Positions 1 to 64,000 of a DNA stretch of 64,000 nucleotides are shown piece after piece. A program made the position numbers and the translations under genes. The notes beneath the pieces are model-generated. The model did not search any database and had not been told where the DNA came from. It worked only from the letters and a program-made list of their open reading frames with translations. The DNA is from Candidatus Poribacteria bacterium (GTDB taxonomy: Bacteria; Abyssobacteria; SURF-5): assembly GCA_016215705.1 (NCBI GenBank), contig JACRIR010000051.1, positions 1 to 64,000 of the forward strand. The letters run 5' to 3'. How positions within the stretch are numbered: position 1 is the stretch's first letter; each line of letters starts with the position of its first letter.

Positions 1-1553
1 GACAGAGGGGTCGCGTCTACACTTTTACAAAGCCCACACGTCTCTTGAAAAGATCTGGAAAACAGAGAGAAAGGCATAGGGGTCAAACCTACACTCATGA
101 CAAAACCAACCGTCTTTCAAAACAACCGGGGCCACATTCATGCTTCAACACAACCCTCTATAACCGTCTTCGTAATGCCAATACGCTCGATTCTTGGCAG
201 TCACAGATTACTACCATACGTCAAATATGTCACCTTCTCGAATTGTCTTCGTGTCTCAATCCTACTTGCGGCACAGAGGGTTGGCGCTGCTTCTTCCGTT
301 TGGCGCCTCAGTTATGTCTTGGTGGCAAAACTCTTTTCTTCTTCTTCGTCTGCGTGCACCTGGATATGATATCCCTTTGTGTCTTGGAGTCTTGGTGGTG
401 AAATGTCTCTTCCTTATCCGCGTTCATCGGCGTTAATCTGCGGTCCCAATGGTCTTTATCCTTGTTTGCTGCATTCGTAACCCATTCGTCTCATTCGTGT
501 TCCAAATTTCGCCCAAAAATTAACAAAAAGTTCGTTGACCGCCATCCCCCCTAGCCGTACACTGTAAATCGGAGGTCGGAGAAGAAAGCTTTTTGCCACG
601 CTCATAAACGAAAGGAACATATGCTGACACACAAGATCACCGGAACAGCGACCCGATCGAAACATGCCCCGACCAATGCGCGGACTGCCCATCAACCTCA
701 AGAGGCTGCTTCCGCCCAATGGCAAAAGAAGGATTCCCCGGTGAACTCTGAGCCCCCTGCACTACTCACGTTGAAAACCGTGAATTCCTGTCTTGATTTC
801 TTTTCCTCTTCTTCCAAGAATCTGCAAAAATCAGCCCGAATCAGCGGGGCATGTCCTCTTTTTCCTTTTCTTGGAATCTGTGTTTGTCCGGGTGCATCCG
901 TGGCTGAGAATGCTCTTTTCCCTCTTCTTTTTCAAAAATCCGCGCAATCTGCGAAATCCGCGGATTCCCTGCTTCTTTTTCTTCTTCGGTCTTGGTTGCG
1001 GCCCCGCCACGCTACCGCTAAAGATAACCGTCATGGCTTTTCCTTGTGCGCTTCGCGCCTCGCGTCCGTGACCCCTTGCGATTTGCATCTTCTTTCAATC
1101 CGCAATCTGAAATCCAAAATCCGAAATCGGACCATTCCAGTCCAAAAATTTATGAAACGAAACACGTTTTCTTGCGTCATTTGCGTCATTTGTGTCATAT
1201 TCCATCAAGAAATCACGCAAACGCATTTATCCATCTATTTCACAACTCTTTGGCGTCGGCCTACTTATGTTTCCCTTTTCGTCTTTGCCCATTCGCCTTT
1301 TGCCTCCCCAATCTTCATCGGGGTCTTGCGTCATGCTTGTGTCATATGCGTCATTTCTCTGCGCAGCAAGAGGTTACAAATGAAAATACATAAATACTCA
1401 ACTCTCTTGAGCTTTTTCTCCCCTTTCTTCGTGGACCTTCGTGGATCAATCTTTGCTTTTGTTCAATCCAAAATCCGCAATCCAAAATCCGAAATCCGCA
1501 ATTCGCCCCCTCCCCCTCGACCGCAAGATGTCGCATTCCGTTTGCCAGTTCTC
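1..1553. other. gene-free spacer rich in phrase-like repeats
   Basis: I see no credible gene here. The stretch is C/T-rich on the plus strand and is built from short recurring phrases: GCGTCATTT-like words around 1175-1200 and 1325-1360, AATCCGCAATCC/AAATCCGAAATC words around 1100-1130 and 1465-1500, CTTCGTGGATC words near 1430-1450, and CGCGTTCATCGGCG words near 420. The long open frame 621-1637 translates to low-complexity Ser/Leu/Phe/Arg text with no family resemblance and is best read as a by-product of this composition. A 40-base block at 761-800 recurs at 6782-6821. Confidence 0.6.
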
Positions 1554-1583
1554 TTGACATACCCCATTATATTGTGCTATCAT
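1554..1583 (+). promoter_or_regulatory. sigma70-type promoter for ftsK
   Basis: TTGACA at 1554-1559 is followed after 18 bases by TATCAT at 1578-1583. Transcription would begin near 1590, about 90 bases before the ftsK ATG at 1683. The spacer between the promoter and the gene is the repeat-like GGAACCAGGAACC text at 1640-1675. Confidence 0.5.
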
Positions 1584-1682
1584 TTTTCATATGTAGAATT
1601 GGCCTTTGGCTCACGAACGGTGGTTCGCTTTTTTTAGTCCTTAACCAGGAACCAGAAACTCGGAACTAGGAACCTCTTTAAT

Positions 1683-3995
1683 ATGCGGGCACTTGCCAAG
1701 TTCAAGTCGAACTGGAGAAATGAGCTGGTTGGGTTCTTGCTTCTGTCACTTGCCGCAATCATTTTCCTCAGTCTCAACTCATATGATCCAATGGACACTC
1801 CCGCGCACACGTCCGCGCCAAATGCCTCCGTCAGCAATACGGTGGGAATGGTTGGCGCATATGTGGCGGAAGCTCTGCTTTTCGCTTTCGGAATATCGGC
1901 CTATTTGCTGCCCGTAGTTCTGCTGATATGGGCATGGAACACCTTCTGGGGCAGGATGGGAAAGGACATATACCTGAAGCTCACGGGCATGGGCGCAATG
2001 TTGCTTTCAGTGAGCGGCCTCTGCCACATGTTCGATGTTTCTGTGCGAGGCAACTATTTCCGTGGCGGCGGCGTCATGGGCCCATATGTTTCATATGTCC
2101 TTGGCGGGCTGTTCGGGGCGGTGGGGGAGAGGGTAGTCGCTTTCACGCTCTTCTTAGTGTCGGTTTTACTTACCACAGAGTTTCTGTTCGTCTCATTTGG
2201 GGTGGCCTTTATCGCAGTGCTGATCGCGGCATCTACAAAGGCTGGGCGCTTCGTGTATGAGGGGATAACCGGCAGCAACGAGTTGCCTGGCGGCGTATCC
2301 GTGGGAACGAAGAAAAGGCCGCCGAAAGTAGTCAAGTCGGCGGAGAAGACCGAGAAAAAGGACGAGCCCGAGCCGGAAGTGGCGCGGCGTGAGGCAATTA
2401 AGATAAATGAGATGAAACGACCTGAGCCATACCATCAGAGCGGGAAAGAAGGTTCACGGGAACAGTCAGGGACCCGCCGCAATGTCCCTCATCCGCCTCG
2501 GAGAACCACGGGCGATTTCGAGTTGCCTCCCATAACACTGCTTGACCCGCCTAAACCCGTAAACGACAAGAATAGGAGGCAGGCGCTCGAAGAGATGTCG
2601 GAATTGCTGGAATCGACGCTTGCCACATTCGACATTGAAGCTCAGGTTGTCGAAATATCGCAGGGGCCGGCGGTCACCCGGTTCGAGCTCAAACTCGCTC
2701 CGGGGATCAAAGTCAATAAGATTCTCGCGCTCTCGGACGATTTGGCCTTGGCGCTCGAGGCCTATCGCGTTCGAATCGAGGCGCCCATACCGGGAAAGGC
2801 CGCAGTCGGCATCGAGGTTCCAAACAAAGCTCGCAGTGAGGTATGTTTGCGCGAAGTGATAGACTCCGAACAGTTTCGCGCTTCGCGCTCGAAACTGACC
2901 ATCGCTCTCGGAAAGACAATTACTGGCGACCCGTTGGCTGCTGACCTTGCCGGAATGCCACATCTCCTCATCGCCGGCGCCACCGGCTCGGGGAAAACGG
3001 TATGCGTCAATTCTCTCATCGCCAGCATACTCTACAACTGCACGCCCGAAGAAGTCCGCTTCATGATGATAGACCCGAAAGTTGTAGAGTTGAGCCCGTA
3101 CAACGGTGTCCCGCATCTGCTTTGGCCCGTGATTACCGACCCCAAAGAAGCGGGGAAGTATTTGAACTGGCTTGTCAGCGAAATGGAAGACAGGTACAAG
3201 ACGTTGGCTCGCGCCGGCGCTCGTAACATCGAATCGTACAATCAGAAACTTGGCGCAGGCGCCGTTCCCCGACCCGTTCAAACAGAACTTTTTGGGGAAG
3301 AACCTCTCGAGCCGCTTCCGTACATCGTGACGGTCATCGATGAGTTGGCGGACCTCATGATGGTTGCGTCGATCGAAGTGGAAGATGCTATCATGCGGCT
3401 GGCGCAACTGGCGCGGGCCGTGGGCATTCATCTCGTGCTGGCCACTCAGAGGCCGTCCGTCGATGTCATAACGGGAGTCATCAAGGCCAATTTCCCGGCT
3501 CGCATTTCGTTCCAGGTATCCTCAAAGGTTGATTCGCGGACTGTCCTCGACATGAACGGGGCGGAGAAGCTTATCGGCAAAGGCGACCTCCTGTATCTGC
3601 CTGCCGGTCTCTCAAAACCCATCCGCGCGCAAGGGGTCTATATCACCGACCCTGAAATAAACCGCATTGTCGAGTTTCTTACGGCGCAGCGCCAGGCGGA
3701 ATATCTTGACCCCGAGGAGGAAGCGCTCGATGAAGTGTGCAACCGCTCGAAGGAGCCCGGCGACCACGATGACGCGCTCTACGACGATGCTGTGCGCCTG
3801 GTCTTGAATTCGGGGCAGGCGTCGATTTCGATGCTTCAGAGACGGCTTCGCGTCGGCTATGCCCGCGCCGCTCGACTCATTGATATGATGGAACTGGACG
3901 GCGTCGTCGGCCCGTCACAAGGAAGCCAGGTGAGAGACATACTTGTCGGGCAGGACTACTTGCGCGCTCATGACGCGCAATGTGAGAATGAATAA
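1683..3995 (+). CDS. ftsK: DNA translocase FtsK/SpoIIIE
   Basis: Membrane-anchored hexameric ATPase that pumps chromosomal DNA through the division septum and activates dimer resolution. The N-terminal ~170 residues contain about four hydrophobic segments; a charged, Pro/Lys/Glu-rich linker covers roughly 205-290. The RecA-like motor has a Walker A motif GATGSGKT near residues 431-438 and a Walker B region VIDELADLMM near 550. The C-terminal ~65 residues (DDAVRLVLNSGQASISMLQRR onward) are the winged-helix gamma domain that reads KOPS orientation sites. At 770 aa this is the usual length for non-enteric FtsK. The ATG start gives the expected RNELVGFLLL membrane entry. It stands alone, with a promoter at 1554-1583, and is followed by a 240-base spacer. 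Confidence 0.95.
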   Translation: MRALAKFKSNWRNELVGFLLLSLAAIIFLSLNSYDPMDTPAHTSAPNASVSNTVGMVGAYVAEALLFAFGISAYLLPVVLLIWAWNTFWGRMGKDIYLKLTGMGAMLLSVSGLCHMFDVSVRGNYFRGGGVMGPYVSYVLGGLFGAVGERVVAFTLFLVSVLLTTEFLFVSFGVAFIAVLIAASTKAGRFVYEGITGSNELPGGVSVGTKKRPPKVVKSAEKTEKKDEPEPEVARREAIKINEMKRPEPYHQSGKEGSREQSGTRRNVPHPPRRTTGDFELPPITLLDPPKPVNDKNRRQALEEMSELLESTLATFDIEAQVVEISQGPAVTRFELKLAPGIKVNKILALSDDLALALEAYRVRIEAPIPGKAAVGIEVPNKARSEVCLREVIDSEQFRASRSKLTIALGKTITGDPLAADLAGMPHLLIAGATGSGKTVCVNSLIASILYNCTPEEVRFMMIDPKVVELSPYNGVPHLLWPVITDPKEAGKYLNWLVSEMEDRYKTLARAGARNIESYNQKLGAGAVPRPVQTELFGEEPLEPLPYIVTVIDELADLMMVASIEVEDAIMRLAQLARAVGIHLVLATQRPSVDVITGVIKANFPARISFQVSSKVDSRTVLDMNGAEKLIGKGDLLYLPAGLSKPIRAQGVYITDPEINRIVEFLTAQRQAEYLDPEEEALDEVCNRSKEPGDHDDALYDDAVRLVLNSGQASISMLQRRLRVGYARAARLIDMMELDGVVGPSQGSQVRDILVGQDYLRAHDAQCENE

Positions 3996-4160
3996 TCTCC
4001 GGCGCTGAGACGTTTTCTCATGGAATCTCTCTTCCCTTTCTCCGGTTTCGCTTTTCCGCCAAAACTTCCATACAGTCGAGACGGTTGGTTGCGTTGCGCA
4101 TTGGCGGGAGTCGTGTCAGGCTATCTCTTGCTCAGGCGCATTCTCAATTTGCGCTCCTTG

Positions 4161-4189
4161 TTGAATTATTCTCGCATCAAGGTTATAGT
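4161..4189 (+). promoter_or_regulatory. sigma70-type promoter for rimO-pgsA-pgpA
   Basis: TTGAAT at 4161-4166, 17-base spacer, TATAGT at 4184-4189. It lies 47 bases before the GTG start of rimO and would drive the rimO-pgsA-pgpA run. Confidence 0.4.
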
Positions 4190-4235
4190 TATATGGGTAT
4201 TTTTGCAATCATGGCAAAAGTGAGATGATGCAGAC

Positions 4236-5567
4236 GTGTCGCTTAAGGTGTGGATCGAGAGCCTGGGATGCTCCAAGAACCAGGTGGACTCCGAAGTAAT
4301 GATGGGGTTCCTGTGTTCCGAGGGATTCGGCTTGGCCGAAAACCCGGAACAGGCGGACCTCATAGTTGTCAACACGTGCGGATTCGTGGAAGCCGCCGCG
4401 CAAGAATCCATTGAGGTTATCTTTGATTTGGCTGGCTTGAAAGAGGCGGGTTCATGCAAGAAATTAATAGTCGCCGGCTGTCTGTTCCAACGCTACGGTG
4501 ACAAACTCCGTCGCGAAATGCCGGAGGTGGATGCCTTCATCGGATGCGGCGAACTGGGGAAGATCAGCGAGGCATGCCGGAGGGCGCTCGGGGCTACGCA
4601 ATTCGCCTTGCGGAGTCAGCCGAGATTTCTTTATGATCACAACACACCGCGAATGCCTCTCAAGTCAGGCTGCTCCGCCTATATCAAGATCGCCGAAGGC
4701 TGCGACAACCGGTGCAGTTATTGCACCATTCCCGGAATTCGCGGCGCCTACCGCAGTCGTTCTACGGACTCGGTTGTCAAGGAAGCCCGCGCCCTTATTC
4801 TGAAAGATATCAAAGAACTGAACGTCATCGCGCAGGACACAACCTACTTCGGCGTTCCCGAGACGGGAAAAGAAGAGTTGACCCGATTGCTGCGCGAGCT
4901 CGACGCAGTTCGAGCGAGGAAATGGATCAGACTCTTGTATGCGCATCCGGGCCGTATCACAAAAGCGGTTGCCCGCGCTATAGCCGACTCGCGCTCGATT
5001 TGCCACTACGTCGACATCCCGATCCAGCACATTAGCGACGACATTCTGAAAAGCATGAAACGCAAAGGAAGTTCTGATGACGTACGCAGGGCTATTGACA
5101 TCCTCCGCGAGGAGGTCACGGACATCGCCCTTCGGACCACGTTGATGGTCGGTTTCCCCGGCGAAACGGACAAACACTTCAACGAATTACTGAAGTTCGT
5201 CATCGAAACGAAGTTTGACAGACTGGGCGTGTTCAAATACTCGCGCGAACCGGGTACTGCCGCGGCGCGCCTGAGGGGCCATACTCCTGAGGAAGTCAAG
5301 GACGAACGCTCTGAGGCGCTTATGCGCGAGCAACTGGCGATATCTCGCAGGCTCAACCGTTCCTTCATCGGCAAAAAAATGGATGTCCTTGTCGAGCGCA
5401 TCGACGATGAAGTTCCGAACAGCCTCATCGCGCGCACTTATCGCGATGCTCCCGAGGTCGACGGATGTGTGCGAATACCATGCAAAGGTTCACCTCCCGT
5501 CGGAGAGTTTGTCCAGATTGAGATAACCGGGTCGCACGACTATGACCTTGAAGGGAAATTACTATGA
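4236..5567 (+). CDS. rimO: ribosomal protein S12 methylthiotransferase RimO
   Basis: Radical SAM enzyme that methylthiolates Asp89 of ribosomal protein S12. The UPF0004 domain carries the three auxiliary-cluster cysteines (C12, C48, C82, in GCSKNQ, NTCGF and AGCLF contexts). The radical SAM core has C156-x3-C160-x2-C163 (GCDNRCSYC). The C-terminal TRAM domain follows from about residue 375. The GCSKNQVDSE signature and 443-aa length favour RimO over MiaB. The GTG start is the only one giving a complete N-terminus; nearby ATGs at 4225 and 4228 are out of frame. Its stop overlaps the pgsA start (ATGA), so the two genes are translationally coupled. Confidence 0.93.
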   Translation: MSLKVWIESLGCSKNQVDSEVMMGFLCSEGFGLAENPEQADLIVVNTCGFVEAAAQESIEVIFDLAGLKEAGSCKKLIVAGCLFQRYGDKLRREMPEVDAFIGCGELGKISEACRRALGATQFALRSQPRFLYDHNTPRMPLKSGCSAYIKIAEGCDNRCSYCTIPGIRGAYRSRSTDSVVKEARALILKDIKELNVIAQDTTYFGVPETGKEELTRLLRELDAVRARKWIRLLYAHPGRITKAVARAIADSRSICHYVDIPIQHISDDILKSMKRKGSSDDVRRAIDILREEVTDIALRTTLMVGFPGETDKHFNELLKFVIETKFDRLGVFKYSREPGTAAARLRGHTPEEVKDERSEALMREQLAISRRLNRSFIGKKMDVLVERIDDEVPNSLIARTYRDAPEVDGCVRIPCKGSPPVGEFVQIEITGSHDYDLEGKLL

Positions 5568-6187
5568 GCTCGATTAACTTACCCAATAAACTGACCCTCT
5601 TACGGGTCGGACTTGTGCCTCTCTTTCTTCTGTTTCTGTCAGTGGACAGCATCTATTCGCATATACTCGCTCTAATCACTTTCGTGGGAGCTGCGATCAC
5701 AGACTACTATGACGGCAAGATCGCGCGCGAGCGTTCGTTGGAGACCGACTTCGGACGGCTTATGGACCCTCTCGCCGACAAGATACTTATCTCCGCCGCA
5801 TTCATATATTTTGTAGGGTCGTATCCGAATATACCCGCTTGGATGGTCACAATCATAATCGCGCGGGAGTTCGCGGTCTCGGGAATCAGGATGCTTGCGG
5901 CCTCGAAAGGAAAAATAGTGGCTGCCGACAAGGCGGGAAAGCTCAAGACCATAAGTCAGTTGACTGTCATCATAGCTATTCTGAATGTAATAGTGTACAA
6001 GAAACTGCTCATCTCGGTGGTTCCATATTGGAACGCTATAGAACATTGGGCAAAAATCGGAATCGATATACTGGTTCTCATCACGCTTATCATGACAGTG
6101 TTCTCGGGATACAACTATCTCCGCTCGAACAGGCATTTGTTCTGGGATTCCCTCAGATCGAATGCCGGCGCCGCTGAGGCGGACTAG
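5564..6187 (+). CDS. pgsA: CDP-diacylglycerol-glycerol-3-phosphate 3-phosphatidyltransferase
   Basis: Integral membrane enzyme making phosphatidylglycerophosphate, the committed step to phosphatidylglycerol and cardiolipin. The CDP-alcohol phosphotransferase motif D-x2-DG-x2-AR-x8-G-x3-D-x3-D is intact (D47, D50, G51, A54, R55, G64, D68, D72). There are about five to six hydrophobic segments, and 207 aa is within the family's usual length. The start overlaps rimO by four bases. The phosphatase for its product (pgpA) follows 11 bases later, giving a two-step PG pathway in one operon. Confidence 0.93.
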   Translation: MSSINLPNKLTLLRVGLVPLFLLFLSVDSIYSHILALITFVGAAITDYYDGKIARERSLETDFGRLMDPLADKILISAAFIYFVGSYPNIPAWMVTIIIAREFAVSGIRMLAASKGKIVAADKAGKLKTISQLTVIIAILNVIVYKKLLISVVPYWNAIEHWAKIGIDILVLITLIMTVFSGYNYLRSNRHLFWDSLRSNAGAAEAD

Positions 6188-6198
6188 GTAAGATCTGC

Positions 6199-6681
6199 AT
6201 GAGCAGTCAAGCATCGAGCGGAAACCATCGAGGATGGAAAGACCATGTAATAGCCGGGTTTGTCTCGGTTCTGTTCTTGGGGTATTCACCGATAGCATCG
6301 GGCACAGTAGGGAGTATCCCGGGTTTAGTGGCCGCGCTGTGGCTGGCTGATAATCCGATAAGCTTGCTCTTTGTAGCCGCAGTCGTTTTCGTATTGGGTG
6401 TCGCTGCTTCCAGCCGCGCGGAAATAATATTCGGCCGCAAAGACCCATCCCAGGTGACAATCGACGAGTTCGTGGGAATGTTGATCGCGTTCCTGGGAAT
6501 CACGATTACATGGCGGTCAGCGGTCGCTGTTTTCCTGCTCTACCGAATATTCGACATTATCAAGCCCGCCCCTGCGCGTCAGTGCGAGCGCCTGAAAGGC
6601 GGCCTCGGAATCATGACAGATGACCTGGTTGCCGGCATTTACGCAAACCTGGTATTTCGTCTGTTTGACCATTTCCTTTGA
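6199..6681 (+). CDS. pgpA: phosphatidylglycerophosphatase A
   Basis: Membrane phosphatase that removes the phosphate from phosphatidylglycerophosphate, completing phosphatidylglycerol synthesis begun by the adjacent pgsA. Family features are the GTVGSIPG loop near residue 35, the acidic DPSQVTIDEFVG segment near residue 82, and DDLVAGIYANL near the C-terminus, with three to four hydrophobic segments. 160 aa is the normal length. The ATG at 6199 follows the pgsA stop at a co-transcribed distance. Confidence 0.9.
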   Translation: MSSQASSGNHRGWKDHVIAGFVSVLFLGYSPIASGTVGSIPGLVAALWLADNPISLLFVAAVVFVLGVAASSRAEIIFGRKDPSQVTIDEFVGMLIAFLGITITWRSAVAVFLLYRIFDIIKPAPARQCERLKGGLGIMTDDLVAGIYANLVFRLFDHFL

Positions 6682-6781
6682 TCGTTTTCATGGCAGGGCA
6701 ATCCCGCCGTTCGCGCAAACGCAGGTGTTTATCCGCCGACAGCATGCCGCATCGTGTCGCCGGACAAACGCCGGTTTCTAT

Positions 6782-6821
6782 ACTACTCACGTTTGAAATC
6801 GTGAATTCTTGTCGTGATTTC
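6782..6821 (+). repeat. 40-base repeat, copy of 761-800
   Basis: The block beginning ACTACTCACG and running through GTGAATTCTTG to TGATTTC matches 761-800 with only a few differences. Neither copy is in a gene. The function is unknown. Confidence 0.6.
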
Positions 6822-6848
6822 GCGCGACATCCTACATGGAAATCACGA

Positions 6849-6917
6849 GGGCGCAATGAATCGCGCCCCTACAAACATAAATCAAGAGATTATGTAGGGG
6901 CGCGATTCATCGCGCCC
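6849..6917. repeat. GTAGGGGC-family inverted repeat
   Basis: Arms at 6849-6872 and 6894-6917 are reverse complements of about 24 bases with one mismatch, separated by a 21-base A-rich loop. The outer ends carry GTAGGGGC/GCCCCTAC. Related palindromes occur at 45693-45720, 45957-45981, 53269-53305 and, degenerate, 59923-59950. Confidence 0.75.
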
Positions 6918-6930
6918 GATATGTGCTGTT

Positions 6931-6957
6931 TGGTTGCGGCTACGCCGCGCTATGGAG
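6931..6957. repeat. GGTTGCGGCTACGCCGCG word, also at 991-1020 and 50331-50360
   Basis: A recurring intergenic phrase of the form GGTTGCGGCTACGCCGCG lies just before pncC. Similar phrases stand at 991-1020 and just before the biotin carrier gene at 50331-50360. It is one of several spacer word families in this genome. Confidence 0.45.
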
Positions 6958-6967
6958 TCTGTCGCTT

Positions 6968-7462
6968 GTGAAACCGGAACAAGAAATAGGAAGGCTGCTC
7001 ACGCAGCGAAAGCTGACTCTCTCGGTCGCCGAATCGTGCACCGGTGGACTCATAGCCCATCGTATTACAAATGTGCCCGGTAGCTCGAACTACTTCGAGA
7101 GAGGCTTTGTCGTCTATAGTAATCGCGCTAAGACAGAGTTGCTCGGAGTCGAGTCGGCTTTGATAACCGCCTCCGGCGCCGTGAGCGAGCATGTAGCTCG
7201 CGCTATGGCCTCGGGCGCAAAGCAATCAGCTCGCACAAGCTTCGGGCTTGCGGCGACCGGCATAGCCGGCCCGATCAGCGACGAATCGAGAAAACCCGTT
7301 GGCCTTGTTTACATCGCAGTCTGCACGCCCGAGGGCGACGTTCGAGTCAGAAAACTCAACCTCAAAGGCACTCGCCTTCATATTAAGAAACAAAGCGCGG
7401 ACGCGGCGCTCAACCTCTTGCTTAGAACGATTCGGGCCCGAAAACGTTCCGATGCGCAGTGA
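6968..7462 (+). CDS. pncC: nicotinamide-nucleotide amidohydrolase (CinA C-terminal domain)
   Basis: Deamidates NMN to nicotinate mononucleotide in pyridine nucleotide recycling. The protein is only the CinA-C domain, 164 aa: VAESCTGGLIAHRIT near residues 19-33, SNRAKTELLGV near 55-65, and AATGIAGP near 97-104 are the hallmark blocks. The N-terminal molybdopterin-binding-like domain of full CinA is absent. I chose the GTG at 6968 because the frame upstream translates an intergenic repeat word (6931-6957). It is separated from pgpA by 286 bases of repeats. Confidence 0.88.
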   Translation: MKPEQEIGRLLTQRKLTLSVAESCTGGLIAHRITNVPGSSNYFERGFVVYSNRAKTELLGVESALITASGAVSEHVARAMASGAKQSARTSFGLAATGIAGPISDESRKPVGLVYIAVCTPEGDVRVRKLNLKGTRLHIKKQSADAALNLLLRTIRARKRSDAQ

Positions 7463-7666
7463 TGCTGCGCTCATCACGTGTTCCCATGAAGTGCTTTCGG
7501 GTCTTAGACTGGACTCGCCCGGAAGAGTGACCATAATAGTTCGGCGCGTTTTGTCATTCTAGCTTTCACGGGAATTACGTCCGGTTGTTCTTGAACACAA
7601 TCCGGTCCGGGACGGACTCGGTTAATCGCAACGACTGACAGGTTTTGAAGGAAGGATAGGATCAAA

Positions 7667-10600
7667 TTGAAACATAGTAATTTCGTTCATCTGCATGTTC
7701 ACACGGAATACAGCCTGCTCGACGGCGCATGCAAGATCGACAATCTGCTCGACCGGGCTTCGGAATACAATATGCCTGCCCTTGCAATCACGGACCATGG
7801 CAACATGTTCGGCGTCATCGATTTCTGCAACGCTGCAAAAAAACGGAACATAAAGCCGATCGTCGGGTCGGAAATGTACGTGGCAAAGGGCAAACGCTCG
7901 GATCGGAAGTCGACGGAAAAGACCAGAGACTATCATCATCTCACACTGCTCGTCATGGACGAGGAGGGATATAAGAACCTCATGTTCTTGTCCGCGGCCA
8001 GCTTCCGTGAAGGATTCTACTACAAACCTCGCATTGATAAAGAAATCTTGAAGGGCCACGCCCGCGGACTATTGGCTCTCAGTGGATGCCTTGAAGGCGA
8101 GCCGGCCAGTTTCCTGTTGCAGGGAAAAAAAGAAAAGGCGCTTGCAGCTGTGAGGGCCTTCCAGGACATATTCGGTCCGGAAAACTATTACCTCGAGCTG
8201 CAGGACAACGGCCTGAATGAACAGAAGACGATCTTCCGGGGAATGATCGAGTTGGCGCGGCAGACGGGCGCCGGCCTGGTGGCGACCAACGACGTGCACT
8301 ATGTGGACAGGGGCGATGCTCTTGCCCAGGACGTGCTCATGTGTATTCAGACCAACACTACAATCAAGGACCCCAACAGGCTCCGGTTCAGCACGCAGGA
8401 ATTCTACCTGAAATCGCCGGAGGAGATGGCAGCCCTCTTTGCCGAAGTCCCTGATGCCATCTCGAACACCTTACAGGTGGCTGAGCGATGCAACTACAAA
8501 TTCGGCCACGCTGAAGCGCATCTTCCTCATTTCGACGTGCCTAAAGGCTACACTGCGGACGGCTACCTGCGCGAGTTGTGCGAGGAAGGTCTGAAACAGC
8601 GTTACCCCCACGTGACGCCTGATATTCGCAAGCGCCTCGACATGGAGATGGAAGTCATCGCCAAGATGGGCTATTCCGGCTATTTCCTTATCGTGTCGGA
8701 TTTCGTCAGGTTTGCGCGTTCCAAAAAAATACCCGTCGGCCCCGGCCGCGGTTCGGCCGCCGGAAGCTTGGCCGCATACCTTCTCGGAATCACAAACCTC
8801 GATCCACTCAAACACGGCCTCCTCTTCGAGCGATTCCTCAACCCCGAACGGGTTACTCTTCCCGACATTGACATCGACTTCTGTTACGAGCGCCGGGGCG
8901 AAATAATCAATTACGTCATCGAGAAATATCATAAGGACAATGTCGCCCAGATAATAACATTCGGCACAATGGCGGCCAAGGCGGCGATTCGTGACGTGGG
9001 GCGCGCTCTCGGGCTCCCCTATGGGAGAGTCGACCAGATAGCCAAGCTCGTGCCGAACGAATTGAACATAACACTTAAAGACGCCATTGCTCGAGTTCCT
9101 GAGATGCAAACGATCATGAAGGAAGACCCTGAAGTGGCTCAATTGCTCGAGATAGCGCAGTCGCTCGAAGGAATTTCGCGGCACACGTCAACGCACGCTG
9201 CCGGCGTTGTCATCTCGCCGAGGCCCATATACGAATTCGCCCCTCTCTACCAAAGCAGCAACGGCGATGTTACCACCCAGTACTCAATGACGAATCTGGA
9301 AGCAATCGGCCTCCTGAAGATGGATTTCCTGGGGCTCAAGACATTAACGGTCATCGATCAAACGTTGCAGATGGTGAAACACCTGCACGGAAAACAGATC
9401 GACATCGACAACCTTCCGCTCGACGATCCGGCCACGTTCAGGCTTCTCAACAATGCCCAGACACTCGGAGTGTTCCAACTTGAAAGTGCGGGCATGCGAG
9501 ACCTCGCGCGGAAAGTCGGCATTGACCGCTTCGATGAGCTTGTCGCCGTCGTGGCCTTGTTCCGACCCGGTCCGATGAATATGTTGCCCGATTACATCAA
9601 GCGCAAACATGGAGAGATACCTATCGAGTATGAGACGCCCGAATTGGAGCCGATCCTGAAAGAGACCTATGGTGTGATGCTGTACCAGGAACAGGTCATG
9701 AAGATAGCCAGTGATCTGGCCGGTTTCTCGCTGAGTGAAGCCGATATCCTGCGCAAGGCCATGGGAAAGAAAGAGCCGGCTATCATGGAGCGCAACCGTG
9801 AAGCGTTTGTGAACGGCGCCCTCCGCAACGGGATCGCGAAAGGTGTGGCGGAAGAGATTTTCAAGAAAATGGCTCAATTCGCAGGCTACGGATTCAATAA
9901 GTCCCATAGCGCGGCCTACGCGCTTATCGCGTATCAAACGGCGTATCTGAAAGCGAATTATCCTATCGAGTACATGGCGGCCTTGCTCAGCAGCGAAATG
10001 GGGAACACGCCAAAGCTGGCGTCGTACATCGAAGAGTGCCGCAAAATGAACATATCGGTGCTGCCACCCGACGTCAATATCAGCCATCTCAGGTTCACGG
10101 TGGCTGAGAACGAAATTCGTTTTGGCCTGGCAGCCGTGAAGAACGTAGGCGAAAACGCAATCAAAGCCATAATCGAGGAAAGGCGCAAGGGCGGACCTTT
10201 TAAATCACTGTTCGATTTCTGTGCGCGCATAGATAGCCACCTTGTGAACAAGCGTGTTATCGAAAGCCTCGTGAAATGCGGGGCCTTTGACACACCTGTC
10301 GCAAAACGGAGCCGGATTTTCGGAGCGATAGACTCAGCCTTGGAACAGGGTCAATCCGTTCAGCACGACAAGGAGATTGGCCAGACACAACTGTTCGATC
10401 TCGCAGCCGCAGAGAGTTCGCCGGCGACCGTCCGCTATCCGGCGGTGGAGGAATGGCCGGACTTCAAGCAACTGAAACATGAAAAGGAAGTGCTCGGCCT
10501 CTTCATTTCCGGGCACCCGCTGGCAAAGTTCGCCGATAGATTGCACTCACTCGCAACGACGGATTCCGTGCGGCTTCCCCAAACCAAAGACGGTGAGGCC

Positions 10601-11134
10601 GTCATTCTGGGCGGAATGGTTTCCAAGATCAAAACGCACGTGCCCAAGCAGAAACAAGAACGCATGGGGTTCGTTACTCTTGAGGATATGGACGGTTTTG
10701 TTGAAGTGGTTGTGTTCTCTGATCTGTTCAGCCGCGCCTCGAGTTTGCTCGAGGAGGATGCCATCATCATGGTTTCGGGCAGGGCGAGCTACCGGGACGG
10801 AGAAGCAAAGGTCGTAGCTGAAGACATCGTGCCGCTCGAGAAGGCGGAAGAACAGTTCGCGCGCGCTGCCCACGTCAAGCTGATGACTGCGGGAATGGAG
10901 GAAAGCACGCTCGAGCAACTCGCAAATATAGTGAACGGCGCATCAGGTGGCTGCAAACTTTTCATTCACTGCGTCACGCCCGAGAACCAGGAGGTGATAG
11001 TTCAATGCTCTGTTGTCAAGGGTCTCAAGCCGGGCCCTCAGACCAGAGAACAGATCGAGAACCTCATGGGGCCCGGTTCAGTATGGTTCAGCATCAGCGC
11101 CGACCCCGTTCCCTCGTGCGCCCCCACGGAATGA
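7667..11134 (+). CDS. dnaE: DNA polymerase III alpha subunit
   Basis: Catalytic subunit of the replicative polymerase. Domains in order: PHP domain from residue 1 (HLHVHTEYSLLDGACK), polymerase palm with the PDIDIDF catalytic aspartates near residue 402, the tau/beta-binding and helix-hairpin-helix region near 800-880, and an OB-fold near 960-1050. 1155 aa is typical of DnaE1. The start is TTG at 7667, fixed by a strong GAAGGAAGGATAGGA Shine-Dalgarno at 7647-7661 and the conserved N-terminus. The gene stands alone. The PHP domain keeps the HxH motif, so metal binding is plausible. Confidence 0.96.
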   Translation: MKHSNFVHLHVHTEYSLLDGACKIDNLLDRASEYNMPALAITDHGNMFGVIDFCNAAKKRNIKPIVGSEMYVAKGKRSDRKSTEKTRDYHHLTLLVMDEEGYKNLMFLSAASFREGFYYKPRIDKEILKGHARGLLALSGCLEGEPASFLLQGKKEKALAAVRAFQDIFGPENYYLELQDNGLNEQKTIFRGMIELARQTGAGLVATNDVHYVDRGDALAQDVLMCIQTNTTIKDPNRLRFSTQEFYLKSPEEMAALFAEVPDAISNTLQVAERCNYKFGHAEAHLPHFDVPKGYTADGYLRELCEEGLKQRYPHVTPDIRKRLDMEMEVIAKMGYSGYFLIVSDFVRFARSKKIPVGPGRGSAAGSLAAYLLGITNLDPLKHGLLFERFLNPERVTLPDIDIDFCYERRGEIINYVIEKYHKDNVAQIITFGTMAAKAAIRDVGRALGLPYGRVDQIAKLVPNELNITLKDAIARVPEMQTIMKEDPEVAQLLEIAQSLEGISRHTSTHAAGVVISPRPIYEFAPLYQSSNGDVTTQYSMTNLEAIGLLKMDFLGLKTLTVIDQTLQMVKHLHGKQIDIDNLPLDDPATFRLLNNAQTLGVFQLESAGMRDLARKVGIDRFDELVAVVALFRPGPMNMLPDYIKRKHGEIPIEYETPELEPILKETYGVMLYQEQVMKIASDLAGFSLSEADILRKAMGKKEPAIMERNREAFVNGALRNGIAKGVAEEIFKKMAQFAGYGFNKSHSAAYALIAYQTAYLKANYPIEYMAALLSSEMGNTPKLASYIEECRKMNISVLPPDVNISHLRFTVAENEIRFGLAAVKNVGENAIKAIIEERRKGGPFKSLFDFCARIDSHLVNKRVIESLVKCGAFDTPVAKRSRIFGAIDSALEQGQSVQHDKEIGQTQLFDLAAAESSPATVRYPAVEEWPDFKQLKHEKEVLGLFISGHPLAKFADRLHSLATTDSVRLPQTKDGEAVILGGMVSKIKTHVPKQKQERMGFVTLEDMDGFVEVVVFSDLFSRASSLLEEDAIIMVSGRASYRDGEAKVVAEDIVPLEKAEEQFARAAHVKLMTAGMEESTLEQLANIVNGASGGCKLFIHCVTPENQEVIVQCSVVKGLKPGPQTREQIENLMGPGSVWFSISADPVPSCAPTE

Positions 11135-11224
11135 TACAATTGTTGCGGACTTGAAACCAGCAAATAAACAGAGATGACGAGCGCGTTGGGAAAGGCCTAG
11201 TCAAATTCTATTTTGACGCCGCAG

Positions 11225-11262
11225 AAAATGGGGACACAATGCTGCATCGTGTCCCCTATTTT
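11225..11262. repeat. GGGGACAC-family palindrome
   Basis: Inverted repeat with arms 11225-11241 and 11245-11262 (GGGGACAC...GTGTCCCC, flanked by AAAAT/ATTTT). It sits just after dnaE and could fold into a terminator-like hairpin. The same element recurs at 27347-27385, 40145-40183, 42004-42044 and 59809-59853, and as a half copy at 41431-41455. Confidence 0.75.
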
Positions 11263-11285
11263 CTTCCTCCAGTCCCCGACTTGTT

Positions 11286-11314
11286 TTGTAAGTCACAGGA
11301 AGACATGCTATAGT
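11286..11314 (+). promoter_or_regulatory. weak sigma70-type promoter for the barrel protein
   Basis: TTGTAA at 11286-11291, 17-base spacer, TATAGT at 11309-11314. It predicts a leader of about 130 bases before the ATG at 11450. Confidence 0.3.
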
Positions 11315-11334
11315 AGTGTCTCGTTGCATGGACT

Positions 11335-11440
11335 CGTGTCACAATACTTCCGCTGCAAAATCCCCCACCCACCCTTTAGCGTAGGGGGGTTGCAAAACGA
11401 TCTCTCGGGGTACGATCCGAGAGGGATTGCCTAACGAAAG
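11335..11440 (+). other. structured mRNA leader with two hairpins
   Basis: Two hairpins can be drawn in the predicted leader: a stem of AATCCCCC with GGGGGGTT at about 11360-11392, and CTCTCGG with CCGAGAG at about 11402-11423. The latter lies close upstream of the GAAAGG Shine-Dalgarno. I do not recognise a riboswitch class. Confidence 0.3.
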
Positions 11441-11449
11441 GATGCGAGG

Positions 11450-13132
11450 ATGCGCACACTGTTCTACGGGTCTTGCCTGTCTCTCCTGCTGGTGCTTTTA
11501 CCCTTACGCAATTCCACGGCGCAGGAATATCATATGCTCGACACCGAAGAAGCCTTCACGGTGGGCCAAGGGAATATTAGAACAGAAGTCGAGTTCGGTA
11601 TCACCAAACAGCCCGATGCATCGGAATTATACAATATACCGCGTCTTCGGCTGACCTACGGATTGAGCGAGTGGGCCGACTTGGAATTGGAATATGAAGT
11701 TCTCGCCGTCAACGACACCGACTTCACTGAGTTTAGTGAAGGGACCACCAATGTGGACCATGACGACGCGGGTACAGGAGACCTGAGGATCAAACTCAAG
11801 GTCATTCCCTACGAATTTGGTCGGCATGACATGGGCTTTCAATTCATAACAAAACTTCCAAATGCTGATCAGCACGAAGGGCTTGGCACAAACGAGACCG
11901 ATCTCACAGGGCAGGTTCTATTCTCCAGTGATTGGGGCCGACTCAAGACTCATGTTAACGCCGGCTTGGCTGTTCTCGGAGACCCGGCGAGGAATGGAAA
12001 CCAAAACGACTTCTTGATATGGGGAGCGGGAGGGGAATACACTCTCACCGATTCTCTGACGCTGATGGGCGAAGTCGAAGGATCAACAGCGGCCGAACAC
12101 GGCACGGAAGGCTTCACCGAGAATATCACCGAGGGCTCCGAAGGGAACGCGCGCGCAAGGGTGCGCTTTGCTCTCACCGGGCCGATTGGGCGATGGAGAT
12201 GGGGAATCAGCGGATTCAAGGGCATCAATAGTCACACGGAAGACTGGGGAGCTCAGTTCGGCCTCAGCCGAACGTGGGGCATCGGCAGCTCAAGAGAGAC
12301 CGCAAAGCCGCCGCTGGCGCGAGGAACCATCCCTGAATCCTACTTCAACCCTCTGAAGACAGAAGAAGCTTACACTATCGGCGAACATGACTTCCGCACT
12401 GAAATAGGCACCGCCTATGTCAGGCAACCAGACGAATCTGACCTCTATGTAATCCCGGATTTGACCGTGGGATGGGGGATTGGACCCTGGGCTGACCTGC
12501 AATTCGAGTTCCAGTATTTGAAAGTGAAAGATACCGTCCGGCTCGACGTGAACGAAGGTGTTCTCGAAGATAACATCGATGCGAATGGGAGGGGCGACGT
12601 CAGAATGAAGTTCAAGGCGTCTCCTTTTGAATGTAAATACGGCAGACTGGGAATCCAATTCATCACGAAGGCGCCAAGCGCAAGTGACGACGACGCCCTC
12701 GGCACGGATGAAGTCGATTTTATAGCCAAGGGTCTTTTTTCTACCGATTGGTCGCAGTTCTTCGCAGACGGTCCATTCAGTCGTCTGAGAACACATCTCA
12801 ATGCGGGTTTATCAGTACAGGGGGACCGAAACAGGTTGGGAATACAACGTGACTACCTGCTGTGGGGAGTCGCAGCCGATTACGACATCATGCCTTCGCT
12901 TACTCTCTGGGCGGAAGCAGAAGGTTCCGAATCCGGAAAAGACAGCGCCAACATATCCGAAGGTGACTTCGGTAAAGCATATGCGGAAGCGCGTGTCGGG
13001 CTCACAGGCCCTCTCCCCAAAATGGCTTTTCTCGAAGATTGGAAATGGGGCGTCACCGCTTCGGCAGGCCTCAGCAATCGCTCACGAGATTGGACTGCAA
13101 GCGTGGGTCTCAGCCACACGTGGGGATTATGA
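11450..13132 (+). CDS. duplicated outer-membrane beta-barrel protein
   Basis: Begins with a signal peptide (hydrophobic residues 8-24, cleavage near STAQ-E). The mature protein consists of two similar halves of about 260 residues each. The first opens with DTEEAFTVGQGNIRTE (near residue 30) and the second with KTEEAYTIGEHDFRTE (near residue 302). Both contain IPxLxxxxGxxxWADLxxEFxY, GDxRxKxKxxPxE, GxQFITKxPxA and LGTxExDF blocks, and both end in GLSxTWG. Alternating polar/aromatic residues fit amphipathic strands, and the chain ends Trp-Gly-Leu. It could be two linked barrels or one large barrel. It resembles porin-like transporter/phenol-degradation barrel families, but I cannot assign a substrate. 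It is monocistronic, and 560 aa is about twice a single unit. Confidence 0.7.
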   Translation: MRTLFYGSCLSLLLVLLPLRNSTAQEYHMLDTEEAFTVGQGNIRTEVEFGITKQPDASELYNIPRLRLTYGLSEWADLELEYEVLAVNDTDFTEFSEGTTNVDHDDAGTGDLRIKLKVIPYEFGRHDMGFQFITKLPNADQHEGLGTNETDLTGQVLFSSDWGRLKTHVNAGLAVLGDPARNGNQNDFLIWGAGGEYTLTDSLTLMGEVEGSTAAEHGTEGFTENITEGSEGNARARVRFALTGPIGRWRWGISGFKGINSHTEDWGAQFGLSRTWGIGSSRETAKPPLARGTIPESYFNPLKTEEAYTIGEHDFRTEIGTAYVRQPDESDLYVIPDLTVGWGIGPWADLQFEFQYLKVKDTVRLDVNEGVLEDNIDANGRGDVRMKFKASPFECKYGRLGIQFITKAPSASDDDALGTDEVDFIAKGLFSTDWSQFFADGPFSRLRTHLNAGLSVQGDRNRLGIQRDYLLWGVAADYDIMPSLTLWAEAEGSESGKDSANISEGDFGKAYAEARVGLTGPLPKMAFLEDWKWGVTASAGLSNRSRDWTASVGLSHTWGL

Positions 13133-13450
13133 TGCCGCGGGTGTAGCGGCCATGGTTCTTGAGACTGTCCCGTAATCACTCCTGTCCGAGACAATTAAGA
13201 ACCATATCATGAATCTTGTGACCCGTGGGGTTTTTCGGTATATCTTGTAAGAGCAGACCTCTTTACTAATTGGCGACCCTTTCGCCTTGGTTCGCCTTCC
13301 GCTTGGCTCCTCCCGCCTTTACTGCGCTTGCCGCGCGTCCAGTGGCTGTAACTCGCTTGAGTTTTAGACCTCATATCCCCTATAATAAAAGCCAAACTAG
13401 TAGTCCTTTACATACAACGAGTTATAACTGGGAGGTATTGCCGGCGAGAG
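13133..13450. other. intergenic region upstream of the LPS operon
   Basis: There is no gene. The only feature I can support is the promoter at 13357-13386. The remainder is C/T-rich spacer text. Confidence 0.5.
13357..13386 (+). promoter_or_regulatory. sigma70-type promoter of the LPS heptose operon
   Basis: TTGAGT at 13357-13362, 18-base spacer, perfect TATAAT at 13381-13386. It lies 64 bases upstream of the acyltransferase ATG and is the only good promoter seen before the run 13451-21880. Confidence 0.5.
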
Positions 13451-14347
13451 ATGAAAGGGGTAGTTTTGAGGTGGGTTGCAGGCGTCCTGAGATGGATATT
13501 CGCCCGATTGTCACCCGAGGTTGCGGGTTCTGTCGGGATAATCCTCGGAGATGTCGTGCGTGTTCTTGACGCCAGGCATCGGCGAATAGCGCGCTTCAAC
13601 CTCCGAATGGCCTTCGGCGCCTCAAAGTCAGAAAAAGAAGTAAAACAAATAGTACGGGACGTTTTCCGCAATATTGGGCAGACAGCCGTAGAATTCATGC
13701 AAATCCCGTCTCTCACCTATGAAAAAGCCCTCAGCATGATTACTCCGGAACACCGTGAGAGACTGGACGAATGCTTGCGGGCGGGAAGAGGCGTCGTACT
13801 GCTTGGCTCGCATTTCGGCAACTGGGAGCTCATGGCTGCCGCAGGCGCTATTGCCGGATATAGACTGTCGGCTGTGGCCAGGCCGCTTGACGATCCGGAC
13901 CTGGAGAGAATAGTCCGCGGAATCAGGGAATCGTCCGGACTTTGCATAATCCCGCGGCGCACGTCGGCGCTCGCAATAGTGAGGAAATTCAAGCGAAACG
14001 AGATCGTAGGCGTTCTCGCCGACCAGAATACAAGAAAACAGAACGTCTTTGTGGATTTCTTCGGGGTGAAGGCCGCAACGACACCCGGACCGGCGCTGCT
14101 CGCCATGAAAACCGGCGCCATTCTTGTGCCCGCATTCATGCTGCGTGAAGCGCGCGGCAAACACAAGCTCATAATCGAGAAACCGATTGAAGTGATACGG
14201 ACGGGTGATGAGGAGGCGGATGTGGTCGCCATGACTCAGAAATGCGCTGCCATTCTGGAAGAGTATGTCAGAAGATATCCGGAGCAATGGTTTTGGGTCC
14301 ACAGGCGCTGGAGGACCCGGCCTCCCGGAGAACCGCCCCTTTATTAG
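13451..14347 (+). CDS. lysophospholipid/lipid A acyltransferase, LpxL/HtrB family
   Basis: Inner-membrane-associated acyltransferase of the HtrB/LpxL family, expected to add a secondary acyl chain to lipid A or a related lipid. The catalytic HX4E motif is H121-FGNW-E126, followed by the conserved ADQN segment near residue 195 and VDFFGVKAATTPGPALLA near 205-222. One hydrophobic N-terminal segment is present. 298 aa is the family norm. The start ATG follows GGGAGG and GAGAG purine runs. It is the first gene of an operon with heptose genes, supporting a lipid A role, but the specific acyl position cannot be told. Confidence 0.85.
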   Translation: MKGVVLRWVAGVLRWIFARLSPEVAGSVGIILGDVVRVLDARHRRIARFNLRMAFGASKSEKEVKQIVRDVFRNIGQTAVEFMQIPSLTYEKALSMITPEHRERLDECLRAGRGVVLLGSHFGNWELMAAAGAIAGYRLSAVARPLDDPDLERIVRGIRESSGLCIIPRRTSALAIVRKFKRNEIVGVLADQNTRKQNVFVDFFGVKAATTPGPALLAMKTGAILVPAFMLREARGKHKLIIEKPIEVIRTGDEEADVVAMTQKCAAILEEYVRRYPEQWFWVHRRWRTRPPGEPPLY

Positions 14348-14429
14348 TGATGAGCTTCTTGAGTACAGGAAGAGCGGCAGTGAAGGGCTCAGGTAGCAAG
14401 GCGCCGCGTGGCAGGCGCGTGAGGGAAAA

Positions 14430-15386
14430 ATGGCAAGAACAAGGCGATACAAACCCGCGAATCTCACGAAAGTGAGAACACATAGCATCAAGAGCCGGAA
14501 AACCAAAGTGTCGCTGCGGCAGTTTGCATCGCTGCCGGAGCCCGACGCAAGTTTCACCGAGTTTCTGGCTTCACTCCCGGATGTCCTCGCCGTCACTCGC
14601 CTCAGGAACTTAATCAACGATATTCTTTCCGCCCGAAAAGCCGACAGGCCCGTCGTGGCCGCGTTCGGTGGACATGTCGTAAAGTGCGGGCTTGGACCCA
14701 TTATCATAGATTTGATGCGAAGAGGATTCATAACCGCCATCGCGATGCATGGGGCGACGGCTATTCATGACTATGAGATCTCGCTCATAGGTCAGACCTC
14801 CGAGGACGTGGAGGCAGTCTTGAAGGATGGCTCGTTCGGCATGGCGCGTGAGACTCCTCATGCGTTCGGGCGCGCCGCGAAGCTGGCATCTAGAAAGCGA
14901 GTGGGCCTCGGGCGCGCACTCGGCGATCTGATATTATCGGAGAAGAATCCGTATTCGCCGTTCAGTATTCTCGGCGCTGCCGCTGATCTCGATACTCCCG
15001 CCGCCGTAATGCTTGCGCTTGGGACCGACACCGTTTGCATGCATCCGGACTTCAATGCTGAAAAGCTGGCTGCCGCCAGCTACGTTGATTTCCGCACTCT
15101 TGTGTCGATTGCCGCCGATCTCGAAGGGGGAGTCTGGATGAATATCGGTTCCGCTGTAATTCTGCCCGAAGTATTCCTGAAGGTATTGAGCGTTGCTCGA
15201 AACATGGGCAACCGGGTCGAAAAGTTCACCACCGCCAACCTCGACATGAATCAGCACTATCGTCCGAATACCAATGTTGTGGGCAGGCCCACGAAGCGCG
15301 GGTATTCAATAACAGGCCACCACGAGATCATGACGCCGCTGCTGCGCATGGGAATTATTTCCGCGGCCAAAGGAAAGATTCTGTGA
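14430..15386 (+). CDS. conserved protein with deoxyhypusine-synthase-like fold
   Basis: A 318-aa cytosolic protein I cannot name with confidence. The segment FGGHVVKCGLGPIIIDLMRRGFI, then the MHGATAIHDYE block near residue 110, and later LGTDTVCMHPDF and FTTANLDMNQHYRPN look like a Rossmann-type fold of the deoxyhypusine-synthase/DHS-like kind, with a long basic N-terminus (many Arg/Lys in the first 28 residues). From memory, homologues sit next to heptose biosynthesis genes in Geobacter-like genomes. Here its stop overlaps the hldE start by four bases (GTGA), implying coupled expression and a role in or near ADP-heptose or core synthesis. Hypusine chemistry itself is not expected. Confidence 0.6.
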   Translation: MARTRRYKPANLTKVRTHSIKSRKTKVSLRQFASLPEPDASFTEFLASLPDVLAVTRLRNLINDILSARKADRPVVAAFGGHVVKCGLGPIIIDLMRRGFITAIAMHGATAIHDYEISLIGQTSEDVEAVLKDGSFGMARETPHAFGRAAKLASRKRVGLGRALGDLILSEKNPYSPFSILGAAADLDTPAAVMLALGTDTVCMHPDFNAEKLAAASYVDFRTLVSIAADLEGGVWMNIGSAVILPEVFLKVLSVARNMGNRVEKFTTANLDMNQHYRPNTNVVGRPTKRGYSITGHHEIMTPLLRMGIISAAKGKIL

Positions 15387-16864
15387 GGGAAGGGCTAATC
15401 TCTCGTCTGGAAACGACACAGAACCCGGCCATTCTTGTGACCGGCGACATCATGCTCGATATGTACGTGTGGGGGAACGTTGAACGGATTTCTCCGGAGG
15501 CGCCGGTCCAGGTGCTAAAGATAGAGTCCGAGGAGCCGCGTCCGGGCGGAGCCGGCAACGTGGCGGCGAACCTCTCCGCACTCGGCGCAAGGGTCTCCTG
15601 CTGCGGCATTGTCGGTGACGATGCTAATGGCCGCCTGCTTTGCCGGCTGCTCGGAAAGCTCCGAGTCGACACATCCGGAATGCTGCGGGATAAGGAGCGC
15701 CCCACTACGGTAAAGACGCGAATGATCGCCCACGGTCAACAGTTGCTGCGGGTGGACAAAGAAGAGACACGACCTCCCACGGAAACAATTGAGAAGAAGT
15801 TGCTTGAGCGCATAAACGCTTTGCTGCCCTCGTGCGACGCCGTGCTGCTATCAGACTATGGGAAGGGCACTCTGTCTGACGACGCAATCAGGAAGATTGT
15901 GGCGGCCTCCAATAAGAACCATAAGCCTGTCCTTGTCGATCCCGCCAGGCATCGCTCTGTCGAGTCTTACAGACAGTGCACCGTATTGAAACCGAATCGC
16001 ACCGAAGCCGCTCTGGCCGCCGGCATGCAGATAACGGACGAGGTTTCGCTGGAAGCTGCGGCAACGAGATTGCTCGACGTCTCCAAAGCCATGTGCGTTC
16101 TTGTAACCGAGGGAAGCAATGGGATGACGGTTTTCAGGAAGTCATCCGAACCGCTGCACGTCGGCGGTCTGAGTCGCCCCGTTTATGACATTACCGGCGC
16201 GGGTGACACCGTTCTGAGCCTCCTGGGATACGTTCTCGCCGGCGGGGGAACTATTGAGGAAGCCGCCGAGATCGCAAATGTCGCGGGGAGCATCGTCGTA
16301 GGCAAGCTCGGCGCCGCGCCGGTCACGAAGCAGGAAATCATCCGAGAATTGATGAGTTTTCAGCACGTTGCGTCCCACAAAATCAAGACAAGCGACGAAA
16401 TTGCGGCGGTCTGTAGGGAACACAGGCGGCGAAAAGAAAAAATCGTATTTACGAATGGCTGCTTTGACTTGCTCCACGTCGGCCACATAAAGCTTTTTCA
16501 GTTCGCCAAAAACAATGGGGAGGTTCTTGTCGTCGGACTGAACTCGGATGCCTCGGTGAGAAAGCTCAAGGGGCCCTCAAGGCCGCTGCTGAAACAGACC
16601 GAGCGGGCATACATCCTGTCGGCGCTCGAACAGATTGATTACATTGTCGTGTTCGAGGAGACTACTCCGCTGAAACTCATCAAGGTGGTCAAGCCCGATG
16701 TTCTTGTGAAAGGCGCTGATTATACCAGGGACACGGTCGTCGGCAGGGATTTTGTGGAGTCTTACGGCGGACGTGTTGAACTTGCTCCACTCGTGGAAGG
16801 CGCATCTAGTTCCGGCATCATGTCGCGGATTGTCAATAACAAAAACATCCCTCAGAAATCGTGA
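15383..16864 (+). CDS. hldE: bifunctional heptose-7-phosphate kinase / heptose-1-phosphate adenylyltransferase
   Basis: Makes ADP-D-glycero-D-manno-heptose for the LPS inner core together with GmhB. Residues 1-~330 form a PfkB/ribokinase domain: GGAGNVAANLSALGA near 55 and the DITGAGD motif at 269-275 with catalytic D275. Residues ~350-490 form a cytidylyltransferase-like domain with FTNGCFDLLHVGH at about 356-368 and a late GADYTRD segment. The full fusion is the HldE arrangement (493 aa). The GTG start overlaps the previous stop. gmhB follows nine bases later, so kinase, phosphatase and adenylyltransferase are co-transcribed. gmhA and the epimerase hldD are not in the window. Confidence 0.94.
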   Translation: MREGLISRLETTQNPAILVTGDIMLDMYVWGNVERISPEAPVQVLKIESEEPRPGGAGNVAANLSALGARVSCCGIVGDDANGRLLCRLLGKLRVDTSGMLRDKERPTTVKTRMIAHGQQLLRVDKEETRPPTETIEKKLLERINALLPSCDAVLLSDYGKGTLSDDAIRKIVAASNKNHKPVLVDPARHRSVESYRQCTVLKPNRTEAALAAGMQITDEVSLEAAATRLLDVSKAMCVLVTEGSNGMTVFRKSSEPLHVGGLSRPVYDITGAGDTVLSLLGYVLAGGGTIEEAAEIANVAGSIVVGKLGAAPVTKQEIIRELMSFQHVASHKIKTSDEIAAVCREHRRRKEKIVFTNGCFDLLHVGHIKLFQFAKNNGEVLVVGLNSDASVRKLKGPSRPLLKQTERAYILSALEQIDYIVVFEETTPLKLIKVVKPDVLVKGADYTRDTVVGRDFVESYGGRVELAPLVEGASSSGIMSRIVNNKNIPQKS

Positions 16865-16873
16865 AAGGTCTCC

Positions 16874-17476
16874 ATGACTTTGGCAAATCGAGCAGTGTTC
16901 CTCGACCGCGACGGAACCATCAACGAAGAATGCGGCTACCTGAACCATCCGGACCGGCTGAGGCTGATCGAAGGAGCCCCCGAGGCTGTCGCGCTGCTTA
17001 ATCGTCACGGATTCAAGACGATCGTGGTGTCGAATCAGTCCGGGGTCGCCCGGGGGTATTTCCCCGAAAAACTCCTGGGAGCCCTTCACGACAAGATTCA
17101 GGCCCTTCTCAAGGCGCATGGCGCAGCCCTGGACGCGATATATTACTGCCCTCATCACTCCAGCGTCGGCGAGCCGCCTTACAGGCAGGATTGCGAATGC
17201 CGGAAACCGAAACTCGGAATGATTCACAGGGCTGAAATAGAATTTGCGGTCGATGCGCGACGCTCCTATATGGTCGGCGATAAACTGAGCGACGTCGAGT
17301 TCGGAAAGCGCGCGGGCTGCAAGACTATTCTGGTTCTGACGGGCTATGGCAAGGGCGAATGGGAATACAATCGGGAGAAATGCCCCGTGAAACCGGACTA
17401 CGTTGCGGCGGATGTCCTCGGCGCCGCAAGGTGGATTGTCAATGACCTGAAAAACCGGGAACAGAGTCCACGATGA
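16874..17476 (+). CDS. gmhB: D-glycero-beta-D-manno-heptose-1,7-bisphosphate 7-phosphatase
   Basis: HAD-superfamily phosphatase acting between the two HldE activities. Motif I is FLDRDGT with D11 and D13; SNQSGVARG gives motif II; C92/H94/C107/C109 form the zinc loop typical of GmhB; VGDKLSDVEFGKRAG near 137-151 gives the later acidic motif. 200 aa is the expected size. Its end overlaps the next gene by four bases (ATGA). Confidence 0.93.
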   Translation: MTLANRAVFLDRDGTINEECGYLNHPDRLRLIEGAPEAVALLNRHGFKTIVVSNQSGVARGYFPEKLLGALHDKIQALLKAHGAALDAIYYCPHHSSVGEPPYRQDCECRKPKLGMIHRAEIEFAVDARRSYMVGDKLSDVEFGKRAGCKTILVLTGYGKGEWEYNREKCPVKPDYVAADVLGAARWIVNDLKNREQSPR

Positions 17477-18972
17477 AGGTTCTTTTTATATACCCGAACT
17501 TGAATGCTCAGGTTGGCTTCAATTACGGAGTCGCCTTCCTGTCTGCTTGCCTGAAGGAAAGCGGCCATTCTACGGCCCTCCTTAACATCAACGAACAACT
17601 CGGATTCGATTTTGACGTTGCAAGGATCAGACGCGAGGTAACCGCGTTCGCGCCGGACCTGATCGGTTTCTCGGTCGTGAGCAATCAATATCGCTTCGCC
17701 CGCGAGATCGCGCGCGACATAAAAACGTATTGCAAAGCGCCCATTGTCTGCGGCGGCATTCATCCGACAATGGACCCCGAAAGCGTGCTGCGGGATGGAT
17801 GCTTCGATTACGTGTGTGTTGGAGAAGGCGAGCGCGCAATAGTCGAGCTTGCGGACGCATTGGAAAACGGTAGCCCCACAACCGGTATCGAGAATATTTG
17901 GCTCAAAGTTGAGGGGGATATTATCCGGAACCACGTGCGGCCGTTTGTGCCACTCGAATCTCTCCCCCGAAAGGACTACGAGATTTTCGAGTTTCAGAAG
18001 ATGATCGACGCGAAGGACGGCTGGGTCGGAATCATGAGTTCGAGGGGTTGCCCTTTCAGTTGCTCATATTGCTTCAATCATCGTTTGCGCGAGCTCTATG
18101 AGCGTGACCTTGGCTGCTCCGCAGCCGCGCTGCGCTACATCAGGTATCATCCCGTGACCGCCGTGATTGACGAAATAGAGACGCTGCTGTCATCGTACAA
18201 GAATATAAAAACCATCATCTTCGACGATGATCTGTTCACACTGAACAAGAACTACTTGAGAGAGTTTTGCAGGGAATACGGCCGGCGCGTCGGCCTGCCT
18301 TTTGTGTGCAATGCGCATGTGAAAGTGTTTGACGAGGAGGCGGCAGGATGTCTGAAGGAAGCAGGCTGCCGGATTGTGAAATTCGGGCTCGAAAGCGGGA
18401 GCGACCGGGTCAGGCGCGAAATACTGAACCGGCGTATGTCCAATGACGACATCATTCGCGCGTTTGCGACCGCCGAACGCTTCGGATTCCACACGTCTGC
18501 ATTTGTGATTATCGGCTTCCCTCGCGAAACCATAGCCGAAATCCACGAAACAATAGAACTGCTCGCGCGCATAAGGCCCGGCCGATTTCGCTGGTCGGTC
18601 TTTTTCCCGTTCGTTAACACGCGCGCATATGACATTGCGCGCGAAGGGGGGTTCATCGACTTCGAGAAGCTCGAGAGCCTTACCAATTTCACGGATGAAT
18701 CCGCTCTCGACTTCGGGCCCACGCACAACCTGCTCCTCCGAAAACTGAGGACAACGTTTCCCTGGTACGTCAATGCCCGCGCAAATTTCAAGTGCTCCCC
18801 CCTCTATTCCGAACTCATCGAGCGCGTCGAGAAGATCACGCCGGAGGAATGGCCCAAAGTGGAGGAGTCCGTCACCCGGATTGATACCGACATCTCGCGA
18901 ATGCTGGACCTCTCGGAAGAGCCGCATTACGGCTATAAGTACAATATGTTCACGGCGGTGAGAAGCTATTAA
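17473..18972 (+). CDS. B12-binding-domain radical SAM protein
   Basis: Class B type radical SAM protein. The N-terminal ~140 residues have the cobalamin-binding-like fold (YGVAFLSACLKESGH, VCGGIHPTMDPE, CVGEGE). The radical SAM cluster is C193-x3-C197-x2-C200 (GCPFSCSYC). IIFDDDLFTLN and VKFGLESGSDRVRREILNR are later radical SAM core motifs. Such enzymes usually methylate or rearrange lipids, sugars or antibiotics. It is translationally coupled to gmhB and followed directly by a heptosyltransferase, so an LPS- or glycan-modifying role is inferred. The exact reaction is unknown. The 499-aa length is normal. Confidence 0.85.
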   Translation: MKVLFIYPNLNAQVGFNYGVAFLSACLKESGHSTALLNINEQLGFDFDVARIRREVTAFAPDLIGFSVVSNQYRFAREIARDIKTYCKAPIVCGGIHPTMDPESVLRDGCFDYVCVGEGERAIVELADALENGSPTTGIENIWLKVEGDIIRNHVRPFVPLESLPRKDYEIFEFQKMIDAKDGWVGIMSSRGCPFSCSYCFNHRLRELYERDLGCSAAALRYIRYHPVTAVIDEIETLLSSYKNIKTIIFDDDLFTLNKNYLREFCREYGRRVGLPFVCNAHVKVFDEEAAGCLKEAGCRIVKFGLESGSDRVRREILNRRMSNDDIIRAFATAERFGFHTSAFVIIGFPRETIAEIHETIELLARIRPGRFRWSVFFPFVNTRAYDIAREGGFIDFEKLESLTNFTDESALDFGPTHNLLLRKLRTTFPWYVNARANFKCSPLYSELIERVEKITPEEWPKVEESVTRIDTDISRMLDLSEEPHYGYKYNMFTAVRSY

Positions 18973-20041
18973 GACCTCCACTGATTACAATCGAATCCTT
19001 GTTCGCCTGCCCAATTGGGTGGGAGACGTGGTCATGGCTACGCCGGCGCTGAGATGTCTCCGCCTCAATTTCCCCAAAGCTCAGATTGATCTGACGTTGA
19101 TTCCATACGTGCGCAAAATTCTCGAAGGCGCGCCGTGGTTCGACGCAATCATCGAATACTCGCCCAAAGGCGAACACAAAGGGATCGTGGGCCACCGGCG
19201 ATATCTTCGCGGCCTGCGGAAGAACGAGTACGACCTGATTCTCGTTTTTCCGAACTCCTTCATTTCGGCGCTCCTCGCATATCTTTCCGGCGCGAAACTG
19301 CGTGTCGGGTACAATCGCGAAGGTCGCAGGATTCTGTTGACCAATGCCCTCCCGCGTCCGGCTGAAAGCGGCAGGTTTGCGCCACAGCCAATGGTGGATT
19401 ATTACCTGAAGCTTTGCGAAGAGGTCGGAGCGACGGCGGGCTCAAAGAAAACCGAACTCTTTGTGGACCATGCCTCCGAGAAACGGGCGGAAGAGTTGTT
19501 CGCGAAATACGAGATAGGGCGGAGGAGGCCCGTCATCGCCATCAATCCGGGCGCTGCCTATGGCTCTTCCAAGCTGTGGGCTCCCGAGAATTTCTCCGAA
19601 GTCTGCGACACTCTTCTCGAACACGCAGATTGCGACGTGGTGCTCCTGGGTGGACCAAATGAGCAGAATACCGTGTGTGAAATAGTGCACGCCGCGCGTG
19701 TGAAACCAACGAATCTTGCAGAAGAGAATGTGCCTCTTGATCTGCTTAAATCGGTCATCAAACGGTGCGACCTGCTTATTACAGTCGATTCCGGTCCTCG
19801 ACACATTGCGGTCGCGTTCGATAAGCCGGTGGTCGTGCTGATGGGTCCAACCGATCCTCGCTATACGAACTGCAATCTCGAAAAGTCGGCGATCCTGAGA
19901 GTCAGCGACCTCGACTGCGCTCCGTGTCACATCAAGAAATGTCCGACCGACCACGAATGCATGACAAGGATTACGCCCGATATGGTCATCCGGGCTGCCT
20001 CCGAGCTTCTCAGGAAATACGTGCGGGCGAGTCAGCTTTGA
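18968..20041 (+). CDS. waaF: ADP-heptose:LPS heptosyltransferase II-like (GT9), apparent ATT start
   Basis: Transfers heptose to the LPS inner core. The conserved GT9 start ILVRLPNWVGDVVMATPALR is encoded from about 18995, upstream of the first in-frame GTG (19019). The frame is open only back to a TGA at 18959-18961, and no ATG, GTG or TTG lies between. The best candidate is ATT at 18968-18970, five bases after GGTGAG (18957-18962) and overlapping the preceding stop by one base. CTG at 19007 would cut the glycine-loop segment. Later motifs are INPGAAYGSSKLWAPENF, LLGGPNEQ, ITVDSGPRHIAVA and GPTDPRYTNC, with CAPCHIKKCPTDHECM near the C-terminus. About 357 aa from the ATT. Confidence 0.85.
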   Translation: MKTSTDYNRILVRLPNWVGDVVMATPALRCLRLNFPKAQIDLTLIPYVRKILEGAPWFDAIIEYSPKGEHKGIVGHRRYLRGLRKNEYDLILVFPNSFISALLAYLSGAKLRVGYNREGRRILLTNALPRPAESGRFAPQPMVDYYLKLCEEVGATAGSKKTELFVDHASEKRAEELFAKYEIGRRRPVIAINPGAAYGSSKLWAPENFSEVCDTLLEHADCDVVLLGGPNEQNTVCEIVHAARVKPTNLAEENVPLDLLKSVIKRCDLLITVDSGPRHIAVAFDKPVVVLMGPTDPRYTNCNLEKSAILRVSDLDCAPCHIKKCPTDHECMTRITPDMVIRAASELLRKYVRASQL

Positions 20042-20158
20042 GCGGCGCAGAACGAATCTGTCGGGAGTTTGCAGAGTCTAAGTACGCGCCCTTCCGGGAA
20101 CCGGTCGAGCCCTTCAGCAAACAGGCGAACACGTTCAAAATGGGTCTCAAGGTGAGGA

Positions 20159-21880
20159 ATGGAATCTCCTTTGAATAGGTCCGCAGATTCATCACGTGTG
20201 ACGGCCCTGGATGTGACCTTCATATTCTGCTTGTGTCTGATTGTATATGCGAACTCATTCGGTGTTGGTTGGATTTCGGATGATGTTCGCTTTATCAAAT
20301 CCAATCCGGGCATAAGGAGTCTATCAAATACGGGCGAATTCTTTACAAACCCTGCCGATACAGCGGCGTCAACCGGCCGCGAAGGGATTTATCGGCCCTT
20401 GCGAACATTGTCATTCGCGATTGACTATGCCATTTGGGGAGCCAACCCCTTCGGCTTCCATGTCACCAGCTTTGTCTTGCATTTTGTATCCTCGGTGCTT
20501 GTGTTTCTCTTGTGCATGTCCCTGGATGCGGGAAGGCGGTCAGCGCTTGTTGCGTCGGCGTTGTTTGCAGCGCATCCGGCGCAAGTGGAGGCCATTACCT
20601 GGATTTCCAGCCGTGCAGATTGTATGGCGACAGTCTTTCTGCTCATCTCATTCTTGCTTTTTGTCAGGGCGAGGAAGGAGAAAGGATCTGTTCCTGTCTT
20701 GCTTGGCGGTTCATGGCTTTGTTTTCTGCTCGCTCTTTTGAGCAAGGAGACGGCCATTGTTCTTCCTGCCCTTCTCATAACATACGATATTTTTGCCGGT
20801 AAGATGCGCGTAAAGGCTCTCCGCTCGCGGCTCGTTGAGTATTGCCTGTTCATTGGACTCGCAGTAACCTATTTCGCCGCGCGCGCCCGCCTCCTTCAAA
20901 TGGTATCGCAAGGCGGGTATTGGGGTGGAAGCCTGGTGGCCACAATGCTGACTATGGCGAAATGCTTCCTCATTTATCTGCGGATCGTTTTTCTTCCGCG
21001 CGCAAGCAGTTGCCTCGAATACATGGTTCCGCTTGCAGGATTTCCGCTGACCTTTGCGATTGTGTGGCCTTTGATACTCGTCGCGATTTTTGTGACGGCG
21101 ACGATCGCCGTGTGGCGGCTTTCACCGCGCGCCGGATTCGGCCTGTCATGGTATCTCATAGCGCTGGCGCCGGTTTCGAATGTCCTGCCGATGTCAATGC
21201 TGATGGCGGAACGCTTCTTGTACTTTCCTATGGTCGGCATATGTATTGCCGCGCTTCCTATCATGGAAACCGCCACGCGCAAGAGGAGTCGGCGGGTCCA
21301 TCTCATGGCAAACGCATCCTTTTGCGCGCTCTTGTTCCTGCTCGGAGTTACCAGCGTTGTGAAAAACTCGGCATGGCGAGACCCTGTCGTTCTCTGGAAT
21401 CAGTCGCTGCACGATTATCCCGATAGCTACCGGGCCCGAATGGGTCTGGCCGGCGAGTACTACGACCGCGGCGAAAACCTCGAAGCAATCAAGCAGTACG
21501 GTATTGCGCTCCGACTTTTCCCGAATGTGCAGGTAATGCATGACATCGGGAATGCTTATCGGCAGGTGGGCGATATCGCTTCAGCAATCGCGGCATACAG
21601 GGCTGCGCTCGCAATGGACCCCAATTCGTCTTGGACACTGACGAGTCTGGGAATCGCTTACATGAAGCAGGGCAAGATGGATCAGGCAATCGAGGTTTTA
21701 CAGCGCGCGACAGAAATCGACAAGAGCTATGCCGCAGCTCATTTCTTTCTTGGGAATGCCCTGGCGGAAGAAGGCGACCTTGAAACGGCGCTGAAGGAAT
21801 ACAGAACCGCCCTCGTCTATGCTCCGGACGCCGAAGAGGTGCGCCGCCGGATTGCTGATATCGAACGCAGACAGAAGTGA
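20159..21880 (+). CDS. polytopic membrane protein with C-terminal TPRs (TMTC-like glycosyltransferase-C type)
   Basis: 573 aa. About nine hydrophobic segments span residues 17-410, followed by four TPR units at about 420-565 (DSYRARMGLAGEYYDRGE, VQVMHDIGNAYRQVGD, SWTLTSLGIAYMKQGK, AAAHFFLGNALAEEGD). The first loop has WISDDVRFIKSNP, the acidic pair typical of GT-C/TMTC enzymes that use lipid-linked sugars. It would therefore be an O-glycosyltransferase or an O-antigen-ligase-like protein, but the specific donor and acceptor are unknown. The AAGGTGAGGA Shine-Dalgarno precedes the ATG. It is the last gene of the LPS run and converges with the methyltransferase at 21915. Confidence 0.7.
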   Translation: MESPLNRSADSSRVTALDVTFIFCLCLIVYANSFGVGWISDDVRFIKSNPGIRSLSNTGEFFTNPADTAASTGREGIYRPLRTLSFAIDYAIWGANPFGFHVTSFVLHFVSSVLVFLLCMSLDAGRRSALVASALFAAHPAQVEAITWISSRADCMATVFLLISFLLFVRARKEKGSVPVLLGGSWLCFLLALLSKETAIVLPALLITYDIFAGKMRVKALRSRLVEYCLFIGLAVTYFAARARLLQMVSQGGYWGGSLVATMLTMAKCFLIYLRIVFLPRASSCLEYMVPLAGFPLTFAIVWPLILVAIFVTATIAVWRLSPRAGFGLSWYLIALAPVSNVLPMSMLMAERFLYFPMVGICIAALPIMETATRKRSRRVHLMANASFCALLFLLGVTSVVKNSAWRDPVVLWNQSLHDYPDSYRARMGLAGEYYDRGENLEAIKQYGIALRLFPNVQVMHDIGNAYRQVGDIASAIAAYRAALAMDPNSSWTLTSLGIAYMKQGKMDQAIEVLQRATEIDKSYAAAHFFLGNALAEEGDLETALKEYRTALVYAPDAEEVRRRIADIERRQK

Positions 21881-21914
21881 TTCAACTCATCATCGCTCAA
21901 AGCTGTCGATGCGA

Positions 21915-22598
21915 TCAGCCGCCGTCTTCCCTCTTGCTCGGCGCGCCACGAGATGATTTACCAATCAATATCCACGAGATATGATGATGGGTTTCTCCTG
22001 TCGCGCGCGGCTCATCATACTCACGCTCGCGAAGCTCTTCGATATCAAGAAATGCAAAATCCTCCGCTAATTCTTCTTTCGTGCATAAATGCAAGTAGAC
22101 CCTGTCTTGGAACGAATTGGGTTCTCCGGGAATTGCGACCCCCTTGCCGCGATGTTCCGGATCGCTCACGGAGAGAGTACTGAGGAAAAACAGCCCGCCC
22201 GGTTTCAGGGCTTCGCGCGCCGCCTGGCGCAAATCGTTTCGCCCTTCCTTGTTGAGCAACTGGTAAAGGTTTGAGACGAAGACGATATCATAGACGTTTT
22301 GAGTCAGCTCCCTGAAATCACGAAGCTCGAATTCAACGCCTTGCTTACGGTTATCCACGACGGTTTTCGAGGCTATTTCTATTGCCTTCTTGGAGATGTC
22401 TATGCCGCGGACTGAGCATTTACAGTTGTCGAGGAGGTAGAACGCATCCCGGCCATAACCACAGCCTATGTCCAATATGCTAAACGACTCGCCTGGCGGC
22501 CGATGTGACCGTAAATACTCAAGCGCGGCGACTGCCAGGATGCTCGGTCCCTCGCCCCAGATACGCTCCTGGCTCTTATATTGGTCATCCCAAAACAT
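21915..22598 (-). CDS. class I SAM-dependent methyltransferase
   Basis: 227 aa. Motif I DIGCGYGRDAFYL at about 43-55, then acidic GIDISKKA (~69), motif II region FELRDFRE (~94) and ALKPGGLFFLST (~135). The sequence resembles TehB/UbiE-type small-molecule methylases, with a C-terminal HHHISWILIGKS segment. The substrate is unknown. A GGGAGGGA Shine-Dalgarno lies just upstream. It is the last of three minus-strand genes behind the heptosyltransferase at 23044-24129, 80 bases after the PGPGW gene. Confidence 0.82.
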   Translation of the reverse strand: MFWDDQYKSQERIWGEGPSILAVAALEYLRSHRPPGESFSILDIGCGYGRDAFYLLDNCKCSVRGIDISKKAIEIASKTVVDNRKQGVEFELRDFRELTQNVYDIVFVSNLYQLLNKEGRNDLRQAAREALKPGGLFFLSTLSVSDPEHRGKGVAIPGEPNSFQDRVYLHLCTKEELAEDFAFLDIEELREREYDEPRATGETHHHISWILIGKSSRGAPSKREDGG

Positions 22599-22678
22599 AT
22601 CTCGATGTCCCTCCCGTTATTTCATAACTGAATTTCGGTGGCACGAGGTCTGTAATCAAGTGAGCGCCTTGATTTGGA

Positions 22679-22918
22679 TCATGGCTTGAAAGTCTTTCTT
22701 ATCCGCTCTGCTGCATAGCCGACTCTCGGGAAACGCCGCTTGATCCATGCCCACATTCTTTGAAGGAACGGCAAATCCCGATAGAGCAATAATGTCCCTA
22801 ACGCGATGAACAGCCACCCCTGCAGAATCGGGAGCAGAAAGCCGATGAGACCAACAAAAATGAGGATACAGCCCAGGACGATTCGTATATATCGTCCATA
22901 TTCTCTCGGCCACGCCAT
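22679..22918 (-). CDS. PGPGW-family small membrane protein
   Basis: 79 aa with two hydrophobic segments (about 11-29 and 31-46) separated by the PILQGW turn that corresponds to the PGPGW family signature, followed by a strongly basic tail (RRFPRVGYAAERIRKTFK). It is an inner-membrane protein of unknown function, probably co-transcribed with its minus-strand neighbours. Confidence 0.72.
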   Translation of the reverse strand: MAWPREYGRYIRIVLGCILIFVGLIGFLLPILQGWLFIALGTLLLYRDLPFLQRMWAWIKRRFPRVGYAAERIRKTFKP

Positions 22919-23043
22919 GCAATAGTATCCAATCGTTTCAGTGAATTAGGACGCTTGAAACAGGATATCTTCGTTTCACTTCTGCGAAACGGTTTCCGGT
23001 TTCGAGTGTTGGGTTTCTGAGGACTTGCACTCCGTAGATGCGA

Positions 23044-24129
23044 CTATCGCGATCTCAACGGCCTTTCCTGTTTGAATAGTTCACTTGCAGCTTCGAGAAC
23101 ATCCTCCGGTTTGACCGCTTCCATGCACTTCGCGTAGACGCAATCCTCATCGCATGGGTGGCACGGGACTTCGCTCCTTACGATTCTGTTCGGCTTCCAG
23201 TAGGGCGCGTTTATTCGCTCATCCGTCGGCCCGAAAATCGCCACCACCGGCGTTCCCATCGCGGAGCCTATGTGCATGGGGCCCGAGTCCACAGTGACCA
23301 TCATCTCGCACAATTCCAACAAAGCGGCCAGCTCGAGCAGACTATCGGTCTGCATTCCGATCAGAGGGCGTGTTCTTGTCAAGGAGCGTATTTGCTCGAC
23401 CTCTTCACGCTCACCCGGTCCCCACGTGAGAATTACCCTTGCCCCGAGCTTCTGTGTCAAGAGATCGCAGAGAGCGGCAAACGACTGCAAAGGCCACTTT
23501 TTCAGGGGGCGGCTGGTCCCCGGATGAACGGCTACCAGTGGATGGCAATCTCCAAGCTTGTCATGGATGAATTTGTGTGCTTTCGCGCGATGTTTATCCG
23601 TCACACCCAACGCCGGCCTTTGCGTCAGATTTCCAGGCAGTACGAACTGTTTTATCAATTCGAGATTCCTGACTACACGGGGCAAGCCTGCGTCAGAAGG
23701 CCTTATTCGGAGATTCGTGAAGAAATAGCTGAATTCCTTGACATAGCCTTCCTTGAAGCCGATCCTCTTCGGAGAATGGGACAAGTATGCGATGAGGCCG
23801 CTCTTGAGTATTCCGTGGAAGTCGAACGCAAGGTCATATTTGACACTTCGCAAGCGGGATAAGAATCGAATGAGCAACGCAACGGCTTCGGGAAAACGCA
23901 AAGGGTTCTTCAATGACCGCACAATTCTTTTTCTCTCAAACACCAATACCTCATCGAGATACGGATGCCCCTCTAATATGCCGCTCGATTTGTCTTCGAC
24001 GACCCAAGTGATGTGAGCTTTGGGATAGTTCTGCCTGAGAGAAGTGAGCGCCGGCAGCGTTCGGACCACGTCGCCGATTGAGCTGAGCCTTATGATCAGG
24101 ATACTACTGGGCGTGACAGTGCCAACCAT
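23044..24129 (-). CDS. waaC: heptosyltransferase I-like glycosyltransferase (GT9)
   Basis: GT9 enzyme of LPS core assembly. The N-terminus SSILIIRLSSIGDVVRTLPALTSLR is the WaaC/WaaF donor-site start; VHPGTSRPLKKWPLQSFAAL, VTVDSGPMHIGSAMGTPVVAIFGPTD and a C-terminal CHPCDEDCVYAKCM cysteine cluster follow. I placed the start at 24129, giving 361 aa, because a consensus promoter ends six bases upstream. An alternative ATG at 24174 would lie inside that promoter. It heads a minus-strand run with the PGPGW and methyltransferase genes. WaaC is favoured over WaaF by the RLSSIGDVVRTLPAL start. Confidence 0.85.
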   Translation of the reverse strand: MVGTVTPSSILIIRLSSIGDVVRTLPALTSLRQNYPKAHITWVVEDKSSGILEGHPYLDEVLVFERKRIVRSLKNPLRFPEAVALLIRFLSRLRSVKYDLAFDFHGILKSGLIAYLSHSPKRIGFKEGYVKEFSYFFTNLRIRPSDAGLPRVVRNLELIKQFVLPGNLTQRPALGVTDKHRAKAHKFIHDKLGDCHPLVAVHPGTSRPLKKWPLQSFAALCDLLTQKLGARVILTWGPGEREEVEQIRSLTRTRPLIGMQTDSLLELAALLELCEMMVTVDSGPMHIGSAMGTPVVAIFGPTDERINAPYWKPNRIVRSEVPCHPCDEDCVYAKCMEAVKPEDVLEAASELFKQERPLRSR

Positions 24130-24135
24130 GCGTGG

Positions 24136-24164
24136 ATTATAACTTAGCCGGTCTGCTGTGTCAA
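24136..24164 (-). promoter_or_regulatory. perfect-consensus promoter giving a leaderless waaC mRNA
   Basis: On the minus strand, TTGACA (24164-24159), exactly 17 bases, then TATAAT (24141-24136). Both hexamers match the sigma70 consensus. The ATG begins at 24129, six bases after the -10 box, which is where transcription should start. The mRNA would therefore begin at or next to the start codon. Confidence 0.6.
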
Positions 24165-24285
24165 AAGTAGACACGGAAGCGCCAGAGGCGCCTGAGACGG
24201 CCGAAGATTCACTCGGAGAAGCTTCCGGAATACCTAAAGTGAGTCAAAGTGACCAGAGCTTCAATCAAGTGTGTTTGTCCGCCAC

Positions 24286-24636
24286 CTAATTCTTCTTTTT
24301 CAGGAGTTGGTTAAACAAGAACCGTCTGAACGGGGCGTTTCGGCATTCGTTGAAGCATGCTTCCAGGTCATCTATAGACGTACAATGGCCCGGACAATCC
24401 TTCGTGCCCGCCAGCAGGAAAAAAGGAAGTGGCTCTTGAATGAGGTCGACGAACTCACTCACAGATGTGGCGAGCGTAGTCCCGCACGCGGCATGGTTGA
24501 AGAAATAGTATGTGTCAAGAAAACTTTCGGGTGTCAGAAACGTTAACCCGATGGGGCGAACATCGGGGTCGACAAGAAAAGAGTCGCGATCTGCCCACGA
24601 AACCCCACAACTGCAATGTTTGAAATCACTCGCCAT
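24286..24636 (-). CDS. small conserved cysteine-rich protein
   Basis: 116 aa from the ATG at 24636 (the frame is open further upstream but becomes Arg/Ala-rich and non-conserved in look). It has an N-terminal FKHCSCGVSWADRDSFLVDPD, central FFNHAACGTTLA, and CPGHC plus FNEC further on, giving seven cysteines in pairs that suggest metal binding or redox. From memory, similar proteins (CGxxWxxRxxFLxDPD...FNHxCGTTLA...CPGYC) occur as hypothetical proteins in Desulfobacterota. I know no function. It lies 156 bases upstream of the waaC start on the same strand. Confidence 0.65.
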   Translation of the reverse strand: MASDFKHCSCGVSWADRDSFLVDPDVRPIGLTFLTPESFLDTYYFFNHAACGTTLATSVSEFVDLIQEPLPFFLLAGTKDCPGHCTSIDDLEACFNECRNAPFRRFLFNQLLKKKN

Positions 24637-24814
24637 ATGTTTCACCCTCTCCGCGGCCTTATCCTTCGCTCTCCGACAACGAATTCCTCCGACACCTCGA
24701 ATGTCAACTGCACTTATATTCTGCCCCGTCAAAAGCGCGTCCGCAATAGCTGTGCCTGCGCACGTACCGGCGTGTTGCCCGAATGAAACTGTGCTTCATA
24801 GTGCTGTCAGAATT

Positions 24815-24932
24815 GTCATTCTGAGGAGCGAAGCGACGAAGAATCTCTCGTTTTTCTTGCAGATTTGCGACCCATAGACAGAGATTCTTCGCTTCGCTCA
24901 GAATGACAAAGACCTCGCTCAGAATGACAAAG
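24815..24932. repeat. GTCATTCTGAGCGAAGCGAAGAATC inverted repeat
   Basis: The left arm 24815-24848 (GTCATTCTGAGGAGCG...GAATCTC) pairs with the right arm 24881-24908 (GAGATTCTTCGC...GAATGAC), followed by a partial third copy at 24911-24930. Related copies are at 25030-25110 (inverted pair) and 42148-42176 (single arm). Confidence 0.75.
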
Positions 24933-25029
24933 GGCTATTACCATTTGGGCAACACGCCGGTACGACAAGACTCTGCGCACGACACCCCGTCTATACTGCA
25001 ATTCTTATGGCAGCCGCTGGCGCATACGC

Positions 25030-25110
25030 CATTCCGAGCAAAGCGAGGAATCTCGTTTCGTGCGCCGGCACGGCTTTCTGCGAGAGATTCTTCGCCTCGC
25101 TCAGAATGCC
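25030..25110. repeat. second GTCATTCTGAG-family inverted repeat
   Basis: The left arm near 25030-25055 (ATTCCGAGCAAAGCGAGG) and the right arm near 25084-25110 (GAGATTCTTCGCCTCG...) are divergent versions of the arms at 24815-24932. Confidence 0.65.
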
Positions 25111-25190
25111 GGGGAAGAGAGCAGAACAGAGCGGAAAGTCTCAGGATGGCGCGTTTTCACCCACTATATCGCAGGCCCCCTCATTCAGCC

Positions 25191-25219
25191 TTGATATTTT
25201 CCCGCCATTGGTATATTTT
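25191..25219 (+). promoter_or_regulatory. possible promoter of the liv operon
   Basis: TTGATA at 25191-25196, 17 bases, TATTTT at 25214-25219. The start codon at 25264 is preceded by a strong AGGGAGGA Shine-Dalgarno. Confidence 0.3.
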
Positions 25220-25263
25220 ATTTCAGCCATTATCCATAAAATGGGCCGATTGAGGGAGGAAAT

Positions 25264-26412
25264 ATGCGCAGATACTTCGTGCTCGGGCTCTGCTTTCTGG
25301 TGGGCGGGTTCTTTTGCGCCTGCCAGCGCGGCGCTCAAGAGAAGGTCCTTACTCTGGGGGCTGTAGTGCCTTTGAGTGGGCCGGCGGCGGCGCCCGGCAA
25401 CGAGATGAACAACGCAGTGTTGCTTGCCGTTGATGAGTGGAATGCCGCCAATAAGATGGGTGGCTATCGAATAGCTCTGGAGTCCAAGGACGACGCATCG
25501 GACCCAAAGCAGGCGGTATCAGCGGCGCATGCTCTCATGTCCGACTCGCAAGTCGTCGCAGTAGTGGCTCATCTGAACAGCGGTTGCTTTCTGCCGGCCT
25601 CCAAAATATATCATGATGCGGGCGTGGTTGCGATGAGCGGCGCGACAACGAATCCACAAATTACGCTCCAGGGATTCCCTGAGATATTCCGGATATGCAC
25701 CACCGATCTCGTTCAGGGGGAGCTTACCGCGCCTTTCATACAGCAGCTTGGCCTCAAGCGCATCGCCATCATCCACGACAAGACGCAGTACGGCCAAGGT
25801 TTGGCCGAGGTGGTCCGCGATGCAGGGCCCCGAAGCGGTTCAGAGATTCTGAGCTTCGACGGCATCGACATCGGCGACAAGGATTTCAGAGCGCTTCTTA
25901 CGAAGATCAAGGACGCGCACCCTGATGTCATCTATTTCGGCGGCATGTATGACGAAGCCGGTCTGCTCGTCAAACAGATGCGGGATTTGGGCATGCAGCA
26001 GCAATTCATCAGTGATGACGGAGCCTTCGGGCAGGATTTTATTGACGCTGGCGGCGACGGCACCGAGGGGGCGATCGTCAGCATGGTGGGCGCGCCTCTG
26101 ACAGATCTCAAGAAGGCCGAGGATTTCATGCGCAAATATGAGCAGCGGTTCGGCGTCAAGATTCAGAACTACGGTCCCTATGCATATGACGTTGCGAACA
26201 TCCTTCTCACGGCCATCTCGAGTGTGATTGAGCAGAAGGGTGTGCCTGACAAGAAAGCTCTCATCGAGGAAGCGCGCAAGACGGAATACGACGGCGTCAT
26301 TGGGCATACTTCATTCGACGAGCACGGTGACACGAAGAACAAAGTGATTACCTTTTATAGGGTGGAAAAGGGAAAGTTTACGCCGGTGAAGACCGTGAGC
26401 ATGAACAAATAG
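25264..26412 (+). CDS. livK: branched-chain amino acid type ABC transporter, substrate-binding lipoprotein
   Basis: Periplasmic binding protein of the Liv/Amt (HAAT) family. The N-terminus is a lipoprotein signal: hydrophobic residues 4-17, then FCAC with C20 as the likely lipidated cysteine. The type I periplasmic fold shows LGAVVPLSGPAAAPG (~32), AVVAHLNSGCFLPASKIY (~97), MSGATTNPQIT (~122) and YGPYAYDVANILL (~303). 382 aa is the normal size. It is the first gene of livKHMGF. The substrate could be Leu/Ile/Val, another amino acid, an amide or a small aromatic acid; sequence alone does not decide. Confidence 0.9.
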   Translation: MRRYFVLGLCFLVGGFFCACQRGAQEKVLTLGAVVPLSGPAAAPGNEMNNAVLLAVDEWNAANKMGGYRIALESKDDASDPKQAVSAAHALMSDSQVVAVVAHLNSGCFLPASKIYHDAGVVAMSGATTNPQITLQGFPEIFRICTTDLVQGELTAPFIQQLGLKRIAIIHDKTQYGQGLAEVVRDAGPRSGSEILSFDGIDIGDKDFRALLTKIKDAHPDVIYFGGMYDEAGLLVKQMRDLGMQQQFISDDGAFGQDFIDAGGDGTEGAIVSMVGAPLTDLKKAEDFMRKYEQRFGVKIQNYGPYAYDVANILLTAISSVIEQKGVPDKKALIEEARKTEYDGVIGHTSFDEHGDTKNKVITFYRVEKGKFTPVKTVSMNK

Positions 26413-26413
26413 C

Positions 26414-27340
26414 ATGAGCCCGACCGCATTTTTCCAGCAACTGGTGAATGGACTGACGTTGGGAGGCATGTACGCTCTTGTGGCCTTAGGCTATACGATG
26501 GTCTATGGCATTATTCAGCTCATCAATTTCGCACACGGCGAAGTATTCATGGTTGGCGCATTCCTCGGCCTGCTTGCGTTGAGTTTCGCGGCGCAGTTGG
26601 GTCTGGAGGGAGTTGCTTTCACCCTCTGCCTGGCCTTCCTGGTTTCGATGGTGTTGACGAGCCTGGTAGGAATGGCCATCGAACACGTCGCCTACAGGCC
26701 GTTGCGTCAATCCCCTCGAATAACTCTCCTCCTCTCGGCCGTCGGAATGTCCATATTCCTTCAAAACCTGGTTATGCTCATCCGCAGCCGCGACCTCCAG
26801 CCGTTTCCCCGTATTATCACCGGCGGAGTGAACATCCAGGGCGTGATTCTGGATTATATCCAGATTCTCATAGCCGTCGCCAGCCTGGTCCTGATGCTCG
26901 CACTGGATTTGTTTGTCAACAGGACGCGGCTCGGCCAGGCCATGCGGGCAATTGCGCAAGACATGGAAGCCGCCCAAATGATGGGTATTGACATAAGCCA
27001 CGTTATTCGTTTGACGTTTATGGTCGGCTCAGGTCTCGCCGCCGCCGGCGGCATAATGAGCGGGTTATATTATGGAGGCATAAAGTTTGACATGGGATTC
27101 ATCGTGGGCATCAAAGCCTTCAGCGCAGCGGTCCTGGGCGGCATCGGGAGCATCCGGGGAGCGATGCTGGGCGGGTTTGTCCTCGGATTATGCGAAACAT
27201 TGCTGGTTGCCTTTCTCTCGGCGGCCGGAGTCACGGAGGCGTTTGCATACAAAGATGTCATCGCGTTTGCCATCCTGATTCTGGTTCTCATCCTCAAGCC
27301 TTCGGGTCTGATGGGTGAGCGCATCGTCGAAAAGGTGTAG
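26414..27340 (+). CDS. livH: branched-chain amino acid type ABC transporter permease LivH
   Basis: Inner-membrane permease, 308 aa with about eight hydrophobic segments. FFQQLVNGLTLGGMYALVALGYTMVYGIIQLINFAHGE is the classic LivH start, and the EAA-like LGGIGSIRGAMLGGFVLG loop is near residue 240. It begins one base after the livK stop. Confidence 0.93.
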   Translation: MSPTAFFQQLVNGLTLGGMYALVALGYTMVYGIIQLINFAHGEVFMVGAFLGLLALSFAAQLGLEGVAFTLCLAFLVSMVLTSLVGMAIEHVAYRPLRQSPRITLLLSAVGMSIFLQNLVMLIRSRDLQPFPRIITGGVNIQGVILDYIQILIAVASLVLMLALDLFVNRTRLGQAMRAIAQDMEAAQMMGIDISHVIRLTFMVGSGLAAAGGIMSGLYYGGIKFDMGFIVGIKAFSAAVLGGIGSIRGAMLGGFVLGLCETLLVAFLSAAGVTEAFAYKDVIAFAILILVLILKPSGLMGERIVEKV

Positions 27341-27346
27341 CATGCG

Positions 27347-27385
27347 TTATTCGGGGACACCGTGCCGCATGATGTCCCCAAATAA
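27347..27385. repeat. GGGGACAC-family palindrome between livH and livM
   Basis: TTATTCGGGGACACC with its inverted partner, centred on GTGCCGCAT. It sits in the 124-base gap inside the liv operon, one copy of the family described at 11225-11262. Confidence 0.7.
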
Positions 27386-27464
27386 ACAATGACTGCGTCC
27401 GGGAAATCACGACGGGATTCTACAAATTGAGCGTGAGTACCGCAATGTGACCTAGTGGAGAAGA

Positions 27465-28628
27465 ATGGACGTTATATACACAATCCTCCTTGTATTCTGC
27501 GGCTTCGCAATAATTGTGATCGGCCTGTCGCTTCAGCATGTGGGCCCGTTTCTGGTTTTTCTCGCATTTGTGACTGCCGGAGCGATCTTCCTTTCGCGTC
27601 TCGGCTGGCTCAGGAATTTTCGGCAAATTACGAATCGCAACCCGCGTTCTCTCTACTTTGCTCTTGCTCTCTGCATTGTCGCTTACCCATTCATATTCAC
27701 CTTGTTGAAGAGCGCTTATTGGATACATGTCGCCGCCATTGCCGGAATATACGCATGCCTTGCGCTCGGCTTGAATATCACCGTCGGGTTTGCCGGACTT
27801 CTCGATCTGGGATATGTCGCATTCTATGCAATCGGAGCATATTCGTCCGCCATCTTCTTCCGGCATTATCCTGATGCCCGATGGATGTTCTGGGTCATAC
27901 TGCCCGCAGCGGCTCTACTCGCGGGCATATTCGGACTGCTCCTGGGCAGTCCCACATTGAGGCTGCGCGGAGATTATCTTGCCATTGTCACTCTCGGATT
28001 CGGACAGATAGTCCGCATTATCGCGACCAATTGGGAATCGGTCACCAACGGCCCAAAAGGTATTGCCGACATCCCGGGCCCCACAATCGGGCGCTATTCC
28101 TTCGAGACAGGAATTCCGGTGGGGAGCCTCGTCCTGCCGCGAGTTGCCAACTACTATTTTCTCATAGTTCTGCTTGCCCTCGGAATAGGAGTTGCCGCCA
28201 ACCGGCTGAATCATTCGCGCATCGGGCGCGCATGGATAGCCATACGTGAAGACGAACTGGCTGCGAGTTGTTCGGGCGTCAACGTAACGGCAATCAAACT
28301 GCTGGCCTTCGCAATCGGCGCGAGTTTCGCAGGCATAGCAGGTGTCGTTTACTCGAGCCTGATAGGTTTCGTCGACCCGATGAGCTTCACTTTCATGGAA
28401 TCGGCAATGATCGTTTGCATGGTGGTCCTCGGCGGCATGGGAAGCATCCCGGGCGTAATCGTCGGCGCCATCGTGCTGGCGATACTGCCGGAAAAATTGC
28501 GCGAGTTCGAACAGATTCGGATGCTCCTGTTCGGGGCTGCGTTGATAGCTATGATGGCGTTCCGACCTGAAGGCCTGATCCCGAGTAAGCGAAGGGAACA
28601 GGAACTGCTCGAGACGACAGATGAATGA
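27465..28628 (+). CDS. livM: branched-chain amino acid type ABC transporter permease LivM
   Basis: Second permease subunit, 387 aa, with an N-terminal extension of two to three hydrophobic segments before the core LGLNITVGFAGLLDLGYVAFYAIGAY. The cytoplasmic coupling motif lies in GGMGSIPGVIVGAIVLAILPEKL near residue 325. It follows livH after a repeat and overlaps livG by eight bases. The GGAG Shine-Dalgarno before ATG 27465 is clear. Confidence 0.92.
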   Translation: MDVIYTILLVFCGFAIIVIGLSLQHVGPFLVFLAFVTAGAIFLSRLGWLRNFRQITNRNPRSLYFALALCIVAYPFIFTLLKSAYWIHVAAIAGIYACLALGLNITVGFAGLLDLGYVAFYAIGAYSSAIFFRHYPDARWMFWVILPAAALLAGIFGLLLGSPTLRLRGDYLAIVTLGFGQIVRIIATNWESVTNGPKGIADIPGPTIGRYSFETGIPVGSLVLPRVANYYFLIVLLALGIGVAANRLNHSRIGRAWIAIREDELAASCSGVNVTAIKLLAFAIGASFAGIAGVVYSSLIGFVDPMSFTFMESAMIVCMVVLGGMGSIPGVIVGAIVLAILPEKLREFEQIRMLLFGAALIAMMAFRPEGLIPSKRREQELLETTDE

Positions 28629-29424
28629 GAACACTCCGCTTCTGCAAATCCGACGATTGAGCAAATCTTTCGGCGGCCTGAAAGCCGTGGACGCCGTCGA
28701 TCTCGGAGTGCAGCCCGGCGAAATCCTGAGCATCATCGGCCCAAACGGCTCAGGCAAAACAACGCTCTTCAACGTTATCTCCGGTATCTACCTGCCCGAC
28801 GAAGGAGAAATCCTGCTTCGATCGCCGGACCAGCCTGAGATAAACCTGGTAGGTCTCAGGCCGCATCAAGTCACAGCCAAAGGCGTTGGCCGCACTTTTC
28901 AGAACATCCGCCTCTTCGCCAACATGACCGTGCTCGAAAACGTAATGGTCGGCATGCACTGCAGGTCGTCCTCAGGAGCATTGGGCGCTGTCCTGCAAGC
29001 CAAATCCGCGCGGAGGGAGGAGCGCAGGGTTGTCCAGGAGTCGCAACGACTTCTCGCCCTGTTCCACAGTCAACTGATTCCGGTCATGAACCAACCTGCG
29101 AAAGCCCTGCCTTTCGCCGACCGGAAGCGGTTGGAGATTATTCGCGCGATCGCATCCGAACCCAGGCTGCTCTTGCTTGATGAGCCCGCCGCAGGCATGA
29201 ATCCGCACGAGACAAGGGCTTTCATGGATGACCTGAAACGCCTTCGCGACAGGGGACACACACTCATGGTTATCGAGCACGACATGATGATGGTCAAAGG
29301 GCTGTCTGACCGCGTGATTGCATTTGACTACGGCCGCAAGATTGCCGAAGGCGTCTTCGAGCAAGTGCGCCGAAATGAGATGGTGATCGAGGCTTACCTG
29401 GGAAGAAAGCATGGCATTGCTTGA
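28621..29424 (+). CDS. livG: branched-chain amino acid type ABC transporter ATPase LivG
   Basis: ABC ATPase, 267 aa. Walker A GPNGSGKT at 40-47, Q-loop FQNIRLFANM (~90), a degenerate signature region KALPFADRKRLEIIRAIA (~161, the LPFADRKRLE form typical of LivG rather than LSGGQ), Walker B LLLLDEPAAGMNPHE (~180) and the switch His in VIEHDM. It overlaps livM by 8 bases and livF by 14, which argues for tight co-translation. Confidence 0.93.
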   Translation: MNENTPLLQIRRLSKSFGGLKAVDAVDLGVQPGEILSIIGPNGSGKTTLFNVISGIYLPDEGEILLRSPDQPEINLVGLRPHQVTAKGVGRTFQNIRLFANMTVLENVMVGMHCRSSSGALGAVLQAKSARREERRVVQESQRLLALFHSQLIPVMNQPAKALPFADRKRLEIIRAIASEPRLLLLDEPAAGMNPHETRAFMDDLKRLRDRGHTLMVIEHDMMMVKGLSDRVIAFDYGRKIAEGVFEQVRRNEMVIEAYLGRKHGIA

Positions 29425-30124
29425 GATGACAAATGTGGTCAGTTTTTATGGCCTCATCCAAGTGCTCAGGGGCGTGAGCCTCAGAGTCGAAAACGGAGAG
29501 ATTGTCTGCCTCCTCGGAAGCAATGGCGCGGGCAAGAGCACAACTATGAAGACTATTTTGGGCATTGTGCGCCCGCGCGAGGGCGCCATAAGCTTCAAGG
29601 GGGAACTGATTGATCGCTTGCCCACCTCCGCTGTCGTGTCGCGAGGAATATCGACCGTACCCGAATCCCGCCGCATATTCCCGCGTCTCTCCGTCGAGGA
29701 AAACCTTGAAATAGGAGCATATGTTCGCGGAGTCGGGCTTCACAGGTTGCGGCCTCAACTGGATCACGTATATTCGCTTTTCCCTCGATTGAAAGAACGC
29801 CGCCGTCAGGCCGGTGGAACCCTCAGCGGCGGCGAGCAACAAATGCTCGCAATCGGACGCGCGCTCATGGTGCAGCCTAAACTGGTGCTCATGGACGAGC
29901 CCTCAATGGGGCTTTCACCCGTCCTTGTCGATCAGATATTCGAAATCATCCAGTCCATAAACCAGGGAGGAACCTCGATCTTGCTCGTCGAACAGAACGC
30001 TCGGATGGCCCTGTCCATCGCCGGGCGCGGCTATGTGATGCAAACGGGGCGAATCGTTGCTGAAGGCACGGGCCAGGAACTCCTACACAGCGAGGAAATC
30101 CGAACCGCTTATTTGGGAGAGTAA
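29411..30124 (+). CDS. livF: branched-chain amino acid type ABC transporter ATPase LivF
   Basis: ABC ATPase, 237 aa. Walker A GSNGAGKST at 36-44, signature LSGGEQQMLAIGRALM near 137, Walker B LVLMDEPSMGLSP near 158, and the switch region LLVEQNA near 193. It completes the transporter with LivG. No terminator is obvious after it. Confidence 0.93.
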   Translation: MALLEMTNVVSFYGLIQVLRGVSLRVENGEIVCLLGSNGAGKSTTMKTILGIVRPREGAISFKGELIDRLPTSAVVSRGISTVPESRRIFPRLSVEENLEIGAYVRGVGLHRLRPQLDHVYSLFPRLKERRRQAGGTLSGGEQQMLAIGRALMVQPKLVLMDEPSMGLSPVLVDQIFEIIQSINQGGTSILLVEQNARMALSIAGRGYVMQTGRIVAEGTGQELLHSEEIRTAYLGE

Positions 30125-30160
30125 GCCGTTTGTGTCGCACGCTCTGTATCGAATTTTAGC

Positions 30161-30190
30161 TTGACAAACCTTTTTTTTGAGCGGTATAAT
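30161..30190 (+). promoter_or_regulatory. consensus promoter of the subtilisin gene
   Basis: TTGACA at 30161-30166, 18 bases, perfect TATAAT at 30185-30190. Transcription would start near 30197, about 310 bases before the ATG at 30507. Confidence 0.6.
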
Positions 30191-30195
30191 CAACC

Positions 30196-30255
30196 AGTCC
30201 CTCAGCTTGTGAAGTGGCTGCGTTATACATAATTGAGTCAGTCACACGAGGGACT
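30196..30255 (+). promoter_or_regulatory. 5'-end stem-loop of the subtilisin mRNA
   Basis: AGTCCCTC at 30196-30203 is exactly complementary to GAGGGACT at 30248-30255. The first arm starts at the predicted transcription start, so the mRNA would begin with a closed stem, which may stabilise it. Confidence 0.35.
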
Positions 30256-30405
30256 ATTTGAATCAGATCGCTACGGGTGCGAATTCATTTGCACAATCAG
30301 ACGCATTTTGGCAAGACCCCGGGAAGCTTGAGTTCATTCATACAATATTTTCCTGCTTGCAGAGCCAGAGAAGAGGTTTGCAGTCGCCCTATGTGATTAT
30401 TCTCG

Positions 30406-30450
30406 AACCGGAAAGGCGCGGCGCAAGAGCATTGCGCCGGTTTCCGGTTT
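30406..30450 (+). promoter_or_regulatory. GC-rich leader hairpin, possible attenuator
   Basis: Arms 30406-30425 (AACCGGAAA...GGCGCAA) and 30432-30450 (TTGCGCC...TTTCCGGTTT) form a long stem with one bulge, ending in GGTTTAATG. The U-tract is weak, so termination here is only possible, not clear. It is 57 bases upstream of the ATG. Confidence 0.35.
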
Positions 30451-30506
30451 AATGAGTTTGACAAGGTTATAACTGAAGTTTGGGATGGAAGCTTTGGGAG
30501 GAACAC

Positions 30507-32999
30507 ATGAAGAAGCGCTTGGGTTGGATTGCGGTCTTGTCGGCTCTGCCGGTCCTTTTCTTTCTCGCGCTGTCGCTCAGAAAAGAAGGAACGTCTGAAG
30601 CCGCGTCGGGAATGAGAAGGGTTGGAGTGCCCCTGGAGAGTCCCCTCTACAAAGAGGGCGAAATACTCGTGCAAATGAAGCCGGGGATATCAAAAAGCGC
30701 CTCCCTCAGTGTTCATTCGGCTTTTGGCGCAGCAAAGATCGAGGATCTAGGTGGCGGGGCTGAGCTTGTGAAGTTACCGGCCGGTATGTCGGTGAATGAA
30801 GCAGTTGCGCTCTATTCCGCCAATGCCAATGTCTCGGAAGCATCTCCCAACTACTATCAGCGTGTCAGGCAAACATTCCCCAATGATCCGTCGTTCGGAT
30901 TCCTCTGGGGAATGAATAACACCGGGCAAACCGGGGGAACTCCGGACGCTGACATCGATGCCCCCGAGGCATGGGAGCTCACAACCGGTGACCCGGGTGT
31001 GGTGATCGCTGTCGTGGATACGGGCGTGGACTATAATCACCCCGACCTTGTCGCTAACATGTGGATTAATCCGGGCGAGGTTGCTGGAAACGGAATCGAC
31101 GACGATCTTAACGGTTACATCGATGACGTTCATGGGATAAATGCAATCGACGGAGTTACAAGCCCGGGAGATCCGCTTGATGACAATGGGCATGGCACGC
31201 ACGTAGCCGGCACTATCGGAGCCGTAGGCAACAACAGCGCCGGTGTCACCGGCATCAATTGGAACGTGAAAATAATGGCGCTGAAGTTTCTGACATCCGA
31301 AGGTTTTGGCGCAGTTAGCGACGAAGTCGAGTGCCTCAATTACATAGCCGACCAGGCTGATCGTGGCCAGAAGATCGTCGCCGTAAACGCCTCATTCGGC
31401 AGCTACTCGCCATTGTTCAGTTTCGAGCAGAATGCCATAGACAATCTGCGGCAGCGCGGTATCCTTTTCGTGGCCGCAGCCGGCAATGGGGATGTGAATG
31501 GCAATGGAGTGGAGAATGATGAATTGTTGCATATTCCCTCGAGCTACGACCTGCCAAATCTGATTTCTGTCGCCGCCACCAATGACACGGACAATCTGTC
31601 GGGCTTCTCGAATTTCGGCCGAAGGACAGTCCACGTTGGAGCGCCCGGAGAGAGTATTTTCAGCACTCTCTTAGGTGGAACATATGGACCTTTCGATACG
31701 GGATTTTCCGGCACGTCAATGGGAACTCCGCACGTGGTCGGCACAATCGGTTTGCTCTATGCCCGATTCCCGGTTCTGAATCCGGTGACGGATTGGCCTC
31801 TCGTAAGAAATCGGATTCTTACCGGTGGCGACATCGATCAATTCCTCGCCGGCAGAACAGTCACCGGCAGACGATTGAACGCGTTTGGCGCTTTGACATG
31901 TTCCGGGACTACCGTCCTCGCCAGAATCAGACCCCTCACAAGCTTGACAAAATCCTGGCTATCCGGTGGTATCACATTTTACATACCAGATCCTCTACCT
32001 GAGCGGAATGAGGCCACTGTTTTCTTCGGGCAAGACATCTTCGGCAATGCGTTCAGCATTCCTCTTAAGCTCTCAGCGCTTCACATCAACTGCGAGCAGC
32101 CCAACGGCAATGTCGTTGTTAATGTCGGCGGGCAGGCTGTCACCCTGCTCGATGGCGGCGTTTCGCCCGACCGTGTTGCCGGCGACGGCGTCTATACTTC
32201 CGCGTGGAATCCCCCTCTTGCTGAAACAGACCTTGTTGCCACTTTTCCCAACACCGGCACTTCTATCGCTCCTTTTACCGACAGCTTTGTAGTTCACGTG
32301 CGCAGAACCGACGACCGGAACGGATTCGTTGTGGCGGACGCCGGAGTTTCTCAGACAGTCGAAGGAGGAAGTGTCGTGGATCTGGACGGCAGAATAAGCA
32401 CGAGACGTCCCGAGATGTCGCCGGTGCTCACTTATACATGGACGCAAACGAGGGGGACGAATGTAACTCTTAATTTTGACGATACTCCATTCCCATTCTT
32501 CACGGCTCCGAGCGCAACAGGTGGCCCGGATGATACCTTGGTATTCGAATTGGAGGTGTCGGATCTTGATGGAAACACGGCCACTGATACGACTGCGGTT
32601 ACTGTAGCAGCCCCGGCGGCGGCGGGTGGCGGCGGCGGGGGTGGCGGAAGCTCGTGCTTCATCGCGACTGCGGCCTACGGTTCGGAAAATGCGCGAGACG
32701 TTGTGGTTCTCCGGCAGTTCCGGGACCGATACCTGATTACGAACGCGCCAGGCGCTGCATTTACGAACCTATACTACAAGCTGTCACCTCCCGTAGCTTC
32801 GCTGATCGCAAACCGTCCCGCCCTTAAGAAAACTGTAAGGATTGGTCTGACTCCTGCGGTAGGGTTTGCACAAGTCATGCTTGAAACAACAGGGGCCGAA
32901 AAACTTGTCATGAGCCTCCTGCTCGTTTCACTTGCCATCTCGCTTGTTATTTTCAGACAGCGGCACAAGAGGCTTGTTCACAGCGGAGATTCGATATAG
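30507..32999 (+). CDS. secreted subtilisin-like (S8) serine protease with CFI-box C-terminal sorting signal
   Basis: 830 aa. Signal peptide at residues 3-22. An I9/fervidolysin-type propeptide domain follows (EILVQMKPGISKS to SPNYYQRV, about 48-122). The S8 triad is D171 (VVDTGVD), H229 (GHGTHVAG) and S404 (GTSMGTPH). Downstream come a beta-rich region with an invasin/PKD-like VVADAGVSQTVEGGSVVDLDG, then a Gly-run linker and CFIATAAYGS near residue 718 with LRQFRDRYL. A hydrophobic helix and basic tail end the chain, the layout of CFI-box-CTERM surface proteins. The ATG at 30507 follows a GGGAGG Shine-Dalgarno. It is probably cell-surface bound after processing. Confidence 0.88.
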   Translation: MKKRLGWIAVLSALPVLFFLALSLRKEGTSEAASGMRRVGVPLESPLYKEGEILVQMKPGISKSASLSVHSAFGAAKIEDLGGGAELVKLPAGMSVNEAVALYSANANVSEASPNYYQRVRQTFPNDPSFGFLWGMNNTGQTGGTPDADIDAPEAWELTTGDPGVVIAVVDTGVDYNHPDLVANMWINPGEVAGNGIDDDLNGYIDDVHGINAIDGVTSPGDPLDDNGHGTHVAGTIGAVGNNSAGVTGINWNVKIMALKFLTSEGFGAVSDEVECLNYIADQADRGQKIVAVNASFGSYSPLFSFEQNAIDNLRQRGILFVAAAGNGDVNGNGVENDELLHIPSSYDLPNLISVAATNDTDNLSGFSNFGRRTVHVGAPGESIFSTLLGGTYGPFDTGFSGTSMGTPHVVGTIGLLYARFPVLNPVTDWPLVRNRILTGGDIDQFLAGRTVTGRRLNAFGALTCSGTTVLARIRPLTSLTKSWLSGGITFYIPDPLPERNEATVFFGQDIFGNAFSIPLKLSALHINCEQPNGNVVVNVGGQAVTLLDGGVSPDRVAGDGVYTSAWNPPLAETDLVATFPNTGTSIAPFTDSFVVHVRRTDDRNGFVVADAGVSQTVEGGSVVDLDGRISTRRPEMSPVLTYTWTQTRGTNVTLNFDDTPFPFFTAPSATGGPDDTLVFELEVSDLDGNTATDTTAVTVAAPAAAGGGGGGGGSSCFIATAAYGSENARDVVVLRQFRDRYLITNAPGAAFTNLYYKLSPPVASLIANRPALKKTVRIGLTPAVGFAQVMLETTGAEKLVMSLLLVSLAISLVIFRQRHKRLVHSGDSI

Positions 33000-33045
33000 T
33001 CATGCAGAGTGAATAGAAATTTCTGCCTTGTTGTCACTAACAATC

Positions 33046-33080
33046 AGACCCCGGGGCTTTCCAGCCTCGGGGTCTTTCTT
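33046..33080 (+). terminator. rho-independent terminator after the protease
   Basis: AGACCCCGGGGCT (33046-33058) pairs with AGCCTCGGGGTCT (33063-33075), followed by TTTCTTCT. It lies 47 bases after the protease stop and could also serve the convergent gene at 33144 in reverse. Confidence 0.75.
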
Positions 33081-33143
33081 CTCGGACCTGCCCCAAATCG
33101 CCCTGAGCTCCTCTGCGTCCTCCACGGTGAATCATTTACTTGA

Positions 33144-34265
33144 TTAGGCTCGCCCGCGCATCGTGCGCCGCCCGAGGTAGACGCCGGCCAGGAATATCAC
33201 GAGCAGAACGGCCCCCGCTCCGATTGCGGCTGTCTTCAGGTTGTCAGGGTTGATGAACATGTCGAGTCTTTCGAGGAGCTTGTTCCTCTCAGCTTCGAGA
33301 GTGTTGAGTTGCGCTGTCAAATCCTCATTCTTCTTTTCCGCTGCCTGCAAGCTGTTTTGGAGCCCCTTGACTTTTTCAAAGCCGGCGGTCAGATCGCTCT
33401 CGTATTTCGTTTGTTTCTCCGTCGAGACCTTGAGGTTGCCCTCGAGGTCCTTCACTTGTGAACGAAGGCCAAAGAGGCTTCGATCACGCTCCAGTTCAGT
33501 TTCGCCTGCGGCTGCCAAGCGCTCAAACACGGTCTTCACCCATTTCGCATTCTGATAAGCGTCGATGCATGCGTTGCTCAGCATGGTCCGGTCGCTCTTC
33601 ACAAAGAGTACACCCCGCCCGACATAAGCTACGGCGGCTACGGGAGGAAATGACCCGATGCTATATAAGCCATTGTCGGAATAACAATCCTCGTCCCCCG
33701 TCGCAACCTCGACGGCATCCCGCGACAGAACAAGCGGTGCGCCGCCGTAGAAGCCTATGTTTTTGATTTCGGCGAGTTCAAAGCCTGAACGGGGTGGAAA
33801 ACGCGTCAGTACGAATTTGCGGCCGGCGGGTGACTCTTTCATCGCAGAAGTAATATCCACGAGATCGCTCGCATCCATCGATACGCCGAAAATCTCGATG
33901 AACGGATTGACGATCTTGGCGGTTCCGCCATGAACGAAAACCGCGCCCCCCTTCTGCACTACAAACCAAACAAGCGCAGACACCTCATCTTCTCTGAGAG
34001 GCCTCTCCGGGCTGGGATGCAGAACCACGATGTCATAAGGCGCCAGCTTCTGTTGAGTGATATCTCCCGACGTCATCGAGGCGACCAGCGTACCGGCGGC
34101 GCGCAGCATCGCCGTCAGCTTTGAGTACCCGGCCGGCTCGGCGCTGAATGTTGTGTCGGCAGGAGCGAGAGCGGCCTCAAAGAACAATACTTTCTTCGGT
34201 TGGGCAGACGCTTCGGAACAGAGCAACAGCAGAAATGAGACGGCAACAAGTCCGATTCTCTTCAA
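33144..34265 (-). CDS. secreted/anchored protein: GATase-like domain, coiled coil, C-terminal membrane helix
   Basis: 373 aa from a TTG at 34265, eight bases after a perfect GGAGGAGG Shine-Dalgarno (34281-34274). Signal peptide LKRIGLVAVSFLLLLCSEASAQ. Residues about 25-235 have the alternating strand/helix look of a ThuA/DUF4350-type class I glutamine-amidotransferase-like fold (KVLFFEAALAP, YDIVVLHPSPERPL, GGAVFVHGG), without a visible catalytic Cys-His pair. A long charged coiled coil spans about 245-340, then a hydrophobic helix at about 350-368 and GRRTMRGRA as a short cytoplasmic tail. The domain therefore faces the periplasm or surface. Function unknown; it converges on the protease gene. 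Confidence 0.6.
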   Translation of the reverse strand: MKRIGLVAVSFLLLLCSEASAQPKKVLFFEAALAPADTTFSAEPAGYSKLTAMLRAAGTLVASMTSGDITQQKLAPYDIVVLHPSPERPLREDEVSALVWFVVQKGGAVFVHGGTAKIVNPFIEIFGVSMDASDLVDITSAMKESPAGRKFVLTRFPPRSGFELAEIKNIGFYGGAPLVLSRDAVEVATGDEDCYSDNGLYSIGSFPPVAAVAYVGRGVLFVKSDRTMLSNACIDAYQNAKWVKTVFERLAAAGETELERDRSLFGLRSQVKDLEGNLKVSTEKQTKYESDLTAGFEKVKGLQNSLQAAEKKNEDLTAQLNTLEAERNKLLERLDMFINPDNLKTAAIGAGAVLLVIFLAGVYLGRRTMRGRA

Positions 34266-34684
34266 GATATTGTCCTCCTCCCAATGAGCGGGTCCACGGT
34301 TCAAAGTTCACGGTTCACGTTGAATCACGAAGAATCTGAGCGCCTAACGTCATTCTCACTTCAGGAAATGATTACAGCACGTACCACGCAATACGCACGA
34401 CGCGCCACGTTTTTCGGGAATGACCAATGGTATTCTATTTTGTGTAGTTACGTTTGTCAAACAATCTTGAGAAGGCAGTCGAGACAAATGGAGTCTGCCA
34501 CGACTAAGCACGTTCAACGTCTTCTGAACAAAGCGAAGAATCCCGTGCCTTCTGAGACCATTCTAACCCTGCACCCGCTCAACTCCACAAGGAGCGCCTG
34601 AGGCGTCGAACCCTTTCGCAATGATGTGCACGCTGGCGCGTACACCTTTAGCAAACGTCAATATGAATTAATCTCCCCGCTACC
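34266..34684. other. spacer with GGTTCACGG-type repeat
   Basis: No gene. 34291-34335 is a copy of the TTCACGGTTCACG repeat family. The rest is plain spacer up to the TetR promoter. Confidence 0.5.
34291..34335. repeat. GGTTCACGGTTTACGG-family repeat
   Basis: Short degenerate tandem words (GGTTCAAAG, TTCACGG, TTCACG). Related words are at 38621-38665, 42261-42320 (opposite strand, ACCCTAAACCCTGAACC) and 55209-55240. Confidence 0.6.
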
Positions 34685-34713
34685 TTGACAAACCATCTTC
34701 ACTTTGATACATT
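34685..34713 (+). promoter_or_regulatory. promoter of the TetR gene
   Basis: TTGACA at 34685-34690, 17 bases, TACATT at 34708-34713. The leader is about 90 bases. Confidence 0.5.
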
Positions 34714-34722
34714 GAGAATGTA
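34708..34722 (+). promoter_or_regulatory. palindromic operator over the TetR -10 box
   Basis: TACATT-GAG-AATGTA is a perfect 6+3+6 inverted repeat starting exactly at the -10 box. A second short palindrome (AATG-TG-CATT) lies just downstream near 34731-34740. This placement fits autorepression by the TetR protein encoded next. Confidence 0.5.
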
Positions 34723-34811
34723 TTCGATGAATGTGCATTGCCCCTCTCATAGATCCCGATCCGTTGTGGTTCCGCCAGGGAAACCAATCGTGAGCAGAGG
34801 AATGTTTGCGA

Positions 34812-35429
34812 ATGACGAGTGACCCCACCTTTGAACCTCTTGTCTCCGAAACGCGCGAGCGCATACTGCGAGCCGCGATGGAGCTCTTCCGCAAACACGG
34901 ATTCAATAACACCTCCATAGCTCAGATTCTGCAGCACGCAAAGATCACCAAGGGCGGATTCTACTTCCACTTCAAGAGCAAGGAAGAACTCGGATTCATA
35001 GTCCTCGAGCGCACCCGGGATTTCTGGATGGAGAATGTCATCGACGTAATCGCCCAGGAAGCCGGCGTCAGGCGCCGCATAAGCCGCATGGTTGAGATTA
35101 TGACCGAGATGTATCGCGGCGACATCTTTCACGGTTGCGCGCTGCTTGCCGTGCTGACCGCCGAGATGATGGAACATCCGACGGAATTCGCCGACCGCAT
35201 AAGAAGCATAATAGCCGAATGGCAAAAGAGCATCATTGACATCCTTGAACAGGGCAAGACCGAAGGCATCTTCCGCAAGGATATGGATTCAAGCGCCTTG
35301 GCTCTGATTCTGATCGGATGCTGCCAGGGCACGACCATGATGGGACACCTTGACCCCGAAAACGTCAACTACGACCTGCTTCTTCATGACCTCGAGAAAT
35401 GGATTCTCGAGGGCTGCGCCCGACGCTGA
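34812..35429 (+). CDS. TetR-family transcriptional regulator
   Basis: About 205 aa. The helix-turn-helix domain is at residues ~12-58 (TRERILRAAMELFRKHGFNNTSIAQILQHAKITKGGFYFHFKSKEEL), and the remainder is a helical ligand-binding domain with two adjacent cysteines (GCCQGTT) near residue 172. I placed the start at ATG 34812, 10 bases after AGAGGA; a TTG at 34806 is possible. It precedes a MarR gene and the acyl-CoA cluster, so an acyl-CoA or fatty-acid-type ligand is plausible but not shown. Confidence 0.85.
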   Translation: MTSDPTFEPLVSETRERILRAAMELFRKHGFNNTSIAQILQHAKITKGGFYFHFKSKEELGFIVLERTRDFWMENVIDVIAQEAGVRRRISRMVEIMTEMYRGDIFHGCALLAVLTAEMMEHPTEFADRIRSIIAEWQKSIIDILEQGKTEGIFRKDMDSSALALILIGCCQGTTMMGHLDPENVNYDLLLHDLEKWILEGCARR

Positions 35430-35513
35430 AATGGCCATCTGACTGCGTCCTTGTCTGTCGTTCCGACACGGTCGGCATTCGTGCGCGCATGCTGGTGCCT
35501 GGTGGCCGCCTAC

Positions 35514-35543
35514 TTGACAACGAATGTTCATGTCCTGTATAAT
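35514..35543 (+). promoter_or_regulatory. consensus promoter of the MarR-mutase operon
   Basis: TTGACA at 35514-35519, 18 bases, perfect TATAAT at 35538-35543. Transcription would start near 35550, 55 bases before the MarR ATG. Confidence 0.6.
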
Positions 35544-35559
35544 TCATCTTGTGAATAAT
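35539..35559 (+). promoter_or_regulatory. near-palindromic operator over the MarR -10 box
   Basis: ATAATTCA (35539-35546) and TGAATAAT (35552-35559) form an inverted repeat with one mismatched pair around a 5-base centre, overlapping the -10 box and start site. The size and spacing suit a MarR dimer. Confidence 0.45.
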
Positions 35560-35604
35560 TCGGGCCATGAAATACATAATCTCTCTCACTACCTTTGAGC
35601 AACT

Positions 35605-36054
35605 ATGATAACGCAAGACGCAGCCACAAGTTTTTGGAAAGCGTTCGACAAACTCATTCGTTCCTTCTCCTCGATGAACAACGTTTCCGGAATCATTGTC
35701 CTCGGCAAGCCGGATATCATTGCGCTTGAGGCTGTCTCCAGGAATGAGGGGCTCATTATGAGCGAGATGGCGCGGCTTCTGGAGATCAGGTTCAATACCG
35801 CAACGGGAATTGCTGACCGACTTGTTGAAAAGAAACTGTTAAAGCGCGAAGGAAAACATGGGGACAGGCGAGTAATTCGACTGTGTTTGACTGAAAAGGG
35901 CAGGAAAACCGTTACGGCTTATCAAAGGCATAGGGGAAAGTTTTTCAGGGAAATGATGGTCGCTCTTACGAAAAGTGAACAGGAAGCTTTTGTTTCTGTC
36001 CTCGTGAAAATCGCCGGCGTAATGGACAAGAAAAAAGGGGAAATGGCGAGGTGA
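35605..36054 (+). CDS. MarR-family transcriptional regulator
   Basis: 149 aa winged-helix regulator. MSEMARLLEIRFNTATGIADRLVEKKLLKREG is the recognition-helix region (about 51-83), followed by the wing GDRRVIRLCLTEKGR. It overlaps the downstream mutase gene by four bases, so it is co-translated with it and probably responds to the pathway's substrate or CoA thioester. A strong promoter with a palindrome over the -10 box lies directly upstream. Confidence 0.88.
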   Translation: MITQDAATSFWKAFDKLIRSFSSMNNVSGIIVLGKPDIIALEAVSRNEGLIMSEMARLLEIRFNTATGIADRLVEKKLLKREGKHGDRRVIRLCLTEKGRKTVTAYQRHRGKFFREMMVALTKSEQEAFVSVLVKIAGVMDKKKGEMAR

Positions 36055-37727
36055 TGTCGATGTTCAGCGAAAAGTTTCTGGAAAGCCTCAAAGCGGAATA
36101 CGGACGATGGGAGCAGAGTACTCTCAAGAAGATCCTTGATAAATATGGCATGACTTCGGATTCTATTCCCCGGCAGACATATACGCCGCTCGACATTGAG
36201 ACGACCGACTTCTCGAATTGTGTCGGATTTCCGGGCGAGTTCCCGTTCACACGCGGAATCTACCCCACCATGATAGTCGGAACAGGCATCGGAGGGCGGG
36301 CGTATTCCGGTTTCGGGAACCCGGAGGATACCCGCGACAGGCTCAGATTCTTGCTGTCGCAGGGACAGTTCGGCTTCAGCCTGGCCTTCGATCTGCCGAC
36401 GCAGATAGGTCTCGATTCGGACCATCCGCTGGCGACCGGCGAGGTCGGCAGGGTAGGGGTGGCCCTCAGCTCACTGCAGGACATGGAGACTATTCTGTCG
36501 GCGTTCGACGGCGGCGCGCCTCTTGACAGAATTCGCTCCTCCTTTACGACCAACGCCCAGGCGGTTGTCGTCCTGTCGATGTACATCGCGATGGCGGAGA
36601 AACTGGGCATTCCCCTGAACCAGCTTACCGGCACGATTCAAAACGATATCTTGAAGGAATACATCGCGCGGGGCACATATATCTTCCCGCCAACACCCTC
36701 GATGCGTCTTACAGGGGACATCTTCGAGTTTTGCTCCAGGAATATGCCGCGGTTCAACATGATAAGCATTTGCGGGTATCACATACGCGAGGCGGGCGCT
36801 ACCGCCTCGCAGGAATTGGCATTCATGTTGTGCAACGCCATCGCTTATTCGGAAGTGGCGCTCAAACGCGGACTCGGCCCGGACGACTTCCTCCCGAGAT
36901 TCAGCTTCCTGTTCAGCAGCCACAGCAATTTCTTCGAGGAGGTTGCCAAATTCCGCGCTGCCCGCAGAATGTGGGCAAAGATAGCGCGTGACCGGCTGGG
37001 CGCAAAGAAGACTGATTCGATGCGTTTCCGCGTTGCCTCCGGTTACGCGGGTTCCACGTTCACGGCGCAGAAACCTCTTAATAATATCGCGCGCGGCACG
37101 CTCGAATGTTTTGCGTCAATCATAGGCGGGAACATGGGGAGCGCCTCGGCGCCGTATGATGAAGCATTGGGATTGCCGACCGAAGAGGCCACCATAGTGG
37201 CGCTTGATACGCCTCGCATAATCCACTTCGAGGCGCGCGGCGCCGACGTGATAGACCCGCTCGGCGGCTCATACTATGTCGAACATCTGACCGACGCCCT
37301 GGAAGCGCGCGCCACCGATCTCATCAACAAGGTCGACGCCCTGGGCGGAGCAGTCGCTGCAATTGAAAAGGGATTCATTCAGGCGGAGGTTGAAAGCAGT
37401 TCGTACAAGATGCAAAAGGAAATTGAGGAAGGGATGCGCCGGATTGTCGGAGTGAACGAGTTTGTAGGTGAGACGCCGCCATTGCATCCGATGGAATTGG
37501 CGTCAGACATCGAGGATCGCAGAATCCGTGCGCTCAGGCAGTTGCGTGCTGAACGCAACAACGCAGCGGTCGAGAAATGTTTGAACCGGGTTCGCGTCGC
37601 AGCCGAAGGAACAGAAAATCTTATTCCGTCTGTCATGGATGCGGTCAAGGCTATGGCCACCAACGGCGAGATATGCGGCGTCCTAAGAGAAGTTTTCGGC
37701 GAAGCGCAACCGTTTACTTCGTACTAG
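36051..37727 (+). CDS. methylmalonyl-CoA-mutase-type large subunit, divergent substrate region
   Basis: Catalytic (TIM-barrel) chain of a B12-dependent acyl-CoA mutase without its own B12 domain, 558 aa. Family blocks: FPGEFPFTRGIYPTM (~60), [14 protein letters not shown] (~113), [21 protein letters not shown] (~200), [10 protein letters not shown] with the conserved active-site His (~241), DEALGLPTEEA (~370) and DPLGGSYYVE (~402). The CoA/substrate strip differs from methylmalonyl-CoA mutase: VGTGIGGRAYSGF instead of [29 protein letters not shown] instead of LRTHSQTSGWSLTAQ, and NMGSASAPYDEA instead of [13 protein letters not shown]. Arg83 and Tyr85 (equivalents of MutB R87/Y89) and an Arg in IARGT remain. 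A different acyl-CoA is likely. Starts at GTG 36051, ATG 36054 or ATG 36060 are all possible. Confidence 0.85.
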   Translation: MMSMFSEKFLESLKAEYGRWEQSTLKKILDKYGMTSDSIPRQTYTPLDIETTDFSNCVGFPGEFPFTRGIYPTMIVGTGIGGRAYSGFGNPEDTRDRLRFLLSQGQFGFSLAFDLPTQIGLDSDHPLATGEVGRVGVALSSLQDMETILSAFDGGAPLDRIRSSFTTNAQAVVVLSMYIAMAEKLGIPLNQLTGTIQNDILKEYIARGTYIFPPTPSMRLTGDIFEFCSRNMPRFNMISICGYHIREAGATASQELAFMLCNAIAYSEVALKRGLGPDDFLPRFSFLFSSHSNFFEEVAKFRAARRMWAKIARDRLGAKKTDSMRFRVASGYAGSTFTAQKPLNNIARGTLECFASIIGGNMGSASAPYDEALGLPTEEATIVALDTPRIIHFEARGADVIDPLGGSYYVEHLTDALEARATDLINKVDALGGAVAAIEKGFIQAEVESSSYKMQKEIEEGMRRIVGVNEFVGETPPLHPMELASDIEDRRIRALRQLRAERNNAAVEKCLNRVRVAAEGTENLIPSVMDAVKAMATNGEICGVLREVFGEAQPFTSY

Positions 37728-37745
37728 TAGAGTGCTTCCTAAATA
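37725..37745. repeat. TAGAGTGCTTCCTAAAT word at a gene 3' end
   Basis: TAG-stop followed by TAGAGTGCTTCCTAAAT. The same arrangement, stop plus TGGAGTGCTTCCTAAAT, occurs after the DUF374 gene at 54095-54115. It may be the edge of a small repeat element. Confidence 0.45.
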
Positions 37746-37816
37746 AGATGCATTGATTCGGCTACGGTCTCCCCCTTCGCCTTCTCAATGTACACCCTGT
37801 ATCCCGGGAGAATATT

Positions 37817-38620
37817 ATGAACGACAACCACATGCTGCTTGAAAAAGACGGCTACGTCGCCACCATAACCATCAATCGACCCGATCAGCGCAACGCCATG
37901 CTGTCAATCATGTGGAAATGGCTCGGCGAAACGATGGATAAGCTAAGCGAAGACAACGACGTCAGGTGTGTTATCATCCGTGGCGCGGGCGACAAGGCGT
38001 TTGCGTCGGGAGCTGACATCTCAGAATTTGAGGTGTGGACCAGCCAGGAGAAAGCGCGGGAATATGGCGGCCGCATCGAATACGCCCTCCAGAGCATCGA
38101 GAAGCACAGAAACCCGGTGATTGCGATGATTCAGGGCTATGCCCTTGGCGCGGGCTGCGAGCTCGCGGTCGCCTGCGACCTCCGGATTCTCGCCGACGGC
38201 TCAAAAATCGGCATCCCGTCGGCAAAACTCGGCGTAATGCTGAATTACGAGAATTATCATAGAGTTGTCGACCTGGTAGGCATCTCGATTGCGCGAGAAA
38301 TATTCTTCCTGGGCCATCCCCTTGATGCGCAGCGCGCGAAAGAAGTCGGATTGGCCAATTTCGTTGTGCCCAAACCGGAACTGCAAACGTTCACTTGCGA
38401 GATCGCACGCGAGATTTCGGAAAATGCTCCGCTATCGGTGAGGGGAAGCAAGCGTGTTCTGCACGCATGCGCCGTGCACGGAATGCTTGATCGCGACCGC
38501 GACGCCGATGCGCTCGCGCAGCTCGATGACTTGAGCGCAGCTTGCTTCTTGAGCGAGGACGTGAAGGAGGGCGTAAGCGCCTTCTTCGGCCGCCGCAAGG
38601 CCGATTTCAAAGGGGAATGA
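37817..38620 (+). CDS. crotonase-family protein, methylmalonyl-CoA-decarboxylase-like
   Basis: 267 aa enoyl-CoA hydratase/isomerase superfamily. Oxyanion-hole segments ASGADISEF (~63-71) and GYALGAGCELAVACD (~107-121) are present, with E115 matching the first catalytic Glu of enoyl-CoA hydratase. The second catalytic Glu is absent: the PE pair is P134-S135. The following LGVMLNYENYHRVVDLVG, then FFLGHPLDAQRAKEVGL, resemble E. coli YgfG (methylmalonyl-CoA decarboxylase: LGVPYN..., TAQRALAVGIL). I therefore infer decarboxylation or another non-hydratase reaction. It lies 89 bases after the mutase with a GGGAG Shine-Dalgarno. Confidence 0.75.
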   Translation: MNDNHMLLEKDGYVATITINRPDQRNAMLSIMWKWLGETMDKLSEDNDVRCVIIRGAGDKAFASGADISEFEVWTSQEKAREYGGRIEYALQSIEKHRNPVIAMIQGYALGAGCELAVACDLRILADGSKIGIPSAKLGVMLNYENYHRVVDLVGISIAREIFFLGHPLDAQRAKEVGLANFVVPKPELQTFTCEIAREISENAPLSVRGSKRVLHACAVHGMLDRDRDADALAQLDDLSAACFLSEDVKEGVSAFFGRRKADFKGE

Positions 38621-38665
38621 ACCAGGTTCACGGTTTACAGCCTACAGTTTACGGTTGAATCGAGG
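38621..38665. repeat. GGTTCACGGTTTACGG-family repeat
   Basis: Words GGTTCACGGTTTAC, CTACAGTTTACGGTTGAATC, similar to 34291-34335. Confidence 0.6.
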
Positions 38666-38686
38666 AGAAGCTGACAACTTTACCTT

Positions 38687-38759
38687 ATTCCCTCGAAAGC
38701 GGGAATCCACGTTCGTGATGTCTCAGCGCACAAATCTGGATTCCTGCTTTCGCGGGAAT
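38687..38759. repeat. CGAAAGCGGGAATCC inverted repeat (dRS3-like)
   Basis: The left arm 38687-38709 (ATTCCCTCGAAAGCGGGAAT...) and right arm 38737-38759 (...ATTCCTGCTTTCGCGGGAAT) are inverted copies. The element reads through in the frame of the next gene, adding a false N-terminus that contains FPRKRES and CFRGNDG, the usual translation of this repeat. Confidence 0.8.
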
Positions 38760-38789
38760 GACGGTGAGGGTGTGGTAGGGAGATTACCG

Positions 38790-40118
38790 ATGAACATGAC
38801 ACGTGAACTCTGTGACGCAATTGAAAGGACTACTTTCGAGCAGATTCCGACTGACGCCATTGCGGAAGCGAAGCTCTGCCTGCTCGACTGGCTGGGCGTA
38901 ACGCTAGGCGGCGCCCATGAGCCGCTCACGAAGATTCTTATGGAGATTGGCGACCTCGTCGGGGGCGAGAAGCAGTCCAGCATTGTCGGCCATGCGCGCA
39001 AGACCTCGATTCTGAACGCGGCCTTGATTAACGGCTCCGCGTCGCATGCGCTCGATTTCGATGACGTACACTTCCAGATGATGGGTCATCCGACCGTGCC
39101 GGTCATGCCCGCGCTACTCTCATTGGCCGAAGTTCGAAAGAGCAGCGGGCGTGATGTTCTCACTGCATTTTTGCTCGGATTCGAGGCGGAGTGCAGAATC
39201 GGATCCTCAGTCTTCCCGTTTCATTACCAGCAAGGCTGGCATGCGACCTCGACAATCGGACGCTTCGGAGCAGCGGCCGCATGTTCAAAGTTGCTCGGCC
39301 TCGACGCGGCGCGCATGAGTTTCGGCCTTGGCGTGGCCGGCACACAAGCGGCCGGCCTCAAGCAGGTCTTCGGTACAATGTCCAAGCCGTTCCACGCCGG
39401 AAAAGCCGCGATGGATGGGCTTCTTGCGGCTTTGCTCGCCGAAAAAGGCTTCACTTGCTCCGAGGATATCATTGCAGGCGAGGGCGGTTTCTGCAAAGTG
39501 CTCTCGCCGGACGCGAATCCTGAATTGATCATGCAGGACTTTGGCAAGACATACGCCATCGGGAACGTTATGTTCAAGCGGCATGCCTCTTGTTTTGAGA
39601 CGCATCCGACCATCGACGCGGCCCTCGATATTCGCAGTAAGGTGCGCGCGGACGATATCGCGGAAGTGCGAGTCTCCGCGGTTCCGGTCGCTCTCGAGAT
39701 CGCCGGAAAAACTGAACCTAGCACCGGTCTCGAAGGCAAGTTCAGCCTTGCCTATTGCGCTGCGCTTGCACTCGTCGACGGCGAGACGGGTGAAGACCGT
39801 TTCTCGGATGAAAATGTTCTGAGCGATCAACTGGTCGCAATGCGCAAGAAGATAACAGTGACCCCTGACGAACAACTCGGCTTGACACAAGCGGAAATCA
39901 CCGTGCGGATGCGCGACGGTCGCCAATTGAAGAGCAGCGCCGACACGCTCGAGTCCGGCTCAAACAAAGAAAAGCGAAAAGCCGACCTTGTTCGGAAGTT
40001 CCGCTCTTTCGCCGAACGGCTCCTTCCGCCAGGCAGGGCGGATGCCATAATTAGATTTGTCGAGAACATGGAAGCGCAGAAGAACGTGGCAAAACTCTTA
40101 GCCCTCTGCCGTCCATGA
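38790..40118 (+). CDS. MmgE/PrpD family protein
   Basis: 442 aa. The family includes 2-methylcitrate dehydratase and cis-aconitate decarboxylase, acting on branched tricarboxylates or related acids. Signature pieces: LLDWLGVTLGGAHEP (~29), NGSASHALDFDDVHFQMMGHPTVPVMPALL (~80), FKRHASCFETHPTIDAA (~257) with conserved His/Cys, and KFSLAYCAALALVDGE (~320). The start is ATG 38790, seven bases after AGGGAG; the longer open frame to 38655 only translates a repeat. It sits between the crotonase and CoA-transferase genes, so it probably prepares or consumes the free acid that the CoA-transferase activates. The actual substrate is unknown. Confidence 0.8.
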   Translation: MNMTRELCDAIERTTFEQIPTDAIAEAKLCLLDWLGVTLGGAHEPLTKILMEIGDLVGGEKQSSIVGHARKTSILNAALINGSASHALDFDDVHFQMMGHPTVPVMPALLSLAEVRKSSGRDVLTAFLLGFEAECRIGSSVFPFHYQQGWHATSTIGRFGAAAACSKLLGLDAARMSFGLGVAGTQAAGLKQVFGTMSKPFHAGKAAMDGLLAALLAEKGFTCSEDIIAGEGGFCKVLSPDANPELIMQDFGKTYAIGNVMFKRHASCFETHPTIDAALDIRSKVRADDIAEVRVSAVPVALEIAGKTEPSTGLEGKFSLAYCAALALVDGETGEDRFSDENVLSDQLVAMRKKITVTPDEQLGLTQAEITVRMRDGRQLKSSADTLESGSNKEKRKADLVRKFRSFAERLLPPGRADAIIRFVENMEAQKNVAKLLALCRP

Positions 40119-40144
40119 TATTGGACGGCGTGCTGTGGAGGCGC

Positions 40145-40183
40145 TTATTCGGGGACATCATGCCGCATGGTGTTGCCGAATGA
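40145..40183. repeat. GGGGACAC-family palindrome
   Basis: TTATTCGGGGACATCATG and its inverted partner ending CCGAATGA, between the MmgE/PrpD and CoA-transferase genes. Confidence 0.65.
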
Positions 40184-40230
40184 GCGGCTGCGGCGCGGTC
40201 CCCGCTTAGCAACCAAACAAAGGAGCCAAA

Positions 40231-41424
40231 ATGCAGAAAATTCTCGAAGGCGTCAGGATACTCGACCTCTCACGCATGCTCGCGGGCCCATATGGCTCCA
40301 TGCTTCTCGGAGACCTCGGCGCAGAAGTCATTAAAATCGAAGAACCCGGCAGCGGTGACCTCACCCGGACAACTTCCGCTCAGGCCGCTCTTCGGGGCAT
40401 CAGCGCATACTTTCTGAGCATCAATCGAAGCAAGAAGAGCGTTACGCTGAATATGAAGACCGAAAAAGGGCGCGCCATCTTCTACGAACTCGTCAAGAAG
40501 GCTGATGTTGTCTACGACAACTTCCGGCCGGATGCTCTCGAGAGGCTCGGATGCACATATGAGATTCTTTCAAAACACAACCCCGGAATTATTTGCTGTT
40601 CGGTATCGGCATTCGGACACGACGGTCCCTATCGCGACCTGCCCGCATACGATGTCATTCTTCAGGCAATCGGCGGCACAATGGGCCTTACAGGACCCGA
40701 AGGCGGCGACCCGGTTCTGATGGGAGTGCCGATGGGCGACCTTGGCGGCGGCATTTTCGGGGCGCTCGCGATATCAGCGGCGCTTTACAATCGTGAGAAA
40801 ACCGGCTGCGGCCAGAAGCTGGATATCAGTCTGCTCGACAGCCAGATATCGTTGCTGGTCTACATGGCGCAAACTTACATAGCCAACGGACAGGTTCCTA
40901 AGCCCCGCGGCACAATGCACCCGCTGATCGCCCCTTTCCGTGCGTTCAAAACAAGGGACGGCCACATTGCGGTGGTCGCTTTCCAGGATAAATTCTTTGA
41001 GAGCTTTTGCCGGATAATCGAACGCGAAGACCTCCTGACCGATGAACGGTTTGACAACTTGATTAATCGCGCTTTGAACAAGACTGAGTTGTATGCTATA
41101 TTGGATACGATTTTCCCGAGAAAAACGACCGCTGAGTGGCTTGCGCCGTTGCGTGAAGCTCAAATTCCCTCGGGTCCCGTGAACGACATCAAGGATGCCT
41201 TGAATGATATCCAGGTGCGACACAGAAAGATGGTTGTCGAGATTGACCACCCCGAAATCGGGCGCTACGAGGCTCTGGGGAATCCTATAAAATCGTCGGC
41301 GATGCACGATGGCGAATTCATGCCGCCGCCTGCGCTTGGCCAACATACGGACGAAGTGCTCGGCGCGCTGGCCGGTCTTTCGGCCGATGAGATCAAGTCT
41401 TTGCGCAATGAAGGCGTGATCTGA
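40231..41424 (+). CDS. class III CoA-transferase (CaiB/BaiF family)
   Basis: 397 aa. Transfers CoA between carboxylic acids. N-terminal LEGVRILDLSRMLAGPYGSMLLGDLGAEVIKIEEPG is the family start. The catalytic Asp is D141 in LPAYDVILQAIGG. RDVIAVA-type and PSGPVNDIKDALND blocks follow near 310. A GGAG Shine-Dalgarno stands before ATG. The family covers formyl-, carnitine-, benzylsuccinyl-, mesaconyl- and itaconyl-CoA transferases, so the neighbouring mutase and crotonase suggest a dicarboxylic acid substrate. Which one cannot be read from the sequence. Confidence 0.88.
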   Translation: MQKILEGVRILDLSRMLAGPYGSMLLGDLGAEVIKIEEPGSGDLTRTTSAQAALRGISAYFLSINRSKKSVTLNMKTEKGRAIFYELVKKADVVYDNFRPDALERLGCTYEILSKHNPGIICCSVSAFGHDGPYRDLPAYDVILQAIGGTMGLTGPEGGDPVLMGVPMGDLGGGIFGALAISAALYNREKTGCGQKLDISLLDSQISLLVYMAQTYIANGQVPKPRGTMHPLIAPFRAFKTRDGHIAVVAFQDKFFESFCRIIEREDLLTDERFDNLINRALNKTELYAILDTIFPRKTTAEWLAPLREAQIPSGPVNDIKDALNDIQVRHRKMVVEIDHPEIGRYEALGNPIKSSAMHDGEFMPPPALGQHTDEVLGALAGLSADEIKSLRNEGVI

Positions 41425-41456
41425 TATCCCCTAGGTCGGGGACATCACGCCGATCT

Positions 41457-41487
41457 CTTAGCACACTTTTTCATAAATACGGTGACG
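41457..41487. repeat. inverted copy of the element at 46002-46032
   Basis: CTTAGCACACTTTTTCATAAATACGGTGACG (31 bases) is the reverse complement, with a few changes, of 46002-46032. Here it follows the CoA-transferase gene; the partner ends selA. Confidence 0.6.
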
Positions 41488-41541
41488 AATAAACTCTAAG
41501 CTCTGAACCCCAAACCAGATATCTTGGGAGGACATGAGGGT

Positions 41542-41940
41542 ATGCCTGAAAAGAAAATACGAGTGTTGGTTGCCAAGCCCGGTCTTGACGGCCACGACCG
41601 CGGCGCAAAAGTCATTGCGCGCGCGCTCCGCGACGCCGGAATGGAAGTCATTTACACTGGTCTTCGTCAAACCCCTGAGCAGATCGTTTCTGCGGCTTTG
41701 CAGGAGGACGTGGACGTGATAGGTCTGAGCGTCCTTTCGGGCGCTCATATGGGACTGACTCAGAAAATCATAGCCAGGCTCAAAGAGCAAAATGCCGGCG
41801 ACAAAATGGTGCTGGTGGGGGGAACCATCCTCGCAAAAGATATCCCTAAGTTGAAAGATATGGGTGTTGCCGAAGTCTTTCCGACGGGCAGTCGCCTCGA
41901 AGAACCGATCAAATTTATCAAAGAACGACTCGGAAACTGA
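41542..41940 (+). CDS. methylmalonyl-CoA-mutase small subunit, B12-binding domain
   Basis: 132 aa. The cobalamin-binding signature is D16-x-H18-x-x-G21 (LDGHDRG), then GLSVLSGAH (~57) and LVGGTI (~86), placing the lower axial His in the expected position. This is the separate C-terminal half of a two-subunit acyl-CoA mutase, as in isobutyryl-CoA mutase and archaeal MCM. ATG 41542 follows GGGAGG; a TTG at 41524 is less likely. It is the only such subunit in the window, while two large subunits (36051 and 50993) lack a B12 domain. Confidence 0.92.
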
Positions 41941-42003
41941 TGGGCAGTGGCGCAGGTCTTTCCATGTGACGGCACTCAGTCGCGTATACCATGCAGCGTG
42001 GCG

Positions 42004-42044
42004 TTTATTCGGGTACACCATGTCGCATGGGGTGTCCCCGAATA
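42004..42044. repeat. GGGGACAC-family palindrome
   Basis: TTTATTCGGGTACACCATG with inverted partner ending CCCCGAATAG; one copy of the family at 11225-11262. Confidence 0.7.
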
Positions 42045-42147
42045 GACGCTCATCGTGTCCCAGAGTAAATGTGGTTTCTCAGGAGCGCCTGACCGCACAT
42101 AACGTGGTTAATTGTAGAGGAAAGGTGGAGCGAGGGGAATTAACGTG

Positions 42148-42176
42148 ATTTCATGCTGAGCGAAGCGAAGAATCTC
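42148..42176. repeat. GTCATTCTGAG-family single arm
   Basis: ATTTCATGCTGAGCGAAGCG followed by AAGAATC, one arm of the element seen complete at 24815-24932. Confidence 0.6.
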
Positions 42177-42260
42177 TTTTCTTGGCTTCCTTCCCTTTCG
42201 CCATTCGTCTCTTTCTTAAGGAGGCATAACCCGTGCCTGAACACAGTCGAAGTCACCTGA

Positions 42261-42320
42261 ATCCTAAACCATGAACCGTGAACTATGAACCATGAACCCT
42301 AAACCCTAAACCCTGAACCA
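42261..42320. repeat. tandem CCTAAACC/ATGAACC words
   Basis: Eight to nine degenerate 7-8-base units (CCTAAACC, ATGAACCG, TGAACT, ATGAACC, CCTAAAC), the opposite-strand form of the GGTTTACGG repeats. It borders the DSD1 gene. Confidence 0.7.
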
Positions 42321-42337
42321 ACCAAAGGTGCGAACAC

Positions 42338-43414
42338 ATGCCTGAAATAAGAAAACTTGATATCGACACCCCCGCTCTTCTCATTGACCTCGACAGAATG
42401 GAACATAACATCAAGAAGATGGCAAGTTTCTTCGATATGCAGTTCTCCAACTTGAGGCCGCACACAAAGACCCATAAATGTCCCGTCCTGGCGCACAAAC
42501 AGCTTCAGGCAGGCGCTCAAGGGATAACGTGCGCAAAATTGGGCGAAGCAGAGGTAATGGCCGCCGCAGGCATACGGGATATCCTTATCGCCAACCAGAT
42601 AGTGGGCCCCGACAAAATCGCGCGTCTGGCAAATCTCGCCCGACATTGCGACATCATGGTGGCCGTCGAATCTCGCCACAATGTCGCAGACCTCTCCATG
42701 GCGGCGAGGCATGCGGGCTCCACTATTCGCATTCTCATCGAGGTCGATGTCGGAATGCACCGGTGCGGCGTGAAGAGCCCGGAAGAAGCGGTCTCGCTTG
42801 CTCAAAAGATTCTGGAAAGCCCGGGGCTGCAATTCGAGGGCATCATGGGTTACGAGGGCCACGCGGTAATGATTCCGGAACTCGACGACCGGCGACAGGC
42901 CTGTCTCAAGTCGATGCAAGTCCTGATAGGCGCCAGAGATGCCCTGCTGAAGAGCGGAATCGAAGTGAAGATTGTAAGCGCAGGCGGAACCGGAACGTAC
43001 AACATCGCAGGTTCGTACCCGGGAGTAACGGAAATCCAGGCGGGCTCCTACATACTCATGGATGCAAAATATCGAAGCGTGCTGCAGGATTTTGAATCGG
43101 CCCTCACAATCCTTTCTACGGTCACGAGTCGGCCCGACAAGGAAACAGCGATCCTCGACGCGGGCATGAAGGCGATGACGTTTGAATTCGGGATGCCGGA
43201 GCTTGTCGGAGTCGCCGGCGCCGCCGTCTCTTTCCTCTCCGAGGAACACGGCCACCTGTATCTTGAGGATGCGGACCCCCAGGTGGGTGAAAAAGTCGAG
43301 CTCATTCCCAGTCATTGCTGCACAACCATCAATCTCCATGACCGCTTTTACGCCGTTCGCGGAGATCGTCTGGAGGCCGTCTGGTCTGTTGCCGGCCGCG
43401 GCAAATTCGCGTAG
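42338..43414 (+). CDS. PLP-dependent D-threonine aldolase/D-serine dehydratase-like enzyme (DSD1 family)
   Basis: 358 aa fold-type III PLP enzyme. N-terminal DTPALLIDLDRMEHNIKKM, PLP-Lys region RPHTKTHKC (~46), then IEVDVGMHRCGV (~135), GYEGHAVM (~170), SAGGTGTYNIA (~208) and QAGSYILMD (~230). The C-terminal domain has SHCCTTINLHD (~327), the His/Cys zinc site typical of D-threonine aldolase and D-serine dehydratase. It probably acts on a D-beta-hydroxy amino acid. It is 397 bases from the mutase small subunit, behind repeats, so membership in that operon is not certain. Confidence 0.82.
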   Translation: MPEIRKLDIDTPALLIDLDRMEHNIKKMASFFDMQFSNLRPHTKTHKCPVLAHKQLQAGAQGITCAKLGEAEVMAAAGIRDILIANQIVGPDKIARLANLARHCDIMVAVESRHNVADLSMAARHAGSTIRILIEVDVGMHRCGVKSPEEAVSLAQKILESPGLQFEGIMGYEGHAVMIPELDDRRQACLKSMQVLIGARDALLKSGIEVKIVSAGGTGTYNIAGSYPGVTEIQAGSYILMDAKYRSVLQDFESALTILSTVTSRPDKETAILDAGMKAMTFEFGMPELVGVAGAAVSFLSEEHGHLYLEDADPQVGEKVELIPSHCCTTINLHDRFYAVRGDRLEAVWSVAGRGKFA

Positions 43415-43499
43415 GCCAGTTCCACACGTGTAGGAGATGCCAACTTGTGTCCTGGAGGCGGAAAAGGCAAGGTTATCTTGGTCTCAGCGTTTATGTCTG

Positions 43500-43528
43500 T
43501 TGACAAACATAGATATGTGTGGTATAAT
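43500..43528 (+). promoter_or_regulatory. perfect-consensus orphan promoter
   Basis: TTGACA at 43500-43505, exactly 17 bases, TATAAT at 43523-43528. It reads rightward, toward the 3' end of selB on the opposite strand, with no protein gene in between. Confidence 0.6.
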
Positions 43529-43534
43529 TCCATT

Positions 43535-43600
43535 GTTCCAATTTCCCAACCCCCATGCACGAAGAGGGGGAAGTGCGAAAGCCTTCCCCCTCTTATGCTT
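43535..43600 (+). ncRNA. candidate small RNA ending in a 12-bp hairpin
   Basis: From the predicted start near 43535 the transcript would be about 65 bases and end in a perfect 12-bp stem, AAGAGGGGGAAG (43562-43573) with CTTCCCCCTCTT (43583-43594), loop of 9, then ATGCTTT. The U-tract is short, so termination is not certain. If it reads on, it would be antisense to the 3' end of selB (43713). I see no coding frame. Confidence 0.35.
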
Positions 43601-43712
43601 TAATGTCCTCAGCACAAAAACGCCGTTGAAAACCCCACGGTGCTTCCAGAGAAGAACGAACTCCTTTTCACCGCAAAGCCGCAAGTGGTGCAAGGGAAAA
43701 GCAAGAGTGTTG

Positions 43713-45623
43713 CTATGAGTTCTTGCTCTTCAACACACGGTAGTCCCCGACTCTCGCCGTCAACCCAATCTTGTCAAAGTACTCAAGCAGCGGGACCGCA
43801 TGCTTGCGGCTTACGCCAAGGACGGTCTTCAGGTCGCCAACGCCAAGCTTGTCGGCCTTTTGGAAATGCTCTTTGATTCTGCGTATCGCGGGCTCGAGGA
43901 AATCCTTGTGGTAGGCCATCGTGGGACTGATCTTTATGATCATCCCCTCCTCCAGCAGCAACGAAATCATCTGCTTTGCGCTTTTGGAATCACCAATCTG
44001 TTCTTCAACCTGGCTGAATGTCGGCGGCGAGTAACCGGCATCTCGAAAGATTGATTCCATTCTGTGTCTTGCCGCTTTCTGGGCTTCGGTTATCTGAGCT
44101 TTTCTGCCTTTGAATCTAATCCCTTCGGCGGCAGCCTCGATCACATCAGATTGGATGAGTTCAATCATGATTCTGTCAAAAATGTGCGCATCGATCTCGC
44201 CCAACCGGCTCCGCAATTCCTCCCTTGGCATGAACAGGCGGTGCGGCTGAGACGCAAAGAATCCTTTCATCTCCTCAGTGGCGCGTTTTCTTATCTGCTC
44301 GAAGCGATCCCGAAAGACGATAAGCATGTCATCGCCGCCGGCGAACGATAGGATGGTTCCCTTCTTGATGTGCGCGTCCACCACCGCGCGCACCTTTTCT
44401 ATTGGCTCCCCCACGCGTGAAGCAAGGGCGCGTAGCCTTTCGCCCGTATCCTTTTGGGCAAGGAACGCGAGAGCAACTTCTCCCGAGGTGGCTTTCTCAA
44501 GCTTCTTGAGACAATCTGACCTATCCGTCTCTTTTCGTCTCAATTTGGCCGGCCCCACGTCGATAACAACCCCTCCGCCAATCGTGAATTCAGGCGATTC
44601 TCCCCTGAGCACAAAACGGTCGCCCCGAAACGCGCACAGCGCATGCGCTGGATGAATCTGCACGTAAGCCTCTTCGCCCGGGTTGAGCTTAAGCGTATCG
44701 ATGAGATTCATGCGCGCAAGCCGCTGGCTTGTAGCGAGATAGAGCTTGACACTCGAGGTCCTTGGAATCGCTCGAGGCGCAGAAGCCAACAACTGAATCC
44801 TCGCGTCGAGAATGCTCGTTGCTTCTGCCGTACCCTGTCTCACAAGGGTATCGCCGCGCTCGATTTGCTGAACGGAAATATTGGCCAGGTTCATCGCAGC
44901 CCGCATCCCGGCGGAAATCCTCTCCTGCTTGACGCCATGGCTCTGCAATTGACGCGCTCGTGTCGATAATCCGGAAGGGAGAACAACCACAGGCTCATCC
45001 TCGGAAAGATGGCCCGAGAACACGGTTCCCGTGACCACCGTTCCAAAACCCTTCATGGTGAAAACGCGATCTATGGGGAATCGGAACAGCCCCTCTTCGT
45101 CCTTTTGCCGCTGTTCCTCCACGGCCTGCCTGATCAATTCCCTGATTCGATCAAGTCCTTCACCTGTCTTCGCCGACACTCTTTCAATGGGCGCCCCCTC
45201 GAGGAATGTGCCTTTCACAATCTCCTCGATTTCCGCCTCGACGATCGCCACCATTTCGCTGTCGGCCGCGTCGATCTTATTAATCGCTACGATTCCCCGA
45301 GGAATAGCAAGGAGTTTCATGATCTCGAGGTGCTCGCGCGTTTGTGGCATCACACTCTCCGTGGCGTCCACCACGAGGATGACAATATCCATGCCTGCCG
45401 CCCCTGCAAGCATGTTCTTTACGAATTTTTCGTGTCCGGGAACGTCCACGAACGCAACGCGAGTGCCGTCAGGAAGATCGAAATGCGCAAAACCGAGATC
45501 TATTGTCATCCCGCGCTCTTGTTCCTCCTTGAGGCGGTCCGGATCAATGCCCGTGAGAGCTTTTACCAGCGCGGATTTTCCGTGATCTATGTGGCCGGCA
45601 GTGCCGACAATGAGGTGTTTCAT
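43713..45623 (-). CDS. selB: selenocysteine-specific elongation factor
   Basis: Delivers selenocysteyl-tRNA to UGA codons with a SECIS element. 636 aa: GTP-binding domain with G1 [11 protein letters not shown] near residue 8, then [11 protein letters not shown] (~43), [13 protein letters not shown] (~60) and NKID (~114). Two EF-Tu-like beta-barrel domains follow, with a C-terminal tandem winged-helix region from about 380 that ends in [27 protein letters not shown], the RNA-binding module. The start is ATG 45623 ([11 protein letters not shown]); eight extra codons upstream are not needed. It lies downstream of selA on the same strand, 404 bases apart. Confidence 0.94.
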
Positions 45624-45692
45624 TGGGAACCGTATCCCCTTCACCAAAAGGAATGCTGATGCTCCCCCTGTTGAATTTGTCCAACAATCGTT

Positions 45693-45720
45693 GTAGGGGC
45701 ACGGCGCGCCGTGCCCCTAC
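45693..45720. repeat. perfect 28-base GTAGGGGC palindrome
   Basis: GTAGGGGCACGGCG followed by its exact reverse complement. One of the five family copies listed at 6849-6917. Confidence 0.85.
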
Positions 45721-45790
45721 AGGCGATACTGCCTCGAAATAGCAATTGCAGAGCAGTCTCTCCTAACTTTTTGTCAAAAGGCGGTTCTTC

Positions 45791-45856
45791 TTCCCCCCTT
45801 TGAAAAAGGACCATCTTTCTTCACCCCCCTTTGATAAAGGGGGAAGGGGGGATTTT
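45791..45856. repeat. CCCCCCTTTGA...AAAGGGGG element
   Basis: CCCCCCTTTGAAAAAGGACC followed by CACCCCCCTTTGATAAAGG/GGGAAGGGGGG, short palindromes on a C-run/G-run. Second copy at 54126-54241. Confidence 0.75.
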
Positions 45857-46001
45857 ACAGTCCGGGTGTGTGTGCCGCGTTTACCGGTGGAGCACTACCA
45901 CACGTTCACATACGAAGCACTAAGTAGGTCGCTTCATAAATCCTGTATCGTATTTTGTAGGGGCGACTCGGTGAGCCGCCCTCGCTAAATCCAGGCGCCT
46001 A

Positions 46002-46032
46002 CGTCACCGTATTTATGAAAACATGCGCTAAG
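46002..46032. repeat. 31-base repeat overlapping the selA stop, inverted copy of 41457-41487
   Basis: Runs from CGTCACCGTATTTATG to GCGCTAAG. The selA stop codon (46030-46028) lies inside it. The partner at 41457-41487 is in the opposite orientation. Confidence 0.6.
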
Positions 46033-47437
46033 CCCCGGCGGCAATCTCCCGAAACGCTGCCACTATCTCAGACAATTCATCCGCCTGCACCGTTCTGAAA
46101 TCGAGGCAAAAAGAATCGTTTCGGATTATCCCTATGATGGGAGGCGAATTTCGCCTCAAGCGGCTCGCAATCTGCTCGGGTGAGAGCTTCTCCGGCTTGA
46201 TGATTAGCAACTTTGTGGGGAGCGTCTGCCCCGGACACGAACCGCCGCCAATCTGCGATTCTCCGTCAGCGATATCGGCGCGCAGGATCCTTCGCAACTG
46301 ACTACCCATCTCATCAAGAACTCTTCCTGCCATCTTGCCGATATCATCCGGCGTGCGAGAGATTATTCCAAGCGTCGGTATCTCTTTTTCCGGCGCGCGC
46401 GATGATTGCAGAATCTGGAAAAGCACGCCGAGCGCAGAAAGCGTCATCTTGTCGACACGCAGGGCCCGCATCAGAGGGTTCTTGCGAATTGCCCGCACGT
46501 ATTCAGCCTTTCCCACGACTATGCCCGCCTGCGGGCCACCCAACAGCTTGTCGCCACTGAATGTTACGATATCGGCGCCGGTCTTGACGCTGGCCTGGGG
46601 CGTTGGCTCACCGCTGATTCCGAACTTCGTCATATCCACGATTGCGCCGCTGCCGAGGTCTTCCATCACGGGAACGCCGTGTTTTCGGCCGAGTTCAACC
46701 AACTCTGACAGTGGCGTCTGATTCGTGAATCCGACGATGCGGTAATTGCTCGGGTGAACTTTGAGCAGTAGAGCAGTTTCAGGCGAGAGCGCTCGCTCAT
46801 AGTCATATATATATGTTCGGTTTGTGGCGCCTACCTCCACGAGTTTCGCGCCGCTCTTGGCCATTACCTCCGGTATCCGGAACGAGCCGCCTATTTCCAC
46901 AAGCTCACCACGTGACACGATAACCTCGCGCCCCTTGGCAAATGTGTCCAGCGCAAGCATGACCGCTGCCGCATTGTTGTTTACGACGGTCGCAGCCTCG
47001 GCCCCCGTAACCGAGCAGATGACCGGCTCGATGACAGAATCGCGGTGGCCTCGCTCGCCTGTCGAAAGGTCAATCTCGAGGTTGCAGTAGCGAGCTGCCA
47101 CGTCCGCCATTGCTGCGATAACCTTGGGCCCGACGAGAGAACGGCCCAAATTTGTATGAATCACCACCCCCGTGCCGTTTATCACTCGGCGCAGAGCAGG
47201 GGAGAGGCGAGCCGATGCTCTGCCCACCACTTCATCCTCGATGGCGCCCAACTCAAGGGGCGGTGAGTTCTTACGAGCTTTCTTTTGGCCGGACCGGATT
47301 TCCTCGAGCACCTCGCGAACGACCTCCGTCACAAACGCATCTGTCAGCCCCTGAAGGAGACCCATCACTTTGGGAGTCTGCTTCACCTTCTCCACGCTGG
47401 GAATGCGGCTCAGATTTGTCCGGGATTCTTGTGCCAT
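46028..47437 (-). CDS. selA: L-seryl-tRNA(Sec) selenium transferase
   Basis: PLP enzyme that converts seryl-tRNA(Sec) to selenocysteyl-tRNA(Sec). 469 aa from ATG 47437. LSPALRRVINGTGVVIHTNLGRS (~80) is the family block, NNNAAAVMLALD (~160) lies in the PLP pocket, and K297 in SGDKLLGGPQAG is the Schiff-base lysine (E. coli SelA K295). The start is MAQESRTNLSRIPSVEKV, since the upstream frame is Cys/Arg-rich and unlike SelA. It is followed by selB. A selD is not in the window. Confidence 0.94.
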   Translation of the reverse strand: MAQESRTNLSRIPSVEKVKQTPKVMGLLQGLTDAFVTEVVREVLEEIRSGQKKARKNSPPLELGAIEDEVVGRASARLSPALRRVINGTGVVIHTNLGRSLVGPKVIAAMADVAARYCNLEIDLSTGERGHRDSVIEPVICSVTGAEAATVVNNNAAAVMLALDTFAKGREVIVSRGELVEIGGSFRIPEVMAKSGAKLVEVGATNRTYIYDYERALSPETALLLKVHPSNYRIVGFTNQTPLSELVELGRKHGVPVMEDLGSGAIVDMTKFGISGEPTPQASVKTGADIVTFSGDKLLGGPQAGIVVGKAEYVRAIRKNPLMRALRVDKMTLSALGVLFQILQSSRAPEKEIPTLGIISRTPDDIGKMAGRVLDEMGSQLRRILRADIADGESQIGGGSCPGQTLPTKLLIIKPEKLSPEQIASRLRRNSPPIIGIIRNDSFCLDFRTVQADELSEIVAAFREIAAGA

Positions 47438-47471
47438 AAGTAGTTGTATCCAATTGTCAAAATCCCTGCAA

Positions 47472-47500
47472 TTCTTACACAATACGCAACCAATTGTCAA
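47472..47500 (-). promoter_or_regulatory. possible selA promoter
   Basis: On the minus strand TTGACA (47500-47495), 17 bases, TAAGAA (47477-47472), about 35 bases before the selA ATG. The -10 match is poor. Confidence 0.25.
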
Positions 47501-47676
47501 CCGCCCCTTGAGGTTCGGTGCTTGCCGCATTCAGCGATGCCTGCCGGGCGCATATACGGGCGCATATAGGCGCAAATACTTGAACAGTTGCTCATTCTTG
47601 CTAACATCGGCGAAGCATGACATATTAGTTAAAGTAAGAAGCAACCAGACCAAAACTATGGAAAGGAGAGACTACA

Positions 47677-48345
47677 ATGATGAAAGCCTTTTCTAGTCTT
47701 TTGGCTTTGTTAACGATTCTGTGTATTCCATCTCTCGGATACGGACAGGTGCTTGGTTTTCAGGCGAACCTTACGGGGGCGCAAGAAGTGCCTCCAGTGG
47801 CGACTATCTCAACTGGCAGCGCAGATGTGACCTTCGACGCGGGCCTTACTACGGCGATGGTCAATCTCACGGTATTTGACGGCATCGGCGTAACCCAGGC
47901 GCACATGCATTGCGCAGCGGCCGGAGCAAATGGCCCTGTTGTGGCATTCCTTTTCGGGTTTGTTCCCGCTGGCGTTGACGTCGACGGTCTCCTCGCACAA
48001 CTCGTTCTGACAGACGCCGACATTATCCCGCAGAATCCGCCCGCGCCGACCTGCGGCATGGTCATAACTGATGTCGCATCTCTTCAGGCGGCAATGATGG
48101 CCGGCAAAATCTACGCGAATGTCCATACTCTTTTCTTTCCCGGCGGAGAAATCAGAGGGCAACTGTTACCCAGGCTGTCGTCATCTGAAGAGCTAGACGA
48201 AGCAGAAATCGAGGAACCGGAAGAGCCGGAAGTTGAAGAGCCGGAGGTCGAAGAACCGGATGTTGATGAACCTGAAATCGAGGAACCGGATGTCAGCGAT
48301 TCTGATTTCGGTCAGATCGTGATCGGCAATCCAACCATCAATTGA
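47677..48345 (+). CDS. secreted CHRD-domain protein with acidic repeat tail
   Basis: 222 aa. Signal peptide at residues 3-23 (cleavage near GYGQ-V). A CHRD domain follows at about 25-165: FQANLTGAQEVPPVATISTG, QAHMHCAAAGANGPVVAFLF and YANVHTLFFPGGEIRGQLL. The last ~55 residues are an acidic tail of near repeats EEPEVEEPEVEEPDVDEPEIEEPDV, then IVIGNPTIN. The CHRD fold binds extracellular ligands or scaffolds; the role here is unknown. A strong AAAGGAGAG Shine-Dalgarno precedes ATG 47677. Monocistronic, followed by a structured region with a T-run. Confidence 0.82.
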   Translation: MMKAFSSLLALLTILCIPSLGYGQVLGFQANLTGAQEVPPVATISTGSADVTFDAGLTTAMVNLTVFDGIGVTQAHMHCAAAGANGPVVAFLFGFVPAGVDVDGLLAQLVLTDADIIPQNPPAPTCGMVITDVASLQAAMMAGKIYANVHTLFFPGGEIRGQLLPRLSSSEELDEAEIEEPEEPEVEEPEVEEPDVDEPEIEEPDVSDSDFGQIVIGNPTIN

Positions 48346-48424
48346 GTCCGATGGGGATACGGATGAACCCACACATAGAGAGTGAAGGAGGTTTCGCCCA
48401 AAGCGGTTTCGCGACATATCGTAC

Positions 48425-48518
48425 TGATTCAAGCGCCTGAATCAAATTCTGCTCGGCATCGGCGAGGAGGGGATTGAATCCCGACAAGAGCCGACGCGAG
48501 CAGAAAGGCGCTTTTTTC
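48425..48518 (+). terminator. multi-hairpin structure with T-run, terminator or small RNA
   Basis: First hairpin: TGATTCA-AGCGCC-TGAATCA (48425-48444, 7-bp stem). Second: TTCTGCTCGGCATCGGC (48448-48463 region) pairs with GCCGACGCGAGCAGAA (48490-48505) around an inner GGGATT/AATCCC hairpin. A GGCGCTTTTTT tract follows at 48507-48517. It lies 80 bases after the CHRD stop and may end that transcript. Confidence 0.45.
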
Positions 48519-48532
48519 GTCTTTCAACCGCC

Positions 48533-48561
48533 TTGACATCATTTGGGGTATATGATAGACT
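48533..48561 (+). promoter_or_regulatory. promoter of the carboxyltransferase-biotin carrier-mutase run
   Basis: TTGACA at 48533-48538, 17 bases, TAGACT at 48556-48561 (four of six matches). Predicted leader about 185 bases. Confidence 0.4.
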
Positions 48562-48750
48562 ACGCCCGCTTTTGACAGAGCCAATAAGAACTCACCTGAT
48601 CTGGCTGTTATTTCTTCAATTATCTCCCGGTGCGAACAAGCGAATATTGAAGAAAGGTGTACGCATCTTTGGCCCTGACATCGTAAATTTATAGCATTCA
48701 AGGACTTAAGATAAGCAATCTTTTGTGAGAACCCATTTCGGGATAATAGC

Positions 48751-50301
48751 ATGTCGACTTTCGAGCAGATCGATAAACTTAAGAAACTCCAGGAGCAGGC
48801 GCTCATGGGGGGTGGTGAGGAACGCATCAAGGAGCAACATGAAAAGGGTAAACTCACTGCCCGCGAAAGAATTGATATGCTCTTAGATAAGGGTTCTTTC
48901 ACAGAGTTGGGCGCATTTGTTACACATAAATGCGCACACTTCGGAATGGAGAAAAGAAAATATCTCGGCGACGGAATCGTTACCGGCTATGGCGCTATTG
49001 CCGGACGGCAGGTGTATGTCTTTGCGCATGATTTCACCGTCGTCGGAGGCACTCTCGGCCACGCATTTGCAGAAAAAACGTGCAGACTAATGGAATTGGC
49101 GATGCGCAACGGCGCACCCGTCATCGGCCTGAACGACTCCGGTGGAGCGCGCATCCAGGAAGGCGTCGAAAGCCTTGCCGGATATGCAGACATATTCTTG
49201 CGCAATACGCTGGCCTCGGGCGTCATCCCGCAAATATCGGTCATTCTGGGTCCGTGCGCGGGCGGCTCGGTGTATTCTCCCGCGCTGACGGATTTCATCT
49301 TCATGGTCGACAACACGAGTTACATGTTCATAACCGGTCCCGAAGTGATCAAAGCGACCACCTACGAGGAAGTCACCAAGGAAGACCTTGGGGGGTCGCA
49401 TACCCATTCGACCCGGAGCGGTGTTTGCCATTTCGCGATGCCCGATGAGACCAGTTGCTTTGACGCCATACGCGAGCTCTTGTCATACGTTCCTCAGAAC
49501 AACATCGAGGAACCTCCGTTCGTGCCGACTGCCGATCCGCCTGACCGCGCGGACGAATCGTTGAACTCAATCATTCCTGACAATCCAAAGGAATCATATG
49601 ACATGTACAAAGTCATTCGCTCGGTTGCGGATGACGGCCGTTTCTTGGAAGTCCATGCCGGGTTCGCGCGCAACATAATCGTGGGTTTCGCTCGACTTGG
49701 AGGACGGTCCGTCGGCATTGTGGCAAATCAGCCGATGGCGCTGGCCGGCTGCCTCGACATAAATGCGTCCGTTAAAGCAGCCCGGTTCGTACGGTTCTGC
49801 GATGCGTTCAACATCCCGATAGTTACCTTCGAGGATGTGCCGGGGTTCCTGCCGGGCACAGCCCAGGAATTCGGCGGGATAATCGTTCATGGCGCGAAAC
49901 TCTTGTACGCTTACTGCGAAGCTACCGTGCCCCGTGTTACCGTTATCACCCGCAAGGCCTATGGCGGCGCATACTGCGTGATGTCGTCTAAACATGTGCG
50001 GTGCGACATCAATTATGCATGGCCCTCAGCCGAGATCGCCGTAATGGGTCCTGACGGAGCCATCAATATCGTCTTTCGGAAAGAACTCGCCGAGGCAAAA
50101 GACCGCGAAGAGGCCCGCAAAAAGCTGCTCGAGGACTATAAGGAGAAGTTTGCGAGTCCGTACATCGCCGCCGAACTCGGATATGTGGACGAAGTAATCG
50201 AACCCGGGATGACGCGGGTGAAGCTAATAAGAGCGCTTGAGTCGCTCCGGAATAAACGCGATACAAATCCACCCAAGAAACACGGGAATATTCCCCTGTG
50301 A
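48751..50301 (+). CDS. pccB: acyl-CoA carboxylase beta (carboxyltransferase) subunit
   Basis: Biotin-dependent carboxyltransferase, 516 aa, PccB/MmdA type. Signature: [19 protein letters not shown] (~31), [20 protein letters not shown] (~131), [15 protein letters not shown] (~167), [17 protein letters not shown] (~311), [11 protein letters not shown] (~368) and [16 protein letters not shown] (~398), the two halves of the crotonase-like fold. It could belong to propionyl-CoA carboxylase or methylmalonyl-CoA decarboxylase. A separate biotin carrier follows and a mutase comes next, so the propionyl/methylmalonyl/succinyl-CoA route is likely. No biotin carboxylase or membrane beta-subunit is in the window. 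Confidence 0.9.
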
Positions 50302-50378
50302 CTTTCGACCTTCGACCGTGCGATGACATGGGTTTTGGCTGCGGCTACACCGCGTCGTGAGATGTGAGGCCTTTCGTT

Positions 50379-50852
50379 GTGAAGAAACTGGAGTTGCTGG
50401 TCAACGGGAAATCGTATAATGTGGAAGTAATCCGGACCGGCGGCGAAGTCGCTCGTGTGATCGTAAATGGCTCGCCATACGACGTCGTCATCAAGGACCT
50501 GCCGGAAGGGCATTTCCCGCAGGTGAGGACCACGGCCGAGAAGGCTGCGCAAGCCGCTGCTGTCGGTTTTCCACCCGCGCAGATGAAACATGAGTTCGCG
50601 GCCGCCGAAGGCGTTACCGTCGTAAAGTCGCCTCTCCCCGGCCTCATCCTCGACGTCAAGACGGGCGTAGGAGACTCAGTAAATGCCGGTGACACACTTG
50701 TCGTCATCGAAACCATGAAAATGGAGAATAATGTCGTATCGCCTGTTTCGGGTGTGGTCAAAGAAATCAAAGTCTCGAAAGACCAAACCGTGAACGAAGG
50801 GGTTCCTCTCATAGTCATCGGTCCCCTTTCCCCCTTTATTGTGAACGACTGA
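50379..50852 (+). CDS. biotin carrier protein (acyl-CoA carboxylase / decarboxylase)
   Basis: 157 aa from GTG 50379 (an upstream GTG at 50364 is possible). N-terminal KKLELLVNGKSYNVEVI is an OadA/BCCP-like start, an Ala/Pro linker is at about 55-80, and a biotinyl domain at about 85-155 has the site ETMKMEN, with K114 as the biotinylated lysine. It partners the carboxyltransferase upstream. The Ala/Pro linker is that of decarboxylase/carboxylase carriers. Confidence 0.9.
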   Translation: MKKLELLVNGKSYNVEVIRTGGEVARVIVNGSPYDVVIKDLPEGHFPQVRTTAEKAAQAAAVGFPPAQMKHEFAAAEGVTVVKSPLPGLILDVKTGVGDSVNAGDTLVVIETMKMENNVVSPVSGVVKEIKVSKDQTVNEGVPLIVIGPLSPFIVND

Positions 50853-50992
50853 CCACGCCTTTGGTGTGATTAACTGTGAAAGGAAGGCTCGTTGCGCTAT
50901 GGTCATGCGGGTGGAGAGTAGCAATCTCTTCATCTTTGCTTTTCCCCTTTCGCCTTTGACCTTTCGCCTTTCGCCTTCCTTGGGAGACGACT

Positions 50993-52657
50993 ATGAACAT
51001 GGAAGAGCTTGGAAAACTACACAAGCAGTGGGAAGAAAAAACTCTGGGCAAGGTTTTGAGCAAGTTCCCCGAGCGATCAAACAAGTTCCAAACCGACTCC
51101 GGCATCGAACTTCGCCGCGTGTACTCACCCCTCGATCTTGACGACGTCGACTACCAGAGGGAACTGGCCTTTCCGGGCGAGTATCCCTATACGCGCGGAA
51201 TTCAGCCGACCATGTATCGCGGCCGCCTTTGGACAATGCGCCAATATGCCGGCTTTGCCAACGCGCGGGAATCGAATCGTCGTTACCGCTTCCTGCTTGA
51301 GCACGGACAAACGGGCCTGAGCATCGCGTTCGATCTGCCCACTCAGATAGGCTACGATTCCGATCATCCCCTGGCCGATGGGGAAGTCGGCAAGGTCGGC
51401 GTCGTCATCGATTCTTTGAGAGACGTCGAAATCCTTTTCGACCAGATTCCTCTCGATAAGGTGACGACCTCGATGACAATCAATTCGACTGCCGCGATCT
51501 TGCTTGCCATGTATGTGGCGCTTGCGAAGAAACGGGGGACCCCGCTCGACAAACTCGGTGGCACGATACAGAACGATATCCTCAAGGAATACGTTGCTCG
51601 CGGGACACACAGGTTTCCGATAAATCCCTCGATGCGCCTAGTAACCGACACTTTTAAATACTGCACGAAGAATCTGCCCCGTTGGAACATGATCAGCATC
51701 AGCGGGTATCACATACGCGAGGCGGGCTCCACGGCAGTCCAGGAAGTAGCCTTCACCCTTGCGAATGCGATTGCCTACGTGCAAGCCGCAGTTGACGCCG
51801 GCCTCGATGTCGACGACTTTGCCGGACGCCTTTCGTTCTTCTTCAATTCGCATAACAACTTTTTTGAAGAAATTGCGAAATTCCGGGCCGCGAGGCGACT
51901 GTGGGCTCGCATTGTGAGAGACCGTTTCCATGCGAAGAAACCCGGCTCGGAAATGCTTCGCTTTCATACGCAGACCGCCGGATGCACGCTCACCGTTCAG
52001 CAATATGAGAACAACGTCGTGCGCGTGGCTTTCCAGGCGTTGGCAGCCGTGCTGGGCGGAACGCAATCGCTTCATACCAACTCGAGGGATGAGGCTCTGT
52101 GCCTGCCGACCGAGGAATCCGTCCGGTTGGCGCTGCGCACCCAGCAGCTGATTGGTTACGAGAGCGGTGTCGCCGATGTCGTCGACCCGCTGGGCGGCTC
52201 CTACTTCATTGAGCGTCTTACATCCGAGATCGAAAAGGCCGCAGCCGACTACATTCAAAAGATCGACTCGATGGGCGGTTCGATCTCTGCGATCAAAAAC
52301 GCCTATCTGCAAAAGGAAATCCAGGATAGTTCATACAGGTATCAGCAAGCAATCGAGAGCGGCGAAAAAGTAATTGTGGGAGTCAATAAGTTCCAGACCG
52401 AAGAGCCGCCTCCGGAGAAACTGCTCGAGGTCGATCCGAAAACACAGGCCGAGCAAATCGAAGGGCTGAAAAAAGTGCGCGCCGAGCGAGACAACGCTTC
52501 CGCGCAAGCATCGCTCGAGCGCCTGCGGGAAGCCGCATCGGGCGACGTTAACCTCATGGAGCCCATAATCGAGTGCGTCGAGAGATATGTAACCCTTGGT
52601 GAGATATGCTCAACGCTGGCGCAGGTTTTTGGAGAAGCGGCCGAAACCAATCCGTAG
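50993..52657 (+). CDS. methylmalonyl-CoA mutase large subunit, canonical substrate region
   Basis: 554 aa, catalytic chain of B12 acyl-CoA mutase without B12 domain. It has the classic substrate strip: [14 protein letters not shown] (~75-88; T81, R83, Q84 and Y85 match MutB T85/R87/Q88/Y89), [14 protein letters not shown] (~113), [11 protein letters not shown] (~203), [10 protein letters not shown] with the active-site His (~238), [15 protein letters not shown] (~323) and [20 protein letters not shown] (~361). Methylmalonyl-CoA/succinyl-CoA is the likely pair. It would need a separate B12 subunit; the only one in the window is at 41542. It follows the carboxyltransferase and biotin carrier. 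ATG 50993 is preceded by GGGAGAC. Confidence 0.9.
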
Positions 52658-52712
52658 AAGGGCTTATTTCAGGAGAGCCTACTTTCCCCTTTTATCCATC
52701 AAAGGATACGCA

Positions 52713-53225
52713 ATGATACATAACTACGGCGACCGCAAACCCTCCATCTCTCCGACCGCCTTTCTCGCCGACGGCGTCCAAATCATCGGCGCCGTCGAAA
52801 TCCGCGACAACGCGAGCATCTGGTTCAACACGGTGCTTCGCGGCGACATCAACGACGTGCGTGTGGGCGCTTGCAGCAACATTCAGGATAATTCCACCCT
52901 TCACGTCGCGGACGAATGGCCGTGCATAGTTGGGGATTACGTGACCGTCGGGCATGGCGCCAATCTGCATGGATGCGTCATCGAAAATGAGGTCGTTGTA
53001 GGAATGGGCGCCGTCATATTGAACGGCGCAGTGGTTGGATATCAGTCGGTCATCGGCGCAGGATCTGTCATCCCGCCGAATACCAAAATTCCTCCTCGCA
53101 GCATGGTAATAGGTGTGCCTGCGAAAGTAACGAAACAACTTTCGGAAACTGAGGCGGCTGGCAACAAATACTGGGCCGAGAAGTACGTGCGCGTGAGCCG
53201 CGCGTATCTCGGCGCTGCGGTCTAG
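52713..53225 (+). CDS. gamma-carbonic-anhydrase-like hexapeptide-repeat protein
   Basis: 170 aa left-handed beta-helix protein. DNASIWFNTVLRGDINDVRVGACSNIQDNSTLHV (~32-67) and VGHGANLHGCVIENEVVVGMGAVILNGAVVG (~80-110) show the hexapeptide repeats and the His residues of the gamma-class zinc site; IPPRSMVIGVPAK is the closing turn. Family members hydrate CO2 or act as carnitine/CoA-related acyl-carrier proteins (CaiE/PaaY). Its place behind the acyl-CoA mutase genes suggests a supporting role. AAAGGA Shine-Dalgarno, ATG 52713. Confidence 0.85.
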   Translation: MIHNYGDRKPSISPTAFLADGVQIIGAVEIRDNASIWFNTVLRGDINDVRVGACSNIQDNSTLHVADEWPCIVGDYVTVGHGANLHGCVIENEVVVGMGAVILNGAVVGYQSVIGAGSVIPPNTKIPPRSMVIGVPAKVTKQLSETEAAGNKYWAEKYVRVSRAYLGAAV

Positions 53226-53268
53226 CACGCGTCCACAATCTTATTTGTGGGTATAGGTGTATAGCTTC

Positions 53269-53305
53269 GTAGGGGCGTCACGCCTCGGCGTGACTGTGCC
53301 CCTAC
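53269..53305. repeat. GTAGGGGC-family palindrome
   Basis: GTAGGGGCGTCACGCC with inverted partner GGCGTGACTGTGCCCCTAC. Confidence 0.75.
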
Positions 53306-53347
53306 AGAAACTGGCAAAAACAAAATTTACCAAGCATTAGGCTACAC

Positions 53348-54097
53348 ATGGAGAAACAAACAAAATCTCGAAGAGTGCATCCGCTGGTTCGAGCCATCCT
53401 TTGGATGCTCCCGCCTGTCTACAAGGCCTACATGGGCCTTGTTTTCCTCACCAGTAAGCGGACGTTCTATAATTTCGGTGCTATGAAGAAACTGCGCGAT
53501 GAGGGGGCAAGCATACTGGGCGCAATTTGGCACCAGAATGTCGTACTTGTGCCATTTACGTTCCGTAGCTACAACGTCGTCACAATGGTGAGCCACAGCG
53601 ACCAGGGGGCGGTCATGGCGCCCATCGCCAAAAGGCTTGGCTTCATTCCCATCCGCGGAGGCAGCTCGATGGGAGGCAGCGAAGCGCTCGCCACCGTCAT
53701 CGACTATGTCCGCACACACGATAGAATCTTCTGCGGACTTACAGTTGACGGCTCGCGCGGGCCGAATCGAAAAGTGAAGAAAGGCATAATTGTCATTGCG
53801 AAGGAATCCGGAGCACCCATCTACCCCGTGATGGCTTGGGCCAAACGCAAAATACTGCTTCCCACTTGGGACCACACTTTGGTTCCCCTTCCGTTCAACG
53901 AATTCGTGTACTTTTGCGGAACACCGGTTACTGTGTCTCGCGAAGCTGCCCTCGAGGGAATTGAGGCCAAAAGGAAAGAACTCGAAGACAACCTTCTAAA
54001 ATTGGCGGAAAGAGCCGAGAACCATTTCACCTCCGACCGGCCAAAGGAATATCCGAACGACTCGAAAGCCGTTCACTACGGCACCCGCACTGTCTAG
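53348..54097 (+). CDS. DUF374 lysophospholipid-acyltransferase-like protein
   Basis: 249 aa. Segments IWHQNVVLVPF (~62), VSHSDQGAVMAPIAKRLGFIPIRGGSSMGG (~82-111) and LTVDGSRGPNRKVKKGIIVIAKESGAPI (~137-164) are the DUF374 family core; the HQNVVLV block replaces the HX4D/E acyltransferase motif. It is predicted to act at the inner membrane on lipid A or phospholipid. It ends in a TAG followed by the TGGAGTGCTTCCTAAAT repeat word. Confidence 0.82.
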   Translation: MEKQTKSRRVHPLVRAILWMLPPVYKAYMGLVFLTSKRTFYNFGAMKKLRDEGASILGAIWHQNVVLVPFTFRSYNVVTMVSHSDQGAVMAPIAKRLGFIPIRGGSSMGGSEALATVIDYVRTHDRIFCGLTVDGSRGPNRKVKKGIIVIAKESGAPIYPVMAWAKRKILLPTWDHTLVPLPFNEFVYFCGTPVTVSREAALEGIEAKRKELEDNLLKLAERAENHFTSDRPKEYPNDSKAVHYGTRTV

Positions 54098-54125
54098 TGG
54101 AGTGCTTCCTAAATTTTGTTGCAAC

Positions 54126-54241
54126 ACTCCCCCTTTGAAAAAGGGGGACAAAAAGGAATTTAAGAAGTCGCAGAAGTCTTTGGGAACGAAAGTATTAAAT
54201 CCCTCCCTACCCCCCTTTGCAAAGGGGGGTAGGGGGACTTA
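54126..54241. repeat. CCCCCTTTGAAAAAGGGGG elements
   Basis: One palindrome at 54128-54147 (CCCCCTTTGAAAAAGGGGG) and one at 54206-54240 (ACCCCCCTTTGCAAAGGGG, then GGTAGGGGGAC), divided by a short AT-rich spacer. Together they look like the two ends of a small non-autonomous element. Confidence 0.75.
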
Positions 54242-54302
54242 GACTCTTGTGTCGCAAGGCCCCCCGTGCTCCCCATGGCATGAAAAGTTAGAATTTGTTT
54301 CC

Positions 54303-55004
54303 CTATTCTGAGAAGTAGCTCTCATTGCGATCATTTGAAGATACTGGGGACTTGCCAAACAGGTAGCTTACGTATCGTTTTGCCTTTGTTAACCCTGGAA
54401 GATCGTTGTCATTTACGGTGGCAAGAAACCTGGCCTCTTCCTCTTTAGCTAATGAGGCCGAGACAAAGATTTCGGGATGTCCGGTAACTAATTGTTCATA
54501 TCCCGTTCCGTTCAAATGCGTTCCGTCTCCCATCCTTTGTGCGAGTTCATGGACTTCGAAAGGCGAAATCACATAAACCTTTTCAGGGCGCAATGACTTC
54601 CTAATCGTCTCAGTGAATTCGCGAAGGTTCCTGTCCACTATCTCCCGTGGGTCTCCACGAATGATGTCAAACGTACCGGCAATCACGATCAGTCTCTTGC
54701 CGGTCCATCCCGACGGGCGCTTGAATTTCGTCTTCTTCATTTCATCTAAACCGGTCGCCACCTGGAAAAGACGATGGGCGCAGTATACCTCCTGTTTCCA
54801 CGTTCCGACGTTGCAGTCCCCAATAATCAACGTGTCATGATCCATCGGCAAGCTGGATAACTCCTGTCGGCTGATAATGATAGGCTTCCGAAATATCCTC
54901 TGTTCCGGAAGCATCCAGACAACTGCGACATACAATAGAATTATGTATATGTAACATGTTACAAGTATCACTAGTTTTCTATCTTTGCCTGTCAGAAAAC
55001 TCAT
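54303..55004 (-). CDS. membrane-anchored SGNH-hydrolase-like protein, Cys at nucleophile position
   Basis: 233 aa. One N-terminal membrane helix (residues ~11-31), then the block I-like IIGDCNVGTW with G62-D63-C64 where SGNH enzymes have GDS, and the block V-like DGTHLNGTGYEQL near 160 with the Asp/His pair. No clear block III Asn was found by eye. If C64 is the nucleophile the protein may be an atypical esterase or a Cys variant; it could also be an inactive SGNH-fold protein. The coding region is more AT-rich than its neighbours, so transfer is possible. It stands on the minus strand between two plus-strand genes. Confidence 0.55.
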   Translation of the reverse strand: MSFLTGKDRKLVILVTCYIYIILLYVAVVWMLPEQRIFRKPIIISRQELSSLPMDHDTLIIGDCNVGTWKQEVYCAHRLFQVATGLDEMKKTKFKRPSGWTGKRLIVIAGTFDIIRGDPREIVDRNLREFTETIRKSLRPEKVYVISPFEVHELAQRMGDGTHLNGTGYEQLVTGHPEIFVSASLAKEEEARFLATVNDNDLPGLTKAKRYVSYLFGKSPVSSNDRNESYFSE

Positions 55005-55339
55005 TGTCCGCTCGCAGTACTACAACATTATCCCTATGTAGCGTTGGCGTTCCTATTCTATCATATCACAAAGATACATTGGTTTTGCCGCGAACGACCT
55101 CACCGGAACAGAGACAAAGAAATCGGCTGTCACAGTCTATCTTCTCATCTCCGTTTCGGGAGCGGTTACCGATGTGGACACGGCCTTGAGAATCGAGAAC
55201 CCGCTGACCTTGAATCTTGAACCCTAAACCATAAACCGAGTTTATTGGCCGGTTGCATGATATCTCGTTTCCTGATAGAATCCATTCACGCAAAATGACG
55301 GGTGATGAACGATGAATGCGGAATGAAGAGGAGTGGGTA
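55005..55339. other. spacer with possible gene remnant and penicillin-acylase promoter
   Basis: About 55070-55225 reads, on the plus strand, as GFAANDLTGTETKKSAVTVY with an uninterrupted tail to a TAA near 55226. It might be the 3' end of a decayed gene, but it has no recognisable partner. CCTAAACC/TTGAACC repeat words follow at 55209-55240. Confidence 0.3.
55253..55281 (+). promoter_or_regulatory. promoter of the penicillin-acylase-type gene
   Basis: TTGCAT at 55253-55258, 17 bases, TAGAAT at 55276-55281. Leader about 52 bases. Confidence 0.4.
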
Positions 55340-57460
55340 ATGAGAAGAGGAATTGCGATAGTATCTGCCATATGCGTTGCAATTGGCGCCGTCATAATAA
55401 TTCATCTATTTGGCGAAAAGGGAAATGCGGAGGCGGTTCCCACCGGCAAGACTTATGACGTTCGCATCTTGCGAGACACATGGGGTGTGCCCCACATTTT
55501 CGGCCGCACCGATGCAGATGTTGCATATGGGCTTGCTTATGCCCATGCCGAGGATGACTTCAAAACCATTCAAGATTCATTGCTTGCCGCACGCGGACAA
55601 CTGGCTTCTGTTTACGGCCGGAAGTCAGCGCCCATGGACTATTTGGTTCACCTGCTGCGCATCTGGGACGTAGTTGACTCAAAATACGAGGCCGACCTCA
55701 GCCCCGAAACAAAGGCGATCTGCGAAGCCTATGCCGCAGGTCTGACACGCTATGCCGAACAGCATCCGCGCGAGGTTGCGCCCGGTCTCCTTCCATTTAG
55801 GGGCAAAGACATCGTTGCCGGATTTGTCCAGAAAGTGCCTCTGTTTTTCGGACTCGATTCGACTCTTTCCAAGTTGTATGCCTCAAAACCGGCGCAATCG
55901 GCCCCGGCGCGATCATCGACTCACGCGCTTCTGTGGACTCCGACACCGGACGCGATGACGGGCTCCAACACGTTCGCGGTTAGCCCCGCGCGTTCAGCCG
56001 ACGGCAAGACGCGGCTTGCCATCAATTCGCACCAGCCATGGACCGGGCCGGTCGCATGGTACGAAACTCACCTCCACAGCGAAGAAGGATGGGACATGGT
56101 CGGCGGCGTTTTTCCAGGCTCGCCGACAATTCTTCACGGACACAACCGGAATCTCGGATGGGCGCATACAGTGAACAGGCCCGATCTTATCGATGTCTAC
56201 GTTCTCGAGATCAATCCCGAAAATCCAACCCGGTACAAGTTTGACGGCAGTTGGCGTGACCTCGAGGTCAGGTCCGCGCCAATCAAGGTGAAATTGCTAG
56301 GTCCGATCTCGTGGACATTCAAGAAAGAGGTTCTCTGGTCGGTGTACGGTCCGGTCATTCGGTTACCCCACGGGACCTATGCCCTCCGCTACGCGGGCAT
56401 GGGAGACGTACGTCAGGTCGAGCAATGGTACCGCATGAACAAGGCGCGCAATCTCGATGAATGGCTGGACGCCATGCGCATTCAGGGCATTCCTTCATTC
56501 AATTGTGGCTACGCTGACCGCGAAGGAAACATATACTATATCTATAATGCTCGATTGCCCTTACGCGCAGAAGGCTACGATTGGTCGGGCTATTTGCCCG
56601 GAAACACTTCGGAAACCCTTTGGACAGAGTATCTGCCGTTCGATAAGTTGCCCCAAGTCAAGAACCCGGCTTCCGGCTTCTTCCAGAACTGCAATAGCTG
56701 CCCCTTTCAAACGACCATTGGTTCAGATAATCCAAAGCCCGAGAGTTTCTCGCCGACGTTTGGAATCGAGACCCGCATGACGAACCGGGCCCTTAGGGCG
56801 CTCGAGCTGTTCGGCTCGGATGAATCCATTACGGAAGAGGAGTTTTATACGTACAAGTACGATGTAACTTACTCGAAGAAGTCACAGGTCGCTCAGCTTG
56901 TTGGAACAGTCCTCTCAGCGCCTCGTTCCGACGACCCCGTTGTCCGGGAGGCGGTCGAGGTTCTGCGGGCGTGGGACCTTCGGACAAACCCCGAGAACAC
57001 CAATGCCGCCATCGCAGCATTGACAGTGGACCCTATTCTCAGGGCACAATACCGCGACAAACAGCCACCGGATGTCATGACGACCTTCGTTGATGCCGCT
57101 CACGGGTTGAAACGGTTCTATGGCCGAATAGATGTTCCTTGGAATCAGGTCAACCGCCTGCGGCGTGGCAAGCTCGACCTCGGCCTCGGTGGTGGTCCGG
57201 ACGTTCTTCACGCCATTCATGGCAAGTTCAAGGACGGCCACATGATCGGCGATTCCGGCGAGTGTTACGTACTCATGGTCACATTTGACAAAAAGGGAGT
57301 TGCCTCACGCAGTATCCATCAGTACGGTAGCGCGACGCTCGACTCGAAATCGCCACACTATGCCGATCAGTCGCTGTTGTTCGTGAAGTGTGAGATGAAG
57401 CCGGTGTGGCTCGACGAATCCGAGATACGCGCCCATCTCGAACGAGAATACAGACCGTAA
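55340..57460 (+). CDS. penicillin acylase / AHL-acylase family Ntn hydrolase
   Basis: 706 aa. Hydrolyses amide bonds of acylated compounds; members include penicillin G acylase and quorum-quenching acyl-homoserine-lactone acylases. Hydrophobic N-terminal signal/anchor (~2-22), alpha-chain start RDTWGVPHIFGRTDADVAYGLAYAHAEDDF (~45-74), and the beta-chain N-terminus G208-S209-N210 (MTGSNTFAV), where autocleavage should expose Ser209 as nucleophile. Later HGHNRNLGWAHTVNRPDLIDVYV (~273) is a conserved block. AAGAGGAG Shine-Dalgarno, ATG 55340. The substrate (AHL, antibiotic or peptide) is not told by sequence. Confidence 0.88.
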   Translation: MRRGIAIVSAICVAIGAVIIIHLFGEKGNAEAVPTGKTYDVRILRDTWGVPHIFGRTDADVAYGLAYAHAEDDFKTIQDSLLAARGQLASVYGRKSAPMDYLVHLLRIWDVVDSKYEADLSPETKAICEAYAAGLTRYAEQHPREVAPGLLPFRGKDIVAGFVQKVPLFFGLDSTLSKLYASKPAQSAPARSSTHALLWTPTPDAMTGSNTFAVSPARSADGKTRLAINSHQPWTGPVAWYETHLHSEEGWDMVGGVFPGSPTILHGHNRNLGWAHTVNRPDLIDVYVLEINPENPTRYKFDGSWRDLEVRSAPIKVKLLGPISWTFKKEVLWSVYGPVIRLPHGTYALRYAGMGDVRQVEQWYRMNKARNLDEWLDAMRIQGIPSFNCGYADREGNIYYIYNARLPLRAEGYDWSGYLPGNTSETLWTEYLPFDKLPQVKNPASGFFQNCNSCPFQTTIGSDNPKPESFSPTFGIETRMTNRALRALELFGSDESITEEEFYTYKYDVTYSKKSQVAQLVGTVLSAPRSDDPVVREAVEVLRAWDLRTNPENTNAAIAALTVDPILRAQYRDKQPPDVMTTFVDAAHGLKRFYGRIDVPWNQVNRLRRGKLDLGLGGGPDVLHAIHGKFKDGHMIGDSGECYVLMVTFDKKGVASRSIHQYGSATLDSKSPHYADQSLLFVKCEMKPVWLDESEIRAHLEREYRP

Positions 57461-57533
57461 GAATTGGTTCCTGGTTTGGATGGCGAGTGGGCGTGCGTGT
57501 TCAACCTTCGACTTTCTTGGGAGGGAATGATTC

Positions 57534-59774
57534 ATGACTGACTGGAAGAAGACGACATGCGTTCTGTGCGCGGTTAATTGCGGCCTTGAGGTGCAGACCC
57601 AGGGCAACCGCATAACGAATGTTCGGGGTGACAAAGATTCGCCTCGAAGTCAGGGTTATGCCTGTCGCAAAGGTCTTTCGATAGCGTATTTTCAGGACAA
57701 TGCGCAACGACTCAAGCATCCGCTCAAGAGAGTCGGCAAAACATTCGAGAAAATATCGTGGGAGCAGGCGACAAGCGAGATCGCTGCAAAGCTTAAAGAG
57801 TTGGTGGGAACGTATGGACCTAAGTGTCTCGCATATATGGGAGGCGGCGGACAGGGCTGTCATTTCGAGGCTGCGTTCGGCGTTCGCCTGTTGAGGGCCC
57901 TTGGCTCGAGGTACCACTACTCCGCGCTCGCGCAGGAGTTGACCGGCTTCTTTTACGTGCAGGGAGAGGCGTATGGCCGTCAATACCTGCATGCGGTTCC
58001 CGACACTGACCGCACGGAGGTTCTCGTATTTTGGGGCAGCAACGCATGGCGGAGTCATGGGATGCTTCGGGCTCGACCCGAGATCACGAGGCTGTGGAAG
58101 GACAGAAAGAAATACGTGGTTGTGATCGACCCTTGCCAGACCGACACCGCCTTACGCGCAGACATCCATCTCTCGCCAAGACCGGGGACGGACACCCTGC
58201 TCCTGAAAGCGATGATATGTATTCTGCTCGACGAAATGCTTTACGACGAGGAATACGTGAGGCAACATACAACAGGCTTCGGGGATGTATTGAAACTCTT
58301 CGAGGGCTTCGACATCAGCGCCGCATTGAAAGTCTGTGAGCTTGAAGAGAAGGAGGTCGTCAACCTCGTCCACTTGCTCGCGGCCGGCAGATGTAGTTTT
58401 CGCTCCGACCTGGGATTACTCATGGGGCGGAACAGCACGCTGAATTCGTACCTCGAGATGATATTCATAAACCTGCTCGGCCGCGTCGGCGCCGAGGGGG
58501 GAAACGTCTTCCTGGGTCATCTAGTTCCCCTGGGCAGCCACACTCCTGTTGACGATCCTGCAAACTGGCGAACCGTCGAGACTGGCTTTCCGGCAATAAT
58601 GGGGGTGTATCCGCCGAACGTGATGCCCGAGGAAATCCTGAGCGAGAAGCCGGATCGCCTCCGCGCGGTGATTGCCAGCGGCTCGAATCCGCTTCGCTCG
58701 TACGCTGACACATCGGCTTATGAGCGCGCGTTCAAGGAACTCGATCTGCTGGTGACCGTCGAGGTCGCAATGACCGAGACCGCTGCGCTTTCTCATTATG
58801 TCCTTCCCGCGAAATCCGCATACGAAAAATGGGACGGCTCATTCTTTTCCTGGAAATATCCCGAGTATTACTTCCATATGCGCAGGCCTTTATGCGAAGC
58901 GCTCGGCGAGCCAAAGGAAGAAGCTGAAATATTCACTGATATCGCCGATGCTCTCGGCCTTATTCCGCGATATCCGGCGGAGCTCGAGGAACTTGCCTCG
59001 GGCGATCGGCTCCGGTACGGAATGGCTCTGATGAGCTACGTGAGCGAGAACCCGGCATGCGCCGACATGCTGCCGTTCATCGTTGCCCGAACTCTTGGTA
59101 AGGCGCTTGGCTCGCACGCTCTGTCGCTCCTGTGGGCGATACTGGCGCGATACTGCCAATCCGCCGGAAGTCGCCTGGAGCGGGCAGGGTATACACTCTC
59201 GCCGGCGCTCGGTGACCAGCTTTTTGAGAAGGTAAAGAATACCCCTGGAGACGTCTTGATCTCCGTCGAAAACAAGGAAGAAAACCTTCGCGAGAATATC
59301 AAGACCCCCGACGGCAAGGTTCACCTTAATATCCCGGCGCTCGACAAATGGGTGGCAGAGATTAAGCCGGCCGACGAACTCAAGAAACTGGAAAGCACGG
59401 GTTATCCGATGGTCTTGGTCGCGGGAGAGCGCACTGACTTCAATGCGAATACGCTCATGCGCAATCCAGAGTGGACGGGCGGAGTGCGCGCCGGCACGAT
59501 GAAAATTCACCCCGACGATGCAAAAGGCCTCGGCCTTGTGACGGGTGGAAAAGCGCTCATCGAAACCGAGGCCGGTTCACTCGAGGTCGACGTCGAAGTG
59601 AGCAACAGACCACGACGCGGAATGGTGATTATTCCTCACGGGTTTGGCCTCAACTACGGCGGACAGATCGACGGCGTAAACGTCAACTACCTTGCGCCCG
59701 CTCGCAATCGTGATCACTTCGCGGCGACTCCATTGCATCGGTTCGTGCCTTGCCGCGTCTCAGCGATTCGCTGA
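57534..59774 (+). CDS. molybdopterin-dependent oxidoreductase catalytic subunit
   Basis: 746 aa DMSO-reductase-family enzyme with a single [4Fe-4S] site C9-x2-C12-x3-C16 and C44 (CVLCAVNC, YACRKG). VFWGSNAWRSHGML (~170) and VVVIDPCQTDTALRADIHLSPRPGTDTLL (~200) are pterin-binding blocks. The C-terminal LVAGERTDFNANTLMRNPEW (~620) is the MopB_CT domain. I see no Cys, Ser or in-frame UGA at the usual metal-ligand position (LTGFFYVQGEAYG near 136-148), so the metal ligand is unclear. No twin-arginine signal, so cytosolic. The Cys spacing is like acetylene hydratase, but its Asp13 is Ala here. Function not assigned; no partner subunits follow. Confidence 0.83.
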   Translation: MTDWKKTTCVLCAVNCGLEVQTQGNRITNVRGDKDSPRSQGYACRKGLSIAYFQDNAQRLKHPLKRVGKTFEKISWEQATSEIAAKLKELVGTYGPKCLAYMGGGGQGCHFEAAFGVRLLRALGSRYHYSALAQELTGFFYVQGEAYGRQYLHAVPDTDRTEVLVFWGSNAWRSHGMLRARPEITRLWKDRKKYVVVIDPCQTDTALRADIHLSPRPGTDTLLLKAMICILLDEMLYDEEYVRQHTTGFGDVLKLFEGFDISAALKVCELEEKEVVNLVHLLAAGRCSFRSDLGLLMGRNSTLNSYLEMIFINLLGRVGAEGGNVFLGHLVPLGSHTPVDDPANWRTVETGFPAIMGVYPPNVMPEEILSEKPDRLRAVIASGSNPLRSYADTSAYERAFKELDLLVTVEVAMTETAALSHYVLPAKSAYEKWDGSFFSWKYPEYYFHMRRPLCEALGEPKEEAEIFTDIADALGLIPRYPAELEELASGDRLRYGMALMSYVSENPACADMLPFIVARTLGKALGSHALSLLWAILARYCQSAGSRLERAGYTLSPALGDQLFEKVKNTPGDVLISVENKEENLRENIKTPDGKVHLNIPALDKWVAEIKPADELKKLESTGYPMVLVAGERTDFNANTLMRNPEWTGGVRAGTMKIHPDDAKGLGLVTGGKALIETEAGSLEVDVEVSNRPRRGMVIIPHGFGLNYGGQIDGVNVNYLAPARNRDHFAATPLHRFVPCRVSAIR

Positions 59775-59808
59775 CATGCGAGAAACGACTCTATGCGGTA
59801 ATCGTTCA

Positions 59809-59853
59809 CAAGAAACCGGGGATACGATGCGACATCGTGTCCCCGGTTTCTTG
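59809..59853. repeat. GGGGACAC-family palindrome
   Basis: CAAGAAACCGGGGATACGATG-CGA and its inverted partner ending GTCCCCGGTTTCTTG: arms of 21 bases with one mismatch. It lies between two converging genes and could terminate both. Confidence 0.75.
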
Positions 59854-59922
59854 ATGAAGCATCGTGCCCCCGGTTTTCTTGCGGAACTCTCTCGCAATTC
59901 TGATTCAAACGGCAATTCCTTC

Positions 59923-59950
59923 GTAGGAGCCCGCGGCCGTGCGCCTCTAC
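59923..59950. repeat. degenerate GTAGGGGC-family copy
   Basis: GTAGGAGCCCGCGG followed by CCGTGCGCCTCTAC; weaker pairing than the others. Confidence 0.5.
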
Positions 59951-59975
59951 GGGCAATTACAGGACTCAGTTGGCT

Positions 59976-61124
59976 CTACTGACTCTTCGCCATCTCTGAA
60001 ATGGCGTCCCACGCATTGTCTATCTCTTCATTCGTTCTCAGAATCTTGAACAAGAAATCGCGGGTCATGGCGCCCGCTTTCTGCTCCTCCTGCAAGAGGC
60101 TCCACGCACTCGTGTTCTTCATGGCTTCTACGCACCGTCGCATCGCTGCGTCGCCTACAACAGCTTTGTTATCCGATGCATACGCGCCAAGGAATTGCCC
60201 GGCGGCATACCCCATACTCATTCCTGTGAGGATGCCCGAGGCGCCTTTTGCGCCAACATGGCCGCCGGCGTCTCCGACGAGCACAAGCCCGGGCCGCGCA
60301 AAGTCATCGGGCAATCCTCCAAAGACGAGCTTGTCGACGCTGGTCAGCGTGTAGGAGGCGTTTCTCAGCCTCTGATTCAGTATCGGGTGCTCGCTCCTGT
60401 GCTTTTCCCAAACGTCTGCTATGTCAACTCCCTGCGCCTCGCGGGTTTGTTCCCATATGGTCATACCGCATTCCGCGCTCTTATCCGCACGCGGGAAAAT
60501 CCACAGCGCTCCGGCCGGATTGTTGAGCAGAAAAAATTCCAGCATGTCAGAGTCCGGAATATCTGCGCTCTCCACAATCACCTTGTAGGCCGCGCAAATG
60601 TTTGGCGCGGGCAATCCCGCTTGTTCCCTCAGAAACGAACTATGGCCATCGGCCCCGACTACAGCTTTGCATCTCAGGTTGAAAGACCTGTTTGACGACA
60701 ATCCTTCAATGCCGCAGACTTCGCCGGAGTCGTTCTGCATCAGTTCTGTAATCGCCGTATTCAGAAGCAGTGTGGCGCCGGACTCTACACAGGCTTTTGC
60801 AATTTCATGTGTTAATAGACGATAGTCGATCACCAGCGATGCGACTCGAGGCGCCAGTATCATATGCTTCTTGCATGACGGGCTGAATATCCTTCGCCGC
60901 TTGCTCGTTCCCTTGATGACGCAATCCGGCAGCGGTTTACGTAAAATCTCCGCGACGATTGTGTTGTCGCGCTTGATCACCTCGCCCTTCACCTTCAAGG
61001 CGATCTCGGGAGATCGGTCAAGCACGAGTGTTTTTGCCCCGGCTCTTGCAGAGCCGGTTGCGGCGGCCAATCCCGCAACGCCGGCTCCGACAACAATCAC
61101 GTCATATTCGGATTGAAGGTCCAT
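59976..61124 (-). CDS. geranylgeranyl-reductase-family FAD-dependent oxidoreductase
   Basis: 382 aa flavoprotein. Dinucleotide-binding VIVVGAGVAGLAAATGSARAGAKTLVLDRS at ~9-38, second FAD motif GADGHSSFLREQAG (~160), and GLVLVGDAGGHVGAKGASGILTGMSMGYAAGQ (~290) are the hallmarks of the family that reduces double bonds of isoprenoid chains. I set the start at ATG 61124 (MDLQSEYDVIVVGAG); the frame is open 70 codons further but reads unlike the family. The likely substrate is a polyprenyl lipid or quinone side chain. Promoter on the minus strand at 61202-61173. Confidence 0.83.
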   Translation of the reverse strand: MDLQSEYDVIVVGAGVAGLAAATGSARAGAKTLVLDRSPEIALKVKGEVIKRDNTIVAEILRKPLPDCVIKGTSKRRRIFSPSCKKHMILAPRVASLVIDYRLLTHEIAKACVESGATLLLNTAITELMQNDSGEVCGIEGLSSNRSFNLRCKAVVGADGHSSFLREQAGLPAPNICAAYKVIVESADIPDSDMLEFFLLNNPAGALWIFPRADKSAECGMTIWEQTREAQGVDIADVWEKHRSEHPILNQRLRNASYTLTSVDKLVFGGLPDDFARPGLVLVGDAGGHVGAKGASGILTGMSMGYAAGQFLGAYASDNKAVVGDAAMRRCVEAMKNTSAWSLLQEEQKAGAMTRDFLFKILRTNEEIDNAWDAISEMAKSQ

Positions 61125-61172
61125 ATGATTCGCCGCCTTTATTGCTGAACATAACTTCAATGGATTTGTCAG

Positions 61173-61202
61173 ATTATAAGTTGTCGCAGCATGCGAAGTC
61201 AA
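61173..61202 (-). promoter_or_regulatory. promoter of the flavoprotein gene
   Basis: Minus strand TTGACT (61202-61197), 18 bases, TATAAT (61178-61173). The mRNA would start about 42 bases before ATG 61124. Confidence 0.5.
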
Positions 61203-61379
61203 AAAGGCTGATGTCAAGTGGAGTATAGGGACTGCCCCGCAATTGGACATCGGGAGTAGTCCCTGTAAATGCGAATTTATTTGCATGGTTTTTCCGCGTT
61301 GTTTTTGCCTCGTGAGTGTGAATATATTCACACCTACAGAATTGGAAAACAGTCTCTATAGGGCGCTCGCGTCACGATT

Positions 61380-61408
61380 TTGATTATCAAGGCGTGAGAT
61401 GATAGTAT
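61380..61408 (+). promoter_or_regulatory. possible glgP promoter
   Basis: TTGATT at 61380-61385, 17 bases, TAGTAT at 61403-61408; each hexamer has two mismatches. Confidence 0.3.
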
Positions 61409-61463
61409 TATGCGGTTAAAGTTCGCAGGAAAACTCGAGGGACCCAAATGAGGAGAGCCACTT

Positions 61464-63602
61464 ATGACGAATCCGGGCAATCGTCTTCACGAACGACTAC
61501 ATGCGTTGGCCCAAAATCTCTGGTGGACATGGCATCCCGAAGTAATCAGCATTTTCACTGATCTTGACCCACAGTTGTGGCGTCGGGCTGATCACAATCC
61601 GATTGCCTTCCTGAACCAGATTGGTCCGGAGGAGGTTGAGGAGCGCGCCGCTGAACTTGTGCTGCACAGCCGCATCAATTATGCATTCCGCCGCCTTAGC
61701 GAGTATCTTGGCAAAAGCGAGACATGGGGATCGGTTCATTGTGGCAATCTTAAGGGCAGGCCGGTCGTCTATTTTTCTGCGGAATTCGGGTTGCACGAAT
61801 CCATGCCGATTTACTCCGGCGGTCTCGGCATCCTGGCCGGTGACCATCTGAAGAGCGCATCCGACCTCGGAATCCCGCTGATAGGGATCGGACTTCTCTA
61901 TCATCAAGGCTACTTCAGCCAGCGCATCAACAAGGATGGTTGGCAAGAGGAAGAGTACGTAAATCTGGACATACGGCAGCTTCCGCTGCAGCAAGTCGCA
62001 GACTTGAACAACAATCCTCTCATTGTCAAAGTTGAAACTCGGAGCGGGATGCTTCAGGCCCGTGTGTGGCGATTGCAAGTGGGGCGAATCAACTTGTTGC
62101 TGCTTGATTCTAATGTAGAGGGGAATTCAGCCGAGGACCGTGAGCTCACGTCGCGCCTGTATGGCGGCAATAACCGTGTTCGAATCCGACAGGAGCTCCT
62201 GTTGGGTGTTGGTGGCGCGCGCATTCTTCAAGCCCTGAACATATACCCCGGGGTCTTGCACCTGAACGAAGGACATAGCGCCTTTGCCATCCTGGAGGAA
62301 ATCCGCCGCGTGATGGTGGATGACGCGCTTCCGTTCTCAAGGTCGCGGCGCCGTGTCTCGCTCTATACCGTCTTCACCACGCATACTCCCGTGGAAGCCG
62401 GACATGATCGTTTCTCGCCCGATCTCGTCGAGGAACATCTCGGAGTGCTGCGCGAAAGAATGGGATTGTCTCACGAAGACTTCATGGCCCAGGGCCGTGT
62501 CAATCCGGGCGACAGGTCTGAACCTTTCTGTATGACCGTTCTGGCGCTGAAGAATTCGCGCCAGGCAAACGCGGTGTCGGCGATTCATGCTGATATCAGC
62601 CGTCGTATGTGGCATCGTCTCTGGCCTGAGCGCCCGGAGGTGGAAGTTCCCATAGGGCACATAACGAATGGCGTGCACGTGCCTTCGTGGCTGGCGCCGC
62701 AAATGCACCAACTGTTCGAGACCCGCCTTGCGCAGGATTGGCCTACCCGCATGGTTCACCCCGACGTATGGGAGAAAGTGGCTGAGATCGATGACGGAGA
62801 ATTGTGGGAGACGCACCAAAGCTTGAAGATGCGGCTCATTCGCTTCGTGAGACGCCGCCTTCAGGTGCAGGCGAAGCGAGTCGGGAACCAGGAAATCATT
62901 CAGCAAATCGACCACATCCTGGATCCGGAAATTCTTACAATCGGCTCCGCACGCCGGTTTGCAACTTACAAACGCGGAGATATCATTCTCTCGCAACCCG
63001 ATCGGCTCGCCAAATTGATTGGCGATACGCAGCGGCCGGTCCAGATTATATTCGCCGGCAAAGCCCATCCGCACGACGAGGACGGCAAACGGATGTTACA
63101 GCGAATCTTTCGCGAATCCGGTCACCCGGCCTACAGGTTCCGGATTGTGTTTGTGGAGGACTACGACTATAATGTTGCGCGCCATCTTGTCCAGGGTGTA
63201 GACGTGTGGCTGAACACTCCACGACGGCCTCTGGAGGCATGTGGCACAAGCGGCCAGAAAGTGGTCTTGAACGGAGTCCTCAACCTGTCTGTGCTCGACG
63301 GCTGGTGGAATGAAGCATACAATGGCGATAATGGTTTTGCAGTCGGACATGGCGGCATGCACAATGACCCGAACGTACAGTACCAACGCGATGCCGAATT
63401 CCTTTATCAAACCCTGGAACGAGAAGTTATACCGCTCTACTATGAGCGTAACACGAGCGGAATTCCGCACAAGTGGTTGCAGCGGATGAAGGCCGGATTC
63501 CAGACCCTCGGCTGGCGGTTCAACGCCGACCGAATGGTCAAGGACTACGTTGAACGACTCTATCTTCCGGCGGCGAGCGCTACCTCTGCCGAGATGCTGT
63601 AG
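61464..63602 (+). CDS. glgP: alpha-glucan phosphorylase, short (GT35) type
   Basis: PLP-dependent phosphorolysis of alpha-1,4-glucans to glucose-1-phosphate. 712 aa, the shorter bacterial/archaeal type of phosphorylase. VVYFSAEFGLHESMPIYSGGLGILAGDHLKSASDLG (~101-136) is the N-terminal hallmark, HLNEGHSAFAILE (~269), and K599 in ACGTSGQKVVLNGVLNLSVLDGWWNEAY is the PLP lysine. A GAGGAGAG Shine-Dalgarno precedes ATG 61464. No glgA, glgB or glgC nearby. The following SDR gene begins 56 bases after its stop. Confidence 0.93.
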   Translation: MTNPGNRLHERLHALAQNLWWTWHPEVISIFTDLDPQLWRRADHNPIAFLNQIGPEEVEERAAELVLHSRINYAFRRLSEYLGKSETWGSVHCGNLKGRPVVYFSAEFGLHESMPIYSGGLGILAGDHLKSASDLGIPLIGIGLLYHQGYFSQRINKDGWQEEEYVNLDIRQLPLQQVADLNNNPLIVKVETRSGMLQARVWRLQVGRINLLLLDSNVEGNSAEDRELTSRLYGGNNRVRIRQELLLGVGGARILQALNIYPGVLHLNEGHSAFAILEEIRRVMVDDALPFSRSRRRVSLYTVFTTHTPVEAGHDRFSPDLVEEHLGVLRERMGLSHEDFMAQGRVNPGDRSEPFCMTVLALKNSRQANAVSAIHADISRRMWHRLWPERPEVEVPIGHITNGVHVPSWLAPQMHQLFETRLAQDWPTRMVHPDVWEKVAEIDDGELWETHQSLKMRLIRFVRRRLQVQAKRVGNQEIIQQIDHILDPEILTIGSARRFATYKRGDIILSQPDRLAKLIGDTQRPVQIIFAGKAHPHDEDGKRMLQRIFRESGHPAYRFRIVFVEDYDYNVARHLVQGVDVWLNTPRRPLEACGTSGQKVVLNGVLNLSVLDGWWNEAYNGDNGFAVGHGGMHNDPNVQYQRDAEFLYQTLEREVIPLYYERNTSGIPHKWLQRMKAGFQTLGWRFNADRMVKDYVERLYLPAASATSAEML

Positions 63603-63658
63603 GTCATGGAACTTCAATGCCGGATTCTGTCTGAATAGCACGGGAGGCGAAGAGAATT

Positions 63659-64000
63659 ATGAAACTGAAGGGCAAGGTGGCAATTGTTACGGGGAGTGGC
63701 CGGGGAATCGGGCGCGAGATAGCTGAGCTTTTTGCAAGTGAAGGCGCTCGCGTTGTTGTCTCAGCTCGAAGCTCGGAGCAGATCGCCGGAGTTGTCGAAA
63801 AAATTGTCGGCGATGGCGGCGAAGCCATAGGCGTGAGCATCGACGTGTCGCGCGAGCAAGACGCCAATCGATTGGTGGAAGAGACGATGGCCAGGTTCGG
63901 GCGCGTAGACATTCTCGTGAACAACGCCGGCATCCTTCGAAGCAGCCCGCTTGTCGCGTTCGACCCGGCTGAATGGCGACAGGTGATCGAGATCAATCTC
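63659..64000 (+). CDS. short-chain dehydrogenase/reductase, partial at window end
   Basis: The first 114 codons of an SDR; the rest lies beyond the window. MKLKGKVAIVTGSGRGIGREIAELFASEG has the TGxxxGIG nucleotide-binding motif (residues 11-17), and NNAGIL is at about 94-99. ATG 63659 is preceded by GGGAGG. The catalytic YxxxK is not in the window, so substrate class cannot be judged. Confidence 0.9.
   Translation, partial: MKLKGKVAIVTGSGRGIGREIAELFASEGARVVVSARSSEQIAGVVEKIVGDGGEAIGVSIDVSREQDANRLVEETMARFGRVDILVNNAGILRSSPLVAFDPAEWRQVIEINL

Follow-up and report, generated by a model that had tools for sequence, protein, structure and literature searches.

A B12-dependent mutase operon in a relative of Candidatus Abyssobacteria with a predicted role in the degradation of 2-substituted succinates

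Introduction

The genes for the steps that follow fumarate addition in anaerobic alkane degradation have been described as unclear (PMC8163825). The literature leads one to expect that (1-methylalkyl)succinates are epimerized, yet genomes of Smithella and JS1 lack the racemase proposed for this step (PMC6776118). An alkylsuccinate-synthase cluster of Desulfoglaeba alkanexedens is reported to contain an MmgE/PrpD gene beside the mutase genes, with no function given (PMC7180275), and in the literature searched none was assigned to the MmgE/PrpD proteins of ass clusters. Anaerobic indoleacetate degradation (IaaL, IaaGH, IaaF) employs a phenylsuccinyl-CoA transferase and, after it, a B12 mutase whose substrate is an aryl-succinyl-CoA (PMC8360864). 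In the E. coli Sbm operon (scpA-argK-scpB-scpC) a mutase, a ScpB-type crotonase and a CoA-transferase occur together.

Here we describe an operon in a stretch of 64,000 nucleotides (the window) from a deep-subsurface bacterium related to Candidatus Abyssobacteria; among named sequences, its mutase, Mut1, comes closest to one from Candidatus Abyssobacteria SURF_17 (82% identity). Like the ass/mas pathway of D. alkanexedens (PMC7180275), the locus has a mutase related to those linked to masD (in a sister position to their clade), a separate B12 subunit and a clustered MmgE/PrpD protein. In contrast to that pathway, no alkylsuccinate synthase (MasD/AssA) was found in the genome, a class III CoA-transferase is present instead of an AMP-forming ligase, and the putative decarboxylase is of the crotonase type. 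The Sbm operon differs from the locus in its mutase, which belongs to another clade, whereas the operon in the window has a split B12 subunit, an added MmgE/PrpD gene and no MeaB/ArgK. The two also differ in their transferases, class I YgfH/ScpC in Sbm and a Pfam CoA_transf_3 protein in the window, a difference of class that the first-pass annotation of this DNA had correctly pointed out. In the indoleacetate pathway a decarboxylating dehydrogenase takes the position of the crotonase, and the consulted part of its description mentions no MmgE/PrpD protein. The combination of genes at the locus is new in its details but not in kind. The statement in the first-pass annotation that no described pathway has this exact gene set was nevertheless too strong in view of the alkane and indoleacetate systems (PMC7180275, PMC8360864), and the link of mutase and MmgE/PrpD to alkane degradation had been partly described before.

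Results

The five genes between positions 36051 and 41940 lie in one direction on the forward strand behind a MarR regulator, as had been claimed, and profile searches confirmed each family assignment with scores well clear of chance (Table 1). Synteny was compared among three genomes of the phylum, the 5.47-Mb draft MAG that contains the window (G000, 92% complete), G001 and G002. The five genes had been delimited correctly, but the conserved locus is larger and extends from a TetR regulator to a gene similar to BhcC and D-serine dehydratase (Ald), both of which are present in all three genomes. The GTG start codon of Mut1 overlaps the end of the MarR gene by 4 nucleotides. For the MmgE/PrpD gene, the ATG at 38790 was chosen and the first in-frame start at 38655 was rejected because reading from the latter traverses an inverted repeat. 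The B12 subunit carries the DGHDRG motif. Neither a cobalamin riboswitch nor any other Rfam RNA was found in the window, and its operon contains no transporter or MeaB gene. A search of the whole of G000, within its 92% completeness, gave no good match to MeaB.

Table 1. Features of the operon and its surroundings in the window
Feature	Position	Strand	Evidence
TetR-family regulator, opens the conserved locus	34806..35429	+	Pfam TetR_N, 59 bits; equivalent position in G001 and G002
Promoter-like site TTGACA-18-TATAAT, upstream of MarR-mutase	35514..35543	+	12/12 consensus match; consensus match only
MarR-family regulator, paired with the mutase	35605..36054	+	Pfam MarR, 27.9 bits; synteny
Acyl-CoA mutase large subunit Mut1	36051..37727	+	GTG start; MM_CoA_mutase, 591 bits
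ScpB/YgfG-type crotonase	37817..38620	+	ECH_1, 167 bits
Inverted-repeat element in the crotonase-PrpD gap, non-coding	38686..38765	+	Sequence read
MmgE/PrpD protein	38790..40118	+	MmgE_PrpD_N, 244 bits, and C, 111 bits
Class III (CaiB/BaiF) CoA-transferase, SUGCT-like	40231..41424	+	CoA_transf_3, 428 bits
B12-binding small subunit	41542..41940 (alternative TTG start 41524)	+	B12-binding, 91 bits; TIGR00640, 161 bits, over cut-off
BhcC/D-serine-dehydratase-like PLP protein (Ald), closes the conserved locus	42338..43414	+	Profile matches; synteny

The operon was found at the corresponding place in all three genomes. The gene order in G000 is TetR, MarR, Mut1, crotonase, PrpD, CaiB, B12, Ald. G001 shares this order and has in addition, ahead of B12, a sirtuin gene and another, divergent mutase (Mut2). 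In G002 the order is TetR, crotonase, PrpD, CaiB, sirtuin, B12, Ald. MarR and a Mut1-type mutase are thus part of the operon in two of the three genomes only, and the mutase is therefore not a constant member. A mutase that belongs to the masD-linked clade, accompanied by its own B12 gene, is encoded elsewhere in G002. Between G000 and G001 every operon gene is under purifying selection. The dN/dS value of Mut1 (0.066) is similar to those of the neighboring genes, and its interpretation as a pseudogene was ruled out. Two further mutases of G000 have an isobutyryl-type (Phe/Gln) and a methylmalonyl-type (Tyr/Arg) signature, respectively; the latter lies with a carboxylase at 48.7–52.7 kb of the window, and the canonical mutases have no adjoining B12 gene. 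MasD was not found in G000 (within its 92% completeness), G001, or G002, where the best glycyl radical enzyme had 31% identity to MasD.

By its sequence, Mut1 is distinct from ordinary methylmalonyl-CoA mutase. It retains Tyr85, Arg207, and His244 (window numbering), of which Tyr85 and Arg207 correspond to the Tyr89/Arg207 pocket of methylmalonyl-CoA mutase. In that enzyme the Tyr and Arg hold the free carboxylate, and the equivalent of His244 is the catalytic histidine. Mut1 thus has the dicarboxylate signature, in contrast to the Phe/Gln pair of the isobutyryl-type mutase in the same genome. Three otherwise near-constant motifs, YRxRxWTxRQYAGF, HxQT, and SLHTNS, are replaced, and the positions of the last two read VASGYAG and MGSASAPY. 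Among the residues lost are ones that contact AdoCbl in known mutases. Mut1 has AYSGFGNPEDTR and APYDEALGLP, fitting the YSG(F/Y)G-like and PP(Y/F)DE(P/A)LGL-like pattern of the masD-linked clade. Replacement of the same three regions is also seen in mutases whose loci encode a MasD-like glycyl radical enzyme (that of locus L137 scored 705 bits to 9o8u versus 419 bits to BssA). In a maximum-likelihood tree, Mut1 was sister to the masD-linked clade with support of 99/99; with the three motif regions removed it was still sister to this clade (99/97) and not nested inside it.

Short searches, with SH-aLRT as the support value, placed the remaining proteins. The resemblance of the crotonase to YgfG noted in the first-pass annotation held, as the protein falls into one clade with E. 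coli ScpB (methylmalonyl-CoA decarboxylase) and mutase-linked crotonases (97). It retains Glu115, the second hydratase glutamate is Ser135, and a leucine occupies the position of Tyr140 in ScpB. Against the methylmalonyl-CoA decarboxylase NCBIfam model it scored 164 bits, below the cut-off of 257. The protein is a probable decarboxylase of substituted malonyl-CoA. The MmgE/PrpD protein has both Pfam domains and the conserved His/Lys/Asp set and forms one clade with the masD-linked PrpDs (99), outside which the PrpDs of loci L249, L247, L244, and L243 fall. The CoA-transferase groups with that of the five-gene locus L240 (94), has the class III family profile and a catalytic-type aspartate (Asp170 in MGDLGGG), and its best solved relative is succinate-HMG CoA-transferase.

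Neighborhoods within 9 kb of the mutase were counted at 39 loci of the masD-linked clade from other genomes and at 79 loci of other related mutases. PrpD was present at 23 of the 39 clade loci, MasD at 10, and a ScpB-like crotonase at 9, compared with none of the 79 in each case, and CaiB at 9 of 39 versus 3 of 79. Because a number of these loci belong to a single genome and all are related by descent, they do not count as independent, and p-values overstate the differences. All 10 MasD loci also have PrpD near the mutase. In the phylum to which G017 belongs, a profile search of 395 genomes recovered the mutase clade in 33. The reciprocal search with a PrpD profile, which had been derived from PrpDs encoded at mutase loci and favors matches of that sort, likewise gave 33 of 395, of which 27 were shared with the mutase clade (2.8 expected); once the four shared genomes that had contributed to the profile were set aside, the overlap was 23 of 29. 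In the phylum of G012, 398 genomes were searched and clade members occurred in G012 only, and the 23 genomes searched from the class that includes G036 yielded none. The co-occurrence check suggested in the first-pass annotation yielded precisely the five genes, all on the same strand, at two Desulfobacterota-type loci, L240, where TRAP dicarboxylate transporter genes are interleaved, and L242, which adds a MeaB GTPase. Near-complete sets were present at L244, L248, L249 (with a TctABC transporter), and L250.

Discussion

We consider it likely that the operon serves the degradation of a 2-substituted succinate, such as an alkyl-, methyl-, or aryl-succinate; the reactions, their order, and the substrate are all what we infer from sequence. 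The C2 stereocenter of the free acid would be inverted by the MmgE/PrpD protein, and the acid would then receive CoA from succinyl-CoA through the class III transferase. Together, the mutase and the B12 subunit would convert the substituted succinyl-CoA to a substituted malonyl-CoA, from which the ScpB-type crotonase would strip CO2 to leave an acyl-CoA for β-oxidation. What the sequences show is the gene content, the relatedness of each protein to counterparts at five-gene or masD-linked loci, the preservation of catalytic residues, and purifying selection. Counting against the scheme are the MasD-free genomes, the lack of a transporter and MeaB in the operon, the mutase-free operon of G002, the lost residues of Mut1, the leucine of the crotonase, and the four PrpDs outside the clade. 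Because MasD was not found in the three Abyssobacteria genomes, either the acid originates elsewhere or a different substituted succinate, e.g. methylsuccinate, is the substrate; the acid is probably imported or made in another way. The earlier idea of a route that activates a substituted dicarboxylate, rearranges it, and decarboxylates it is largely supported, and among the substrates suggested with it the alkylsuccinates gained support, but itaconate and mesaconate gained no specific support.

The epimerase is the least certain step, and we assign it tentatively, at a little short of an even chance. Judged by profile scores, the solved protein nearest to the PrpD group is iminodisuccinate (IDS) epimerase (PDB 2hp3; 288 bits), although B. 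subtilis MmgE scores about the same (285), so that the match is not decisive. The MmgE/PrpD protein may be a fitting candidate because the substrate of IDS epimerase is likewise a succinate substituted at C2, albeit an N-substituted one. Known activities of the MmgE/PrpD family include 2-methylcitrate dehydratase and cis-aconitate decarboxylase. Within the same class of pathway, the protein could thus be a dehydratase or decarboxylase that turns a tricarboxylate or hydroxy-acid into the succinate-type acid, a reading that fits the strong profile match to cis-aconitate decarboxylase (200 bits) and the tricarboxylate-type transporter of L249. We regard it as rather unlikely: the same PrpD clade occurs at masD-linked loci, whose acid is a dicarboxylate from the outset, and the profiles favor IDS epimerase and MmgE over cis-aconitate decarboxylase and methylcitrate dehydratase (73 bits), although scores do not fix function.

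The mutase could also be a structural or dispensable passenger, with the B12 subunit serving the methylmalonyl-type mutase at 51 kb and the crotonase, PrpD, and CaiB working without a mutase. The operon of G002 keeps B12 without Mut1, the canonical mutases lack a B12 gene beside them, and motifs of Mut1 are lost, but G002 has its masD-linked-clade mutase with a dedicated B12 gene elsewhere, Mut1 is under purifying selection, and the masD-linked clade recurs next to the other genes, which makes this explanation improbable. Still less credence is given to a plain Sbm-like route from succinate to propionate, or to general propionyl-CoA metabolism. Mutase, ScpB-type crotonase, and CoA-transferase do make up the Sbm set; against this stand the separate methylmalonyl-type mutase with its carboxylase, the different clade of Mut1, and the absence of MmgE/PrpD from Sbm. 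Mutases are reversible, and a reverse route that makes a substituted succinate has been proposed for the matlystatin and actinonin warheads (PMC5719088). Given the decarboxylase-type crotonase, the transporters in homologous operons, the TetR/MarR control, and the lack of biosynthesis genes seen nearby, such a direction is very improbable here.

For the steps after fumarate addition in anaerobic alkane degradation, the locus and its relatives supply named, testable candidates, MmgE/PrpD for the epimerization and the ScpB-type crotonase for the decarboxylation. The clade of mutases is informative, too, about how B12-dependent enzymes of this type can alter otherwise conserved active-site motifs. 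Versions of the module that lack masD and bear transporters point to substituted succinates as a nutrient that is shared. A broader and more doubtful proposal is that a lineage of B12 mutases whose cofactor-facing site has been rebuilt takes bulky substituted succinyl-CoAs, that MmgE/PrpD supplies the epimerase that several alkane degraders lack, and that masD-free bacteria may live, via this module, on substituted succinates that others release.

Genetic Surroundings of the Mutase Operon

The apparent reading frame of PrpD was found to be lengthened by a palindromic element. Perfect promoter-like matches were located at two sites, the downstream one being flanked by two convergent genes. Other genes intervene between the ABC transporter set and the operon. 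In G001, a genome of the same phylum, the operon contains a second divergent mutase, Mut2, in which the GYH, HxQT, and SLHTNS motifs are all altered.

Four mutase loci outside the window carry a gene for a protein of 610-627 aa adjacent to those for the mutase and the B12 subunit. At L240, L242, and L148, Pfam recognised both a radical SAM and a PDZ domain in this protein, and the L248 copy was assigned from the start of its sequence. No copy was present in the window operon.

Features at the operon and related loci
Feature	Position	Strand or context
ABC transporter, branched-chain-amino-acid type, full set	window 25264-30124	operon strand, upstream
Sigma-70-like promoter, 12/12 consensus match	window 35514-35543	+
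Palindromic repeat-like element	window 38686-38765	crotonase-PrpD gap
Sigma-70-like promoter, 12/12 consensus match	window 43500-43528	+
Carboxyltransferase, biotin carrier, methylmalonyl-type mutase group	window 48751-52657	
Mut2 and sirtuin gene	L087:5537-7246 and L087:7243-8085	G001 operon
610-627 aa protein	L240:7283-9112	
610-627 aa protein	L242:10682-12562	
610-627 aa protein	L248:9052-10932	
610-627 aa protein	L148:7355-9199	

The whole genome holding the window yielded 30 B12-binding-domain matches and eight glycyl-radical enzymes. MeaB, a chaperone of such mutases, had no convincing counterpart there but is present in G001 and in G002 of the same phylum (~300 bits each). G012, from another phylum, gave 14 glycyl-radical-enzyme matches, several of which resemble MasD, and its mutases include four or more from the masD-linked clade.

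No B12-subunit gene adjoins the methylmalonyl-type mutase group in the window, and the B12 subunit at 41.5 kb may be common to this group and the operon.
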